A stretch of DNA of 54,125 bases, from NCBI GenBank assembly GCA_903828645.1, contig CAIKNA010000133.1:1-54125 (forward strand), given 5' to 3'. Of this stretch, positions 1 through 54,125 are shown one piece after another. The notes beneath the pieces were generated by a model. The model did not search any database. It was given only the letters and a program-made list of their open reading frames with translations, and had not been told where the DNA came from. Numbering within the stretch: the stretch's first letter is position 1; the number at the start of each line of letters is the position of its first letter. The translations under genes were made by a program, and so were the position numbers. Source of the stretch: an uncultured Bacteroidales bacterium (GTDB taxonomy: Bacteria; Bacteroidota; Bacteroidia; Bacteroidales; FEN-979).

Positions 1-3000
1 GCCATCCAGTTTACCAGCCAATCGTTTGTTCCACTGCCTTACAATGATGTGATCACAGGATGGGACTGGAATTTTGGTGATGGAGGAACTGCCACAGGAA
101 CCCCGACCCCGACACATACTTATGCAGTTTTCAGTGCAACTGGCTATGATGTAACCCTCACGGTAACTACAAACCGCGGATGTTCCCAGTCAAAAACCAT
201 CAATGTGCAGCAAATCGCAGCGCCGCTTGCCGATTTCGAGGTTCTTCCCGGCACATTTTCCTGTGTTACTCCCCAGGCAGTGCAATTCAACAGCACCCTG
301 TCGCAGACCAACGGAGGCGGGCCGATCATCACCTGGAACTGGGATTTTGGCGACCTCTCCGGAAGCACCACCCAGAATCCATCCCACGTTTATGCCACAG
401 CTGGATTTAAGCATGTTCTTTTAACGGTCACCAATACAAACGGATGCAGTGACACTGCATCGCACAATATCTTCATCAATGAATTGCCTGTTGCTGGTTT
501 TGGAAATTCAGTTGCCTGTGAGGGAACACCCATGCAGTTCAGCGATTCTTCAACCACGACTGCAGGAACAACCATTGTTTCGTACCTGTGGAATTTCGGG
601 GACGGGGTAACCTCCCCCCTTGGATCACCGGCTCATACCTATTCACCCTCCGGAATATACCAGGTCACCCTGACCATTGTCAACTCAAATGGCTGCAGTC
701 AGACCATTACCAAACCGGTAACCGTGCACCCGAACCCGGTGGTTGAATTTAACTTCTCAACCACAAGCTGCGTGACGAACCCGGTTAGTTTTCACGACCT
801 GTCATTCATCCCTTCAGGATTTACAGAGTCCATCAACTACTGGATATGGGATTTTGATGACACCTCGCCGCCGGATACTATTTTTGCACCAGCCAACCCG
901 GATGTGATCCATACCTTTTTGGGAGTGTCAACAATTCATAATGTAAAGCTGACGGTGACCTCGGATAACGGTTGTACGGCTTTTATTATCAAAACAGTCA
1001 CCAGCATTCCTTCTCCGCTTGCAAACTTCAGTATATCAACAATAACATGCGTCGGACAACCGGTGCAATTTACCGACCAGTCGCAAACCGGAGGCGGAGG
1101 GAACATTACAACCTGGTTATGGGATTTTGGCGACCCGTTGTCAGGCGCACCCAATACTTCCAACCTGCAAAATCCCACGCACAATTTCAGCGGCCTCGGG
1201 CCATTTACCGTAACCCTCACGGTAACAAGTGCCAATGGATGTATAAGCACCCATTCCAGTACGCCATTCAGCATGTATCCATTGCCAATAGCCAGCTTCG
1301 ACACCACTCAGGCCTGTGCCGGACTACCGACAGTCTTTACCAACACTTCGGTCGCGAATTCTGTAGGCGGGGGATTCCAGTCATATTTATGGAACTTCGG
1401 AGATGGCGTAACCTCCACACAGGCAAGCCCATCGCATATTTATCCCGGTTATGGGAATTATGTAGTGACACTTACTGTTGTAAATGACAATGGGTGTTCC
1501 AACAGCGTAACAAGGACGATTACGGTCAATCCGAAACCCATCCCGGATTTTACATTCTCAGCGGCAACTTGCATTGGCAATCCTGTTCATTTTTACAACC
1601 ATTCATACCTGCCCACAGGCGCCACCTCCTTTATTCAATTCTGGAAATGGGATTTCGGCGACGGATCGGCCGCCCAGACCATTCAATTCCCGAATAATCC
1701 CGACATAACCTATACTTTCGTTGGAAATGCCTCATCACACCTGGTAACACTGACAGTGACTACTTTTAACGGCTGCATAGATTCGATACAAAAGGTTGTA
1801 ACCAGCGTTGCTTCGCCCCTGGCAAACTTTTCAGCGCCTACCACCCTGTGCGACCACCAGACCGCCCAGTTTACCGATCTTTCACAACCTACCGGCAGCA
1901 TTCAGACCTGGAACTGGAATTTTGGCGATGCCGCGTCAGGTTTAGAAAACACATCCAGCCTGCAAAACCCAACGCATCAGTTTACCGCTTCAGGGCCATT
2001 CACGGTGACCATGATCGTTACTAACGGAAACGGGTGTTCGCAGACCAAGACATTGTCAATCACTGTCAATGCAAGACCGGCATGTGATTTCACGGCTTCC
2101 ACGGAATGCCTTGGCAAACTGACTACATTTGCTTTCGATCCGACTCCGGCTCCACCCACGATTACCTCCTATTTTTGGGAATTTGGAGATGGTGTGACGT
2201 CAGCCGCAGCCAGCCCGACACATTTGTATGCGAATTCAGGTTTCTACAATGTGAAACTTACAGTTACCAACAATACGTTCTGTGTGAAGGATACGACCAA
2301 ACAGATCGAAGTACTGGGAAAACCCCTTCCGTTGTTCAGATATGACTCTCCCAATTGTTCAGGCGATTCGGTGCAGTTTCATGATCTTTCGACCACACCG
2401 CACGGCACTATTGTGCGGTGGGTATGGGATTTTAACGATGGAACCTTTGCCACGATCCTCTTCCCCGACAACCAGGATATCAAGCATAAATTCCCCAATG
2501 GCGGCACGTTCAATGTCAAGTTGACCATCTTCACATCCGACAGCTGTTCCGCTTTCAAAGTTTCACCGGTGCAGATTGGTTTCAGCCCGGTTGCCAACTT
2601 TGTTTTTGCACCCGGTGCCTGCGCCCTGACACCTTTCCAGTTTACGGATATGTCTCAGACAAACGGTGGTCCCCAGGTGACAAACTGGCACTGGAATTTC
2701 GGAGATCCTGGTTCCGGAGTCAACAATATCTCGACCACTCAGAATCCAACGCATGTTTTTGCAGCCGGGGGAGTTGATACTGTTCGCCTGATTGTAACAA
2801 ATGCTAACGGGTGTGTTGATTCCATCAAAAAAGTGGTGACTGTGCATGATGCACCAGTGGCAATTTTCTCAGCCGACACTTCATGCATGGGCAGCCCGAC
2901 ACAGTTTACCGACGCATCAACTACAACTCCTGCCGGAACGACTATTCTAGCCTGGGCGTGGGATTTTGGTGATCCGGCCAGTGGGGGCAACAATGTTTCA

Positions 3001-5493
3001 ACGATGCAGAACCCGATTCATACCTTCAACCTACAGGGAACCTATACCGTATTGCTGCATGTAACCAACTCGAACCAGTGTACCAAAGACACCACGATGC
3101 AGATCGTGGTGAATCCCAAGCCAACCGCGATGTTCCAGTATGCGGCTTCCTGTGTTAACTCCGCAACCCAGTTTACCGACATGTCGATCGCACCGGGAAG
3201 CAGTATCAAAAGCTGGGATTGGGACTTTGGTGACGCGACTCCCCATGCCACGATCCAGAATCCGGCACATACCTACACCATTGCCGGAACCTACATGGTA
3301 AAGCTTAAAGTGATCAACCTGGCCAACTGCGAAGATTCAGTAACAATCCCGGTAATATCCCGGCCTGCTCCTGTGGCAGCCTTCATCTCGACTGCCTACT
3401 ATTGTCCGGCAGGAAAAGTTGATTTCCAGGATCTTTCCACTGCCACAGGTTCGACCATTGCCGATCGCCTGTGGATATTTGAACCGGGTTTCACCTCGAA
3501 CATCGCAAATCCGTCGCATGTCTTCCCGGTGACTAACATGAAATATCTGGTGACGCTGATTGTAACCGATACATACGGATGCAAGGATACCATTGCCGAC
3601 AGTGTATTTGTGAAACCGGGTTTCCTCTTTTCCTATACCAATGATACCGTTTGCCAGGGCTACACCACCCATTTTACGCCGGTGAATAAAACACCCGGGG
3701 ATTCACTCTATTCAGTTACCTGGAATTTCGGGGATCCGGCTTCGGTGCCAAACAACACTTCACAGTTATACAGTCCGACACATACTTTCAGCGGACCGGG
3801 TACCTATATCGTTAAGATGAAGGCATACAATACCGATAACTGTGTTGACAGCGTATACCGCGAAGTGACGGTTTACAAGACACCTGAACCGCTGTTTAGT
3901 TTTGTATCCAAACTATGCAACGATACGATACATTTTAAAGATTCAACCCTGGTCAAAGGCAGCGGAACGATAGCGAGCTGGAAGTGGAACTTTGGAGACG
4001 GAACACCTCCCGTGACCATCACTGCCCCCGGACCGGGCGACATCGCGCATCGTTATGTCAATGCAAACATTTACACGGTTAAACTGATCATGACCAGCAC
4101 CCATGGTTGCGTTGACAGCGTGACACGAACCGTGCAGCGTTTCCCGTGCATTGCCTCCGGATTTACCAATAAAGACACCTTGTGCGCCAGGAATGAGATC
4201 GCCTTTACCGATAATTCACTGCCGGTTACCCTTCTCAACAAATGGCAATGGACCTGGGGAGATGGTTCTCCCGATTTAACCTACACGGTGTATCAGTCGC
4301 CGGTCATGCATACTTATGCCGACAGCGGAACCTACCCGGTGAAGCTGAAAATATGGGCTTTGGTCGATGGGACCAGTATCACCGACAGCCTGGTGAGTTT
4401 TGTAAAGGTTCACCCGACACCAAACACCTATTTCTCCAACGTTCCGGTTTGTTTGCACCAGATAACTCTCTTCAGGGATACATCCAAAACTTATGGGGTT
4501 GGCGTATCGAAATGGAACTGGACCTTTGGCGTGAAGCCGACAGACACTTCAACTTTCAAAAATCCGAAACATACCTATGACACTGCCGGTATCTACAATG
4601 TGAAGCTTATTACAACCAACAAATTCGGTTGTAAGGACTCTTTGACCAAGCCGACGCGAATTTACGGTTTGCCTGTAGCACATTACGACAACACCGCTGC
4701 CTGTACCGGGGACCCGACCTTCTTTACGGATAAATCGGTCAAATCAGACACGACTCTGGCATTCTGGCGTTGGAACTTTGGAGATCCTACAACAAGCAAG
4801 GATAGTTCGAACCTGATGGATCCAAGTTACCGTTATCCCGACACCCTGAATTATTCGGTAAGGATGATTGTAAGAGACCATTTTGGTTGCATCGATACTG
4901 TCGATTCTACGGTTAAGGTTCACGTTACGCCTGTAAGCTCTTTCACTGTAATTAACGGATACAACGGCAAACAGGGCCAGGTTAAAATGAACAACTTCTC
5001 CACCGGGGCCAGCAGTTACAGCTGGGATTTCGGGAACGGGAAATACTCGAACGAGATGAGCCCGGTTGCGCTCTTTACGGAGGACAATACCTATACCATC
5101 AAACTCATTTCGACGAACCAGTACGATTGTGCCGATACCACTTTTTACACGTATGAATTGCTGTTCAAAGGATTGTATGTTCCAAATGCTTTTTCACCAT
5201 CGGGTACCAATCTTGGGATAAGGTTATTCCAGCCCATTGGTATGAACCTGAAACAATACCATGTTACGGTATTTGATATGTGGGGACACCTGATGTGGGA
5301 ATCTACCAAACTCGATGACAAGGGCATGCCAACCGAAGGATGGGATGGCACCTTTGAAGGGAACCTGATGCCTCAGGGAAACTATATGTGGAAGATCAGC
5401 GCTTTGTTTGTTGACGATTCGCAATGGGAGGGATCTGACGCTGGCGCGGGCAGCTCAACAAAGACAATGGGAACAGTCATATTAATCCGATAA
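1..5493 (+). CDS. Giant PKD-repeat surface protein, T9SS type B cargo (5' end missing)
   Basis: The frame is open from base 1, and the first codons already read as the front half of a PKD domain, so the gene starts upstream of the window; the GTG at 49 is not its start. About 20 PKD-like modules of roughly 85-90 residues follow, each with a W-x-W-x-FGD type core such as WNWDFGD or WKWNFGD; the module near base 3470 (LWIFEPG) is degenerate. Many modules carry a Cys pair, one early and one in an NGC or similar motif. The last 110 residues (VPNAFSPSG, FDMWGHLMWES, GWDGTFEG, PQGNYMWKI) match the T9SS type B (CHU_C, gliding-motility-associated) sorting domain. The expected role is a secreted, surface-attached adhesin or stalk; this is inferred from the family. 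A PorP/SprF-like gene follows after 18 bases. Confidence 0.93.
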   Translation, partial: AIQFTSQSFVPLPYNDVITGWDWNFGDGGTATGTPTPTHTYAVFSATGYDVTLTVTTNRGCSQSKTINVQQIAAPLADFEVLPGTFSCVTPQAVQFNSTLSQTNGGGPIITWNWDFGDLSGSTTQNPSHVYATAGFKHVLLTVTNTNGCSDTASHNIFINELPVAGFGNSVACEGTPMQFSDSSTTTAGTTIVSYLWNFGDGVTSPLGSPAHTYSPSGIYQVTLTIVNSNGCSQTITKPVTVHPNPVVEFNFSTTSCVTNPVSFHDLSFIPSGFTESINYWIWDFDDTSPPDTIFAPANPDVIHTFLGVSTIHNVKLTVTSDNGCTAFIIKTVTSIPSPLANFSISTITCVGQPVQFTDQSQTGGGGNITTWLWDFGDPLSGAPNTSNLQNPTHNFSGLGPFTVTLTVTSANGCISTHSSTPFSMYPLPIASFDTTQACAGLPTVFTNTSVANSVGGGFQSYLWNFGDGVTSTQASPSHIYPGYGNYVVTLTVVNDNGCSNSVTRTITVNPKPIPDFTFSAATCIGNPVHFYNHSYLPTGATSFIQFWKWDFGDGSAAQTIQFPNNPDITYTFVGNASSHLVTLTVTTFNGCIDSIQKVVTSVASPLANFSAPTTLCDHQTAQFTDLSQPTGSIQTWNWNFGDAASGLENTSSLQNPTHQFTASGPFTVTMIVTNGNGCSQTKTLSITVNARPACDFTASTECLGKLTTFAFDPTPAPPTITSYFWEFGDGVTSAAASPTHLYANSGFYNVKLTVTNNTFCVKDTTKQIEVLGKPLPLFRYDSPNCSGDSVQFHDLSTTPHGTIVRWVWDFNDGTFATILFPDNQDIKHKFPNGGTFNVKLTIFTSDSCSAFKVSPVQIGFSPVANFVFAPGACALTPFQFTDMSQTNGGPQVTNWHWNFGDPGSGVNNISTTQNPTHVFAAGGVDTVRLIVTNANGCVDSIKKVVTVHDAPVAIFSADTSCMGSPTQFTDASTTTPAGTTILAWAWDFGDPASGGNNVSTMQNPIHTFNLQGTYTVLLHVTNSNQCTKDTTMQIVVNPKPTAMFQYAASCVNSATQFTDMSIAPGSSIKSWDWDFGDATPHATIQNPAHTYTIAGTYMVKLKVINLANCEDSVTIPVISRPAPVAAFISTAYYCPAGKVDFQDLSTATGSTIADRLWIFEPGFTSNIANPSHVFPVTNMKYLVTLIVTDTYGCKDTIADSVFVKPGFLFSYTNDTVCQGYTTHFTPVNKTPGDSLYSVTWNFGDPASVPNNTSQLYSPTHTFSGPGTYIVKMKAYNTDNCVDSVYREVTVYKTPEPLFSFVSKLCNDTIHFKDSTLVKGSGTIASWKWNFGDGTPPVTITAPGPGDIAHRYVNANIYTVKLIMTSTHGCVDSVTRTVQRFPCIASGFTNKDTLCARNEIAFTDNSLPVTLLNKWQWTWGDGSPDLTYTVYQSPVMHTYADSGTYPVKLKIWALVDGTSITDSLVSFVKVHPTPNTYFSNVPVCLHQITLFRDTSKTYGVGVSKWNWTFGVKPTDTSTFKNPKHTYDTAGIYNVKLITTNKFGCKDSLTKPTRIYGLPVAHYDNTAACTGDPTFFTDKSVKSDTTLAFWRWNFGDPTTSKDSSNLMDPSYRYPDTLNYSVRMIVRDHFGCIDTVDSTVKVHVTPVSSFTVINGYNGKQGQVKMNNFSTGASSYSWDFGNGKYSNEMSPVALFTEDNTYTIKLISTNQYDCADTTFYTYELLFKGLYVPNAFSPSGTNLGIRLFQPIGMNLKQYHVTVFDMWGHLMWESTKLDDKGMPTEGWDGTFEGNLMPQGNYMWKISALFVDDSQWEGSDAGAGSSTKTMGTVILIR

Positions 5494-5511
5494 CCGCTAA
5501 CAACTTTCTCA

Positions 5512-6612
5512 ATGAAAAACATTTATATCTTCTCGTTTATTGTGATTCTGAGTTTACTTGGGATTGTTCCGAAAGCGCATAGTCAGGACATGAACTATAC
5601 CCAGTATTTCAGCACCCCGATCTACTATAATCCTGCCTTCACTGGTATCAACTCCGGAATCAGGGCGCGGTTTCTTTACCGGAACCAGTGGCCCAGCCTG
5701 CCAGTTTCGTTTAAATCCTACTATTTTGCTGCCGACTTGGGTGACAGAAATCTCCCGGGTTCCGGCGGGATCGGGATACAGATCAACCAGGATACGCCGG
5801 GTGTAGGATTGATCAATAATTTCGGAGCAGCCCTTACAGTTGGTGTCCGGATTCCAATCACCAGTTATATGGTCAGCCAGGTAGGGATCAAGGCCGGCAT
5901 CATGCAGCGCACTGTAAATTGGAACGACCTCGTGTTTGCCAGCCAGCTGGACCCAAGGTACGGCAATGTATATGCATCAACCTTTATTCCCCCGGACGCC
6001 AATAAACGGACAGTACCCGATTTTGGCGTGGGTGGTGTTTTACAATTCCTCAACCCCGGTGGAAATATGAGCGGCAACATTGGTTTGTCGGTAGATCACA
6101 TCTTTAAACCGGATGTCAGTTTTCTTTCAACAGGTTCATCTCCATACCCGCGCAAGTGGGTTGGACAATTTGATCTGATCATCGCAACCGGCCCGATGGG
6201 CTCCTCCATGATGTCGCGCAGCAGCGAGGAACCCTTAAAGGTGAACATCGGAGCAATTTATCAGAACCAGGCAAATCTGAACTCCCTGCAAATCGGGTTG
6301 AATTTGCTTAAATACAATATTTACGTAGGAGGCTGGTATAAATCGACGATGACCGGGACTGTTAACAGCGCAATCGCCCTGGTAGCCGGATACAAGTACA
6401 ATTTTTATGAAGACATGAACCTCAAGTTCATGTACAGTTATGACCTGCAGATTTCCGGAGCCCTTCAGGGCACCGGCGGAGCACATGAAATCAGCCTGAT
6501 CCTCGAATTTGACAAGCTTTCAATCTTTGGGGGCGGGAGCGGAGGATATATTCCGGGTGGCAGCGGCCGCCGGGGAGGTGGCGGCCCCATGGAATGTCCG
6601 ACATTCTATTAA
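5512..6612 (+). CDS. PorP/SprF family type IX secretion membrane protein
   Basis: The 366-residue protein begins with a signal peptide (about residues 1-25, ending AHSQ). The mature N-terminus, NYTQYFSTPIYYNPAFTG followed by YRNQWPS, is the hallmark of the PorP/SprF family, outer-membrane beta-barrel partners of T9SS cargo with type B sorting domains. The C-terminus departs from the usual form: about 25 Gly-rich residues with Arg and Pro, ending in PMECPTFY. It starts 18 bases after the giant PKD gene and is almost certainly cotranscribed with it. In flavobacteria SprF is needed to export the adjacent SprB adhesin; by analogy this protein probably serves the upstream PKD protein. A strong terminator follows. 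Confidence 0.93.
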   Translation: MKNIYIFSFIVILSLLGIVPKAHSQDMNYTQYFSTPIYYNPAFTGINSGIRARFLYRNQWPSLPVSFKSYYFAADLGDRNLPGSGGIGIQINQDTPGVGLINNFGAALTVGVRIPITSYMVSQVGIKAGIMQRTVNWNDLVFASQLDPRYGNVYASTFIPPDANKRTVPDFGVGGVLQFLNPGGNMSGNIGLSVDHIFKPDVSFLSTGSSPYPRKWVGQFDLIIATGPMGSSMMSRSSEEPLKVNIGAIYQNQANLNSLQIGLNLLKYNIYVGGWYKSTMTGTVNSAIALVAGYKYNFYEDMNLKFMYSYDLQISGALQGTGGAHEISLILEFDKLSIFGGGSGGYIPGGSGRRGGGGPMECPTFY

Positions 6613-6620
6613 CAACAAAT

Positions 6621-6653
6621 AAAAAAACCGGTTCGATACAAACCGGTTTTTTT
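6621..6653. terminator. Bidirectional rho-independent terminator
   Basis: The arms AAAAAAACCGGTT (6621-6633) and AACCGGTTTTTTT (6641-6653) are perfect reverse complements around the 7-base loop CGATACA. The A-tract on one side and T-tract on the other let it stop transcription from both the PorP/SprF gene (+) and the converging isocitrate dehydrogenase gene (-). Confidence 0.9.
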
Positions 6654-6715
6654 ATTTAAGGGCGAAGAGGCATTACAATCGGGGCAGGGCATTTTATTCA
6701 ACAGCCCTTTAGAGG

Positions 6716-7981
6716 TTACATATTGGCGATGATCTCCGTGCCGAATTCAGAACATTTGAGTTTTGTCGCCCCCTCCATCAAGCGTTCAAAATCATACGTC
6801 ACGCGTTTTTTCAGGATAGCTCCTTCAAGGCCTTTCACAATCATGGTTGCAGCCTCAATCCACCCCATGTATTCCAGCATCATTACCCCCGAAAGGATAA
6901 CAGACCCTGGGTTGACCTGGTCTTTGCCGGCATATTTGGGAGCTGTGCCGTGTGTTGCTTCGAATACGGCATGGCCGGTAACATAGTTGATGTTGGCTCC
7001 CGGAGCAATGCCAATTCCTCCCACGATGGCTGCCAGCGCATCCGAGATATAATCGCCGTTGAGGTTCAGTGTTGCAATGACGGAATAGTCGGCAGGACGA
7101 GTAAGGATTTGCTGGAGGAAGGCATCTGCAATAACATCCTTGATGATTATTTTACCTTTGGAAAGAGCCTCGCTTTGTGCTGTTTCAGCAGCGATATCCC
7201 CATCCCGGGCCTTTATTTTATCAAAAGCCATCCAGGTAAATACCTTATCCCCGAATTCCCTTTCAGCAAGTTCATATCCCCACTGTTTGAATTGTCCTTC
7301 GGTGAATTTCATGATATTCCCCTTATGAACCAGAGTAACGGATGGTTTTTTATGGGTGATTGCGTAAAGAATTGCTGCCCTGACCAATCGTTCAGTTCCC
7401 TCCTTCGAAACAGGTTTTATCCCGATGGAGGAGGTCTCCGGAAACCGTATTTTAGTAACCGCCATCTCCCCGATCAGGAAATCGAGTACTTTCCTGACCT
7501 CAGGGGTTCCCTGCATCCATTCGATCCCGGCGTAAATATCTTCTGTGTTTTCCCGGAAAATGACCATGTCTGTGGTTTCCGGATGCTTGACAGGTGAAGG
7601 AACACCCGCAAAGTAGCGCACTGGCCTCAGGCAGGTGTAAAGATCAAGAATCTGGCGCAATGCCACATTGATCGAGCGGATTCCCCCGCCAACAGGAGTT
7701 GTGAGTGGTCCTTTGATCGCAACCAGATATTCACGAATAACATCCAATGTTTCTTTTGGCAGCCATTCCCCGGTTTGTTTAAATGCCTTTTCTCCTGCCA
7801 GCACCTCACGCCAGACAATTTTTCTCTTTCCGGAATAGGCTTTTTCGACTGCGGCGTCAAGTACCCGGACACTCGCCTTCCAAATGTCGGGACCTATTCC
7901 GTCACCTTCAATAAAAGGGATTACGGGATTGTCGGGGACAGTTAGTTTCCCGTTTATTAAGGTTATTTTTTCTCCATTCAT
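6716..7981 (-). CDS. icd: NADP-dependent isocitrate dehydrogenase
   Basis: The 421-residue protein converts isocitrate to 2-oxoglutarate with NADP reduction in the cytosolic TCA cycle. It is the E. coli type throughout: IEGDGIGPD near the start, [17 protein letters not shown] with the substrate-binding Ser that is the phosphorylation site in E. coli, the Arg-rich [10 protein letters not shown], and [14 protein letters not shown]. The cofactor region [17 protein letters not shown] keeps the Lys-Tyr pair, and TYDFERLM keeps the Tyr and Arg that select NADP over NAD. Length and both termini (ATG start, end EIIANM) match the family. It stands alone between a bidirectional terminator and a 103-base gap holding short heptamer repeats. 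No kinase/phosphatase gene for it is seen nearby. Confidence 0.97.
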
Positions 7982-8048
7982 AAAGTCAGATTTATATTGT
8001 TGTTAGTTCATGAAAAAGCAAAGTTGAAGCAGTGGGCAAACTCTTAAT

Positions 8049-8069
8049 CGTGACACGTAACATGTGACG
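8049..8069 (-). repeat. Three heptamers of the TGTCACG family
   Basis: On the + strand the bases read CGTGACA, CGTAACA, TGTGACG in exact seven-base phase; on the - strand this is CGTCACA, TGTTACG, TGTCACG. They lie between icd and the ligase/GNAT gene. The same imperfect unit recurs at 21893-21941 and 43172-43192. Confidence 0.6.
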
Positions 8070-8084
8070 GATGCAAAATTACAA

Positions 8085-11000
8085 CTATTTTAACTTCTTG
8101 ATCAATGCTCCCCATTTCTGATCCACCTCGAAGAAATGTTTCAGATAATAGTTCCCAAACAGGAAATGGGCTTTGATGACTTCGATGCCACGTGCAGCCA
8201 TGCTTGCGAAGAAATTTTCGATCATCCGGGAGGCAATTCCCTTCCCTTGCAGGGATGAAGTGACTACGAGCCCGTCAAGCAGGATGTTGTGATCTTCAAT
8301 ATATCTGAAAGTTATCCCACCAACGATCTTTTCGTTCTGATCGGTCAAAATAAACTGATGGTCGTTATCTGTGATTTCTTTTGGGTAATTCTCCCGGAAA
8401 AACAACTGGTATAATTGTCCTATTTCACGGGCCGCAACGGGTTCCCTGAGGATGTACTTCCTGCCAGATTGATCTTCAAATGAAAACCTTACCACAACAT
8501 GCTCCTGCCGGTTTTCACCCACTTTCAGAAAATCAAATCCCTGTTCTCCCTGCAAACGGGGGAAGACCATCCGGGTGAAGATGGTTTTATCCTCCGGGTC
8601 ATGCAGATCCGACTGAAGGTCTGAAAGTTCGATCAACTGGATTGCCAGACCTCCGGGTTGTTCAGCCATCCGGGCCAGCAATTTGTCAAATGCAGCCCGG
8701 ATATCCCCCTTTGCATCAGAAAAATAGGTATGCCGGTAAAGATAGTAACGCACAAGTTCAGCTTCCTGCTGTAATTTGTACAGTTCTAGTAATTCGATAC
8801 AGGTTTGTTCCCTGGCTGCCGCAGTTGTAAGCGGGTTCATTTTGTACCATTCCTGGTATTGGTCGATCGCACTGAAAAGTGCAACCGGCAAATAATATTG
8901 TTTAATGGAAGTACGGAGATAGTGATCAAGATGCGACCGCATTTCCTTTGCATCGAAACATGTCAGCGATTTTGATTTTATGTCAACCTTTAGCTTGCCC
9001 AGGAATTTTTCCGCATCTTCCTTCCCAAGCGCTTCAATACACGCATCAAAGATCCAGGTAATTTCAAGTTGATTGCTGCACCATGGATAGATGGATGCAG
9101 TTTTGCAATAAAAATCCTGCAACATCGGTTCAATCAGCGAGAGGGTGTTTTTATAGCCAGACCAGCCTGCAAGCGATAAAATCACTGCGCTTTCACGAAA
9201 GTCCATTTCGGGAATTGCGACATTGGAGGGGGAGACCGCCCCCGGAACGATCTGGTATCCGCTATGATGCCAGGCTTTAAAAAACACGGCAAACGACTTG
9301 ATGAAAATCTTTTTCCATGCATGGCCTTTGATAAAACCTGAAGAACGGTGGATCTCCGATAACTCACGGATTTTGTCCCATGCAGTCAATCCTCCGATAT
9401 ATTGTGTTGTGAGTACGCCCAGGTTTGGCCTGCTGCTTCCAAGCATCGGCGCTACCGCAGCTCCATAGGGAAACCCGGCCAGGGAGGCGAGCCAGTAAAA
9501 GGTTTCAGGACGTGGCCTGAAATCGGGGTTTTCACTCATCACCATGTGCAGATCGAAGTGTTTTCCATCTTTGGTGTTAATGGATAGCCTGTAATGTTTG
9601 AATTCTTTAAAGGCAAGCAGGCGCAGAATCCATATCCCTTTGTCGGAAACATCATCAAGATCAAAATCACGTTCATTAAATGTGAGTATGATGCTCTCTT
9701 TGAGAAAAGCAGATGACTTGAAGATTTTCGCTACCCGCTTTTTTTCGGTGTCGGAAATTCCATGTTCAAAAACCAGTTTGGATTTCCATGTGGCAACATT
9801 GTTCCGGTTTGATCTTTTCTCAATCTCTTTTTCAAAAACGCCTGCCAGCGAGTAAAAGTACTTTTCGGCCAGTTTTGACAGATAAAGATCCTCTTTATGC
9901 AGGATCCATCGTGAAAGTTCAGCCCTCACAGGCACGTAATATTCAAGATGCAGGACGGCAAAATTGTAAAGCATTTCCAGAACATCGCCGAATGCCTGCC
10001 TGTGCTTTTTTGAAGCAGGCCAGCTCAGATGAGTCCTGTACCAATAGAGCCGCTGTTTGAGCGCATCAAGCCGGTGTTTCCCAAAGTTGCTGGAGGCGAT
10101 CTCCCGGATTGATGTTTCATTGAGAAAAGAAAGTCCGGAGCCGATGAAAGAGGGCATGTTTTGAATATCTTCAGGATTTGGCGCTTTCAGCAGGATCAGC
10201 CGGTAGGCGAGACAGCGGATCTCTTCATTCGGATGATAGGCCAGGGCCTCCAGCCTGTACCTGATTACAACTGCCAGCCGCGGCTCCGCCTGTATGAGGA
10301 TTTTTCCAAGCTCATCAGTGGCTTTATAAGCTTCGGTGAAATTCAGAAAATAGGTTCGGAAAATCAGGTAGTTTACCTCGAGAAGTTGCTGATCGCGTAT
10401 GGATCTTATCACCGGGAAATTCTTTTCATCGAGTCGTTTAAAACCCGGCAGGTATGCGCTTGCCGAAATATCTTTCAGGGGCAGGTCCCATCCCTCCTTT
10501 ACCGGGCAGAAAGCTATCAAGGCAGGATTCCCGGTCCAGATTTTCGGTTGCCGTGTCAGCAAACCCATATCGAGATTTGTGGAATCAACATGGTATTTTA
10601 AATGGCCGATCTGGATCCACTTACCCTGGATCTTCCTGATGAAAAGTTTGCAACCGTTGCGCCGGTTTATCAACCGGTGCCGGTCGTACCAGATATCGGT
10701 TTCCAGGATTCCCAGGTCGCGGAAGAACCATTTTGGGATGGAAACTGTAAAATCGCCTGTGTCGATTCGTACGATCGTGCTTTGATAAAGTGATTCAATG
10801 ATCTCCCTGAAATTTGTCTCGATGGTTTTTCGGTTAAACGAGCCTTTTGGCGTGAGTTCACCTTTTTCTGCGCTGAAATCGCGGTCGAGCAGGGTGAAAT
10901 TAATCACCCTTTCATATGGGGCTACATCTGTATTGGCGGCCATGACGATCTGGTGGAAATATTCAGCCTTGTTATCACCTTGCAGGGCCTTGAATATGGA

Positions 11001-12680
11001 GTCGGACTTGTCGGGTGCAATAAGCAGCACATTGTATGGACGGTTGTCACCAACAAGGAAAACATTTTTAATGCCGGGAACTTTGTAGAATTTTTTCTCA
11101 ATGACCTGGGGGGCGACAGTTTGGCCACGGTTGTTTTTATAGATGTCTTTTACCCGGTCGACAATCTGGTAATACCCATCCCGGCCAATCTTAAAGACAT
11201 CGCCTGTTGAAAGCCAAAAATCTTTTTCTTCAGAAACCGGGTAGGGGATGATTTCTCCGGGTCCGGCCACTTCGAGGTAACGGCCAATATAATGTCCGCT
11301 GAGTTGGAGTTCAGAACCGCCTGCAAGCCTGGTCTGAACGCCCGGCAGCGGAATTCCGACAGTGAAATCCTTGTATTTTCCGGGGGGTGTCATGGTGATT
11401 CCGCCTGTGGCTTCGGTCATGCCAAAACCGCTGTTCAGATGGATGCCATAATTGTTAAAGAACCTGAATACCTCCGGATCAAGATAACCGGCGGCCGAGA
11501 GGCCCCAGTGCAATCTGAGTCCGACGATATCCCTGACAGCTTTTTCCTTCAGTTCGCGGCTTTCGATATTGCTGATCTTCTCCTGGCATCGCTCAAACAG
11601 TTCCTGCCACCTCAAAGGGATACTGATAAAACCGGAAGGATTCATTTTTGGGAATAATGAAAGCAATGTTTCCGATGAGGTGTTGCCGGCAAAAATATAG
11701 GTGCCATTCCAGAATATGGCGCCAGTCATTTCCAGGTACCTGCCAAAAGTGTGAAAAAGAGGGAGGTAACAAAGGAATATTTCATCCCCGACCTCAGGGA
11801 GGGAGGCTGCCCGGGCAAACCGCTTTGATACAATGTTGTAAACAGAGAATGACACTCCTTTTGGCAGACCTGTACTTCCTGATGTGAACATGGTCGTGGC
11901 GACCTGGTTGTTTGAATACAAAGGCAGGCCTCCAAGAATTACATCCGTATCCCAGCGGGATGTTTTTTTACATTCCTCGACCAGGTAGGGAATGTTACGG
12001 GTTTTGGGTGTAGCAGCCTGTAAAGAAAATATGGTGAACTTTGTCTCCGCTTTTTCCAGGATTTTCTGCAAAACCATCAGCCGCTCTTCAGAATCGGCCA
12101 AAGCGATGTTGATTTGCAATTCATTGAAAATGGGAAGCAATACATCGATCTTGAAATGAGGGCTGAGTGGTGTGTCGTAAATGTTGAACATCAGACAGGC
12201 CAGGTCGGTGCAGGCCCCTTCCAGGCAGTTTTCGGTATAAAAGGCAACCGTTGGTGCCGCCCCGGCAGTTTTATAAAACACACTTGCTATTTCACGAAGA
12301 TGGCGGTAAATCTGCTCGTATGTCCAATCTATGGCAACTGCCGACGACATGTCTTTGAACAGGATATGGCCGGGATGTTCAGCAACCCGTTGCTCCATCA
12401 TGTCGCGAAGACCGTAGTTGGTATGCTGCAGGATGCGGAAGACAACTTCAGACCATCTTTTCCGGCAGCCATCGGTTTTCAGAGCCTTGAGAAAATACGG
12501 TTTTTTTGTAACATCCAGGAAGTTGAACCAGCTGGACCGCTGCAATGTTTCAGCCTGGTTCCCTTCGAAGATGAGCTCTGTTGCCTCAAGGATTTTCAGG
12601 GCTGCCTGGTGGTCTGTTTGACCTGCTCGGTCATTGGTGGTCCATTTTTCCAGAAGAGATTCTAATTCCAGCATATGCAA
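8085..12680 (-). CDS. Acyl-adenylate ligase / unassigned region / GNAT acetyltransferase fusion
   Basis: This 1531-residue protein has three parts. After an N-terminal extension of about 85 residues comes an ANL-superfamily domain (about 85-630): TSGSTGLPKG (P-loop-like A3 motif), GFGMTEATGG (A5), WLSTGDVFKIG (A7), YYQIVDRVKD (A8) and LTPKGSFNRKT with the catalytic-type Lys near the end. This layout is that of long-chain acyl-CoA synthetases. A middle of about 750 residues (about 640-1390) is mostly helical and matches no family I recognise; a stretch with QYIGGLTAWDKI and later PGAVSPSNVAI looks faintly like a degenerate kinase fold. The last 140 residues are a GNAT domain with the acetyl-CoA loop LQGKGIASRMIENF. 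No signal peptide is seen. Probable activity is fatty-acid activation coupled to an acyl or acetyl transfer; the substrate is unknown. ATGs at 12680 and 12674 are both possible starts. Confidence 0.85.
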   Translation of the reverse strand: MHMLELESLLEKWTTNDRAGQTDHQAALKILEATELIFEGNQAETLQRSSWFNFLDVTKKPYFLKALKTDGCRKRWSEVVFRILQHTNYGLRDMMEQRVAEHPGHILFKDMSSAVAIDWTYEQIYRHLREIASVFYKTAGAAPTVAFYTENCLEGACTDLACLMFNIYDTPLSPHFKIDVLLPIFNELQINIALADSEERLMVLQKILEKAETKFTIFSLQAATPKTRNIPYLVEECKKTSRWDTDVILGGLPLYSNNQVATTMFTSGSTGLPKGVSFSVYNIVSKRFARAASLPEVGDEIFLCYLPLFHTFGRYLEMTGAIFWNGTYIFAGNTSSETLLSLFPKMNPSGFISIPLRWQELFERCQEKISNIESRELKEKAVRDIVGLRLHWGLSAAGYLDPEVFRFFNNYGIHLNSGFGMTEATGGITMTPPGKYKDFTVGIPLPGVQTRLAGGSELQLSGHYIGRYLEVAGPGEIIPYPVSEEKDFWLSTGDVFKIGRDGYYQIVDRVKDIYKNNRGQTVAPQVIEKKFYKVPGIKNVFLVGDNRPYNVLLIAPDKSDSIFKALQGDNKAEYFHQIVMAANTDVAPYERVINFTLLDRDFSAEKGELTPKGSFNRKTIETNFREIIESLYQSTIVRIDTGDFTVSIPKWFFRDLGILETDIWYDRHRLINRRNGCKLFIRKIQGKWIQIGHLKYHVDSTNLDMGLLTRQPKIWTGNPALIAFCPVKEGWDLPLKDISASAYLPGFKRLDEKNFPVIRSIRDQQLLEVNYLIFRTYFLNFTEAYKATDELGKILIQAEPRLAVVIRYRLEALAYHPNEEIRCLAYRLILLKAPNPEDIQNMPSFIGSGLSFLNETSIREIASSNFGKHRLDALKQRLYWYRTHLSWPASKKHRQAFGDVLEMLYNFAVLHLEYYVPVRAELSRWILHKEDLYLSKLAEKYFYSLAGVFEKEIEKRSNRNNVATWKSKLVFEHGISDTEKKRVAKIFKSSAFLKESIILTFNERDFDLDDVSDKGIWILRLLAFKEFKHYRLSINTKDGKHFDLHMVMSENPDFRPRPETFYWLASLAGFPYGAAVAPMLGSSRPNLGVLTTQYIGGLTAWDKIRELSEIHRSSGFIKGHAWKKIFIKSFAVFFKAWHHSGYQIVPGAVSPSNVAIPEMDFRESAVILSLAGWSGYKNTLSLIEPMLQDFYCKTASIYPWCSNQLEITWIFDACIEALGKEDAEKFLGKLKVDIKSKSLTCFDAKEMRSHLDHYLRTSIKQYYLPVALFSAIDQYQEWYKMNPLTTAAAREQTCIELLELYKLQQEAELVRYYLYRHTYFSDAKGDIRAAFDKLLARMAEQPGGLAIQLIELSDLQSDLHDPEDKTIFTRMVFPRLQGEQGFDFLKVGENRQEHVVVRFSFEDQSGRKYILREPVAAREIGQLYQLFFRENYPKEITDNDHQFILTDQNEKIVGGITFRYIEDHNILLDGLVVTSSLQGKGIASRMIENFFASMAARGIEVIKAHFLFGNYYLKHFFEVDQKWGALIKKLK

Positions 12681-12708
12681 ATTGGATTGAAGACAAACTA
12701 TTCTGACT

Positions 12709-12736
12709 CAAAGATACGATATGTAAAGTGATTCAA
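12709..12736 (-). promoter_or_regulatory. Promoter of the ligase/GNAT fusion gene
   Basis: On the - strand TATCTTTG (12709-12716) matches the Bacteroidota -7 consensus TAnnTTTG. A TTG (12734-12736) lies 17 bases upstream, slightly close for a -33 element. The ATG at 12680 follows the box by 28 bases. Confidence 0.55.
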
Positions 12737-12740
12737 CACA

Positions 12741-13607
12741 TCAGGTATTCAACAACCGGTCAATGATCAGCGAAAGCATGACGATCATCATAAAGAGATT
12801 GGCTGCGAAAAATATCAGGCGGTAACGCATGGTGGTGACAATGAATAGCTGATAAGCCATGAGGAGCAGCAATGCGCCATTTAAGCCGATGATGGCATAC
12901 CCCAGTGAGGGGAGATGAAGGATGTTAAAATAAACAAGCATGATCGCGGCCCCTGATGAGGCAATCATCCATCCCATTACCACTGTTTTGATTTGGAATT
13001 CATTGAAAAAATCGGTCATTACCGGGAATCCTGCCTGGCGGTATTCGTGGCCGTATTTTAGTGTCAGCAGCCAGAAATGCGGCATCTGCCAGATGAAAAG
13101 GAAAAATGCCAGGAAGATGGCTTCAGGGGCAAGAAGCGGTCCGCCCCCGGCTGTCCACCCCATGAAAATCGGGATGGCCCCGGTGAGGGCCCCGGGAACG
13201 ACTGCAAAGGCTGTTTTTCGTTTCAGATAGGTGTAAATTCCGTTATACCAGATAAGATTGGCGAAGCCAAGGATGAAACAAACCGGAGGAGCATAATAGA
13301 GCAGGATCAGCATTCCACCAATGATGAAGATCATGGCGATTCTCAATGCTTCTGCAGTGCTGATGCGGCGTGAAGGTAGCGGGCGTTTCCGTGTACGCCC
13401 CATCTGTTCGTCATAGGGCCATTCCTGGTATTGGTTGAACGCGGAGGCACCTGAAGCCAGCATGAAAATACCTGCGACAGGAATAAGTGCAGCGAACGAG
13501 AGTTTAACCGGACTCAGCACCAGGGCTGTAAAAGCAGTAAATGCAACAGCCAGTGAAACAGGGAACCTTGTTAATGTAAAAATTACTCGGAAAGTGGATG
13601 TTTGCAA
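12741..13607 (-). CDS. ctaB: Protohaem IX farnesyltransferase (haem O synthase)
   Basis: The 288-residue polytopic membrane protein of the UbiA prenyltransferase family attaches a farnesyl group to haem B, giving haem O for the oxidase encoded in the same operon. The signature region reads NQYQEWPYDEQMGRTRKRPLPS, with the Asp and MxRTxxRP that bind the prenyl diphosphate and Mg. About nine hydrophobic segments follow, as expected for CtaB/CyoE. It is the last gene of the operon, 14 bases after the subunit II gene. No ctaA (haem A synthase) is present in the window, so whether the oxidase carries haem A or O cannot be decided here. Confidence 0.93.
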   Translation of the reverse strand: MQTSTFRVIFTLTRFPVSLAVAFTAFTALVLSPVKLSFAALIPVAGIFMLASGASAFNQYQEWPYDEQMGRTRKRPLPSRRISTAEALRIAMIFIIGGMLILLYYAPPVCFILGFANLIWYNGIYTYLKRKTAFAVVPGALTGAIPIFMGWTAGGGPLLAPEAIFLAFFLFIWQMPHFWLLTLKYGHEYRQAGFPVMTDFFNEFQIKTVVMGWMIASSGAAIMLVYFNILHLPSLGYAIIGLNGALLLLMAYQLFIVTTMRYRLIFFAANLFMMIVMLSLIIDRLLNT

Positions 13608-13621
13608 AGGCTAAGCGGAGT

Positions 13622-14527
13622 TTACTTGATACTCTTGAAATAGTCGATGATTTTGTTCATTTCATCGTCGGTAACAATGCCTTTGTAAGGCTTCATAATC
13701 CCCTTCTGGTAACCCACGACCACATCTTTATCAGGATCATAAACAGATGATTTGATGTACGCCTCGTCTACCGTAACCGACCGCTCTGTGCCGTTTGTCA
13801 TGACCTTTTCCGTTTTGCCGAAGAGCCCTTTGAACGAGGCGCTGACAATTTTTGATCCGTCAATGGAATGGCAGCCTGTACAGGCGTTTTTCTTCAGGAT
13901 AACAAGCCCTTCAGGTTCATTCGATTTTTCGGGTAATGCTTTCAGCCAGGCAGCATATTCGGTTTCGGAAACCACCTTTGTTTTGGTTTCCATATAGGAA
14001 TGACGCAGTCCGCAATACACCGTACACAGAACATCGAATTCCCCTGCCTGCTGGGCAATGAACCACATGTAATTCTTTTTACCCGGAACAGCATCTTCCT
14101 TGATACGGAACGCAGGAATATAGAGGCTGTGAATGACATCCTCGGAGCGAAGATTAAGCTTAACCGCCTTATTTATTGGGACCACCAGTACGGGCGATTG
14201 CTTGCCCCCTTCATATTCAAAGGTCCAAACCCACATTTTCCCGATGACGGTAATCTGAATGGCATCTTTTGGGACTTTACGCTCCGGACTGAATGCTACA
14301 TATCCATAATAAAACATGAGCAACACCAGGATCAGAGGAATGGTGATCCATGTTATTTCAAGGATGTTGTTGTCTTTGATCTGTATGGCATGCGGATGCC
14401 TTTTGTGGTTGTAACGGTATACAAAATACAACATCACCGATGTAATTCCAACCAGGAAAAACAGACTGATCCCGAAAATGACCTTAAAGGCCAGATCAAC
14501 ACCTTCAACAAAATTTGAAGCACCCAT
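13622..14527 (-). CDS. coxB: Cytochrome c oxidase subunit II with fused cytochrome c domain (caa3 type)
   Basis: The 301-residue protein has two N-terminal membrane helices (about 15-37 and 57-78), then the CuA cupredoxin domain. The CuA ligands are visible: His133 in VIHSLYIP, then Cys168, Cys172, His176 and Met179 in CTVYCGLRHSYM. A C-terminal class I cytochrome c domain follows, with haem motif CTGCH (216-220) and a likely Met ligand in KGIMKPYKG. The fusion makes this a caa3-type oxidase, accepting electrons on its own tethered cytochrome. There is no lipobox signal peptide. Upstream lies a GATTTAC heptamer array separating it from the subunit IV gene. Confidence 0.96.
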   Translation of the reverse strand: MGASNFVEGVDLAFKVIFGISLFFLVGITSVMLYFVYRYNHKRHPHAIQIKDNNILEITWITIPLILVLLMFYYGYVAFSPERKVPKDAIQITVIGKMWVWTFEYEGGKQSPVLVVPINKAVKLNLRSEDVIHSLYIPAFRIKEDAVPGKKNYMWFIAQQAGEFDVLCTVYCGLRHSYMETKTKVVSETEYAAWLKALPEKSNEPEGLVILKKNACTGCHSIDGSKIVSASFKGLFGKTEKVMTNGTERSVTVDEAYIKSSVYDPDKDVVVGYQKGIMKPYKGIVTDDEMNKIIDYFKSIK

Positions 14528-14534
14528 ATAATTG

Positions 14535-14580
14535 AATTACAAATTACAAATTACGATTTACGATTTACGATTTACGATTT
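14535..14580 (+). repeat. GATTTAC heptamer array 1
   Basis: Three AATTACA-like units grade into GATTTAC units in exact seven-base phase, ending GATTT. It fills part of the 135-base gap between the subunit II and subunit IV genes. A different near-repeat of GTTAAC with eight-base spacing follows at about 14588-14610. Confidence 0.9.
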
Positions 14581-14662
14581 TCAAGATAGTTAACTTGTTA
14601 ACTGTTTAACCGGAAGTCATTGTGTTTGTCCGATGGTTTACCGGTTCACTTTTTCACCCTGG

Positions 14663-14947
14663 TTATCTGAACAGGTAATCCGAAAGCGTAAACAAAATTA
14701 CCAGTACGTAGATGGCCAAAACCATGCCTATGAATACCCGGAAAAGGGATGACTCGAATTTAAGGTGCATGAAGTTTGTCAGCACAAGGTACGCCTTTAC
14801 CGAGGCAATCACCAGGGCTACCAAAACCGTGAGCGCCGATAAATCGATCCAGGTCACGGTAATTGTCACGAAGGTTAAGGCCAGCAATGTGATCAGAATC
14901 CATAAATGAGTTCTGTAGGAAGTTATATGAACAGTTTCGGGATGCAT
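14663..14947 (-). CDS. Cytochrome c oxidase subunit IV (prokaryotic type)
   Basis: The 94-residue protein has three predicted membrane helices and the conserved core KAYLVLTNFMHLKFE of the prokaryotic COX4 (CtaF/CyoD-like) family. The family stabilises assembly of subunits I and III. Small size, the HLKFE motif and position between subunits III and II support the call. Both flanking gaps hold GATTTAC arrays, so it is separated from its operon partners more widely than usual (135 and 90 bases). Confidence 0.9.
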   Translation of the reverse strand: MHPETVHITSYRTHLWILITLLALTFVTITVTWIDLSALTVLVALVIASVKAYLVLTNFMHLKFESSLFRVFIGMVLAIYVLVILFTLSDYLFR

Positions 14948-14954
14948 GTTTTCA

Positions 14955-14995
14955 AATTTACGATTTACGATTTACGATTTACGATTTACGATTTT
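14955..14995 (+). repeat. GATTTAC heptamer array 2
   Basis: AATTTAC followed by four exact GATTTAC units and a GATTTTT tail. It lies in the 90-base gap between the subunit IV and subunit III genes. Confidence 0.92.
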
Positions 14996-15037
14996 TCAAA
15001 TTGCTGACGTGTTTTCCCCTTCAGTTGTTTTCTTTTA

Positions 15038-15631
15038 CTATGTAATCAGGTACAACAGCGGAAACAGGAATATCCAGATCAGGTCGACGAGATGCCAGTA
15101 AAGGCCTCCATTCTCAAGCAGAACATACCTGTCTGCATTGATTGTTCCCGACTGTACTTTTACCATAGCAATCGTGAGGATGATGCCCCCGACAACAAGA
15201 TGGAACATGTGCAGCCCGGTCATGAAGAAATAGAGGCTGAAGAACATCACCTGGCCATGGCTCAGGCTGACCATCAGATCGGAACCAGGATAGAGACCGA
15301 TGTGAATTTTGTGTCCCCATTCAAAATATTTGTTGACCATGAACACTGCCGCACAGAGAAGGGTGATAAATAACAGAATAACGGCAAGTCTGCGATTGCC
15401 TTTTTGCACTGCCGTAATCGACATCGCAACAGTCGCGCTGCTCACCAGGAGCACGACCGTGTTGATTGTTCCGATAAAGGCATTCAGGTGGTGGGCTGCC
15501 TGGTGGAATTCGTTTGAATAACTGCTGCGCATAATCGCATAAACCAGAAAAAGCCCTCCAAACAGGAGTATCTCCGTAAAAATAAAGACCCACATACCCA
15601 ATTTAGCACCAATGTCGTCGCGATGTTCCAT
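15038..15631 (-). CDS. coxC: Cytochrome c oxidase subunit III
   Basis: The 197-residue, five-helix membrane protein is the short form typical of caa3 and quinol oxidases. Diagnostic features are GMWVFIFTEILLFGGLF at the N-terminus, a central SLSHGQVMFFSLYFFMTGLHMFHL with the conserved Gly-His-His pattern, and YWHLVDLIWIFLFPLLYL at the end. Subunit III stabilises the core and proton uptake. The start MEHRDDIGAK is the first Met of the frame and puts the first helix at the expected place. GATTTAC arrays flank it on both sides. Confidence 0.96.
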   Translation of the reverse strand: MEHRDDIGAKLGMWVFIFTEILLFGGLFLVYAIMRSSYSNEFHQAAHHLNAFIGTINTVVLLVSSATVAMSITAVQKGNRRLAVILLFITLLCAAVFMVNKYFEWGHKIHIGLYPGSDLMVSLSHGQVMFFSLYFFMTGLHMFHLVVGGIILTIAMVKVQSGTINADRYVLLENGGLYWHLVDLIWIFLFPLLYLIT

Positions 15632-15636
15632 GTTTC

Positions 15637-15676
15637 AATTTACGATTTACGATTTACGATTTACGATTTACGATTT
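15637..15676 (+). repeat. GATTTAC heptamer array 3
   Basis: AATTTAC, four exact GATTTAC units and a GATTTT tail, in the gap between the subunit III start and the subunit I stop. It is the third array inside this operon. Confidence 0.92.
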
Positions 15677-15704
15677 TGCTCGCCAGTCCTTATGTGGCTG
15701 GCTG

Positions 15705-17315
15705 TTATTTATAGTCATAGGGTCCTTCATTCAACCCCATTTCCGGCATTACCTCGAAATTTTCAAGCGGGGGGGGAGAAGGAATCCTCCATTCAAAGGT
15801 TGTTCCTCCCCATGGATTATCGGGTGCTTTGGCGCCTTTTTTACTGAAGAGTGTGATCAGCATGATGATAAACCCGATCGCAAGCAGTATCGCTCCAAAG
15901 AAAGAAATTTGCTGACCGAGGGTAAACTGGGGAAGGTAATCAAAATACCTGCGGGGCATACCCATGATTCCAATGATGAACTGAGGGAAATAGAGCAGGT
16001 TGAACCCTGTGAAAAGGAAGACAAAAGACCAGTTCGCCATTTTAAAGTTATACATCCTCCCGAACATCTTCGGGTACCAGTAATAGACTGCCGCGAAGAA
16101 GGCAAACCCGACCCCTCCAAAAACAATATAGTGGAAATGGGCAACAACATAGGCCGTGTCGTGGACATGAATATTGGTAGCCAGGGCTCCAAGAGACAAC
16201 CCGGTCATGCCGCCGATCATAAACAGGAAGATAAATCCGAGGGCAAACAGGAAAGGTGGTTTTACCGAAATGGAACCTTTGTACATGGTCGCAACCCAGT
16301 TGAAAACCTTGATGGCACTGGGCACTGCAACCAGGAAGGTGAGAAGCGAGAATACCCAGCGTGCAGTCGTGCTCATCCCGGAAGTGTACATGTGATGCGC
16401 CCACACAAAATAACCCACCAGTGCAATGGCCATGCTGGAAATGGCGATGGCTTTGTAGCCGAAAATTCTCTTTTGCGCGAATACCGGGATGATTTCGGTG
16501 ATGACACCCATGGCAGGCAAAATCATGATGTATACGGCAGGATGGGAGTATATCCAGAAAAGATGCTGGTAGAGCACCGGGTCACCTCCCAGGGAAGGAT
16601 CGAAGAAGCCGATGCGAAACCACCGCTCGGCAATAATCATCAGCAGCGTGATCCCGACAATTGGTGTGGCCAGAACCTGGATCCATGCAGTTGCGTAAAG
16701 CGACCAGGGAAAGAGTGGCATTTTGAAAAAAGTCATCCCCGGTGCCCGCATGCGATGCATGGTTACGATGAAGTTCAACCCTGTGAGAATGGAGGAGAAT
16801 CCAAGCACAAAAGCCCCGAAAACAGCCGCAACAACATTGGTGTGGGTTTGAATGCTGTAAGGGGCATAAAACGTCCATCCGGTATCGGGGGGGCCGTTGC
16901 CCATGAATTGCGAAGAGAGGGCAATGATGGCTCCCAGCACATAGAGGTAAAAAGAAAACAGGTTCAGTCTTGGAAATGCAACATCTTTGGCGCCAATCAT
17001 GATCGGCATTGAAAAATTTCCGAATACGGCAGCCAATCCGGGAATGACAACCGTAAAGATCATGATGATGCCGTGAATGGTGAATAGCCCGTTGTAAACC
17101 TGCGGACCGTAAAATTGCTGCCCGGGATAGAAGAGCTCGATGCGCATCAAAACACCGAGGAGCCCCCCGACACTGAAAAACACCATCATGGCATACATGT
17201 ACATCAACCCGATCCGTTTGTGGTCGGTCGATGTAAGCCAGGCCATCAGGCCTTTATATTTGCCGGTATCAACAAGGTAACTAGGCTCAGGTTGATGCCT
17301 CTTTTGTTCTGTCAT
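15705..17315 (-). CDS. coxA: Cytochrome c oxidase subunit I (A2-type)
   Basis: This is the catalytic O2-reducing subunit of a haem-copper oxidase with about 12 helices. Haem and CuB ligands are visible: the His in FTIHGIIM, the YSHPAVY block, the His-His in VWAHHMYT and the pair in VVAHFHY. The usual Glu of GHPEVY is Ala here, with Tyr-Ser just before the His; this YS signature marks the A2 subtype seen in caa3 oxidases. The tyrosine of HPAVY that cross-links to a CuB His is kept. I chose ATG 17315 ([13 protein letters not shown]) because it follows the SCO stop by one base; a longer frame to 17360 would add 15 residues overlapping the SCO gene. The C-terminus ends NEGPYDYK. Confidence 0.97.
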
Positions 17316-17316
17316 A

Positions 17317-18114
17317 TTATATGTTTTGTTTTTTGGATTTCTTTCCTGATGATCTGACAATTAAAATAATAAACAGTGCGACCGCAAAAAATATGATGAT
17401 GGTCGCGGTAATCTTCGTTACCTGTAACGTGTATTTCCTTCCCTGGGGGTCGTAACTGAAACAATATTCCAGTACGCGGTTGATGGTAGGTCTCGACTGG
17501 CCTTTCTGGGCTTCGATAAGGGCCATTTTTACATCAAAGGGCAGGAAAGATGTTCCATAGAGGTAACGCGTAACCTTGCCTTCGGGACTGAGAACCAGGA
17601 TGCAGGAGGGATGCATGAAATCATTGCCGGTCCGTGTGAAGTTGTATCCGATGGCATGGGTCAGCATCCGTATGTTTGCACTGTCGCCGGTAAGGTATAC
17701 CCAATGTTCAGCGTGTGGCTTGCTGTGTGCGCGTAGAAAATTCTTTTTCTTCTCCACGGAGGCCGCAGGGGTGTCGTCATAGTTGAAACTTACCGTAATT
17801 ACCTGGTAATCTTTGCCAAGTTCCAGCCCGATTTTTTCGATAACATCCGAAACCCCTGAAAGCAACTGGGGGCAAATTCCCGGGCAGTCGTAATACACCA
17901 GCGTAAGGATTGTGGGTTTGGTAATTAGTGATTTCAGCTGAACAGGATTGCCCTGTTCATTGTTGAAAGTGATCTTCGCCGGGATAATGGTATCGAGATG
18001 TTCAACAATGCCGACCTCCTCTGCCACACCGTCAACCTGTGCTATCACAGCCGGGGATAAAAAAACAGTAAAAACCAACAGAAAAATACCTAAGCCAAAA
18101 ACTTTGTTTTTCAT
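17317..18114 (-). CDS. SCO1/SenC copper chaperone for the oxidase
   Basis: This SCO-family thioredoxin-fold protein delivers copper to the CuA site of subunit II. The copper motif [10 protein letters not shown] gives the CxxxC pair, and the distal His is in DFMHPSC. A signal peptide or anchor starts at [11 protein letters not shown], so ATG 18114 is preferred; an upstream Met at 18147 would add 11 polar residues. Unusually, a C-terminal membrane helix ([17 protein letters not shown]) and a Lys-rich tail follow, so the protein is tethered at the C-terminus as well. It lies 41 bases after the DoxX-like gene and one base before the preferred start of subunit I. Confidence 0.93.
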
Positions 18115-18155
18115 AATTGTCAAATTGTCAACCGCCACAAACCTCAATCTTCAAA

Positions 18156-18560
18156 TTAATCTGAATTGTCTTCTTTGTAAATTCCTGCAATCATAAGTGA
18201 ACCTCCCATCAGTGCTGTGTCTTTGAGCAACTCGATCAAGGCCATGTTGGCAGTTGCAGGTTCGAACATGCCGGGGATATGTATCGTACAGATGAAAATA
18301 AGCAGCAGAAGGGCCAGAAGGAGGCAGGCAATCTGGATGAATTTTTTCGAAATAATGGCGATGCATGCAGCGACCAGTGCAAGGCCGGTGATGATTACGG
18401 TAAAACCGCCACCCGGGATAAATGAACTCACCATCCCAACATAGTAATTGTACATGAAGAAGTGATTCATTCCCATGATGCCGAATGGCAAAGCGAAAAG
18501 AATTCTTCCAATTGTTGCCAGATGTTTCATTGATCCTGTTTTTTTTGCCGATTCGTGCAT
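18156..18560 (-). CDS. DoxX-like small membrane protein
   Basis: The 134-residue protein has four hydrophobic segments and the DoxX-family pattern: ATIGRILFALPFGIMGMNHF near the start, a central Gly-rich GGGFTVIITGLALV, and LKDTALMGGSLMIAGI near the end. DoxX-type proteins are often linked to quinone or thiosulphate:quinone metabolism, but the role of this branch is unknown. It sits between the monohaem cytochrome and SCO genes in the respiratory operon, so a role in assembly or quinone handling is plausible. The start may be MHESAKK (18560) or the internal Met of MKHLATIG. Confidence 0.8.
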   Translation of the reverse strand: MHESAKKTGSMKHLATIGRILFALPFGIMGMNHFFMYNYYVGMVSSFIPGGGFTVIITGLALVAACIAIISKKFIQIACLLLALLLLIFICTIHIPGMFEPATANMALIELLKDTALMGGSLMIAGIYKEDNSD

Positions 18561-18570
18561 TCCCTTTAGG

Positions 18571-19470
18571 TTATCCGTTACTTAATCTCTTAATTTTCAA
18601 TATGGAATAGATGATGTAAAAAATAAATCCCCAGACGATGATAACTGAAAGGGTATAGGTAAGCAGGATCCAGACCGGAGCTTTATCCCTTGTCGACCAC
18701 ATTGCACGGGTTGCGGTGAGGCTGGGCTTGTCGGTGGGTACCCCGATGGCCAGGGTTGCATTTGCCGGAGTTGTTTTCATGATGCTTTTCGGATCATTGA
18801 CCATGGCAGAAACTTCAACATATCCATCTTTATTGCCGGGGAAGTCGGCGGGAAATTCAAAAAGAGCCTGGCCTTTGGCATTGGTCGTTTTTACATCGCC
18901 TACCTGCATTTTGCCAAAGTAGCGTTTAACATACAGCATTATCTCCACACCGGATGCCAGCCCGGCCTGGCCGTCTTTCAGTTGTTCGCTTGCGGTAACA
19001 ACGATTTTTTTCATCGGTTCGCTGTATTGCATGGACAGGGTTACGATCCTCCCGGTGAATGCAGCTTTAGCAACAGGGTTGGGCTGGATGTATTTCGGGT
19101 TGAAGCTGCGCAGGTAAGCGATCACCGACCAGCGGTCGTCCTCAGGCAGAATGTTGCGAAATTCAGGCATTGGTACTTTCCCGGTGGTGATCCGGTAGAA
19201 AATTTCACCGTCGGTCTGTTTCTGAGCTTTCTCCTTTGACAGGTCGCCCGGCGGAGGAGTCAGTTTTGCCCAGTTGTCCTTGCCGGGGAGGCCATGACAA
19301 GACTGGCAGTTCTTCATATAAAGTTGTTCACCCTGTTTCTGCATATCGGGGGTGAATTTTAACGGGGCGACCACCGCTTTCTGATCATCAGGAACCACCC
19401 AGGTTTGAGCAGCGACCCTCGTCCCGAGAGAAAAAAGAAAGATGATTATCAGTGTTTTGTTGAAACGCAT
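18571..19470 (-). CDS. Membrane-anchored monohaem cytochrome c
   Basis: The 299-residue protein has a signal peptide (about 1-22, ending RVAAQ), a class I cytochrome c domain (about 40-130) with haem motif CQSCH (55-59) and a likely Met ligand in GKVPMPEFRN. It continues into an extra beta-rich domain (about 140-265) of a kind I do not recognise and ends in a membrane helix (about 270-293) with a short basic tail. It follows the NrfD-like gene by 21 bases. Position and topology suggest it takes electrons from the Fe-S/NrfD module and passes them to the cytochrome domain of subunit II. It resembles the cytochrome subunits of alternative complex III in role rather than in clear sequence identity. 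Confidence 0.9.
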   Translation of the reverse strand: MRFNKTLIIIFLFSLGTRVAAQTWVVPDDQKAVVAPLKFTPDMQKQGEQLYMKNCQSCHGLPGKDNWAKLTPPPGDLSKEKAQKQTDGEIFYRITTGKVPMPEFRNILPEDDRWSVIAYLRSFNPKYIQPNPVAKAAFTGRIVTLSMQYSEPMKKIVVTASEQLKDGQAGLASGVEIMLYVKRYFGKMQVGDVKTTNAKGQALFEFPADFPGNKDGYVEVSAMVNDPKSIMKTTPANATLAIGVPTDKPSLTATRAMWSTRDKAPVWILLTYTLSVIIVWGFIFYIIYSILKIKRLSNG

Positions 19471-19491
19471 AGTTCCTTGATTATTTCTGGG

Positions 19492-20823
19492 TTAATCAAA
19501 TTTAATATGTTCAATGCCCTTTTCCCTTGCAGTCTCGTGCAGTGGTATCACGGGAAAAAACTTCGAAATAAGTGTGATGATGATGAGAACGAGGATGAAC
19601 GGAGCGATCGTAATGAGGGTTTCGATCAGCGTTGGTGAATAATGAACGAAGTTCTGCGGAACATGCTGTATGGGGAGAAACGGATGTTCCTGGGTCGGGA
19701 TGACGATGATGTACCGCTTAAACCAGGCAGCGATCAGCACTGCAATGGAGATGAGCATGATTGGCAATGGTTTCCGGAAACGGCGGAAAAGCATGAAGAG
19801 TATGGGTAAAACCAGCCCGCCAAGCTGGACAACCCAGAACAGCAATGCATCCTTCCCGGCGAAAAGTTCCTGCAGGTGAACGGCGTCGGCACGTTTCATT
19901 TTATATCCTGGAACGAGGAATTCATTGATGTTGAAGTAGAGATAAACCAGGGAAACCGTTGCAAGAACTTTTCCCATGTTGTTGAAATGCATGTCGGTAA
20001 GATAATCCTGGAGTTTGTAATTCTTGCGGAAGAAGAACATGGCGATGATGACTGCGGCAGAACCGGCTACAAACGCACCTGAAACGAAATAGGGGCCAAA
20101 GACCGTACTGTCCCATCCCGCACGCGAAGTGACGGCAAACAGCCATGAAGTGACCGTATGGATCGAAAGTGCGGCAGGGATCAGGAGTATCAGCAAAATG
20201 CGGATGGAACGATTTATGATTTTGTTCTGTTCAGGTCTGTCGGTAAAATTGAGGGATAATGATTTGTAAACGGGTTTAAGCCAGGATGGCAAAGAGGCCA
20301 CTTTACGGTGTATGACCGCCATGTCGGCAATAAGCGGCAGGAACAACAGCAGCAGGCTCAGGACAAAATAGGTTGTGATCACCGTAACATCCCAGAGGAT
20401 GGGCGACTGGGGCCGGGCATAAATGAAGACATAGGCAAGTCGTTCCGGTCGGCCCATGTCGGAAATAATGATCAGTCCTGCTACTGCTGCGAAAGCCACT
20501 GCGATGGTTTCTGCGATCCGGGTTATTGGCGTGAGCCATTTCATGCCGATCAGCCCCAGCACTGCGCTGATGAGCATCCCGATGAGGCTGGCTGCCACAA
20601 AGAAAACAAAGTTGGCAAGGTACAATCCCCAGGTGACATAATCACGGATGCCAGCCACACCCAGTCCTGTGCGAAGCTGCATCGAATAGGCATAAAGGCA
20701 AACCGCCAGTGAAACAGTCAAAAAGCCCATCCATACCATGAACCCTTTGTTGATCCTGATATGGTGTGTGAGATCGCTTGTGATTTTATCGAAAGTCAGG
20801 TTGTTATCATCCATGGTCATCAT
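19492..20823 (-). CDS. NrfD/PsrC-family quinol-interacting membrane subunit
   Basis: The 443-residue protein has about ten predicted helices and the NrfD/PsrC pattern: RDYVTWGLYLANFVFFVAASLIG, then IISDMGRPERLAYVF and, later, YFVSGAFVAGSAAVII. The family exchanges electrons with the menaquinone pool next to an Fe-S partner. Such subunits include ActC and ActF of alternative complex III. The start overlaps the stop of the upstream Fe-S gene by four bases, implying translational coupling and a tight complex. Three nearby ATGs (20823, 20820, 20814) cannot be told apart. No molybdopterin catalytic gene accompanies it. Confidence 0.92.
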   Translation of the reverse strand: MMTMDDNNLTFDKITSDLTHHIRINKGFMVWMGFLTVSLAVCLYAYSMQLRTGLGVAGIRDYVTWGLYLANFVFFVAASLIGMLISAVLGLIGMKWLTPITRIAETIAVAFAAVAGLIIISDMGRPERLAYVFIYARPQSPILWDVTVITTYFVLSLLLLFLPLIADMAVIHRKVASLPSWLKPVYKSLSLNFTDRPEQNKIINRSIRILLILLIPAALSIHTVTSWLFAVTSRAGWDSTVFGPYFVSGAFVAGSAAVIIAMFFFRKNYKLQDYLTDMHFNNMGKVLATVSLVYLYFNINEFLVPGYKMKRADAVHLQELFAGKDALLFWVVQLGGLVLPILFMLFRRFRKPLPIMLISIAVLIAAWFKRYIIVIPTQEHPFLPIQHVPQNFVHYSPTLIETLITIAPFILVLIIITLISKFFPVIPLHETAREKGIEHIKFD

Positions 20824-21791
20824 ACTTTTTCAGGTGTTGCATCTTTGGCCTCTTCAAACGGGAAAAGACGGTTCTTTGGGGGAAGGTAGTAGACCCGGGG
20901 TTTGGTACCCAGTTCAGGCATCAGCTGGTAACCTCCATTGTCGCGAAGAAGTTTGCTCAATCTGACGGTTTCCTTGGTAGTGCCGTTTGTAACGGCATCT
21001 TCGTTCTCATCGCCGAAATAATAGACGCTGTTCGGACAGGCTTCAACACAGTACGGCAATTTACCTTCACGCAGGCGGTCGGCGCTGAAGAGGCATTTTG
21101 AGATTGTCCCAAGCTTTTGGGGAACATTCAGTTCCACATTGTATTCCTCTCCCTGGTGATTGGCGGCATCTTTGGGTTCGATCCAGTTGAAAATACGGGC
21201 TGAATAGGGGCAGGCAGCCATGCAAAAACGACAACCGATGCAACGGTCGTTTTCGATCAGCACAATGCCGTCCGGGCGTTTGTACGTGGCGTCGACCGGG
21301 CATACCGCCACGCAGGGGGGATTGTCGCAATGCTGACAATTTTTGGGCATGTTATAGGGCGCAGTTCCGGGAGTATCCTGCATCTGCAGGGTATTCATGT
21401 GGTACTGCTCAGGGCGAAGCTGATGTGCACCCTGGCAGGCATTGATGCATTTGCGTGCATTGCGGCATTTCGAAAGATCTGTTACCATGACCCAGCGCCG
21501 GCCGGGAATACCTTCACGGCCAAGAGTTTCGTGGAGTTCTTTCCCGTTTTTTTCAAGCGCTTTGATTTCAAGAGAGTCCACCTGTACCAGTTTGCCATCC
21601 TGGGTGAGCAGGACCTTCTGATCGCCTGAAACCTCTTTTTTTGCTTCAAAAATATGTCCGGAATATAGCGCGGCTGCACCTGCGGCAACGCCAACCCCGG
21701 CCAGCCCGAGGTTTTTCAGGAAGTCGCGGCGCGAGGAACCTTTCTGATTCTCAGATTCATTGTTTGAATGTGGAGTGTTGCTGTCGTCCAT
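20820..21791 (-). CDS. Tat-exported Fe-S protein (DmsB/NrfC-like)
   Basis: The 323-residue protein starts with a Tat signal (SSRRDFLKNLGLAGVGVAAG). Four Cys clusters follow in the order of the four-cluster electron-transfer subunits: Cys109, 115, 119; Cys152, 155, 160, 164; Cys184, 187, 190, 194; Cys233, 248, 252. Clusters II and III are complete. In cluster I the second Cys is Ala112, and in cluster IV it is Ser236, leaving 14 of the usual 16 Cys. In this fold motifs I and IV build two clusters together, so two centres would each have three Cys. It is the first gene of the operon and coupled to the NrfD-like gene. The partner catalytic subunit normally present in such enzymes is missing here. 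Confidence 0.93.
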   Translation of the reverse strand: MDDSNTPHSNNESENQKGSSRRDFLKNLGLAGVGVAAGAAALYSGHIFEAKKEVSGDQKVLLTQDGKLVQVDSLEIKALEKNGKELHETLGREGIPGRRWVMVTDLSKCRNARKCINACQGAHQLRPEQYHMNTLQMQDTPGTAPYNMPKNCQHCDNPPCVAVCPVDATYKRPDGIVLIENDRCIGCRFCMAACPYSARIFNWIEPKDAANHQGEEYNVELNVPQKLGTISKCLFSADRLREGKLPYCVEACPNSVYYFGDENEDAVTNGTTKETVRLSKLLRDNGGYQLMPELGTKPRVYYLPPKNRLFPFEEAKDATPEKV

Positions 21792-21821
21792 AGAATAATA
21801 ACTTGTCGGAATTTATATGTA

Positions 21822-21829
21822 CAAATGTA
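21822..21829 (-). promoter_or_regulatory. Promoter (-7 box) of the respiratory operon
   Basis: On the - strand TACATTTG matches TAnnTTTG, 30 bases before the ATG of the Fe-S gene. No clear -33 TTG is present. No CRP/FNR-like palindrome is visible beside it. Confidence 0.6.
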
Positions 21830-21892
21830 AATAAATAATTAAACCGGAGAAGATAGTATGTTAATTTCTATACGATCTAAATTATTTGTTCC

Positions 21893-21941
21893 CGTTACCC
21901 ATCACTCTCCACGCGTCACCCGTCACGTGTCACGCGTCACA
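21893..21941 (+). repeat. Seven heptamers of the YGTCACN family
   Basis: The units are CGTTACC, CATCACT, CTCCACG, CGTCACC, CGTCACG, TGTCACG, CGTCACA, all in exact seven-base phase. They lie between the Fe-S gene and the stop of the DUF5686 gene. The first units are the most degenerate and the last four the closest to consensus. Confidence 0.8.
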
Positions 21942-21970
21942 GTAAGAATCTCCTCTTGTCGCACATCTCC

Positions 21971-24490
21971 CTAAAAAGGAAAGATCATCGAAATCTTATA
22001 GGCGAAATTATCCCCGGTGTTGTCGAATGAGTAAGGGCCCCACCGGTAAAATGCACCGATGCCTATTGTGTAAATCCTGAGGTTGATCAGGTTGTTGATG
22101 AGCAGGCCGGATTCATAATAGCCAAGGTTCATCACTTTCGGTTTCAAAGAAATGTAAGCATAATTGCCGGGGTGGTCAAGCCAGCCGAACCCAATATTCT
22201 GAGAGATGGCAAATTCGGGATGGAACCAGGCCTTTCCCTTGAAAAGAAGGTATCCGAAATCATGATACAGGTAAAGGGAGGTGTATTTGCTGGAAAGGAA
22301 TTCATTGTTTCGCATGGTACCGAAACTGTAAGGGGCGAACAGCGTGACCAGCCGGTAGCTTGAGGGTGCGTAATAGAGGTTGCTTGCCGGAATCGGCTGG
22401 TCGACATATCCCCCGTTGAATTGCACGGTCAGTTTCCCAAGATATTTGATGTTAAATGTTTTGCGTATCTTCAAATCAAAACGGTCATAAGAATATTCTC
22501 CTCCGAGGAAGTTCTGGATTCCCCGGGTGTATTCGAACCAAACCACAGGGAATTTTGTACCCAGCGAGATTTTATTGTTGACTGTCTGGATGAACTTCTC
22601 TCCATACGCCCATTTGAACCCGGCAGTTATCGTTGTGAAATTGAAGGTTCTCATAAGCAGCGTGTCATTTCCTTCAAACGTCGCAAGGTCGTCGGTGGTT
22701 GATTTTTTGAAATTATTGGAGATGCCCACATTGAATAAAACATATTTCAATGCCCTGAACCCTGCGGAAAAGTTATAACTCCGGGTCCGGTCGAATTTCT
22801 TCAGCATCAGTAACCGGAAGTTTCCGGAAAGAATTGATTCGTAATCAACCGGGAAACTCACGCCACCCGATTCAACCAAATCGTAAAAGCCGGAGGCTGC
22901 CAGGGTGACATCATGACGCCGGTTTACCAGGAAACTTACATCTCCGCCGTACTTTGAAGTGGATGCGCCAAATGCGTATTGATAAAATCCCCCGATTTTG
23001 AACCATTCCGACAGGTGGTCGTTGGTATGGAGACCTGCACCAAGCACAAGTCCTTCATAGGTATTGTAATTGAGAAAGCGGTTGATGTCGATGTCGACAG
23101 GTCCCCATGGAATGCGGCCGGTCATCAGGGTTTGGAGGGTTTTGGCCATCTGGTCGAAATTGTTGGCAGCACCCACGCTGTCGAGTACTTTATATGTCTG
23201 GCGGTCTTTCCGGCTCAGGCTGTCAACACGGTACTGGTTCCAGAATGGTTCACTTCGGGAGGTGGCATCCTTGTCGACCTCCACATCCAGGTGGCTGAAT
23301 TCGCGCCGTACAAGTTCGGGGTTGAGTACAATGTCGCGGATGTAACTCCGGCCACTTCCAACCGCTTTGTACTTTCCAATACGCATGTTGTTGAAAGCCA
23401 CATCGGTATTGAGTTGGACGGGAAACCACTGCACTCCGTCTACCAATTCATACAACTGGTGAATCCTGATCATGAACCCTCCGTTGTTCGGGTAGGGTTC
23501 GGCGGAGACATTCTGAATGGCCCAGTGATGGCTGTTGATGGAAACGATACCTTTCATGCCATCGAAATTGGTTCCTTTCCTTGGCCTGAACGAGATGATG
23601 AAGACCGTGTCTTTTCCAACATAGGTGGTGTCTTCAATTTTAAAGAAATATTTGCTGAAACTCCCGCTCCCGATCGGATTGATATAATCCTTCATCATGA
23701 TGGAGATGAATGGTTTGTAAAAGGAGAATGACTGGATCTGCGTGGCCAGGAAAACAAGGATCGGATCTTTAAAACCCGACATCTTTGTTGCGATCACTTT
23801 GTTGTAATTTTTGTCGGGTGCCATGAATTTCCGTTTCGTCACATTCTCCATCAGGAAAAGATATTGATTTTTGATCAGCTTTTCAATCTGGAGGCTGGTT
23901 GAATCCTTCATCGAAGTATCAGTTTTCACCGAGTCGGCTTTCATGGAAAATCCGATCTCCAAGCCTCCCTTTGAATTCTGTGGTGCGGTATTGTCGACAA
24001 GGGCTGAAAAATCACCTTTAAGGGTTGTGTCATTATCGGCAGTGAAGACGGTTTTATCATAGGCCGTATATGAAAACGTGTTCACCTTCTCGGGGTCGTT
24101 GATGTCGCGGTTTTCGATTGCATTGCGGATGATGCGATGGGCGGGGTTAACACCTGGCAGAATTTCCACTTCCTGCAAATCAATCTCCTTCCGGGTCATC
24201 TCGATGAGCAGTTCCCTGGTACGTCCGCCTGGTGTAACTGTAATAGGGTCATACCCTACATAACTGAGCCTGATGGTTCTCACCGGTTGAGATGATGTGA
24301 GTTTGAATTTGCCGTCGATGTCGGTGGTTCCTCCCGTATTGCTGCTGTTGACGACGATGTTTACAAAGGCAAGCGATTCCCTGGTAGCGGAGTCAATGAC
24401 CTTTCCGGTTACGGAATAGGTATCCTGGGAAAAGCAGTATGCGGAAATTATAATAAAGACCATGAGGACTGGCAGAATGCGGTGGGTCAT
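21971..24490 (-). CDS. DUF5686 outer-membrane protein with carboxypeptidase-like regulatory domain
   Basis: The 839-residue protein has a signal peptide (about 1-21), then a CarboxypepD_reg-like beta domain (about 25-110, VTGKVIDSATRESLAFVNIV, TTDIDGKFKL, SYVGYDP). The rest matches the DUF5686 family: NPAHRIIRNAIENRD, then a Tyr-rich segment, and a long C-terminal series of amphipathic strands ending in MIFPF, with a terminal Phe typical of outer-membrane barrels. The family's function is not established; TonB-linked or transport roles have been suggested only by its fold. It is divergent from the RlmL-like gene, with 71 bases between, and is not part of the respiratory operon, whose promoter lies downstream. 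Confidence 0.88.
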   Translation of the reverse strand: MTHRILPVLMVFIIISAYCFSQDTYSVTGKVIDSATRESLAFVNIVVNSSNTGGTTDIDGKFKLTSSQPVRTIRLSYVGYDPITVTPGGRTRELLIEMTRKEIDLQEVEILPGVNPAHRIIRNAIENRDINDPEKVNTFSYTAYDKTVFTADNDTTLKGDFSALVDNTAPQNSKGGLEIGFSMKADSVKTDTSMKDSTSLQIEKLIKNQYLFLMENVTKRKFMAPDKNYNKVIATKMSGFKDPILVFLATQIQSFSFYKPFISIMMKDYINPIGSGSFSKYFFKIEDTTYVGKDTVFIISFRPRKGTNFDGMKGIVSINSHHWAIQNVSAEPYPNNGGFMIRIHQLYELVDGVQWFPVQLNTDVAFNNMRIGKYKAVGSGRSYIRDIVLNPELVRREFSHLDVEVDKDATSRSEPFWNQYRVDSLSRKDRQTYKVLDSVGAANNFDQMAKTLQTLMTGRIPWGPVDIDINRFLNYNTYEGLVLGAGLHTNDHLSEWFKIGGFYQYAFGASTSKYGGDVSFLVNRRHDVTLAASGFYDLVESGGVSFPVDYESILSGNFRLLMLKKFDRTRSYNFSAGFRALKYVLFNVGISNNFKKSTTDDLATFEGNDTLLMRTFNFTTITAGFKWAYGEKFIQTVNNKISLGTKFPVVWFEYTRGIQNFLGGEYSYDRFDLKIRKTFNIKYLGKLTVQFNGGYVDQPIPASNLYYAPSSYRLVTLFAPYSFGTMRNNEFLSSKYTSLYLYHDFGYLLFKGKAWFHPEFAISQNIGFGWLDHPGNYAYISLKPKVMNLGYYESGLLINNLINLRIYTIGIGAFYRWGPYSFDNTGDNFAYKISMIFPF

Positions 24491-24507
24491 GAAGAGATGA
24501 TTTTTTC

Positions 24508-24515
24508 CAAAGGTA
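24508..24515 (-). promoter_or_regulatory. Promoter (-7 box) of the DUF5686 gene
   Basis: TACCTTTG on the - strand, 18 bases before the ATG. On the opposite strand TAACTTTC (24532-24539) is a one-mismatch candidate box for the divergent methyltransferase gene. Confidence 0.5.
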
Positions 24516-24561
24516 AGAATTTAAAATAATCGTAACTTTCCGAAATTTATAAAACGATCCT

Positions 24562-25737
24562 GTGGAACAAACAAATGCATTCCCTTTGATAGCCAAGACC
24601 ATTTCGGGGCTTGAGGAGGTGCTGGTTAAAGAGCTGGAAAAGCTTGGTGCAACCGATGTGATGAAGCTCAACCGGGCCGTCTCTTTTTCGGCCGATACCG
24701 AAATGATGTACCGGGTCAACTATGCATGCCGCACTGCCCTGAGAATTCTGAAACCATTGTTTCACTTTGAAATCCTTGAACAGAAGGATCTTTACGAAAA
24801 TATATATGAATTTCCCTGGGAAGATTACCTGGATGCAGACCATTCCCTTGCCATTGACGCGGTGATTTCATACACGGTTTTTACAAATTCACAATTTGTC
24901 GCCCAGAGAACAAAAGATGCCATTGTTGACAGGTTGCGTGATAAACTTGGTACCAGGCCATCGGTGGATCTTGAAAATCCAGACCTCAAGGTAAATGTGC
25001 ATCTCTTCAAGGATTCCTGTACTGTGGCTCTTGATTCTTCGGGGCAGTCGCTGCACCGGAGGGGTTATCGCAAGAGCACCGGTCCGGCTCCCATCAATGA
25101 AGTTTTGGCAGCGGGTTTGATAAAACTTTCGGAGTGGGATACCCTGACCCCTTTGTTCGACCCGATGTGTGGTGCGGGAACCATCCTGATTGAAGCGGCT
25201 ATGGTTGCCAGGAAGATGCCGGCAGGTTACTTTCGGGAGGAATGGGGGTTTATGAAATGGCGGGATTTTGATGCGGCATTGTGGGAAAAAGTCAAAACAG
25301 ATGGCAATGCGCTCATCGCCTCAAACGGGGTGAAGATGCATGGTGCCGACAGGTCGGACCGTGCCATCGATTCTGCCCGCGAAAACCTGAAGTTTACCAG
25401 CTTATACGATGATATTACATTGGAGGTCAGGACATTTGAGGATTCACAGCCGCCTTTCGAAAATGGATTCATTATTTCAAATCCACCGTATGATGAGCGA
25501 TTGCAGATAGAGGATTCACTGGTGTTTTATAAGATGATCGGCGATACCCTGAAAAGGAAATTCGCCGGTTATACTGCCTGGCTTATCTCCTCCGACCTGG
25601 AATCAATCAAATTTATCGGGTTGCGCCCGTCGCGCAGGATTCCCGTCTTCAACGGCCCGCTGGAGTGCAGGTTCCTGAAGTTCGACCTGTTTGCGGGAAA
25701 AAAAGGATATCCGGCTTCTGCAGATCTGCCCGCGTGA
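24562..25737 (+). CDS. THUMP-domain 23S rRNA guanine methyltransferase (RlmL-like)
   Basis: The 391-residue protein has an N-terminal ferredoxin-like/THUMP region (about 1-165) and a class I SAM-dependent methyltransferase domain. The SAM-binding motif is FDPMCGAGTILIEAAM, the acidic residue of the next strand is in HGADRSDRA, and the catalytic motif is ISNPPYDER. This is the layout of the N-terminal half of E. coli RlmL (m2G2445 of 23S rRNA). The E. coli protein also has a C-terminal RlmK domain that is absent here, as usual in Bacteroidota. The start is GTG (24562). A few untypical residues follow the domain at the C-terminus (GYPASADLPA). Confidence 0.92.
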   Translation: MEQTNAFPLIAKTISGLEEVLVKELEKLGATDVMKLNRAVSFSADTEMMYRVNYACRTALRILKPLFHFEILEQKDLYENIYEFPWEDYLDADHSLAIDAVISYTVFTNSQFVAQRTKDAIVDRLRDKLGTRPSVDLENPDLKVNVHLFKDSCTVALDSSGQSLHRRGYRKSTGPAPINEVLAAGLIKLSEWDTLTPLFDPMCGAGTILIEAAMVARKMPAGYFREEWGFMKWRDFDAALWEKVKTDGNALIASNGVKMHGADRSDRAIDSARENLKFTSLYDDITLEVRTFEDSQPPFENGFIISNPPYDERLQIEDSLVFYKMIGDTLKRKFAGYTAWLISSDLESIKFIGLRPSRRIPVFNGPLECRFLKFDLFAGKKGYPASADLPA

Positions 25738-25761
25738 TCATCCTGAAGAATTCAATTTTTG

Positions 25762-25769
25762 TACTTTTG
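25762..25769 (+). promoter_or_regulatory. Promoter (-7 box) of pfkA
   Basis: TACTTTTG fits TAnnTTTG. No good -33 element is present at the expected distance. The start codon is 89 bases downstream, leaving a leader of about 80 bases without an obvious structure. Confidence 0.55.
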
Positions 25770-25858
25770 CAGCTTAATGTAAAGTGGCAATATATAAAAG
25801 GGGTAAAGGTGGTCATTTTTTCTGCCTGTTGATATAAAAACATAAAAAACATAAAAGC

Positions 25859-26839
25859 ATGTCTCAAATAACCAGAATCGGTATCATGACCTCCGGGGGG
25901 GATTCCCCGGGGATGAATGCCGCCATCAGGGCGGTGGTGCGTACTGCAATTTTCAGCGGGCTGGATGTATTCGGCATCTATCGCGGCTACGAGGGGATGA
26001 TCGACAACCAGATCGAACAGATGTACAGCAACTCTGTTTCGAACATCATCCAGCGTGGCGGGACCATCCTTAAAACCGCGCGAAGCAAGCGGTTTATGGA
26101 ATACAACGGACGGCTTGAAGCTTACAACAATCTAAAGGAGCATAACATCGATGCCCTTGTGGCGATTGGAGGGAATGGTACTTTTACGGGGGCGTCGGTT
26201 TTTGACAGGGAATTTGATTTTCCCATCATCGGCTTGCCTGGTACCATCGACAATGATCTGTATGGAACTGATGCAACCATTGGGTATGATACAGCGGTGA
26301 ATACGGTTGTAGATGCTGCTGATAAGATCCGCGATACGGCAAATTCCCATGAACGGCTCTTTTTTATCGAGGTGATGGGACGCGATGCCGGGTTTATTGC
26401 CCTGCGCAGCGGAATTGCCTGCGGAGCCGAATTTATCCTTGTACCTGAGACCACTACTTACATAGATAACCTGGCTCGCCTGCTGAAACATGACTGGCGC
26501 AGAAGCAAAACTTCGGGCATTGTGATTGTGGCTGAGGGTGACGACAGTGGAGGCGCATACGAGGTCGCAAAAAAAGTCAGGGAAAAACTTCCTGAAATGG
26601 ATGCACGTGTCACCATCCTCGGGCATATCCAGCGCGGAGGCTCCCCAAGCGCATACGACCGAGTGCTTGCAAGCACCCTCGGATACGTGGCAGTGCAAGG
26701 CCTTCTGCAGGGACGCCGGGGCGAAATGGCTGGCATCGTAAACAAAGAAGTCGTATTTACACCGTTTGACAAGGCCATCAAACACACAAAGGATATTAAC
26801 AAGGATTTGCTTGAAATGTCACGAATCCTTGCCCTGTAA
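25859..26839 (+). CDS. pfkA: 6-phosphofructokinase with an Asp-to-Asn change in the ATP/Mg loop
   Basis: The 326-residue cytosolic enzyme phosphorylates fructose 6-phosphate in glycolysis. Family motifs are intact: TSGGDSPGMNAAIR at the N-terminus, PGTIDND with the catalytic Asp131 and Asp133, MGRDAGFIAL and HIQRGGSPSAYDR. In the loop that normally reads GGDGT (ATP) or GGDDT (pyrophosphate), this protein reads GGNGT: Asn106 replaces the Asp that helps hold Mg-ATP (E. coli Asp103). Gly107 argues for ATP rather than pyrophosphate as donor. Length is normal. The priA gene starts 20 bases after the stop and may be cotranscribed. Confidence 0.95.
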   Translation: MSQITRIGIMTSGGDSPGMNAAIRAVVRTAIFSGLDVFGIYRGYEGMIDNQIEQMYSNSVSNIIQRGGTILKTARSKRFMEYNGRLEAYNNLKEHNIDALVAIGGNGTFTGASVFDREFDFPIIGLPGTIDNDLYGTDATIGYDTAVNTVVDAADKIRDTANSHERLFFIEVMGRDAGFIALRSGIACGAEFILVPETTTYIDNLARLLKHDWRRSKTSGIVIVAEGDDSGGAYEVAKKVREKLPEMDARVTILGHIQRGGSPSAYDRVLASTLGYVAVQGLLQGRRGEMAGIVNKEVVFTPFDKAIKHTKDINKDLLEMSRILAL

Positions 26840-26859
26840 AGCATTAAAGCTCCTCCTGA

Positions 26860-29361
26860 TTGGAACGGATCACCCTGTTTGCTGATGTTTTATTGCCACT
26901 TCCGGTAGGAGGAACATTCACGTACCGTGTCCCATTCGACCTGAATGAGGAGGTGCAGGCTGGTGTGCGCGTGGTGGTGCAGTTCGGGGCCAGGAAAATT
27001 TATACTGCCCTCATCATCCGGGTGCATGAAATTCCTCCTTCAGCACATGTTCCTAAATGTATTCTCTCAATTCTGGATCAGAATCCCATTGTGAATCCAG
27101 TGCAAAGTGCTTTCTGGGAATGGCTTGCGGGATATTATCTTTGCCATCCCGGCGAAGTGATGAATGCCGCACTTCCCTCGGCTTTCAAACTTGCCAGTGA
27201 ATCAAAGATTGCCTTAAACCCGCTCCGCCCCGATGATCTTTCCGGGTTGAACGAAAAGGAACTAATTCTGATTGAAGCCCTCCATCATCGCAAAAGCATT
27301 GCCATATCAGAGGTTGCAAAAATCCTGGACCAGCAAAAGACCATCCCGGTCATCAAAACGCTTATCGAAAAGGGGATCATTGTGCCCGAAGAAGAACTGA
27401 ATGATCCATACAGGCCGAAACGTGAAGCCTTTGTGAGGTTATTGCCCGGGTATGCTGAAGAGGGGGATGCTTTGAGGTTGTTGTTCGACCAGCTTGAAAA
27501 GCGGGCTAAAAAACAGCTTGAAGTGGTGATGACTTATGTCGCTCTTTCGAGGTACGGGTTTGGGGAGTTGAAAGAGGTCAGGCGCAAGGAGCTCCTGAAA
27601 CAATCGAAAGGAAGTGCGGCCCAACTTGATATCCTGGTTGAAAAAGGGATATTCGAAACCTATGAAAAACTCGTCAGCCGGTTCGACACGACAGGGCAGG
27701 AGTCGGATACAGAACAAATTGAACTTACAGAAAGTCAGGAAGTTGCCCTTGCAAAGGTCAGGGAGTCGTTTGAGACCAAAGATGTCGTGTTGTTGCATGG
27801 CGTTACCTCCAGCGGCAAGACCGAGCTCTATATCAAACTTATCAGGGATGTGATCGACCAGGGAAAACAGGTGCTTTTCATGTTACCTGAAATCGCGCTG
27901 ACGACGCAAATCATCAGCAGGTTGCGGAAATATTTCGGCGACAGGGTGGGAGTGTATCATTCACGGTTCAATGTCCACGAACGGGTTGAAATATGGAATG
28001 CAGTTCTTGAAAATAACTCCAACGGGCAAACCACCGGAAGGCAGTACGACATCATCCTGGGTGCCCGTTCTTCCCTGTTCCTGCCATTTTCGAACCTGGG
28101 ACTTGTGGTTATTGACGAAGAGCATGATCCTTCCTTCAAGCAAATGGATCCCGCCCCTCGTTACAACGGTCGTGATGCTGCCATTTACCTGTCGCACATC
28201 CATGGTTCCAAAACCCTGCTGGGTTCTGCAACGCCTTCGGTTGAAAGTTACTTCAACGCCTTGCAGGGAAAATACGGGCTGGTTGAGCTTTTTGAACGTT
28301 TTGGGAACATGGAGATGCCACGGATACAGATTGTCGACGTAAAGGAAGCTTTGCGCCAGGGATTGATGAAAAGCCATTTTTCCGTGGTTTTACTAAAACA
28401 GATCGCAATACTGCTTGGCAATGGGGAACAGGCCATCCTGTTTCAGAACCGGCGGGGTTTTTCACTGCGCCTCGAATGTGATGTGTGTCACTGGATGCCA
28501 ACCTGTAAAAACTGTGACGTCACGCTAGTCTACCATAAGAAAATCAACCAGCTGCGCTGTCATTATTGCGGGTACGTTTCAAGGATTCCGGAGAAGTGTC
28601 CGGATTGTCAAAGTGTCAACATTAAAATGAAGGGTTTTGGTACCGAAAAGGTGGAGGAGGAGCTGGGACTGATTTTTCCCAGGGCCCGTATCGCCCGGAT
28701 GGATCTTGATACCACGCGCACCAAACATTCACTTCAGCAGATCATTGGTGATTTTGAGGCCCGTAAGATCGACATCCTTGTGGGTACCCAGATGGTGACC
28801 AAGGGACTCGATTTTGACAACGTGAGCCTGGTCTGCATTCTCAATGCCGACAACATGCTTAGTTATCCCGATTTCCGGGCTTTCGAACGTAGTTTTCAGC
28901 TCATGGCACAGGTCAGCGGCCGTTCGGGACGGAAATTCAAGCAGGGCAGCGTAATCATCCAGACATACCATCCGAAACATCCGGTAATCCTTGACGTCGT
29001 CAAAAATGACTACCTGGCTATGTTCAAACAACAGCTGGTTGAAAGGCAGAAGTTCAGCTATCCGCCCTATACGAGGCTGGTCCTGCTCAAATTGAAACAC
29101 AAAGACCCCGATTTGCTGAACAAAGCAGCAGATCACCTGGCAAAATTGTTGCGGAGGGATTTTGGGAAACGGATCCTTGGCCCCGAATTTCCGATGGTTT
29201 CGCGGATCATGAACTATTATATCAAGCACATCATGGTCAAGATAGAAAGAGAGGTCTCATCCTCGGCGATGAAGGCAAAACTGGTTGAGGAGATTGGGAG
29301 ATTTTATCAAAACCCGGCTTTCAGACCGGTAAAAGTGATTATGGATGTCGATCCGCAGTAG
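26860..29361 (+). CDS. priA: Primosomal protein N' (replication restart helicase)
   Basis: The 833-residue protein is a superfamily 2 DNA helicase that reloads the replisome at stalled forks. The 3'-DNA-binding domain is at the N-terminus (ADVLLPLPVGGTFTYRVP). The helicase core has Walker A GVTSSGKTELY, Walker B VIDEEHDPSFKQ and GSATPSVESY. The zinc-binding insertion is clear: CDVCHWMPTCKNC, then CHYCG and CPDC. Motifs V and VI appear as GTQMVTKGLDFDNV and QVSGRSGR. The start is TTG at 26860, the only start that keeps the N-terminal domain whole. Its 3' end overlaps the convergent DivIC-like gene by 23 bases. Confidence 0.95.
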   Translation: MERITLFADVLLPLPVGGTFTYRVPFDLNEEVQAGVRVVVQFGARKIYTALIIRVHEIPPSAHVPKCILSILDQNPIVNPVQSAFWEWLAGYYLCHPGEVMNAALPSAFKLASESKIALNPLRPDDLSGLNEKELILIEALHHRKSIAISEVAKILDQQKTIPVIKTLIEKGIIVPEEELNDPYRPKREAFVRLLPGYAEEGDALRLLFDQLEKRAKKQLEVVMTYVALSRYGFGELKEVRRKELLKQSKGSAAQLDILVEKGIFETYEKLVSRFDTTGQESDTEQIELTESQEVALAKVRESFETKDVVLLHGVTSSGKTELYIKLIRDVIDQGKQVLFMLPEIALTTQIISRLRKYFGDRVGVYHSRFNVHERVEIWNAVLENNSNGQTTGRQYDIILGARSSLFLPFSNLGLVVIDEEHDPSFKQMDPAPRYNGRDAAIYLSHIHGSKTLLGSATPSVESYFNALQGKYGLVELFERFGNMEMPRIQIVDVKEALRQGLMKSHFSVVLLKQIAILLGNGEQAILFQNRRGFSLRLECDVCHWMPTCKNCDVTLVYHKKINQLRCHYCGYVSRIPEKCPDCQSVNIKMKGFGTEKVEEELGLIFPRARIARMDLDTTRTKHSLQQIIGDFEARKIDILVGTQMVTKGLDFDNVSLVCILNADNMLSYPDFRAFERSFQLMAQVSGRSGRKFKQGSVIIQTYHPKHPVILDVVKNDYLAMFKQQLVERQKFSYPPYTRLVLLKLKHKDPDLLNKAADHLAKLLRRDFGKRILGPEFPMVSRIMNYYIKHIMVKIEREVSSSAMKAKLVEEIGRFYQNPAFRPVKVIMDVDPQ

Positions 29362-29653
29362 TGTCGATCACCAGGAAAAGGTCTTCGTTATCCTTCTTCA
29401 TCAGGTACCGCTCCCTGGCAAACTTCTCAAGCTGGGTACTGTCGGTCATTAACTGGTTGGTAAGGGTCGAATCCCTCCTGATTTCCTGGAGATAGAACTG
29501 TTTTTCGAGGTTAATGCCATCCAGTTTTTCCTGCAAATGGTTGCGCGTCATCAGGTTGTTGCTGTCGAAAAACACCATCCATACCACAAATGCCACCGTT
29601 GTAAGGAAGAATTTGTTGGTAAGGATCCGGAAGATCAACCTGAAGACGGACAT
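29339..29653 (-). CDS. Septum formation initiator (FtsB/DivIC-like)
   Basis: The 104-residue protein has one N-terminal membrane helix (about 13-30, NKFFLTTVAFVVWMVFF) and then a coiled coil (about 38-75) ending in the family motif EKFARERYLMKKDNEDLFLV. FtsB/DivIC proteins bridge early and late divisome components. The basic N-terminus and short acidic tail fit the family. It lies 37 bases after ppk1, with a GATTTAC array filling the gap, and its last 23 bases overlap the end of priA on the other strand. Confidence 0.9.
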   Translation of the reverse strand: MSVFRLIFRILTNKFFLTTVAFVVWMVFFDSNNLMTRNHLQEKLDGINLEKQFYLQEIRRDSTLTNQLMTDSTQLEKFARERYLMKKDNEDLFLVIDTTADRHP

Positions 29654-29657
29654 TTTT

Positions 29658-29690
29658 GATTTACGATTTACGATTTACGATTTACGATTT
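29658..29690 (+). repeat. GATTTAC heptamer array 4
   Basis: Four exact GATTTAC units and a GATTT tail. The array fills the gap between the DivIC-like start and the ppk1 stop and reaches the last base of the ppk1 stop codon. Confidence 0.92.
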
Positions 29691-31744
29691 CAGACCTGCT
29701 CCTTAAGATAGTTGTAGATTTCCACCTGGGACCGGATGAGCGGGCCCCTGGTTTTTTTGTATTTATTTTGTTCATCAGGTCCGATCACCCTGGCTTTGAC
29801 ATTGTCCGACAATTGAATGTCGAGCATTGTCCGTAGTTGTTCCTGGATTCCCCTGTCGTGGATTGGAGTAGCCACCTCGATGCGGTTGTCGAAGTTACGG
29901 ACCATCCAGTCTGCGGAGGTAATGTAATACTGGTTGTCGCCCCCGTTGCAGAAAACAATGATGCGGGCATGCTCCAGGAAGCGGTCAACAATGCTGATGG
30001 CTTCGATGTTGTCGCTCAAACCGGGAATTCCCGGTACCAAAGTGCAGATACCCCGGATGATGAGCTTGATCTTTACGCCGGCCTGGCTGGCTTTGTAAAG
30101 CTTCTTCACCATGGTTCCGTCGACGAGGCTGTTCAGTTTGATGATAACCCATGCCTCCCTTCCCGCCGCAGCATGATGCATCTCGTTGATCAGCATCTTG
30201 ATGTAAAAATTCCGCATGTTCACTGGAGCAACGACCAGCTCTTTGAACTTGTAGGGACGGTAACTCTCTTCGATCAGGTGAAAGGCATTCACCACATCGT
30301 TGCAGATCGTTTGATCGGCTGTCAGCAGGCTGACGTCGGAATAAATTTTCGCGGTGGTCTCATTGAAATTTCCGGTGCCGATAAATGCAAAGAAGAAGTT
30401 GTTGTTGTTCTCCTTTCTGCGGATTACGATCAGTTTGCTGTGAACCTTGAACCCGGGGATGCTGTGAATGACCTTCACCCCCTCTTCACGCAGCCGTTCG
30501 GTCCAGAAAATGTTCGCCTCTTCATCAAACCGCGCCTGCAGTTCCATGAATACCGTCACATACTTGCCATTTCTTGCGGCGTTGATGAGTGCATTGATGA
30601 CGCCCGAATTTTTGGCAGCCCGGTAAATGGTCATTTTGATGGAGCGTACCTTCGGGTCGATGGAAGCTTCGCGCAGGAGGTCGATGATGTACTGGAACGA
30701 CTGGTAGGGATAGTGAAGCATGATGTCTTTCTGCCTGATGGAGGTGAGAATGCTCCGGTTCAATGGCAGATCTTTATGCATGAGGGGAATCAGCGGCTCG
30801 TACTCAAGTTCCCTGTGCCCGAGATTGGGAAATCCCATGAAATCTTTGAAGTTGTGATACCGCCCGCCACCCCTGATGGGATCGTCCTTGGTGATTTCAA
30901 GCCGCCTGGTAATGGTTTTCAATAAATCAGGCGGGATCGATTTGTCATAAACAAACCTCACCGGGATGCCTCGTTTCCGCTGTTTCAGGCTTTCCGTCAT
31001 CACCTCCAGGAAACTCTTGGAAACATCGGTGTCTATGTCAATTTCGGCATCACGGGTGATTTTTACCGTATAGGCTGAAAAGGTGTCATAACCGAAGATG
31101 GAGAAAATTTCTGAAAGACAGTACCTGATGATGTCGTCGAGAAGGATGATGTAACGTTTCTCCCCTTCGGTGGGCAGTATCAGGAATCTCGAGATGGTTT
31201 TTGTGGGCAGTTCTATCAGCGCATAATCATCCTTGAGCGCTTTGTCGTTTCGGCCAATAATAACTGCGAGGTAGATTGATTTATCACGAAGGGAGGATAT
31301 GTCCTGCAAACTGCTGACCATGATGGGGAACAACCCGCCGCGAACCTGCTCCCTGAAATATTTGCGAACAAATATCCCCTGCGATTCAGAAAGCTGTGTC
31401 TCGTTCACTATGAAGATGTTATGAACGGTCAGTTCACTCAGTATCTTTTCATAAACCTGCATGAACTCGCGCTCCTGCGTCTGGACCAGCGCACCGATTT
31501 CCTTAAGCGCTTTCTTGGGATTTACGGGGGCATCGTAATGAATGCGCTCCACCTTGAGCATGCGGTTCAGTGTTGCTACCCGTACCCGGAAAAATTCGTC
31601 GCGGTTGTTGGAGAAAATTCCAAGGAATTTCAATCGTTCCAGGAGGGGATTGCGTTCGTCTGCCGCCTCCTGCAATACCCGGCCGTTAAAGTAGAGCCAG
31701 TTCAGGTCGCGGTTCAGGATAGGTACTTTCTGTCTGGCCGCCAT
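29690..31744 (-). CDS. ppk1: Polyphosphate kinase 1
   Basis: The 684-residue enzyme reversibly transfers the terminal phosphate of ATP to polyphosphate. The order of domains is N-terminal (LNRDLNWLYFNGRVLQEA, NNRDEFFRVRVATL), head, and two phospholipase D-like catalytic domains. The autophosphorylated His is in PGFKVHSKLIVI and the second His in RFLEHARIIVF, followed by TSADWMVRNFDNRIEV. The MTIYR segment of the first catalytic domain is also present. The ATG directly follows the sixA stop with no gap, so the two are probably cotranscribed. Confidence 0.96.
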   Translation of the reverse strand: MAARQKVPILNRDLNWLYFNGRVLQEAADERNPLLERLKFLGIFSNNRDEFFRVRVATLNRMLKVERIHYDAPVNPKKALKEIGALVQTQEREFMQVYEKILSELTVHNIFIVNETQLSESQGIFVRKYFREQVRGGLFPIMVSSLQDISSLRDKSIYLAVIIGRNDKALKDDYALIELPTKTISRFLILPTEGEKRYIILLDDIIRYCLSEIFSIFGYDTFSAYTVKITRDAEIDIDTDVSKSFLEVMTESLKQRKRGIPVRFVYDKSIPPDLLKTITRRLEITKDDPIRGGGRYHNFKDFMGFPNLGHRELEYEPLIPLMHKDLPLNRSILTSIRQKDIMLHYPYQSFQYIIDLLREASIDPKVRSIKMTIYRAAKNSGVINALINAARNGKYVTVFMELQARFDEEANIFWTERLREEGVKVIHSIPGFKVHSKLIVIRRKENNNNFFFAFIGTGNFNETTAKIYSDVSLLTADQTICNDVVNAFHLIEESYRPYKFKELVVAPVNMRNFYIKMLINEMHHAAAGREAWVIIKLNSLVDGTMVKKLYKASQAGVKIKLIIRGICTLVPGIPGLSDNIEAISIVDRFLEHARIIVFCNGGDNQYYITSADWMVRNFDNRIEVATPIHDRGIQEQLRTMLDIQLSDNVKARVIGPDEQNKYKKTRGPLIRSQVEIYNYLKEQV

Positions 31745-32239
31745 TTATTTCAACAATTTCGGATAGAGAATGAACTCCTGCACAGCCTCTTTTGAGGGGA
31801 TCTCCTCCCACTTATCCGTGTTGAATGACAGGCATACCACGCATGAAGTAGGCATGCTTTCGATTCCGGGATGTAAAAACAGGTTTGCCAGGTTCGTGAT
31901 CGTCGGATTATGGCCGAAGATCATCAGTGAGTTGAGGTCGTTGGGTGTGCCGTAGATGATGTCAAGGATCCGGTCGTAGTAACCGTCGTATATTTTCCGG
32001 TCGGTCTTTATCTTATTTAAAGGGTAGTTCAAACCCGCCGCCACGATCTTTGCAGTTTCATAAGCCCGGATTGCCGGGCTCGAAATCATCAGGTCGACGG
32101 AGATTCCTTTTTTCAGCAGGGAATCCACGATCAGCCTGGTCTTGTTGATCCCTTTGGGAATCAACGGACGGTCGGAGTCCGGCACACCCGGTTCTTCCCA
32201 GGAGGATTTGGCATGGCGCATCAGAAACAGGGTCTTCAT
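31745..32239 (-). CDS. sixA: SixA-type phosphohistidine phosphatase
   Basis: The 164-residue histidine-phosphatase-superfamily protein has the RHG-type motif LFLMRHAKSSW near the start and the second catalytic His in MIFGHNPTITN. Short length without extra domains and the SSPAIRAYETAKIV helix match SixA, which dephosphorylates phosphohistidine in phosphorelay or PTS proteins. It lies 23 bases after glyA and abuts ppk1. The pairing with ppk1, whose product carries a phosphohistidine intermediate, is suggestive, but no functional link can be shown from sequence. Confidence 0.88.
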   Translation of the reverse strand: MKTLFLMRHAKSSWEEPGVPDSDRPLIPKGINKTRLIVDSLLKKGISVDLMISSPAIRAYETAKIVAAGLNYPLNKIKTDRKIYDGYYDRILDIIYGTPNDLNSLMIFGHNPTITNLANLFLHPGIESMPTSCVVCLSFNTDKWEEIPSKEAVQEFILYPKLLK

Positions 32240-32262
32240 AGCTTACATTGCTTTCATTATTT

Positions 32263-33543
32263 TTAGTAAGCAAACAGCGGGAATTCAGCCATCATTTCGT
32301 TGACTTTTTTGCCCACTGTCAGGATTTTAGATTCGTTTTCTATGTCGCTGATCACGTCATCGATCAGGTTTACGATGCTGGCCATATGTTTTTCTTTCAA
32401 TCCGCGGGTGGTAATGGCCGGTGTCCCCACACGGAGCCCCGATGTTTGGAAGGGGGAGCGGCTGTCGAACGGAACCATGTTCTTATTCACGGTAATGTCG
32501 GCCTTTACAAGAATATTTTCAACCTGTTTTCCTGTGATGTTTGGGAATTTGCTCCGCAGGTCGATGAGCATGAGGTGGTTGTCTGTTCCGCCTGAAATCA
32601 CATGATATCCTTTGTCCATGAAGGCTTTTGCCATGGCGTTGGCATTTTTCTTCACCTGGAGGACATAGTCCATGTATTCGTCAGAAAGAGCTTCAAAGAA
32701 GGATACCGCCTTGGCAGCAATCACATGTTCCAGGGGCCCGCCCTGGATTCCAGGGAAAACAGCCGAATCAAGCAATTGCGACATCATCCTGATCTCACCC
32801 TTTGGGGTAGTGAGTTTCCACGGGTTTTCGAAATCCTTGCCCATGAGGATCATGCCACCGCGCGGACCACGCAGCGTTTTATGGGTTGTTGTGGTTACAA
32901 TATGGCAATGCGGCATGGGGTCGTTGAGAAGTCCGCGTGCAATCAGCCCGGCGGGGTGGGCGATGTCGGCGAGAAGCAAAGCGCCGATTTTGTCGGCAAT
33001 GCTGCGCATCCGTTTGTAATCCCAATCGCGGGAGTATGCAGAAGCACCGGCAATAATCAGTTTGGGTTTCATGGAGAGCGCCTTCTCTTCCATTTTATCA
33101 TAATCGATCATCCCGGTCTCCTGCTCAACCTGGTAAGCGATGGCTTTATAGAGGATGCCCGATGAATTCACCGGCGAACCGTGCGAAAGGTGACCGCCAT
33201 GAGAAAGATCAAGACCCATGAAGGTATCGCCGGGTTTCAGGCAGGCCATCAGCACAGCCATGTTGGCCTGGGCGCCCGAATGGGGCTGTACGTTCACCCA
33301 ATCGGCATTGAACAACTCTTTTGCCCGGTCAATTGCTAATTGCTCGGAGATGTCAACATTCTGGCAACCGCCGTAATATCTCTTGCCGGGATATCCCTCG
33401 GCATATTTGTTCGTCAGACATGATCCCATGGCTTTTAACACCTGGTCGCTGACAAAATTTTCTGATGCGATCAGCTCCAGTCCGCTGGTTTGCCGATGCA
33501 ATTCATCCTTAATGACCTTGAAAATCGCACTATCTTTTTTCAT
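32263..33543 (-). CDS. glyA: Serine hydroxymethyltransferase
   Basis: The PLP enzyme interconverts serine and glycine, charging tetrahydrofolate with a one-carbon unit. The N-terminus is typical ([28 protein letters not shown]) and the PLP-binding Lys is in [14 protein letters not shown] chose ATG 33543 ([10 protein letters not shown]), giving 426 residues, the normal length. The frame extends to 33606, but that would put the start inside the promoter box at 33604-33611. It heads the group glyA, sixA, ppk1, divIC-like. Confidence 0.97.
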
Positions 33544-33603
33544 AACAGGTTGAAATTTTAGAGAATAAATATCGTTGAAATTAATGAAGGTCGTTTGGAG
33601 GAA

Positions 33604-33611
33604 CAAAAGTA
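33604..33611 (-). promoter_or_regulatory. Promoter (-7 box) of glyA
   Basis: TACTTTTG on the - strand; the preferred ATG is 60 bases downstream. The box rules out the longer start at 33606. The divergent gene at 33671 has only a near-match (GATATTTG) in the same gap. Confidence 0.6.
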
Positions 33612-33670
33612 AAATTATTTCAGATAAAATCTTGATATTTGCTTAGAAAAGTGAAAACGCAAATTGTTAA

Positions 33671-34858
33671 ATGCAAAATTCAAAGCCAAAGTCCACACGG
33701 GTTACCAATGTTCTGATTTTTCTCTTCCTGTTGATGCAGACACCTGTTTTTTCCCAGTTATCTGCCGGGTTGGATGATACCATCAATCCCGGGGTTCCGG
33801 TGAACCTCTCTGCAAAATTCGGATTGCTTGCCAATGGGGTGTCCATCCTGGATAATGGCGTTGAAGGACCATTTGATATCGGGTTCCCCTTTACCTTTTA
33901 CGGTAAAAAATTCACCGGGTTTTCCATCGGAGAGAATGGCTGGATCAGTTTTACCCACAACCCGTACTGGGGAACGACCCGCAACATCCGTCTTCCGAGT
34001 ATGGACAATAAAAGCCCGAAGAATTGTATTCTCGGGGCCATGGAGGATTATAACCCGATTCCTGCCGGGAGTCCCTATATTTATTATCAGACGATCGGGC
34101 AGTCTCCGCACAGGAAACTTGTGGTCATGTGGTGCCAGTGTCCGATGTATAGTTGCCTGGCCCTTTCCGTTACATTTCAAATCGTCCTGATTGAAGGTGA
34201 TACCATTGAAACCCATATTTTCAACAAACCGGTGTGTGCCGACTGGGATAACAAGTGTACCATCGGGATCCAGGATGAGAGCGGTAGCAGGTGCGACACG
34301 CTTCCAAATAAAAACAGGAACTCCACTTCGTTCAGTGTCAGCAAGGAAGGCTGGCGGTACGTTCCGACATCATCCGATACCTATGCTGTAACCCAGATTC
34401 CGTATCACATGGAACCGATTACCCCGGGGGATAAAATATCTTTCAGGTGGTACCAGGGATCAGATTTTTTGTCTGATCAGCAAACCCTTTTGGTTGCTCC
34501 TTCTCAGACAACAACCTATCGTGCCGTTTGCACTTTGTGCAGCGGAGAAGAGTTCTCGGATGAAATGACAGTGTTCGTTGTTCCATATATTCCCAGTGCC
34601 TTTACGCCTAACGGAGACGGGCTTAACGACATTTTCCGGATCCTTGGGCTGCCGGCTGAGAACATCACGGAATTCAACTTACAGATATTTAACCGGTGGG
34701 GGCAGATGGTGTTTTCCTCAAAAGATATCCTTGAAGGATGGGATGGAAAACTGAACGGAGAGGTTTGCCCTGAGGGTGAATATGTTTGGGTGATATTCTA
34801 TGAGGACAATAAAAAGACAAAAACCAGCAACAAGGGGCTGATCACACTTCTTCGCTGA
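33671..34858 (+). CDS. Secreted T9SS type B protein, function unknown
   Basis: The 395-residue protein has a signal peptide (about 1-29, ending PVFSQ). A central beta-rich region (about 40-230) contains FDIGFPFTFYGKKFTGFSIGENGWISF and TFQIVLIEGDTIETHIF, a pattern resembling nidogen-like or PEP-CTERM-like extracellular beta-sandwich modules. A short Ig-like linker follows, and the last 90 residues (IPSAFTPNGDGLNDIFRI, IFNRWGQMVFSS, GWDGKLNGEVCPEGEYVWV) are the T9SS type B sorting domain. It probably ends up on the surface or in the medium. The next gene, 19 bases on, carries the same type of sorting domain. No PorP/SprF gene is adjacent. Confidence 0.85.
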   Translation: MQNSKPKSTRVTNVLIFLFLLMQTPVFSQLSAGLDDTINPGVPVNLSAKFGLLANGVSILDNGVEGPFDIGFPFTFYGKKFTGFSIGENGWISFTHNPYWGTTRNIRLPSMDNKSPKNCILGAMEDYNPIPAGSPYIYYQTIGQSPHRKLVVMWCQCPMYSCLALSVTFQIVLIEGDTIETHIFNKPVCADWDNKCTIGIQDESGSRCDTLPNKNRNSTSFSVSKEGWRYVPTSSDTYAVTQIPYHMEPITPGDKISFRWYQGSDFLSDQQTLLVAPSQTTTYRAVCTLCSGEEFSDEMTVFVVPYIPSAFTPNGDGLNDIFRILGLPAENITEFNLQIFNRWGQMVFSSKDILEGWDGKLNGEVCPEGEYVWVIFYEDNKKTKTSNKGLITLLR

Positions 34859-34877
34859 GATTCAAGTTCAAACCGGT

Positions 34878-36773
34878 ATGAAAACTAAGTGGCTTCCGTT
34901 TTTCATCGCATGTATTTTCACCTCCTTTTGTTGTGCACAGAGTGCTGATTTTACTGTCCCGGATACGGCTTGCCAGGGGAAGCCCGTGAATATTACCAAT
35001 GTTCAGCCTCCCTCAGCAATTTCTTACAAATGGAGTTTTTGCAGCGGGAATGCAGCTACTGAACCTGATGGTGACAATATCGGCAACCCCAACCAGCTCC
35101 TGAATGGTCCCAGTTATATCACCCTTGTCCAGGATGGCCCGGATTATTATACTTTTACGACCAGTGCCACAAATTCCAAAATTGTACGCTGTTTTTTCGG
35201 GAGTTCCCTTACCCAGTTCCCTTTGACGATCACCGATCTTGGAAACTTTGGGTATGCATCGGGCCAGATGAGAGGCATCCAGGTCAAAAAAGACAATGGC
35301 GTGTGGTATGGGTTTGTCGCCAATGGAAATACCCTGTTGAGATTGGTTTTCGGCGCCTCACTCTCCCTTACTCCGTCGGCACAGGTTGTATCTTTAAATA
35401 GTCTTTATGCCACAGGCTTGGCAATAACAAAGGAGGGGACAGACTGGATTGGCTTTTTTACGGAAGAAGGAGGAAACAAACTTGTCCGCCTTGATTTCGG
35501 ACCAAGCCTGGGCAATAACCCTCTGGTTACGGATCTTGGAAACATTGGCCAGCTTGTAGGCCCCACCTGTATTGTCCTTGAAAAGGAAAACAGCAACTGG
35601 TATGCCTTCATCTGCAACATCGCCAACAACACCCTGACACGCATTGAATTCGGAACCTCCCTGGTGAACCCGCTTCCGGGTGGGACAAACTTTGCCAATG
35701 TCAGCGGGTTATACCTGAATGCCGGCATAACGCTGATCAATGACTGCGGAGGAGTAACCGGTTTTGTAACAAACATGAGAATCCAGTCCAATTTTTGTAT
35801 CGTCCACCTGGTTTTTAAAGCCGGCCTGGGGGGACCAATAACGGGGTATCATATCCCAAACAAGGGGGTTTTGAATCAACCCTACGGGATTTCAGAAGTT
35901 GTAAGACAGGGAGACACCCTGTATGCTTTTGTGGCAAACTTTGGCAGTTCTTCCATTACACGAATGTATTTCCCATCATGCACAGCGGCATCCCGGCCTT
36001 TTGATACCGGTCCCAATCCTCTTCCGGTCGCCTATGCTGATACCGGGAGCTACAACATCCAGTTGACCGTCGATGACGCGTCGTCGGTTCAATCGTCAAA
36101 GTGCAGGAAAATAGTGATCATTCCCAAACCGGTCATATCCCTTGGAAAAGACCGGGTTTTCTGCCAGGGACAAAATGCCCTGCTGGATGCGGGTGCCGGC
36201 TATAGCCTTTACAGCTGGTCCACCGGTGCCGCAACCCGGACCATCACCGTCGATACTACCGGGACCTATTGGGCCAGGGTGACCAATTCAGGGAATTGCG
36301 ATGCCGCGGATACCGTCAAAGTGACCGTTAAGAAATCTGCAGAGGCACTCGTTGATACAACGATTTGCCAGGGCTTGTCCTACCTGGCCCAGCAAGCCCT
36401 GCAGACCCAAAACGGGATATACCGCGATACCCTGAAGATGGTGAGTGGCTGCGACAGCATTGTGACCACCAACCTTAAGTTTGAAGAGTGCCCTTTGCTG
36501 ATCTGGTTTCCGAATGCCTTTACGCCAAACGGAGATGGGGTGAATGATTTCTTCAAACCACAGGGGGAGCATATTACCAAATACTTACTGCAAATCTATG
36601 ATCGGTGGGGAACCAAGGTCTTTGAATCGGTCAATATCAACCAGGGTTGGGATGGGACTATGAATGGAAGGGTTGCCGGCACTGATGTCTATACTTACGA
36701 TGCTACCTTTGAGACCTTGCAATACCCCGGAGTCTCCCATCGTGAAACGGGAACTTTCACCCTGGCAAGATGA
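34878..36773 (+). CDS. Secreted beta-propeller-like T9SS type B protein
   Basis: The 631-residue protein has a signal peptide (about 1-20). Residues about 60-370 hold five or six repeats of roughly 50-60 residues with cores like WYGFVANGNTLLRLVFGASL, each pairing an aromatic-rich strand with FG-x-SL; this looks like a six-blade NHL/SMP-30-style propeller. PKD/Ig-like sequence follows (about 375-410, TGSYNIQLTVDDAS), then another Ig-like module (SLGKDRVFCQGQNALLDAG). The last 95 residues (FPNAFTPNGDGVNDFF, IYDRWGTKVFES, GWDGTMNG) are a T9SS type B sorting domain. It probably acts as an extracellular binding protein; the ligand is unknown. The gene lies 19 bases after another type B gene. Confidence 0.85.
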   Translation: MKTKWLPFFIACIFTSFCCAQSADFTVPDTACQGKPVNITNVQPPSAISYKWSFCSGNAATEPDGDNIGNPNQLLNGPSYITLVQDGPDYYTFTTSATNSKIVRCFFGSSLTQFPLTITDLGNFGYASGQMRGIQVKKDNGVWYGFVANGNTLLRLVFGASLSLTPSAQVVSLNSLYATGLAITKEGTDWIGFFTEEGGNKLVRLDFGPSLGNNPLVTDLGNIGQLVGPTCIVLEKENSNWYAFICNIANNTLTRIEFGTSLVNPLPGGTNFANVSGLYLNAGITLINDCGGVTGFVTNMRIQSNFCIVHLVFKAGLGGPITGYHIPNKGVLNQPYGISEVVRQGDTLYAFVANFGSSSITRMYFPSCTAASRPFDTGPNPLPVAYADTGSYNIQLTVDDASSVQSSKCRKIVIIPKPVISLGKDRVFCQGQNALLDAGAGYSLYSWSTGAATRTITVDTTGTYWARVTNSGNCDAADTVKVTVKKSAEALVDTTICQGLSYLAQQALQTQNGIYRDTLKMVSGCDSIVTTNLKFEECPLLIWFPNAFTPNGDGVNDFFKPQGEHITKYLLQIYDRWGTKVFESVNINQGWDGTMNGRVAGTDVYTYDATFETLQYPGVSHRETGTFTLAR

Positions 36774-36851
36774 TTTTCTTTGGTTTGCTGAACCTTATTT
36801 TTTATATTTACGGTTCACTTAATCTCTTCAGATTTTCAGAATCCTACTCCC

Positions 36852-38993
36852 ATGAAACGCCGCTTGTTGTTTATTTGTATTTGTTGTTTTACGATCCCAC
36901 TGGAAAGCACTTTTACCCAAAACAGTTTGATCCTCCCGGATGCATCGTCGCACCTCCCGTTTTTATCGCCACGACCTTCGCAATCCTCCACACAGATACC
37001 TGATCCCACCTCCCCCCGCGACATGCAGCCCGACCGCATGTCGTGGTGGCGCAATGCGCGTTTCGGCATGTTCATCCACTGGGGCCTTTATGCCGTTCCT
37101 GCCGGAGAATGGAATGGCAAAACCGGGTATGGCGAATGGATCAGGAATTCAGCTGAAATCCCCCTTGAAGTTTACGATCAGTTTCGTTCCAGGTTCAATC
37201 CGGTGCAGTTTGATGCCGACGGCTGGGTGAAGATGGCACATGATGCCGGGATGAAGTACATCGTGATCACCTCCAAGCACCACGACGGTTTCTGCATGTT
37301 CGATACGAAACAAACGGATTTCAATATCATGACCACGCCTTTTAAACGTGACCCCATGAAGGAACTTGCCGCTGCATGTAAAAAATATGGATTGAAATTT
37401 TGCTTCTATCATTCCATCATGGACTGGCACCATCCCGACTACCTGCCACGCCGAGAATGGGAAAAAGACCGTGGCGCGAAAGGGGCTGACTTTGACCGGT
37501 ATGTTGCCTATATGAAGGCACAGTTGAAGGAGTTGCTGACAAATTATGGAGATATCGGTGTTTTATGGTTTGACGGAGAGTGGGAAAATACCTGGAATGA
37601 TAAATATGGGAAAGAGATTTACCAGTATGTCAGGAGTCTTCAGCCGGATATTCTCATCAACAACCGGGTTGGGGCAGGCAGGCTCGACATGGAAGGGCTC
37701 ACCAAAGAAGGCGCATTCGGCGGTGATTTCGGAACCCCTGAACAACAGATCCCTGCAACCGGACTTCCCGGGGTTGATTGGGAAACCTGCATGACCATGA
37801 ATGAACACTGGGGTTACAACAGGGCAGATAAGAATTTCAAAACGGCCGGAGAGATGATCCGGATGCTCACCGACATTGCCTCGAAAGGGGGTAATTACCT
37901 GTTAAATGTCGGGCCTGATGCCAATGGCCTGTTTCCACCTGAGAGTGTCGACCGCCTCGCGGCAATCGGGCAGTGGATGCAGGTTAACGGTGCAGCCATT
38001 TACGGAACGAAGGCAAGCCCGTTCAGAGATTTGTCATGGGGTCGTTGTACACAGAAAATGACCGCTGCAGGATCGGTCCTGTACCTGCATATATTCGATT
38101 GGCCAAACAATGGGCAACTGGAACTTCCGGGGGTGCTGAACACACCCGAAGAGGCATTCTTACTGGCCGATCCCGGGAAGACGAAACTGAAAATCCTTCG
38201 GAAAGGCGATGCACTGGTAATTTATCTTCCATTAAAGGCCCCTGATTCAGTCAACAGCGTGGTTGCCTTGTATCTGCATGGTAAACCTGACCTTACCGAC
38301 CCGCCTGAATTTAAAACAGACTTCAATACTTTTGTCGATTCCCTGCAGGTCGTCCTGGCAAGTGAGCGCGATAATGTTGAAATCCGTTATGAAACCGGTA
38401 AGTCTGAACCGTTAAACAGCTCCCGGTTATATCTGTATCCGGTCACAATCAAAGCAACAACTACCCTGAATGCCAGGTGTTTTCGCGGGGGAAAACCCGT
38501 AAGCGGGACCATTACCAGGGAATTTGTAAAAGTAACCCCATTCCAGGCGCTCAGCCCGCACCAGGGAACGGCATTCAATACAGGAGTCCGTTTTGAATAT
38601 TATGAAGGCACCTGGGACAGCCTGCCCGATTTTCGCACCTTAAAGCCCGTGAAGGAGGGTGTCGTCGCCGACTTCCTCCTAACTCCCCGTGGCCAGGATG
38701 ATCTTTTCAGTTTTAAGTATGAAGGATATGTGCTGATCCCCCAATCAAGCGTTTATGTTTTTTATACCGGGTCTGACGATGGCAGCCGCCTGTGGATTGA
38801 TGATCATCAGGTGGTGAATAACGACGGTCTTCACGGGCTGGCCGAAAAATCAGGATCCATGGCCCTTGCCAAAGGCTACCACAAGATCAGGGTTGCATTT
38901 TTTGAACGGACCGGCAACGAAAACCTTGTCGTTTACGTCAGAAGCCAGTACCTGCCAAAACAAAAATTACCCAGAGAGTGGCTGTACCATTGA
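36852..38993 (+). CDS. GH29 alpha-L-fucosidase with chitobiase-like and PA14 domains
   Basis: The 713-residue secreted enzyme has a signal peptide (about 1-22). The GH29 catalytic domain (about 60-390) shows WWRNARFGMFIHWGLYAVPAGEW, KYIVITSKHHDGFCMFDT and the likely nucleophile Asp241 in GVLWFDGEWE. A C-terminal beta domain of the catalytic unit follows. Then comes a chitobiase/hexosaminidase C-terminal-like module (about 500-565, VEIRYETGKSEP) and a PA14 domain (about 580-713, VRFEYYEGTWDSLPDF, YTGSDDGSRLWIDD), a sugar-binding module. It has no T9SS sorting domain and no lipobox. It should release L-fucose from glycans, probably in the periplasm or outside. No SusCD pair or other glycosidase is next to it. 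Confidence 0.93.
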   Translation: MKRRLLFICICCFTIPLESTFTQNSLILPDASSHLPFLSPRPSQSSTQIPDPTSPRDMQPDRMSWWRNARFGMFIHWGLYAVPAGEWNGKTGYGEWIRNSAEIPLEVYDQFRSRFNPVQFDADGWVKMAHDAGMKYIVITSKHHDGFCMFDTKQTDFNIMTTPFKRDPMKELAAACKKYGLKFCFYHSIMDWHHPDYLPRREWEKDRGAKGADFDRYVAYMKAQLKELLTNYGDIGVLWFDGEWENTWNDKYGKEIYQYVRSLQPDILINNRVGAGRLDMEGLTKEGAFGGDFGTPEQQIPATGLPGVDWETCMTMNEHWGYNRADKNFKTAGEMIRMLTDIASKGGNYLLNVGPDANGLFPPESVDRLAAIGQWMQVNGAAIYGTKASPFRDLSWGRCTQKMTAAGSVLYLHIFDWPNNGQLELPGVLNTPEEAFLLADPGKTKLKILRKGDALVIYLPLKAPDSVNSVVALYLHGKPDLTDPPEFKTDFNTFVDSLQVVLASERDNVEIRYETGKSEPLNSSRLYLYPVTIKATTTLNARCFRGGKPVSGTITREFVKVTPFQALSPHQGTAFNTGVRFEYYEGTWDSLPDFRTLKPVKEGVVADFLLTPRGQDDLFSFKYEGYVLIPQSSVYVFYTGSDDGSRLWIDDHQVVNNDGLHGLAEKSGSMALAKGYHKIRVAFFERTGNENLVVYVRSQYLPKQKLPREWLYH

Positions 38994-39054
38994 GAATTAC
39001 GATTTACGATTTACGATTTACGATTTACGATTTACGATTTACGATTTACGATTT
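38994..39054 (+). repeat. GATTTAC heptamer array 5 (longest)
   Basis: GAATTAC, then seven exact GATTTAC units and a GATTT tail, starting at the base after the fucosidase stop. Because 7 is not a multiple of 3, reading through it in any frame gives the repeating peptide TIYDLRF. Confidence 0.95.
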
Positions 39055-39064
39055 GATAAACCTA

Positions 39065-39085
39065 CTTAAAACTTAACACTTAACA
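39065..39085 (+). repeat. Short CTTAACA heptamer run
   Basis: CTTAAAA, CTTAACA, CTTAACA in seven-base phase, six bases before the start of the sensor kinase gene and ten after GATTTAC array 5. Confidence 0.6.
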
Positions 39086-39091
39086 CTTTCC

Positions 39092-41131
39092 ATGACTCCC
39101 CTCCCAGCCATCCTCCTTGTTGCTGACTCCGGGAAAAACCTGGTTTACCTGGGCAATGTCATCGGTAACCTGAAGAATGTAACGGTGATACAGGCGTCCT
39201 CCGGGAAAGAAGCCCTGGTAAAATCACGCGGGATTGAACTTGCACTCGCAGTGATCGATGTTGATGCGTCGGGTATGGAAGGGTATGAACTGGCAAAAAA
39301 AATAAACAGGGCAGGTTCTTCGCGGCAGGTGCCAGTTGTTTTTCTTGTCGGGGAACCCCTGGAACGAACGTTCCTGCGGGAATGTGGTTCCATGATGTTC
39401 GATTGTCTCATTAAACCGGTCGATGAAGTGGTTCTTGCAATCAAAATCAACCTGTATGTGAATCTTTTCATCGAAAAACAAGTACTTCAGCGGAAGGCAG
39501 CGAGGCTTGGGAGGAGAACAGCTGCATTGAAACGAGAGCGGGGAGATGGTTTGCCAGGCGACATTACCCAACGCACTGCGCTGGAGGAATCACTCAGAAC
39601 ACACCAGATTGAACTGGTAATGCAGAACGAGGAGCTGATGGCTGCAAGGACTAAAGCGCTTAATGCTGCCGAAAAATACACCGAACTCTACGACTTTGCA
39701 CCTTCAGGCTATTTTACACTTTCTGCTGAAAAGGCAATCCAGGAACTTAATCACAGCGGTGCAAGGATTCTTGGGCTGGAGCGTTCGTATTTGATTGGCA
39801 GCCATTTCGATTTCTTTGTTTCAAAAGAGACACAACCAGTCTTCACCATTTTTTTTCAGAATGTTTTTACCAGGAACGAAAAGCAGGTATGTGAAGTCAT
39901 GCTTCAAACGGTCGGTCACAAGGTAAAATATGTGCACCTGGAAGGAGTGGTTTCGGGAAATGGCAGGCAGTGCCTGATCAATGTAGTGGATATCACAGAT
40001 CGCAAATTAGCCGAGGAGGCTATCAGTGTGAGCGAAGAGAAATATAAGACAATGTTGAATGCCTCTCCTGACGGGATCGTATTGATCGACCCGAAAAAAA
40101 ACATTGTCGAGGTTTCCGAAGTCGGAGTCGAATTGTTTGGTCTCGATAACAGGGATGACCTGGTCGGAAAGAATTTCCTGAGGTTTGTGTCGCCGGACGA
40201 AAAAAACAGGATCAGGATCTTGATCAGGAAAACGCTGCATGACAAGCTTGTGCAAAATGTTGAGATAAAAATCAAAAAGAAAAATAACCTCTTATTTTTA
40301 AGTGAGATCAGTTCCATATTGATACACAGCCCAAACGGGGAGCCAAAATTCTTTATGATCATTGTGCGCGATATATCGCAACGGAAGAAGATGGAGGCGC
40401 AACAAATCCATGCCGACCGCATGGCCAACCTTGGAGAAATGGCCTCAGGCATTGCTCATGAAATCAACCAGCCATTAAACATCATTTCCATGGTGACGGA
40501 TAAGATATTATTCGAGGCTGCCCGGGCTGATGCTATAAGCATGGAGTTTCTCGAAAAGAAAACAGAGAAAATTTTCGAGAACATTTCCAGGATGAGAAAC
40601 ATCATTGATCACATCAGGGCTTTTTCAAGAAGCCATGATGACTACCTCTCGACAACCTTCAGCATCAATTCAAGCATTGCCAATGCCATCTCAATGGTAT
40701 CTGAACAATTCAAGCATCTTGGCATTGTTTTGGATTTTCAACCCGGTGAAAATCTTCCTCAGATTTTCGGCAATACCTATAAATTTGAGCAGGTTATCCT
40801 TAATTTATTGAGCAATGCCAGGGATGCGGTAATCGAAAAGAAAAGCAAACATCCGGCACCTTATGCCATGGAAGTGGCAATCACCTCTTTTATTGAGAAT
40901 CAGTGCATCCTGGTGGAAGTTTCTGATAATGGCACCGGGATCAACCATGCCGATTTCAATATAATCATGCTCCCTTTTTATACAACCAAGGCGGAGGGGA
41001 AAGGAACCGGGCTTGGACTCTCCATTTGTTACCAGATCATCAAAGAAATGGGAGGAAACATTGAAATAATGAGCGACGGAATGAACGGAACTAAAATTAA
41101 ACTAGTTTTGAATGTCCAAAACAAAAAGTAA
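39092..41131 (+). CDS. Hybrid-type sensor histidine kinase with N-terminal receiver and two PAS domains
   Basis: The 679-residue soluble kinase begins with a receiver-like domain (about 1-125; acceptor Asp in LAVIDVDASGMEGYE, conserved Lys in CLIKPVDE). A coiled coil (about 130-195) leads to a PAS-like domain (about 200-310, YDFAPSGYFTLSAEKAIQELNHSGARILG), then a second PAS (about 315-430, MLNASPDGIVLIDPKKNIVEVS). The HisKA helix has the phosphorylated His in MASGIAHEINQPLNI and the HATPase domain has ILNLLSNARDAV, VSDNGTGI and GTGLGLSI. No membrane segment is seen, so it senses a cytoplasmic signal. It is followed three bases later by a sigma-54 regulator, its obvious partner. The receiver at the wrong end suggests input from another phosphorelay. 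Confidence 0.93.
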   Translation: MTPLPAILLVADSGKNLVYLGNVIGNLKNVTVIQASSGKEALVKSRGIELALAVIDVDASGMEGYELAKKINRAGSSRQVPVVFLVGEPLERTFLRECGSMMFDCLIKPVDEVVLAIKINLYVNLFIEKQVLQRKAARLGRRTAALKRERGDGLPGDITQRTALEESLRTHQIELVMQNEELMAARTKALNAAEKYTELYDFAPSGYFTLSAEKAIQELNHSGARILGLERSYLIGSHFDFFVSKETQPVFTIFFQNVFTRNEKQVCEVMLQTVGHKVKYVHLEGVVSGNGRQCLINVVDITDRKLAEEAISVSEEKYKTMLNASPDGIVLIDPKKNIVEVSEVGVELFGLDNRDDLVGKNFLRFVSPDEKNRIRILIRKTLHDKLVQNVEIKIKKKNNLLFLSEISSILIHSPNGEPKFFMIIVRDISQRKKMEAQQIHADRMANLGEMASGIAHEINQPLNIISMVTDKILFEAARADAISMEFLEKKTEKIFENISRMRNIIDHIRAFSRSHDDYLSTTFSINSSIANAISMVSEQFKHLGIVLDFQPGENLPQIFGNTYKFEQVILNLLSNARDAVIEKKSKHPAPYAMEVAITSFIENQCILVEVSDNGTGINHADFNIIMLPFYTTKAEGKGTGLGLSICYQIIKEMGGNIEIMSDGMNGTKIKLVLNVQNKK

Positions 41132-41134
41132 TCA

Positions 41135-42526
41135 ATGGCCGGACAGGATAAAATAAAAATCCTCATCCTGGATGATGAGAAACAATTCACCGAAGAGTTG
41201 ATCGGCTTTTTCCAGGGTTCAGAGTATGATGCATATGAGGCAAATTCAGAAACTGAAGGAAAGCTGATTTTACAGAATCATGAAATTGATCTCATGATTC
41301 TCGATGTAAGGTTGCCGGGTGTGAACGGCCTTGACATTTTGAAAGAGGTGAAAGCCCATTACCCTGTTATGGAGGTCATAATCATTTCTGCGCATGGAGA
41401 TATGGATACGGTGATCAAGGCCATGCGTCTCGGTGCATTCGATTACCTGAGGAAGCCATTCAGGTACGTCGACATCCAGATTGCGATCGAACGTACCCAG
41501 AAATACCTCCAGATGCAGCGGAGGCTGAAACGGATCGAGGAGAGGAATTCCCTGATTTCAAAATCCCTCGAAGAAAAAATAGATCGTCAGTTTATCGGGA
41601 TCAGTGCGCAAATCAAGGAAGTGTTTGAACTTGCCATGACAGCTGCAGATTACCCCGATTCCAATGTGCTGATTACCGGAGAAAGCGGTACAGGTAAAGA
41701 GAATATCGCAAGAATCATCCATTATGCCAGCAAACGGAAGGACAATGCGTTTTTTACTGTCAACAGCAGTGCCATTACAGAATCATTGTTGGAAAGCGAA
41801 TTTTTCGGCCACAAAAAAGGTTCTTTTACCGGAGCCGTTAATGATAAACTGGGTTTTTTTGAAGTTTGCAACGGAGGTACCCTTTTTCTTGATGAAATTG
41901 CAGACATGCCACTCACCCTCCAGTCGAAAATTCTGCGTGCGGCAGAAGAAAAGGTGATCACCCGGGTGGGGGATACAAGACAGATCAGGACTGATTTCAG
42001 GATTATTTCAGCTTCAAATCATAATATCAGAAAGCAGGTGGAAAAGAAAAAATTCAGGCTTGACCTGCTTCACCGCCTGAATACGTTGCACATACACATC
42101 CCCCCGCTCAGGGAAAGGCCCGAAGACATCAAGCCGCTGCTGACCTATTTCATAGACTTTTATGCAACGAAATTCAACAAACCAAAACTCCATGTTTCAA
42201 GGGAAGTCATTGATGGACTCCAGAATTATGATTTCCCGGGAAATGTGCGGGAACTCAGGAATATGACCGAAAGGGCGATCATTCTTTGCAAAGGCAACCT
42301 GCTGGGAATAAATAACTTCCCTGTACAACAACAAACAATTTCCTTGACTGAATCAGAGATGGAGTCAGTCGATCTGAAAATGAATGAAATCTACCTGATA
42401 CGAAAAGCCCTTGACCGGTCAGGGAATAATCAGCAGGCAGCGGCTGATGCACTTGGAATCCATCGCGATGCACTCAGCCGGAAAATGAAAAAGTACGGCA
42501 TCAGAATTGACAGGAGTGAATTATAA
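41135..42526 (+). CDS. Sigma-54-dependent response regulator (NtrC family)
   Basis: The 463-residue protein has a receiver domain (about 1-125; acidic pocket LILDDEKQF, acceptor Asp in LMILDVRLPG, Lys in LRKPFRY), a AAA+ sigma-54 activator domain (about 150-390) and a Fis-type DNA-binding helix-turn-helix (about 420-455, NNQQAAADALGIHRDALSRKM). Walker A is GESGTGKEN and Walker B GGTLFLDEI. The sigma-54 contact loop reads GSFTGA instead of GAFTGA, an uncommon but known change. It lies three bases after the sensor kinase. Its targets are unknown; no well-formed -24/-12 site was found in the window. Confidence 0.96.
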   Translation: MAGQDKIKILILDDEKQFTEELIGFFQGSEYDAYEANSETEGKLILQNHEIDLMILDVRLPGVNGLDILKEVKAHYPVMEVIIISAHGDMDTVIKAMRLGAFDYLRKPFRYVDIQIAIERTQKYLQMQRRLKRIEERNSLISKSLEEKIDRQFIGISAQIKEVFELAMTAADYPDSNVLITGESGTGKENIARIIHYASKRKDNAFFTVNSSAITESLLESEFFGHKKGSFTGAVNDKLGFFEVCNGGTLFLDEIADMPLTLQSKILRAAEEKVITRVGDTRQIRTDFRIISASNHNIRKQVEKKKFRLDLLHRLNTLHIHIPPLRERPEDIKPLLTYFIDFYATKFNKPKLHVSREVIDGLQNYDFPGNVRELRNMTERAIILCKGNLLGINNFPVQQQTISLTESEMESVDLKMNEIYLIRKALDRSGNNQQAAADALGIHRDALSRKMKKYGIRIDRSEL

Positions 42527-42562
42527 TACTTTTTTCCCCGACCCGATCTTAAAACATCCAGG

Positions 42563-43165
42563 ATGAGAAATGGCTTACGGCACAATTTATACCTGTACCT
42601 CTTATTGGTAATCCCATTTACAGGTTGCGATGTTGCAAGACAGGCGCAACAGGTGTCGAACCTTGCAAGCTGCGAATTTCGCATCGTGTCGGTCGGGCAT
42701 ATCAATCTGGCCGGCGTCGCATTTGACCGGATCACTTCAATCAGCGATCTGGGAATGGGAGATGTGGCCCTTATCCTGGCCGGGTTCACCAGCCCCACTT
42801 TCCCGCTTTCACTTCAACTGAACCTGGAAGGCCGCAATCCGAATGCAAGGGAAGCAGGCCTCAACCGTCTTGAATGGATACTTTTTATTGATGATATTCA
42901 GATGACTTCAGGCATCCTGGATCAACCTTTGATCATACCGCCCCTGGGTACCGCAAATATCCCTGTAGAGGTCGGGCTTGACTTGAAACAGGTGCTTTCG
43001 GGAAAATCTGCCACTGCCATGCTCAATTTCTGCATGAACCTGGCTGGAGTGGGTAACACTCCGACCCGTTTTAAAATTAAGCTGAAACCCACCGTGATCA
43101 TTGCCGGTACCGCCATCACCTACCCGGGATTCATTACCGTCAAAACCGACTACACCTCAAAATAA
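42563..43165 (+). CDS. LEA14-like lipoprotein
   Basis: The 200-residue protein has a signal peptide with lipobox PFTGC (Cys22). The mature part is a single beta-sandwich domain that fits the LEA14/WHy pattern: GVAFDRITSISDLG, LQLNLEGRNPNAREAGLNRLEW, IIPPLGTANIPVEVGLDL. WHy/LEA14 proteins are associated with desiccation or stress, but bacterial members are mostly uncharacterised. It starts 36 bases after the sigma-54 regulator, probably in the same transcript, and might be controlled by it. A near -7 box TACTTTTT sits just after the regulator stop. Confidence 0.75.
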   Translation: MRNGLRHNLYLYLLLVIPFTGCDVARQAQQVSNLASCEFRIVSVGHINLAGVAFDRITSISDLGMGDVALILAGFTSPTFPLSLQLNLEGRNPNAREAGLNRLEWILFIDDIQMTSGILDQPLIIPPLGTANIPVEVGLDLKQVLSGKSATAMLNFCMNLAGVGNTPTRFKIKLKPTVIIAGTAITYPGFITVKTDYTSK

Positions 43166-43171
43166 CCAACC

Positions 43172-43192
43172 TGTCAGCTGTCACGTCTCATA
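43172..43192 (+). repeat. Three heptamers of the TGTCACG family
   Basis: TGTCAGC, TGTCACG, TCTCATA in seven-base phase, in the 34-base gap between the converging lipoprotein and cyclophilin genes. This is the same family as at 21893-21941. Confidence 0.5.
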
Positions 43193-43199
43193 AATATTA

Positions 43200-43835
43200 T
43201 TATTCACCTGTGATCGTGGCTTCAATAATATAATCCAGTTCAGGGAATTTTTTTTTCCAATATGCGTTCCCATATATCATCACGGAATCCTGGTGGTTTG
43301 CAGGTTCAAATCCATATCCTGCAAAAAGGGATTCAATCACTCCGAATCCGGATATAATTTTTGCTACCGGGGTAAATCCGCGAAGCCCGTTATAATCAAT
43401 GGTGTCGAGTTTGTAATTGTCCTTCAGGTTGATAAATAATTGGGTTGTCCTGCTGGCTATTCCATCGCGCGCATACGAGATGGTTCCTTTCAGATTTCCT
43501 GTTTTCACAGGTTCATCGGCAACCGGACGCTTGTCCCAGAAAAAATTGACCTCTTTATCATTCCCGATTCCAAATTGAACCACGTAGCCTGTTTGAACCC
43601 TGAACAATGCATTCTGGTTGTAATAACCGGTCATAAGCAATTGATACAGCCTGTCGGCACCTGAAGGGGACCATTCACGGTTGACTTCAAGGGTGAAGTC
43701 TCCCCTAGTTGTTTTAAAGAGTGCATGAAAAGCAGGCGGCGCATGTGCCATCAGGGTTGACTGGTCGGGAATAACCTGGGCCCTGGCCGATAAAAACAAC
43801 AGGAAAATTGCAAACAGAGGTAACGTATTTTTCAT
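43200..43835 (-). CDS. Secreted cyclophilin-type peptidyl-prolyl isomerase
   Basis: The protein (about 211 residues from ATG 43835) has a signal peptide (about 1-20, ending SARAQ) and a cyclophilin-type domain: FKTTRGDFTLEVNREWSPSGADRLYQLL, YYNQNALFRVQTGYVVQFG, and SRTTQLFINLKDN. The family catalyses cis-trans isomerisation of prolyl bonds. The catalytic Arg of the FHRVI-type motif is present as FRVQTG. The upstream Met at 43877 would add 14 residues before the signal peptide and is less likely. It lies after the T9SS type A gene, separated by a hairpin. Confidence 0.88.
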   Translation of the reverse strand: MKNTLPLFAIFLLFLSARAQVIPDQSTLMAHAPPAFHALFKTTRGDFTLEVNREWSPSGADRLYQLLMTGYYNQNALFRVQTGYVVQFGIGNDKEVNFFWDKRPVADEPVKTGNLKGTISYARDGIASRTTQLFINLKDNYKLDTIDYNGLRGFTPVAKIISGFGVIESLFAGYGFEPANHQDSVMIYGNAYWKKKFPELDYIIEATITGE

Positions 43836-43853
43836 ACTATCACGATAATGAAA

Positions 43854-43892
43854 CCCCCTTTCCCTCCATAAGTGCACGAAGAGGAAAGGGGG
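43854..43892 (-). terminator. Probable terminator after the T9SS type A gene
   Basis: CCCCCTTTCCCTC (43854-43866) pairs with GAGGAAAGGGGG (43881-43892) with one bulged base. On the - strand the stem is followed by only TTT, so the U-tract is weak and termination may be partial. Confidence 0.5.
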
Positions 43893-43935
43893 TGTGTGCC
43901 GGGGAAGTAAAATTACTGTTTTCCCGAAAAAGTGA

Positions 43936-46056
43936 TCAGTGGATTACAACTACTTTTTTTACAACGGAGGTTTCCCTGGTTGTAATCCTTAGAAAATATA
44001 AGCCCGAGGGAATGTCAGAAAGATCCATATGGACCGGGCTTATGCAATTGGTCATGGCAACCTTTTTGATGCAGCCGCCCTGGTCGTTCAGCAAATCAAT
44101 GGTGATGCCTGACGCGGGATATTCACTGCCAAATATGATATTCAGGTGATCGGAAGCAGGATTCGGGTAGATATTGAACATGAATCCGGAAGACTTTGCC
44201 TGATCGCCGATGCCATAAAACTGGCTGCCGTTGGGTAACTTGTTGGTGGCAAAAGACTTATTGATCTGGTCGGTTAACAGTCGCAGTTTAGCAACTGAAC
44301 TCAGCGGGGTGCGACCGGCATAATCCCTTGCCCAGGAGAAAGCAATATCAACATCCTGCGCATCGCCGGGTTTGAAGGTGATCGGTCCGGTAATGCCCAG
44401 GCCCCTACGGTCGCTTGGATTATTTTTGGCAGTTTCTTCAGTCCAGTTCACAGGTCCGTTCGGGGGGGCGCATCCCACACCCCAGTTCAGTGTATCAGAT
44501 TCGCCGGGAAACATAAAACGGCAGGCCGGTCCGTAACCTCCGGCAATTGGAGAACCATTCCCCCCGTACCACATCGGCGAGCCATCTCTCCATTTTCCGC
44601 ATAACAATTTATAATAATCTATCGCATATGCCGGATCTGTCATGTAATACGGAACTCCCGAATTGGTATTATTAAAATAGACGAAACCCTGCATTCCAAA
44701 ACGTTCATTGTCAACAATTGAATCGCCGAAATTTAAACCGTTCACACTAAAGTCACACAACTGTGCCCCCGTATTGCTGTATTTTGGATTGTCAATGCCA
44801 TCCGGATCCATATAGGGACCGGCAAGAATTGTAACCGATTGTGTGGGTGGATTTGCACCGTAAGCATTTGGCTGGCCGGTACCGTCAACAGGAGTTCCGT
44901 TGTAACCGAAATACATGCTTCGCTCCACATCACAACCGATATAGTCGTCGTTGGGATATCCCAGGTCTATGTCTGTGAAAACTCCGAGCAAAGTACTGTC
45001 ATAAGTATTTTGAGAACGGTTGTAAAGTTTGTAATTTAAAAATACCGTGTTCTTCATCGCCGAATCCTCCGGCATATCAAATGCATAGGCCATCCCGTGA
45101 ATTTCGACCCTGAGTTTCGCTCCCGTTGATTCCAGGTGCGGGCCCCGGTCGTCATTGAAAATAAAGAACAACGCCTGGTCTCCCCTTATTTCGGGATAAT
45201 CCCCATCCAGCGGTTCATAAATGCCATTGCCATTCCTGTCAGAAAAGGGCGCCAGTTTCGGAGCCTGGCCCATGGAGGTATTCCCGTTTCCGGGCCAGGT
45301 CAGTATATCATGAATCGGAGTGTATCCAGGCTCCCAGTAATGCAACCGGTGGTAATCAATATCGGTTTTTTTCAAATTCCAGATATAATTCCATACGGTA
45401 TCCTGGTAGACCGAATATTTTGTGGAATCCATTACAGGGCCTGAATAGAAGTCGGGATGTGTTCCAGCCTGTCCCCCGACCGGGCCCTGACGGTAACGCT
45501 CCCCGGCAAAATGGAGATGCCCGTTGCCGTCTTTTCCTCCGATCCAGAAGGTATTGGAAAAAATGGAGGTTTTCCCGCTGCCTTTAGGCACAACATACTG
45601 GGAAGAATCATAAAAAAAATGTGAGCCGGATGAATTAAACCTTGCGCTGACATTATTGATGTCGAGAAAACTAAAACTTTTATCATGAATTCTGTAGAGA
45701 ATTTTTGCAGAACTGGTGTCCATCGACATGGTGTAAAACTTATAGCTCCCCATCAAATCTCCGCTATATCCTCCCCAGTAGCTAATCTTAAAAGTAAATA
45801 CCCATTTCCAGGTTGAATCGTGTGTTTTCTGACAAACTACATGATTTCCCCCGTTGACGGAAATTATCCTGATGGTATCATTCGCAGGAATGGAATCATT
45901 TGCCAGGATATCGAAAACGACGGGGATTCCCGGATAGAGGTCGATTGTATCGTTCATGGCTTTCAGGCTGCGTACCTGGGAAAATGCCGGGATACAGATG
46001 ACCGTCAGCATGAGAATCCCTAAAACCTTTTTAAAATTCAATAAAAGACATTTCAT
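43936..46056 (-). CDS. Large secreted T9SS type A protein, function unknown
   Basis: The 706-residue protein has a signal peptide (about 1-26, ending CIPAFSQ) and a type A T9SS sorting domain at the C-terminus: FNIYPNPASDHLNI, then GLYFLRITTRETSVVKKVVV. Residues about 30-130 resemble a cadherin/Ig-like module (DTIDLYPGIPVVFDILANDS). The remaining middle is beta-rich, with many Asp/Gly/Asn-rich turns (DRNGNGIYEPLDGDYPEIRGD, FTDIDLGYPNDDYIGCDVE) that may bind calcium. I recognise no enzymatic motif. The protein probably sits on the surface or is released. Its promoter is at 46109-46138, facing away from the heptahaem cytochrome gene across a 520-base gap. Confidence 0.85.
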   Translation of the reverse strand: MKCLLLNFKKVLGILMLTVICIPAFSQVRSLKAMNDTIDLYPGIPVVFDILANDSIPANDTIRIISVNGGNHVVCQKTHDSTWKWVFTFKISYWGGYSGDLMGSYKFYTMSMDTSSAKILYRIHDKSFSFLDINNVSARFNSSGSHFFYDSSQYVVPKGSGKTSIFSNTFWIGGKDGNGHLHFAGERYRQGPVGGQAGTHPDFYSGPVMDSTKYSVYQDTVWNYIWNLKKTDIDYHRLHYWEPGYTPIHDILTWPGNGNTSMGQAPKLAPFSDRNGNGIYEPLDGDYPEIRGDQALFFIFNDDRGPHLESTGAKLRVEIHGMAYAFDMPEDSAMKNTVFLNYKLYNRSQNTYDSTLLGVFTDIDLGYPNDDYIGCDVERSMYFGYNGTPVDGTGQPNAYGANPPTQSVTILAGPYMDPDGIDNPKYSNTGAQLCDFSVNGLNFGDSIVDNERFGMQGFVYFNNTNSGVPYYMTDPAYAIDYYKLLCGKWRDGSPMWYGGNGSPIAGGYGPACRFMFPGESDTLNWGVGCAPPNGPVNWTEETAKNNPSDRRGLGITGPITFKPGDAQDVDIAFSWARDYAGRTPLSSVAKLRLLTDQINKSFATNKLPNGSQFYGIGDQAKSSGFMFNIYPNPASDHLNIIFGSEYPASGITIDLLNDQGGCIKKVAMTNCISPVHMDLSDIPSGLYFLRITTRETSVVKKVVVIH

Positions 46057-46108
46057 AAGATGACCTCCCTGAATTAAATGATAAAATGGTTATTTGTAAA
46101 TTACACGC

Positions 46109-46138
46109 TAAAGATACTAAAATTATCAGGGAAGTCAA
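46109..46138 (-). promoter_or_regulatory. Promoter of the T9SS type A gene
   Basis: On the - strand TATCTTTA (46109-46116) is one mismatch from TAnnTTTG, and a TTG within GTTGAC (46136-46138) lies 19 bases upstream as expected for -33. The ATG is 53 bases downstream. Confidence 0.55.
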
Positions 46139-46463
46139 CAAAAATCAAAAAAAATTCAGATCAGCCATCACCAGCGGGCAACCTGTAAATGAGGCTTTCA
46201 GGGCAACCGGGAGTTTTCTTCCACCGGCCGGGACCAATCCGGATGTAACCCGGTTGCAACCCGGGAGCACTTGCCGTCAATATGCCGGGAATAAGGGGGG
46301 ATAAAGCCGGGAATAAGCCGGAGACCCCGTTCAATTGTTGATCCATCCATTAAAGATTGTTAACCAATGCATAAACAGGAGAAACTTCGCTGGTTTATTC
46401 GACAGCGGAATCATGGCACCTGTTTTTCCCTGCTGGTATAAAAATGCATAATCAAAAAAAATA

Positions 46464-46479
46464 TGTGTAATTTTTCACA
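46464..46479 (+). promoter_or_regulatory. CRP/FNR-like palindrome
   Basis: TGTGTAATTTTTCACA matches the CRP/FNR-family consensus TGTGA-N6-TCACA with one mismatch. Its centre is about 41 bases before the transcription start expected from the -7 box at 46499, the position of a class II activator site. Confidence 0.55.
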
Positions 46480-46498
46480 ATCAGACCAGGCAGGTTTT

Positions 46499-46506
46499 TA
46501 TATTTG
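46499..46506 (+). promoter_or_regulatory. Promoter (-7 box) of the heptahaem cytochrome gene
   Basis: TATATTTG fits TAnnTTTG. No -33 TTTG is present, which fits a promoter that needs an activator. The leader to the ATG at 46577 is about 65 bases. Confidence 0.55.
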
Positions 46507-46576
46507 AGAATAAGTACTAATTTTATCCGCTCAAATACAAGAAGTTAGATAGAAACATTCTAAATTACGATCTGAT

Positions 46577-48067
46577 ATGAAATTACCCAAATCAACATCA
46601 AACTGGATCAGCATAACCGGCTTTATATTCGCTGTGAACAGCTTCATCCTGATTGTCGTATTGTTTATCCAGGCCTTGCTGTCAGAACACCAGAATCCTT
46701 ACAACGGGATATTTACCTATATCATCCTTCCAACCATCCTGGTGATCGGGTTGCTGATGATCCCGATCGGGATGCTGGTCAACCGGAAAAAAACCCATGA
46801 TCCTGAAAACCGCTGGCCTGTATTGGACATGAATGTACCAAGGCAGCGACAGAAACTTTTGTTGGTATCTGTTTTCACCTTCTTGTTTTTGATTGTTTCC
46901 GCCATGGGCAGTTACGAGGCGTTCAACTACACCGAATCGGTCGATTTCTGCGGCAAGCTCTGCCACCAGGTGATGGAGCCTGAGTATGTTACCTACCTTC
47001 ATTCCCCGCATGCACGGGTTGCCTGCGTGGAGTGCCATGTTGGTGAAGGCGCCACCTGGTATGTGAAATCAAAATTGTCGGGTTTGTACCAGGTCTATTC
47101 GGTGGTCTTTCACAAGTACCCCCAGCCCATCGGAACGCCTATCAGCAGCCTGCGCCCTGCGCGCGAAACCTGCGAACGCTGCCACTGGCCCCAGAAATTT
47201 TATGCGCGGAAACTTCGCACCCAAAGGGTTTACATCACAGATTCACTCAACACCGAATTTAATTATTCCATGCTGATGAAGATCGGTCCGAATTACAGCG
47301 CCATGGGGCTGATAGAGGGCATTCACTGGCATATCAATAAGGATATGCGCATCGAGTATGTAGCATCGGCCAAAGACCGGGAATCGATCCCCTGGGTGAA
47401 ATTCACCAACCTTAAAACCGGGGATGTCCAGATTTTCCAGGACACAGATAATATGCTGGATAAAAAGGCGCTCGACAGCCTGCCACACCGCATCATGGAT
47501 TGCATGGACTGCCACAACCGACCATCCCATTCATACAAATCGCCAATGGTGTATGTCGACAATGCCATGATTACGGGTGACATCCCGAAAGAACTTCCTT
47601 TCATCAAGAAGGTGGCAATGAATGTCCTTAAGGGGACTTTTACCAACAAGGATTCTGCATTTACCTATATCCGCGACAGCATAACCAATTTTTATAAAAC
47701 AGGTTACCCGTCCATTTACCAGACTAAAAAACCTTTGATTGAAAAAGCCATCGCCGGTATTCAGCAGGAGTTTTCACTGAATGTTTTCCCTTACATGCGG
47801 GCGTCGTCGAACAAGTACCTGAACCACATCGGGCACCTTGAGTCGGATGGCTGTTTCCGCTGTCATTCCAGCCGGCATAAAAGTGAGAAGGGGAAAATAA
47901 TAGCCCGGGACTGCAACATGTGTCATACCATCATCGCACAGGGGCCGACGGGCAACATCAAGTATTCATCCATTGACAACCTTATGGAATTCCAGCATCC
48001 CATCGACATCAAAGATAAATGGAAGACCTTTTTCTGCACGGAATGTCACCGCGAACTCTACCCCTGA
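46577..48067 (+). CDS. Heptahaem NapC/NirT-family membrane cytochrome (ImcH-like)
   Basis: The 496-residue protein has three N-terminal membrane helices (about 10-35, 44-68 and 92-113), then a periplasmic domain with seven c-haem motifs. The first is CX3CH (CGKLCH, 125-130) and the others are CXXCH: CVECH (150), CERCH (199), CMDCH (309), CFRCH (426), CNMCH (446) and CTECH (487). The NapC/NirT core is SPHARVACVECHVGEGATWYVKSKLSG. Three helices, seven haems and about 500 residues resemble Geobacter ImcH, an inner-membrane quinol oxidase for extracellular electron transfer. The partner acceptor is not encoded nearby, and the neighbouring guaB is unrelated. A CRP/FNR-like site precedes the gene. 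Confidence 0.92.
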   Translation: MKLPKSTSNWISITGFIFAVNSFILIVVLFIQALLSEHQNPYNGIFTYIILPTILVIGLLMIPIGMLVNRKKTHDPENRWPVLDMNVPRQRQKLLLVSVFTFLFLIVSAMGSYEAFNYTESVDFCGKLCHQVMEPEYVTYLHSPHARVACVECHVGEGATWYVKSKLSGLYQVYSVVFHKYPQPIGTPISSLRPARETCERCHWPQKFYARKLRTQRVYITDSLNTEFNYSMLMKIGPNYSAMGLIEGIHWHINKDMRIEYVASAKDRESIPWVKFTNLKTGDVQIFQDTDNMLDKKALDSLPHRIMDCMDCHNRPSHSYKSPMVYVDNAMITGDIPKELPFIKKVAMNVLKGTFTNKDSAFTYIRDSITNFYKTGYPSIYQTKKPLIEKAIAGIQQEFSLNVFPYMRASSNKYLNHIGHLESDGCFRCHSSRHKSEKGKIIARDCNMCHTIIAQGPTGNIKYSSIDNLMEFQHPIDIKDKWKTFFCTECHRELYP

Positions 48068-48260
48068 GAAGCTGATCCGTTTTTCTTTGTCGGCGGCGAT
48101 CATCAACCGTCAGGTATTTAGTGCTTTGTATTTCAGTTTTTACTCTGTCCGGTTTGCTTTATGCAATTGCACAATGGGAGAATTGCATGCAACACAGTTG
48201 TTATGATTTTGCAAATCTGTTCCGATTCGATTTACTCTGATTTTGAATAATAATATTTTG

Positions 48261-48268
48261 TACATTTG
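48261..48268 (+). promoter_or_regulatory. Promoter (-7 box) of guaB
   Basis: TACATTTG fits TAnnTTTG; a TTTG (48242-48245) lies 15 bases upstream, closer than usual for -33. The ATG at 48289 is 20 bases downstream of the box. Confidence 0.65.
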
Positions 48269-48288
48269 CACACTTAATTTTGACGCAT

Positions 48289-49755
48289 ATGTTCCTAAAT
48301 TCAGATAAATTCCGGGGTGAAGGGTTGACATATGATGATGTATTGCTTGTTCCGGCATATTCCGAAGTTCTTCCGAGGGAGACCGATGTTTCTACCTTTT
48401 TTTCACGAAATATAAAGCTTAACATTCCCATTGTTTCGGCGGCGATGGACACCGTGACCGAATCGCGAATGGCCATTGCCATGGCGCAGGAAGGCGGGAT
48501 AGGGGTGCTGCACAAGAACATGTCCATCGAAAACCAGGCAATGCAGGTCAGGAAAGTCAAGCGTGCCGAAAACGGCATGATCCTGCAGCCGGTCACTCTC
48601 ATGGAACATTCGCTGGTCGGGGATGCCCTTGCCATCATGAAGGAGTTCAGCATTGGCGGAATCCCGGTTATTAATGCAAACAATGAACTTGTAGGTATTG
48701 TGACCAACCGTGACCTGCGGTTCGAGCGGGACCACATGCGCCCGGTTACGGAGGTTATGACCAAAACGGTGATCACCATCAGCGAGTTTACCGATTTTGA
48801 GCAGGCTGAGGCCATTCTTCAGAAACATAAAATTGAGAAACTGCCGGTTGTTGACAGGAATAACAAGCTGATCGGCCTGATTACCTATAAAGACATTTTA
48901 AAAGTGAAAGCCCGCCCCAACGCCTGCAAGGACAGCCTTGGGCGCCTGCGGGTTGCAGCAGGGGTGGGTGTGACCCCGGATACCCTTGATCGCGTAGCCG
49001 CCCTGGTTCGTGAAAATGTGGATGCCATTGTGATTGATACTGCCCATGGGCATTCCAGGGGGGTGATGGAAATGGCCAAAAAAGTGAAAAGTGCATTTCC
49101 TTCCGTGGACCTCATTATCGGGAATATTGGTACCGGTGAAGCCGCCACAGACCTTGCAAGGCTCGGTGTTGACGGTGTGAAAATCGGGATTGGCCCGGGG
49201 TCCATCTGTACCACAAGGATCATCGCAGGAATCGGTGTACCGCAATTGTCTGCCATTTATGATGTTACGGCCGCCCTGAAAGGGAGTGGCATTCCGGCCA
49301 TCGCCGACGGCGGTATCCGCTATACGGGCGACATTGTCAAGGCGCTTGCTGCCGGTGCCCATACCATCATGGCTGGTTCGCTCTTTGCCGGTGTTGATGA
49401 ATCTCCGGGCGAAACCATCATTTTTGAAGGACGTAAATTTAAAACCTACCGTGGAATGGGCTCCATCGAAGCCATGCAACATGGCTCCAAGGACCGCTAT
49501 TTCCAGGATGTGGAAGAGGATATTAAAAAACTTGTGCCGGAAGGAATTGTCGGAAGGGTACCCTATAAAGGTTCCTTGTCGGAGGTGATCTACCAGATGG
49601 TTGGCGGATTGAAAGCTGGCATGGGCTACACGGGTTCACAAACCATTGAAACCCTGCAGAAGGCAAAGTTCATCAAGATCAGTGCTGCCGGCGTAGCCGA
49701 AAGTCACCCGCATGATGTGACCATCATCAGCGAGGCGCCGAATTACAGCCGTTAA
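48289..49755 (+). CDS. guaB: Inosine-5'-monophosphate dehydrogenase
   Basis: The cytosolic enzyme oxidises IMP to XMP, the first step of GMP synthesis. The (beta/alpha)8 barrel starts with [20 protein letters not shown], two CBS domains are inserted (about 95-205), and the catalytic Cys is in [11 protein letters not shown]. The mobile flap reads [10 protein letters not shown] and the C-terminal loop HPHDVTI. The start is ATG 48289 (MFLNSDKF); a TTG three codons upstream is not needed and leaves a shorter distance to the promoter. Length is about 488 residues, normal for the family. Confidence 0.98.
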
Positions 49756-49837
49756 ATCAATAAAATTAATAATTTTCAGATAAAAATTAAATAGCAATCC
49801 AATCGTTAATCTAATTGTCAAACTAATATCTTACACA

Positions 49838-51829
49838 ATGAACAGCTTGAAAGGAAAATTTTTATTGCCGGTTTTCGTACTTTTTACGGTTCTCTCATCA
49901 ACAGCGCAGGTCAACAATGATGAAGTGCTGATGACCATCGCAGGGAAGCGGATTTATGTCAGTGAATTTTTAAACATCTACCAGAAAAACAATGTCAAAG
50001 GCGAAACCATTGACAAGAAATCGCTGGATGAGTACCTTGACCTGTTCATTAATTTCAAACTCAAGGTTAAGCAGGCCGAGGAACTTGGTCTTGATACCAT
50101 TGCTTCATTTAGAAATGAATTGAACGGGTATCGTGAACAGCTTGCCAAACCTTATTTTACCGATGACGTGACCTTGAACCGTTTGATCCAGGAGGCTTAT
50201 GAGCGGGAAAAAACCGACCTGCGTGCAAGCCATATTTTCTTTCGGCTGGCACCGGATGCAACCCCGGCAGACACAATTGCGGCTTACAACAAAGCCATGG
50301 CAGCCAGGGACAAACTAATGAAGGGTGCCTCCTTTGAGGGAGTTGCGGTTGAGTTCTCTGAAGACCCGTCAGCCAAAGACCGTGAAGCAACCCAGCAGCA
50401 CCCTTTTCTGAAAGGGAATAAAGGAGATCTTGGCTTTTTTGCGGTGTTCGATATGGTTTATGCCTTTGAAAACGGCGCATGGAAAACCGAAGTCGGCAAG
50501 GTCTCCATGCCGGTACGCACCGAATATGGCTATCATCTCATCAAAGTTACAGCCCGCCGCCCTGCTCTTGGCAAGGTTACCGTGGCGCATATCTTCCTGG
50601 CCATCCCTAAAAATGCAACTGCCGAAGATTCTGCCAGGGTGCAGAAAAGAATTGATTCGGTTTATGCAAAGCTGAAGGGGGGCACTTCATTTGAAGTACT
50701 GGTAAAAGCCTGTTCCGATGACAAGGGATCTGCCGCCAAAGATGGCGTTCTTCCCGCGTTCGGGGTAAACCGAATGGTTCCGGAGTTTGTGGAGGCCATT
50801 TATTCTCTCGACAATGTTGGTGATTATACCAAACCCATCCTTACCACTTATGGTTGGCACATCGTGAAACTGATCGAACGTAAAACCCAGAAGCCGCTTG
50901 AAGACGAGAAGGTTGAGCTGAAACAAAGGATCATGAAAGATAACCGCGGCGACCAAACCCGTACTGTTGTGATCGCCAGGATCAGAAAGGAATACGGGGT
51001 CACTGAAAACCCTGAAGCCGTGCAGGCTTTTTACAAGGTCGTTACCGACAGCATCTTCCTGGCTAAATGGAAAGCTTCGCTGGCAGGTAATCTCACCGGG
51101 ATGATCTTTAAAATTGGCAACATGACCTTCCGTCAGAAAGATTTTGCAGATTATCTGGCTTCCACCCAGCGTAAACAGGAAAAACAGAGCATCAGCGCCT
51201 ATGTGGACAAAATGTATCGTGAATTCCTCGATGAAAGTTTGATGAAATATGAAAATTCTCAACTGGAACAGAAATATCCTGAATTTAAGGCACTGATGGG
51301 TGAATACAGGGATGGCATTCTCCTTTTTGATCTCACCGATCAGAAAGTCTGGTCAAAAGCGGTAAAAGATACCTTGGGGCTGGAAGGATTCTATCAGAAA
51401 AACAAGAACAACTATAAATGGGAAACGCGTCTTGATGCCAGCATTTACACGGTGAAAAATGTCAAAATGGTCCAGAAAGTTAAAAATTTCGTCAAATCAG
51501 GATTATCCGACGCCGACCTGCTGAAGGAGGTGAATACCGATTCGTTGCAGGTGCTGGCAATTGAAAGCGGTAAATTCTCCCGTAAGGACAATAAACTAAT
51601 CGATTCGATTCCCTGGGTTCCCGGATTCTCCAATGACATCGTAAACAAAGGCACGACGGTTTTTGTATATGTTCGTAAACTGTTGAAACCGGAAACCAAA
51701 GAACTCAATGAAGCCAGGGGGCTCATCACCGCCGATTATCAGAATTACCTTGAAAAGGAGTGGATTGCATCCCTGAGAATCAAGTACCCGGTTGAGGTTA
51801 AAAAGGATGTGCTTGCAAAAATTAAATAG
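49838..51829 (+). CDS. Periplasmic parvulin-type peptidyl-prolyl isomerase (two PpiC domains)
   Basis: The 663-residue protein has a signal peptide (about 1-23, ending STAQ) and an N-terminal SurA/PpiD-like chaperone region (about 25-115). Two rotamase (PpiC/parvulin) domains follow: about 125-240 (LRASHIFFRLAPDATPAD, EYGYHLIKVTARRP) and about 245-350 (VTVAHIFLAIPK, TYGWHIVKLIERK). The C-terminal 300 residues are helical and lack catalytic motifs. It likely assists outer-membrane protein folding. It is the first of three related genes, with six bases to the next. Confidence 0.92.
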   Translation: MNSLKGKFLLPVFVLFTVLSSTAQVNNDEVLMTIAGKRIYVSEFLNIYQKNNVKGETIDKKSLDEYLDLFINFKLKVKQAEELGLDTIASFRNELNGYREQLAKPYFTDDVTLNRLIQEAYEREKTDLRASHIFFRLAPDATPADTIAAYNKAMAARDKLMKGASFEGVAVEFSEDPSAKDREATQQHPFLKGNKGDLGFFAVFDMVYAFENGAWKTEVGKVSMPVRTEYGYHLIKVTARRPALGKVTVAHIFLAIPKNATAEDSARVQKRIDSVYAKLKGGTSFEVLVKACSDDKGSAAKDGVLPAFGVNRMVPEFVEAIYSLDNVGDYTKPILTTYGWHIVKLIERKTQKPLEDEKVELKQRIMKDNRGDQTRTVVIARIRKEYGVTENPEAVQAFYKVVTDSIFLAKWKASLAGNLTGMIFKIGNMTFRQKDFADYLASTQRKQEKQSISAYVDKMYREFLDESLMKYENSQLEQKYPEFKALMGEYRDGILLFDLTDQKVWSKAVKDTLGLEGFYQKNKNNYKWETRLDASIYTVKNVKMVQKVKNFVKSGLSDADLLKEVNTDSLQVLAIESGKFSRKDNKLIDSIPWVPGFSNDIVNKGTTVFVYVRKLLKPETKELNEARGLITADYQNYLEKEWIASLRIKYPVEVKKDVLAKIK

Positions 51830-51835
51830 AAACCA

Positions 51836-52675
51836 TTGAACCGGACACTCATCCTGCTGCTGATCTTCGCCACTTCCTGCTCCGGCTTTTTCAAAAAAAA
51901 AAACGAGAGGGTGCTGGCCAGGGTCTATGATGATTATCTTTATGAATCTGAGTTGAAGGGGGTAGTAGCACCCGGAACATTGGTCAAAGACAGCCTGATC
52001 ATTACACGGAGTTTCATCGACAGCTGGGTGAGGCAGCGACTTATTATCCAGCAGGCTGAAAAGAACCTGACCAGTTCGCAGATGGACTTTACCAGGCAAC
52101 TGGAAAACTATAAGAATTCGCTGACGATCTATGCCTATGAAAATGAACTTGTGCGGCAAAAACTGGACACCCTTGTAACAGATGAGGAAACGCAAAATTA
52201 TTATGATGCCAACCAGCAAAACTTCCTGTTAAAAGACAATATCGTCCAGGTGCAGTATGTGAAACTGCCTTTGAAATCGGCGGCTTCAAAACAGATTAAA
52301 AAATTGCTGAACTCCGATGACGCGGATGATAAAAACAAACTGGCCGAATTGTGCGAAAAAAACGCTTCGGATTATTTTCTTGACAGTGAAAACTGGCTGC
52401 TGTTCAATGATGTGTTAAAGCAGATTCCCATCAAAACGTACAACCAGGAAGACTTTTTGAAAAACCACAGGGATCTTGAATATCAGGATTCGATGTATGT
52501 GTACCTGGTTCGTTTCAAGGATTTTAAAATCAAGGAGGGTGTTTCCCCGCTGAATTTCGAAAAACAGCGGATCCGTGACATCATCCTGAACAAACGCAAG
52601 ATTGAACTTATTAAACGGATGCAGGACGACCTGTTTTCCAAAGCACAAAAGAAAAATGTTTTTGAGATATATTAA
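51836..52675 (+). CDS. SurA-like lipoprotein without a recognisable isomerase domain
   Basis: The 279-residue protein starts at TTG 51836 and has a lipobox (IFATSC, Cys15). Residues about 25-130 look like the SurA N-terminal helical chaperone domain (YDDYLYESELKGVV, SFIDSWVRQRLIIQQAEKNL). Where parvulin should follow there is a short region (VQVQYVKLP...) lacking the usual conserved His and Gly-Gly motifs. The C-terminus is a helix (FEKQRIRDIILNKRKIELIKRMQDDL). It probably works as a membrane-bound chaperone with its two neighbours. The gene is six bases after the previous gene and 27 before the next. Confidence 0.8.
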   Translation: MNRTLILLLIFATSCSGFFKKKNERVLARVYDDYLYESELKGVVAPGTLVKDSLIITRSFIDSWVRQRLIIQQAEKNLTSSQMDFTRQLENYKNSLTIYAYENELVRQKLDTLVTDEETQNYYDANQQNFLLKDNIVQVQYVKLPLKSAASKQIKKLLNSDDADDKNKLAELCEKNASDYFLDSENWLLFNDVLKQIPIKTYNQEDFLKNHRDLEYQDSMYVYLVRFKDFKIKEGVSPLNFEKQRIRDIILNKRKIELIKRMQDDLFSKAQKKNVFEIY

Positions 52676-52702
52676 GGGGATACAATACCCAAAACAATAC
52701 CT

Positions 52703-54061
52703 ATGAAAATCCTTCGAGTGGTTCTGTTTTTATTTTTGCTGGCGTTTTGCACACCCGGGTTCCTCCATGCACAGGTTCAGCAGGACACGATCATCGACGG
52801 GGTGATCGGCATCGTTGGGGGCAATGTGATCCTTAAATCGGATGTCGAGAACCAGTACTTTCAGATCCGAAGCCAGGGCAACATTCAGGGCACGGCCACG
52901 AAACTGAAATGCCAGATTTTCGAGAATTTGCTTTTTCAGAAGCTATTGCTGCATCAGGCACAGGTAGACAGCATTGCAGTCACCGACGCCCAGGTTGAAG
53001 TGGAGATGGATCACCGGATGCGTTATTTCATTTCACAGGCGGGAAGCCCCGACCGGTTGGAGGAACATTTTGGCAAATCGTTGCTGGAGATAAAAAACGA
53101 ACTGCGCGATGTGATCAAGGAGCAGATGCTGACCGACCAGGAGCAACAGAAAATCACCAAGGATGCTACGATCACGCCTTCAGAGGTGAAAACCTTTTTC
53201 AAAAAAATACCGAAAGACAGCATTCCGCTCATCAGTTCTGAGTTTGAGATCGGTGTGATCGTCAAGCAACCCTTAATCGGGGATGCCGAGAAGCAGATCG
53301 CAAAGGATAAACTTAAAAATTTCAAGGAACGGGTTGCAAAGGGTGATGATTTCAGCACTCTTGCCGTGCTTTACTCTGAAGATCCCGGTTCGTCAAAACA
53401 GGGGGGTGAACTCGGGATGTTCAAGCGGGGTGAGATGCGTCCCGAATTCGAAGCGGCTGCCTTCAGGCTGAAACCCGGTGAAGTGTCTGATGTGGTTGAA
53501 ACCGATGACGGATACCACCTGATTCAAATGATCGAACGCAGGGGCGACTACATCAATGTACGGCACATACTGCTGCAGCCCAAAGTCTCACCGGTAAACC
53601 TCAACAAGGCCAGGGTGACCCTCGACAGTGTCGCTTCCCTGATCATCAATAAAAAGATAACCTATGATGCCGCAGTGGTGAGGTATTCTGATGACCCCGG
53701 CAGGAACAGCGGCGGACTGATGATTAACCCGGTTAGCGGAAACAGCAGGTTTGAAGCCTCCCAGATTGATGCCAAGATCTTTTTCGTGGTCGACAAGCTT
53801 AAAACGGGAGATGTTTCGGCCCCGGTGCTCACCAATGAACGGGGAAAACAGGACTACCGGATATATTTTCTTAAAACCCGGACAAACCCGCACAAAGCAA
53901 ATCTCGATGAGGACTATGCCCGCCTCCAGCAACTGGCTCTGGAAAAGAAAAAGCAGGAGATCATTGACGCGTGGATCGTTGTCAAACTGAATTCGACCTT
54001 CATTGCCATTATGGACGATTTTCACAGTTGCCCGTTCCAGCGCAAATGGATTAAAAACTAA
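52703..54061 (+). CDS. surA: SurA-like periplasmic peptidyl-prolyl isomerase
   Basis: The 452-residue protein has a signal peptide (about 1-24, ending FLHAQ), a SurA N-terminal domain (about 30-165, IDGVIGIVGGNVILKSDVENQY), a complete parvulin domain (about 170-280, GGELGMFKRGEMRPEFEAAAFRL, DDGYHLIQMIERR) and a second parvulin-like domain (about 285-395, INVRHILLQPK, NSGGLMINP). This is the domain order of SurA, the chaperone for outer-membrane beta-barrel proteins. The tail (HSCPFQRKWIKN) is unusual in ending with a Cys and basic residues. The probable MoxR gene follows after 11 bases. Confidence 0.93.
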   Translation: MKILRVVLFLFLLAFCTPGFLHAQVQQDTIIDGVIGIVGGNVILKSDVENQYFQIRSQGNIQGTATKLKCQIFENLLFQKLLLHQAQVDSIAVTDAQVEVEMDHRMRYFISQAGSPDRLEEHFGKSLLEIKNELRDVIKEQMLTDQEQQKITKDATITPSEVKTFFKKIPKDSIPLISSEFEIGVIVKQPLIGDAEKQIAKDKLKNFKERVAKGDDFSTLAVLYSEDPGSSKQGGELGMFKRGEMRPEFEAAAFRLKPGEVSDVVETDDGYHLIQMIERRGDYINVRHILLQPKVSPVNLNKARVTLDSVASLIINKKITYDAAVVRYSDDPGRNSGGLMINPVSGNSRFEASQIDAKIFFVVDKLKTGDVSAPVLTNERGKQDYRIYFLKTRTNPHKANLDEDYARLQQLALEKKKQEIIDAWIVVKLNSTFIAIMDDFHSCPFQRKWIKN

Positions 54062-54072
54062 AACGAAATACC

Positions 54073-54125
54073 ATGCAATTTACTTCAGATGTTGAAGCAG
54101 TAGACGCTCTTGTAAAAAAATACAA
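54073..54125 (+). CDS. Probable MoxR-family AAA+ ATPase (5' end only)
   Basis: Only the first 17 codons are in the window (MQFTSDVEAVDALVKKY). The opening resembles the N-terminus of Bacteroidota MoxR ATPases, which commonly follow surA. No ATPase motif is visible in the available part, so this rests on the N-terminal pattern and gene order. Confidence 0.5.
   Translation, partial: MQFTSDVEAVDALVKKY

Follow-up and report, generated by a model that had tools for sequence, protein, structure and literature searches.

The ten-gene operon at positions 12741–21791 of the window (the whole stretch of 54,125 nucleotides analysed, from an uncultured Bacteroidales bacterium) encodes, ahead of a caa3-type oxidase, a trio of proteins that very probably forms a minimal menaquinol:cytochrome c oxidoreductase and replaces alternative complex III (ACIII) upstream of this oxidase. 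This explanation builds on the gene order, its conservation among relatives, the complementary occurrence of trio and ACIII and the conservation of functional sites.

Organization of the operon

All ten genes lie on the (−) strand, separated by −44 to +135 bases, in the order Tat-exported Fe-S protein, NrfD, tethered monohaem cytochrome c, small membrane protein, SCO, CoxI, CoxIII, CoxIV, CoxII and CtaB. The first-pass annotation had described such an operon, with the Fe-S/NrfD/tethered cytochrome trio preceding a full oxidase set. This description holds: each of the ten genes was found, all are co-stranded, and family models of Pfam and NCBIfam matched all but the small membrane protein. As claimed as well, the operon is devoid of ActA, ActB and a second NrfD; ActD is likewise absent.

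The first gene (20820–21791) encodes a periplasmic four-motif Fe-S protein of 323 amino acids with a Tat-type signal (RRDFL) and overlaps by 4 bases with the gene of the NrfD/ActC-like membrane subunit (19492–20823; 443 amino acids), which is predicted to bind quinol. The cytochrome (18571–19470; 299 amino acids) consists of a signal, a c domain with a single CxxCH, a beta sandwich (residues about 142–240) and a C-terminal membrane helix, placed by a structural model at residues 266–298. By hhalign (probability 99.9, E 2.6e-31), its tether has a homologue that occurs as a separate partner protein in paralogous modules. The haem domain is present in 46 of 46 cytochromes scanned.

Next follows a small hydrophobic protein of 134 amino acids (18156–18560), which has no family match above cut-off, is presumably DoxX-like and is called in only some relatives. 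The gene of the SCO1/SenC copper-insertion protein (17317–18147) has an uncertain start codon and, as called, overlaps by 44 bases with the gene of oxidase subunit I (COX1; 15705–17360). Subunit I and subunit III (COX3; 15038–15631) were assigned with Pfam/NCBIfam, and subunit IV (COX4_pro; 14663–14947) passed the caa3 subunit IV model above its cut-off. Subunit II (13622–14527) combines a CuA motif (CTVYCGLRHSYM) with a C-terminal haem c domain (CTGCH). The oxidase is thus assigned to the caa3 type, as CuA, a haem c fused to subunit II and subunit IV are all present. CoxI displays the motif YSHPAVY, not GHPEVY, which we take to indicate an A2-type oxidase. The last gene (12741–13607) encodes a CtaB-like haem o synthase (UbiA), whose score of 177 bits lies below the NCBIfam cut-off of 210.

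The NrfD subunit

The NrfD protein matches PF03916 with 107 bits (Pfam cut-off 25.8) and shows nine hydrophobic peaks. The quinone-site Ser140 and Asp122 of TM2 are found in all 34 aligned trio sequences, in line with membership of the NrfD family. In a search at E ≤0.1 the protein matched four distinct PDB sequences, every one of them ActC; the best NCBIfam name is DsrP, with 125 bits versus a cut-off of 350. Among 23 residues of the ActC quinone site and channel, ten (S164, D169, R119, E122, Y176, D191, H247, Y270, E326 and R395) are identical in all 34 trio sequences, five in part of them and eight in none. The latter include the quinone-site residues H139 and D253, which are replaced by Asp and Leu, as in six DsrP sequences. 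Arg370, however, is shared with ActC and is Lys in the six DsrP sequences.

Phylogenetic analysis placed seven ActC sequences in a 100/100 clade that excludes the window NrfD. A clade uniting the 12 oxidase-type trio sequences with ActC alone was rejected (p 1.6e-5, for a grouping named after the tree had been seen), and placing trio-type NrfD as sister to Act versus DsrP gave a p of 0.38. In the careful tree, 11 of the 12 oxidase-type sequences group at 83/88, with L074 outside, and HybB and HmcC occupy long separate branches. The ActC clade and the topology test, together with the Fe-S tree, led to rejection of descent from ActC. An Nrf/Hyb-type NrfD was rejected as well, since the trio stands apart from the Nrf and Hyb subunits tried, in trees built without rows of polysulphide reductase (PsrC); E. 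coli NrfD was included in the first tree (end branch 5.71) and left out of the second.

The Fe-S protein

The Fe-S protein is a dicluster match (Fer4_11), and its best NCBIfam name is DsrO (187 bits versus a cut-off of 200). For comparison, 103 homologues from two overlapping locus sets were used, which correspond to 91 distinct sequences and were selected at ≥55% identity to the window protein. An RRxF motif is present in all 91. The second Cys positions of motifs I and IV are occupied by Ala112 and Ser236; Ala is found at motif I in 90 of the 91, with Glu in the sole exception L179, and Ser at motif IV in every one. Motif III, which is the one changed in ActB, is unaltered, and the idea that the protein copies the [3Fe-4S] site of ActB was rejected due to this difference. 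In DsrO all 16 Cys are kept in five aligned sequences, whereas the trio protein has two fewer in this alignment, which includes one incomplete row (L111). The Fe-S tree assigns the window protein to a family of its own, beside ActB2 and DsrO, and unites all 11 oxidase-type sequences, L074 included, at 100/100. A molybdopterin-like B1 domain, as part of ActB, is absent from the 323 residues; ActB measures about 1000 amino acids in loci L083, L084, L200 and L201.

Gene neighbourhoods in relatives

Of the matches of a contig scan, the best 80 of 579 were used; order and organism names follow their record titles, some of which (Bacteroides fragilis and Rikenella among them) seem to be loose labels. 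The order FeS-NrfD-cytC recurs in 71 of 80 named loci, and SCO, CoxI, CoxIII and CoxII are co-stranded in 51 of the 66 that extend at least 6.5 kb downstream, which indicates an arrangement beyond chance. These counts come from a gene caller that keeps the longest frame, so that genes under longer opposite-strand frames are missed (for example CoxIV in L045, CoxIII in L123, Fe-S protein and NrfD in L070 and L210). In a CoxI tree, 18 trio-linked sequences and one unlinked sequence form a clade (99/98).

ACIII genes are located upstream of the same oxidase cassette in L108, L200, L201, L203 (SCO and CtaB uncalled) and L204 (contig ending after ActF). These gene arrangements, from other families, place ACIII ahead of the cassette where the trio stands here: one slot with two predicted donors. 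Hence the designation of the trio as reduced ACIII-like is apt as far as its position and its complementing of ACIII across the order are concerned; it does not hold in the sense of a merely cut-down ACIII, given the separate ActC clade and the distinct Fe-S family.

Elsewhere the trio is found upstream of cbb3, nap-like or nar-like genes, and two of the 66 loci (L153 and L184) have no neighbouring oxidase. In cultured Marinifilum and Ancylomarina, whose NrfD homologues among the best 80 matches are 58–60% identical, ACIII adjoins caa3 and the trio adjoins cbb3; an association of the trio with caa3 is therefore not obligatory. Such neighbours, together with a bc-type cluster in the source genome, would suit a general quinol dehydrogenase feeding a periplasmic cytochrome pool (cbb3, Nap, Nar and others), with caa3 as one customer and the bc-type cluster as the real complex III. 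This reading is possible, if rather doubtful, and is at odds with the distribution of the trio across the order.

Distribution across the order

Among 149 genomes of the order, 50 carry a CuA-type COX2. The trio, called at a bit score of at least 490 (a line set by eye), is present in 41 of these and ACIII, represented by ActD, in 11; two have both and none has neither, ActD being found in all nine COX2 genomes that lack the trio. In the home family the trio occurs in 31 of 31 COX2 genomes. Outside it (106 genomes, one per family), trio or ActD is present in 19 of 19 genomes with COX2 versus 13 of 87 without, and in the whole set 14 of the 99 genomes without COX2 carry one or the other. A cytochrome b model, counting every match listed and weak ones too (27 genomes), finds matches in just 15 of the 52 genomes with the trio; among the 41 genomes with trio and COX2, 25 match neither ActD nor bc cytochrome b. 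COX2 is missing from 11 of the 52 trio genomes; where both are present, trio NrfD and COX2 share contig and strand at a distance of at most 8 kb in 34 of 41 cases, with COX2 downstream in 33 of these. Strict mutual exclusion was rejected, as ACIII and trio co-occur in G021, G079, Marinifilum flexuosum and Ancylomarina euxinus.

The single gene run with SCO and CtaB might also suggest that the trio is an oxidase assembly or redox-protection factor instead of an electron donor. This is most improbable, because the quinone-site and Fe-S residues and the haem domain are conserved, the trio alternates with ACIII, and cbb3-linked loci such as L160 possess the trio with SCO and CtaB uncalled in the stretch.

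Other respiratory modules of the genome

The source genome (completeness 100, contamination 4.57) yielded no ActD match in a whole-genome search. It harbours three further NrfD genes, two of them trio-type paralogues and one of HmcC type; none is of ActC or ActF type. The first-pass annotation had expected bc1 genes to be absent, which proved incorrect: a bc-type cytochrome b is encoded in a cytochrome b-Rieske-octahaem cluster. Such a complex, combined with clustering of the trio with polysulphide- or nitrite-reductase subunits, had been named as evidence against the proposal. Only the former was found; the trio did not group with Nrf or Hyb subunits in the trees, which lacked polysulphide reductase.

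Comparison with known systems

The trio resembles ACIII (ActABCDEF) in the periplasmic-side quinol site of NrfD, the four-motif Fe-S domain, the monohaem c subunit and the clustering with caa3. In contrast to ACIII, the operon contains no pentahaem or other multihaem ActA, ActB1, ActD or ActF, the Fe-S ligand changes are found in motifs I and IV, not in motif III, and NrfD has lost H139 and D253 and falls outside the ActC clade. By these sequence features the trio is not ACIII.

With DsrOPJ, one half of DsrMKJOP, the trio shares the combination of Tat-exported Fe-S protein, NrfD and cytochrome c, along with the Asp/Leu pair. However, the trio cytochrome is monohaem and tethered, DsrJ is a triheme protein, and DsrM, DsrK and DsrJ are all missing from the ten genes. 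Membership in DsrOP was rejected, since both scores stay under their cut-offs and the Cys pattern differs. The DsrO and DsrP names, and the reduction of menaquinone by the CD pair of Qrc reported in PMC13059093, raise the possibility of a DsrJOP- or Qrc-like module running in reverse, from a periplasmic donor to menaquinone, and merely co-transcribed with the oxidase. This is quite unlikely, as the low scores, the loss of two of the 16 Cys and the missing Dsr partners speak against it, and the complementarity with ACIII would be left unexplained.

In NrfBCD, Qrc, Nhc and Mcc, too, an Fe-S/NrfD pair joins quinol to c-type cytochromes. Their partners are multihaem proteins (NrfA and NrfB 5, QrcA 6, MccA 8 and NhcA 9 haems; PMC8076601, Table 1), and by the activities listed in that table none of these modules supplies an oxygen reductase. 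The Fe-S family (98/95), a monohaem partner and a homologous Ig/TM tether are shared with modules of the type FeS-NrfD-Ig/TM-cytochrome, which occur in this genome (C183, C285) and in other Bacteroidota. Unlike in the trio, the tether is encoded apart from the cytochrome or forms a fusion with NrfD; the motif IV Cys is retained, and the stretches examined contain no caa3 cassette. Multihaem genes adjoin some of these modules, and DUF5777 was found in C183. No description of the trio was found in searches of open-licence PMC papers, although it may be published elsewhere.

Proposed mechanism and implications

In the proposed oxidoreductase, menaquinol would be oxidized at the periplasmic side of NrfD (Asp122, Ser140 and Asp145). 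Electrons would enter the Fe-S protein via the motif III cluster and travel along the chain to the outer clusters, which, due to their altered ligands (Ala112 and Ser236), are likely [3Fe-4S] or Ser-ligated. From there they would pass to the tethered cytochrome c and then, through the haem c and CuA centres carried by CoxII, to oxygen; this direction of flow and docking order, like any proton movement by NrfD, are predicted. Tentatively, the trio might even represent, next to bc complexes and ACIII, a third class of quinol:cytochrome c oxidoreductase with neither multihaem wire nor molybdoenzyme relic, in which the Fe-S chain would be the whole path, high-potential [3Fe-4S] clusters would have moved to its outer end, protons would pass through a single NrfD, and a quinol-oxidizing supercomplex with caa3 would be formed.

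If correct, this would explain how the quinone pool is linked to the oxidase in those Bacteroidales whose genomes contain COX2 but matched neither a bc complex nor ACIII (25 of the 50 with COX2). A passage of PMC5928083 calls the role of the ACIII clusters FeS2–4 "elusive" and leaves an Fe-S wire to an outside carrier possible. Since the Fe-S wire of the trio is the only apparent electron path, this open question would become testable, and the trio would offer a simple system for studying electron movement through such complexes. Many Bacteroidales seem to supply their oxygen-using enzyme via a small three-protein complex and not via the known large complexes.

Operon Organization and Genomic Context

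Ten genes are arranged head-to-tail on the minus strand at positions 12741–21791, in the transcription order Fe-S protein, NrfD, cytochrome c, small membrane protein, SCO, CoxI, CoxIII, CoxIV, CoxII and CtaB, with intergenic gaps of −44 to +135 bases and a 4-base overlap between the Fe-S and NrfD genes. The Fe-S protein carries a twin-arginine motif, NrfD displays nine hydrophobic peaks, and the cytochrome combines a single CxxCH motif with a C-terminal helix. The operon of this trio and a full oxidase set described by the first-pass annotation is entirely present. Since CoxII, to which a haem c domain is fused, possesses the CuA motif, and CuA-bearing oxidases are fed by a cytochrome c-type donor, the enzyme requires such a donor and is not a quinol oxidase. 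Directly behind the operon (8085–12680) lies a gene for a protein of 1531 aa that combines an AMP-binding enzyme domain, located N-terminally, with a GNAT acetyltransferase domain at the C-terminus. A DUF5686/carboxypeptidase-regulatory-like protein is encoded in front of it on the same strand (21971–24490), where the loci L045–L048 have a gene of similar length (817–861 aa).

The genome assembly (5.1 Mb, 409 contigs, completeness 100, contamination 4.57) contains four NrfD genes: that of the window, paralogues on contigs C285 and C183, each with its own Fe-S protein and monohaem cytochrome, and one of HmcC type. Three haem-copper subunit I genes are found, namely the caa3 gene of the window and those on contigs C208 and C12, which from gene layout we take to belong to a cbb3-like cluster and to an enzyme like quinol nitric oxide reductase, respectively. 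ActD of alternative complex III (ACIII) has no match in this genome. The suggestion that bc genes might likewise be missing did not hold, as contig C188 (L012:5153–9234) encodes a complex of bc type together with a multihaem protein. It comprises an ExtP-like cytochrome b (420 aa), a Rieske protein with the motifs CTHLGC and CPCH, and a partner that has eight CxxCH motifs and whose C-terminus is TPR-like. Such a cytochrome b match is restricted to part of the family.

Gene Order in Related Genomes

Among 149 genomes searched with the window NrfD, 75 gave some match at E 1e-20, and the trio was called in 52 at a threshold of at least 490 bits. In 12 of 40 stretches fetched, the trio is followed by CoxI, CoxIII and CoxII; these 12 are spread over the genus, the family and further families of the order. 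Many of the remaining stretches are cut off by the end of a contig, whereas a few show different neighbours or belong to other NrfD groups. Conservation of gene order, which the first-pass annotation had proposed to look for, is evident among named loci, the best 80 of 579 matches (labelled Bacteroidales, Bacteroidetes, Paludibacter, Marinifilum, Ancylomarina and others): Fe-S protein, NrfD and cytochrome occur in that order in 71 of these 80, and SCO, CoxI, CoxIII and CoxII follow on the same strand in 51 of the 66 loci whose downstream sequence extends for 6.5 kb or more. The 15 remaining loci comprise two in which the oxidase cassette is present (L118, where cytochrome and SCO share a single reading frame, and L123, with CoxIII not called), three with cbb3 and then caa3 genes (L171, L188, L190), seven with cbb3 only (L160, L161, L164, L165, L169, L178, L189), one with nap-like genes (L179) and two with no oxidase called nearby (L153, L184). 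The single 558-aa frame of L118 (11354–13030), tethered cytochrome plus SCO, reflects either a gene fusion or an assembly error. At L061:9816–11141 and L062:9930–11243, a trio-type NrfD was found with no adjacent Fe-S gene called, preceded by two transporters, presumably for nitrate.

Complementarity with ACIII

CuA-bearing COX2 occurs in 50 of the 149 genomes, ActD in 15 and cytochrome b in 24 or 27, depending on the model. The trio is present in 41 of the 50 COX2 genomes and the other nine all have ActD; two have both and none has neither. The 99 genomes lacking COX2 include 11 with the trio, four with ActD and 14 with either. When the home family was left out and every other family was represented by one genome, a donor was detected in 19/19 COX2 genomes versus 13/87 others (Fisher 7.8e-13), a sampling that reduces relatedness but does not remove it. 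Neither ActD nor cytochrome b was matched in 25 of the 41 genomes with trio and COX2, and in 35 of all 52 trio genomes. Because incomplete assemblies can hide genes, absence from any single genome is weak evidence, unlike the overall pattern.

The same oxidase slot is also found behind ACIII. In L200 (ActB–F), L201 (ActA–F) and L204 (contig ending after ActF), all from the same taxonomic order, the cassette follows the ACIII genes, as it does in L108 from another class; L203 shows ActA–F, then CoxI-III-IV-II, and in Marinifilum flexuosum (L197) and Ancylomarina euxinus (L198) the cassette is divergent from ACIII. A CoxI tree of 35 rows unites 18 rows linked to the trio with a single unlinked one in a clade (99/98), and the ACIII-linked rows do not form a single group. 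The three rows in which trio, cbb3 and caa3 genes are strung together cluster elsewhere (100/99), beside L108 (83/77). Two changes suffice for the trio/ACIII label; with midpoint rooting only and modestly supported deeper forks (92/79, 88/80), the order of the donors is not read from this tree. The simplest reading would be that one donor was swapped for the other ahead of a standing oxidase. At L104 and L105, ActB is split into separate molybdopterin-like and Fe-S genes with a single NrfD in the stretch, and the L104 locus adjoins cytochrome b and Rieske genes; these loci possibly represent an intermediate form.

The NrfD Subunit

Compared with the PDB (E up to 0.1), the window NrfD matched four distinct sequences, all ActC. 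At 23 ActC residues listed in PMC8076601, all 34 trio rows are identical for Ser164 and Asp169 of the quinone site, Arg119, Glu122, Tyr176, Asp191 and His247 of the N-side channel, and Tyr270, Glu326 and Arg395 of the P-side channel. Mixed positions are Ser103 (29 rows), Ser180 (33), Arg196 (11), Asp197 (6) and Glu338 (12), and no row retains His139, Asp253, His97, Thr100, Arg114, Thr125, Tyr323 or Glu394. In contrast to ActC, the trio has Asp in place of His139 and Leu in place of Asp253, which it shares with six DsrP rows. For QrcD, excerpts of PMC13059093 describe the Ser as essential and a gating role of the Arg as unsupported.

In the NrfD tree (48 rows), the trio falls outside the ActC clade (100/100), and 11 of the 12 oxidase-type rows group together (83/88), L074 not being placed with them. 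A clade of these 12 rows with ActC alone, a group named after inspection of the tree, was rejected (p 1.6e-5). Whether trio-type NrfD stands nearer to Act or to DsrP was not discriminated.

The Fe-S Subunit

In an alignment of 67 rows, all 16 cysteines are kept in DsrO (5), NrfC, HybA, HmcB, the split ActB rows L104 and L105, and the trio-family rows L076 and L077. In the seven full-length ActB rows, Thr replaces the second cysteine of motif III, which reads CIGT in R. marinus; since FeS1, adjoining the quinol, is the only [3Fe-4S] cluster of ActB according to an excerpt of PMC5928083, motif III corresponds to the quinol-side cluster. The trio differs from ActB in that motif III is intact and ligands are changed in other motifs: oxidase-type rows display Ala in motif I and Ser in motif IV (unreadable in the truncated L111). 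Among distinct trio proteins of at least 290 aa, this Ser is found in 91/91 and the Ala in 90/91, L179 having Glu. In the wider Bacteroidota family, motif I alone is changed, except in L076 and L077. We take motifs I and IV to form the outer cluster pair of the fold; two altered outer clusters are thus predicted, which may have a raised potential for electron transfer to cytochrome c. In the Fe-S tree, the trio family forms a clade (98/95), with oxidase-type rows nested inside (100/100), separate from ActB2 (100/97) and DsrO (100/99).

The Cytochrome and its Tether

The cytochrome was modeled (46 sequences, mean pLDDT 87.5) as a c domain, a beta sandwich and a membrane helix. In the fold comparison, ActE from Roseiflexus ACIII ranks first (E-value 1.4e-5), narrowly ahead of a soluble c552 (4.0e-5), whereas by sequence c552 is closer (1.5e-10 versus 1.1e-7); a specific relationship between the c domain and ActE is therefore not established. 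The beta sandwich and helix have a homologue in a stand-alone protein encoded next to paralogous Fe-S/NrfD pairs (probability 99.9). On C285 (L009:7672–9891), a 739-aa NrfD contains as its extra part an Ig/TM tether domain, matched by stand-alone proteins. That the tether is fused to the cytochrome in one case and, in a different lineage, to NrfD is an argument for a single complex of these pieces.

C183 (L010:6853–13403) encodes Fe-S, NrfD, Ig/TM and b561-type proteins, a heptahaem and a monohaem cytochrome, and a DUF5777 beta-barrel protein, which could carry electrons as far as the outer membrane.

Other Partners of the Trio

The NrfCD building block is already known. According to an excerpt of the Melioribacter paper (PMC3534657), NrfCD pairs that lack a molybdenum subunit are able to donate electrons to multihaem cytochromes. 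Table 1 of PMC8076601 lists no NrfD-containing complex made of only Fe-S protein, NrfD and monohaem cytochrome. A description of this trio was not found in the open-access literature, nor was one of NrfCD serving as a dedicated complex III replacement that combines a monohaem partner with this ligand pattern.

Marinifilum flexuosum has one trio upstream of a cbb3 cluster (L160) and a second upstream of molybdopterin-oxidoreductase genes in nap-like layout (L199), and its caa3 genes are adjoined by ACIII (L197). In L074, the trio lies next to genes in nar-like layout. The names nap and nar are our assumption from layout; the molybdopterin oxidoreductase of L199 and L179 was confirmed by Pfam. 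Its occurrence beside caa3, cbb3, nap-like and nar-like genes suggests that the trio is a portable quinol-to-cytochrome link.
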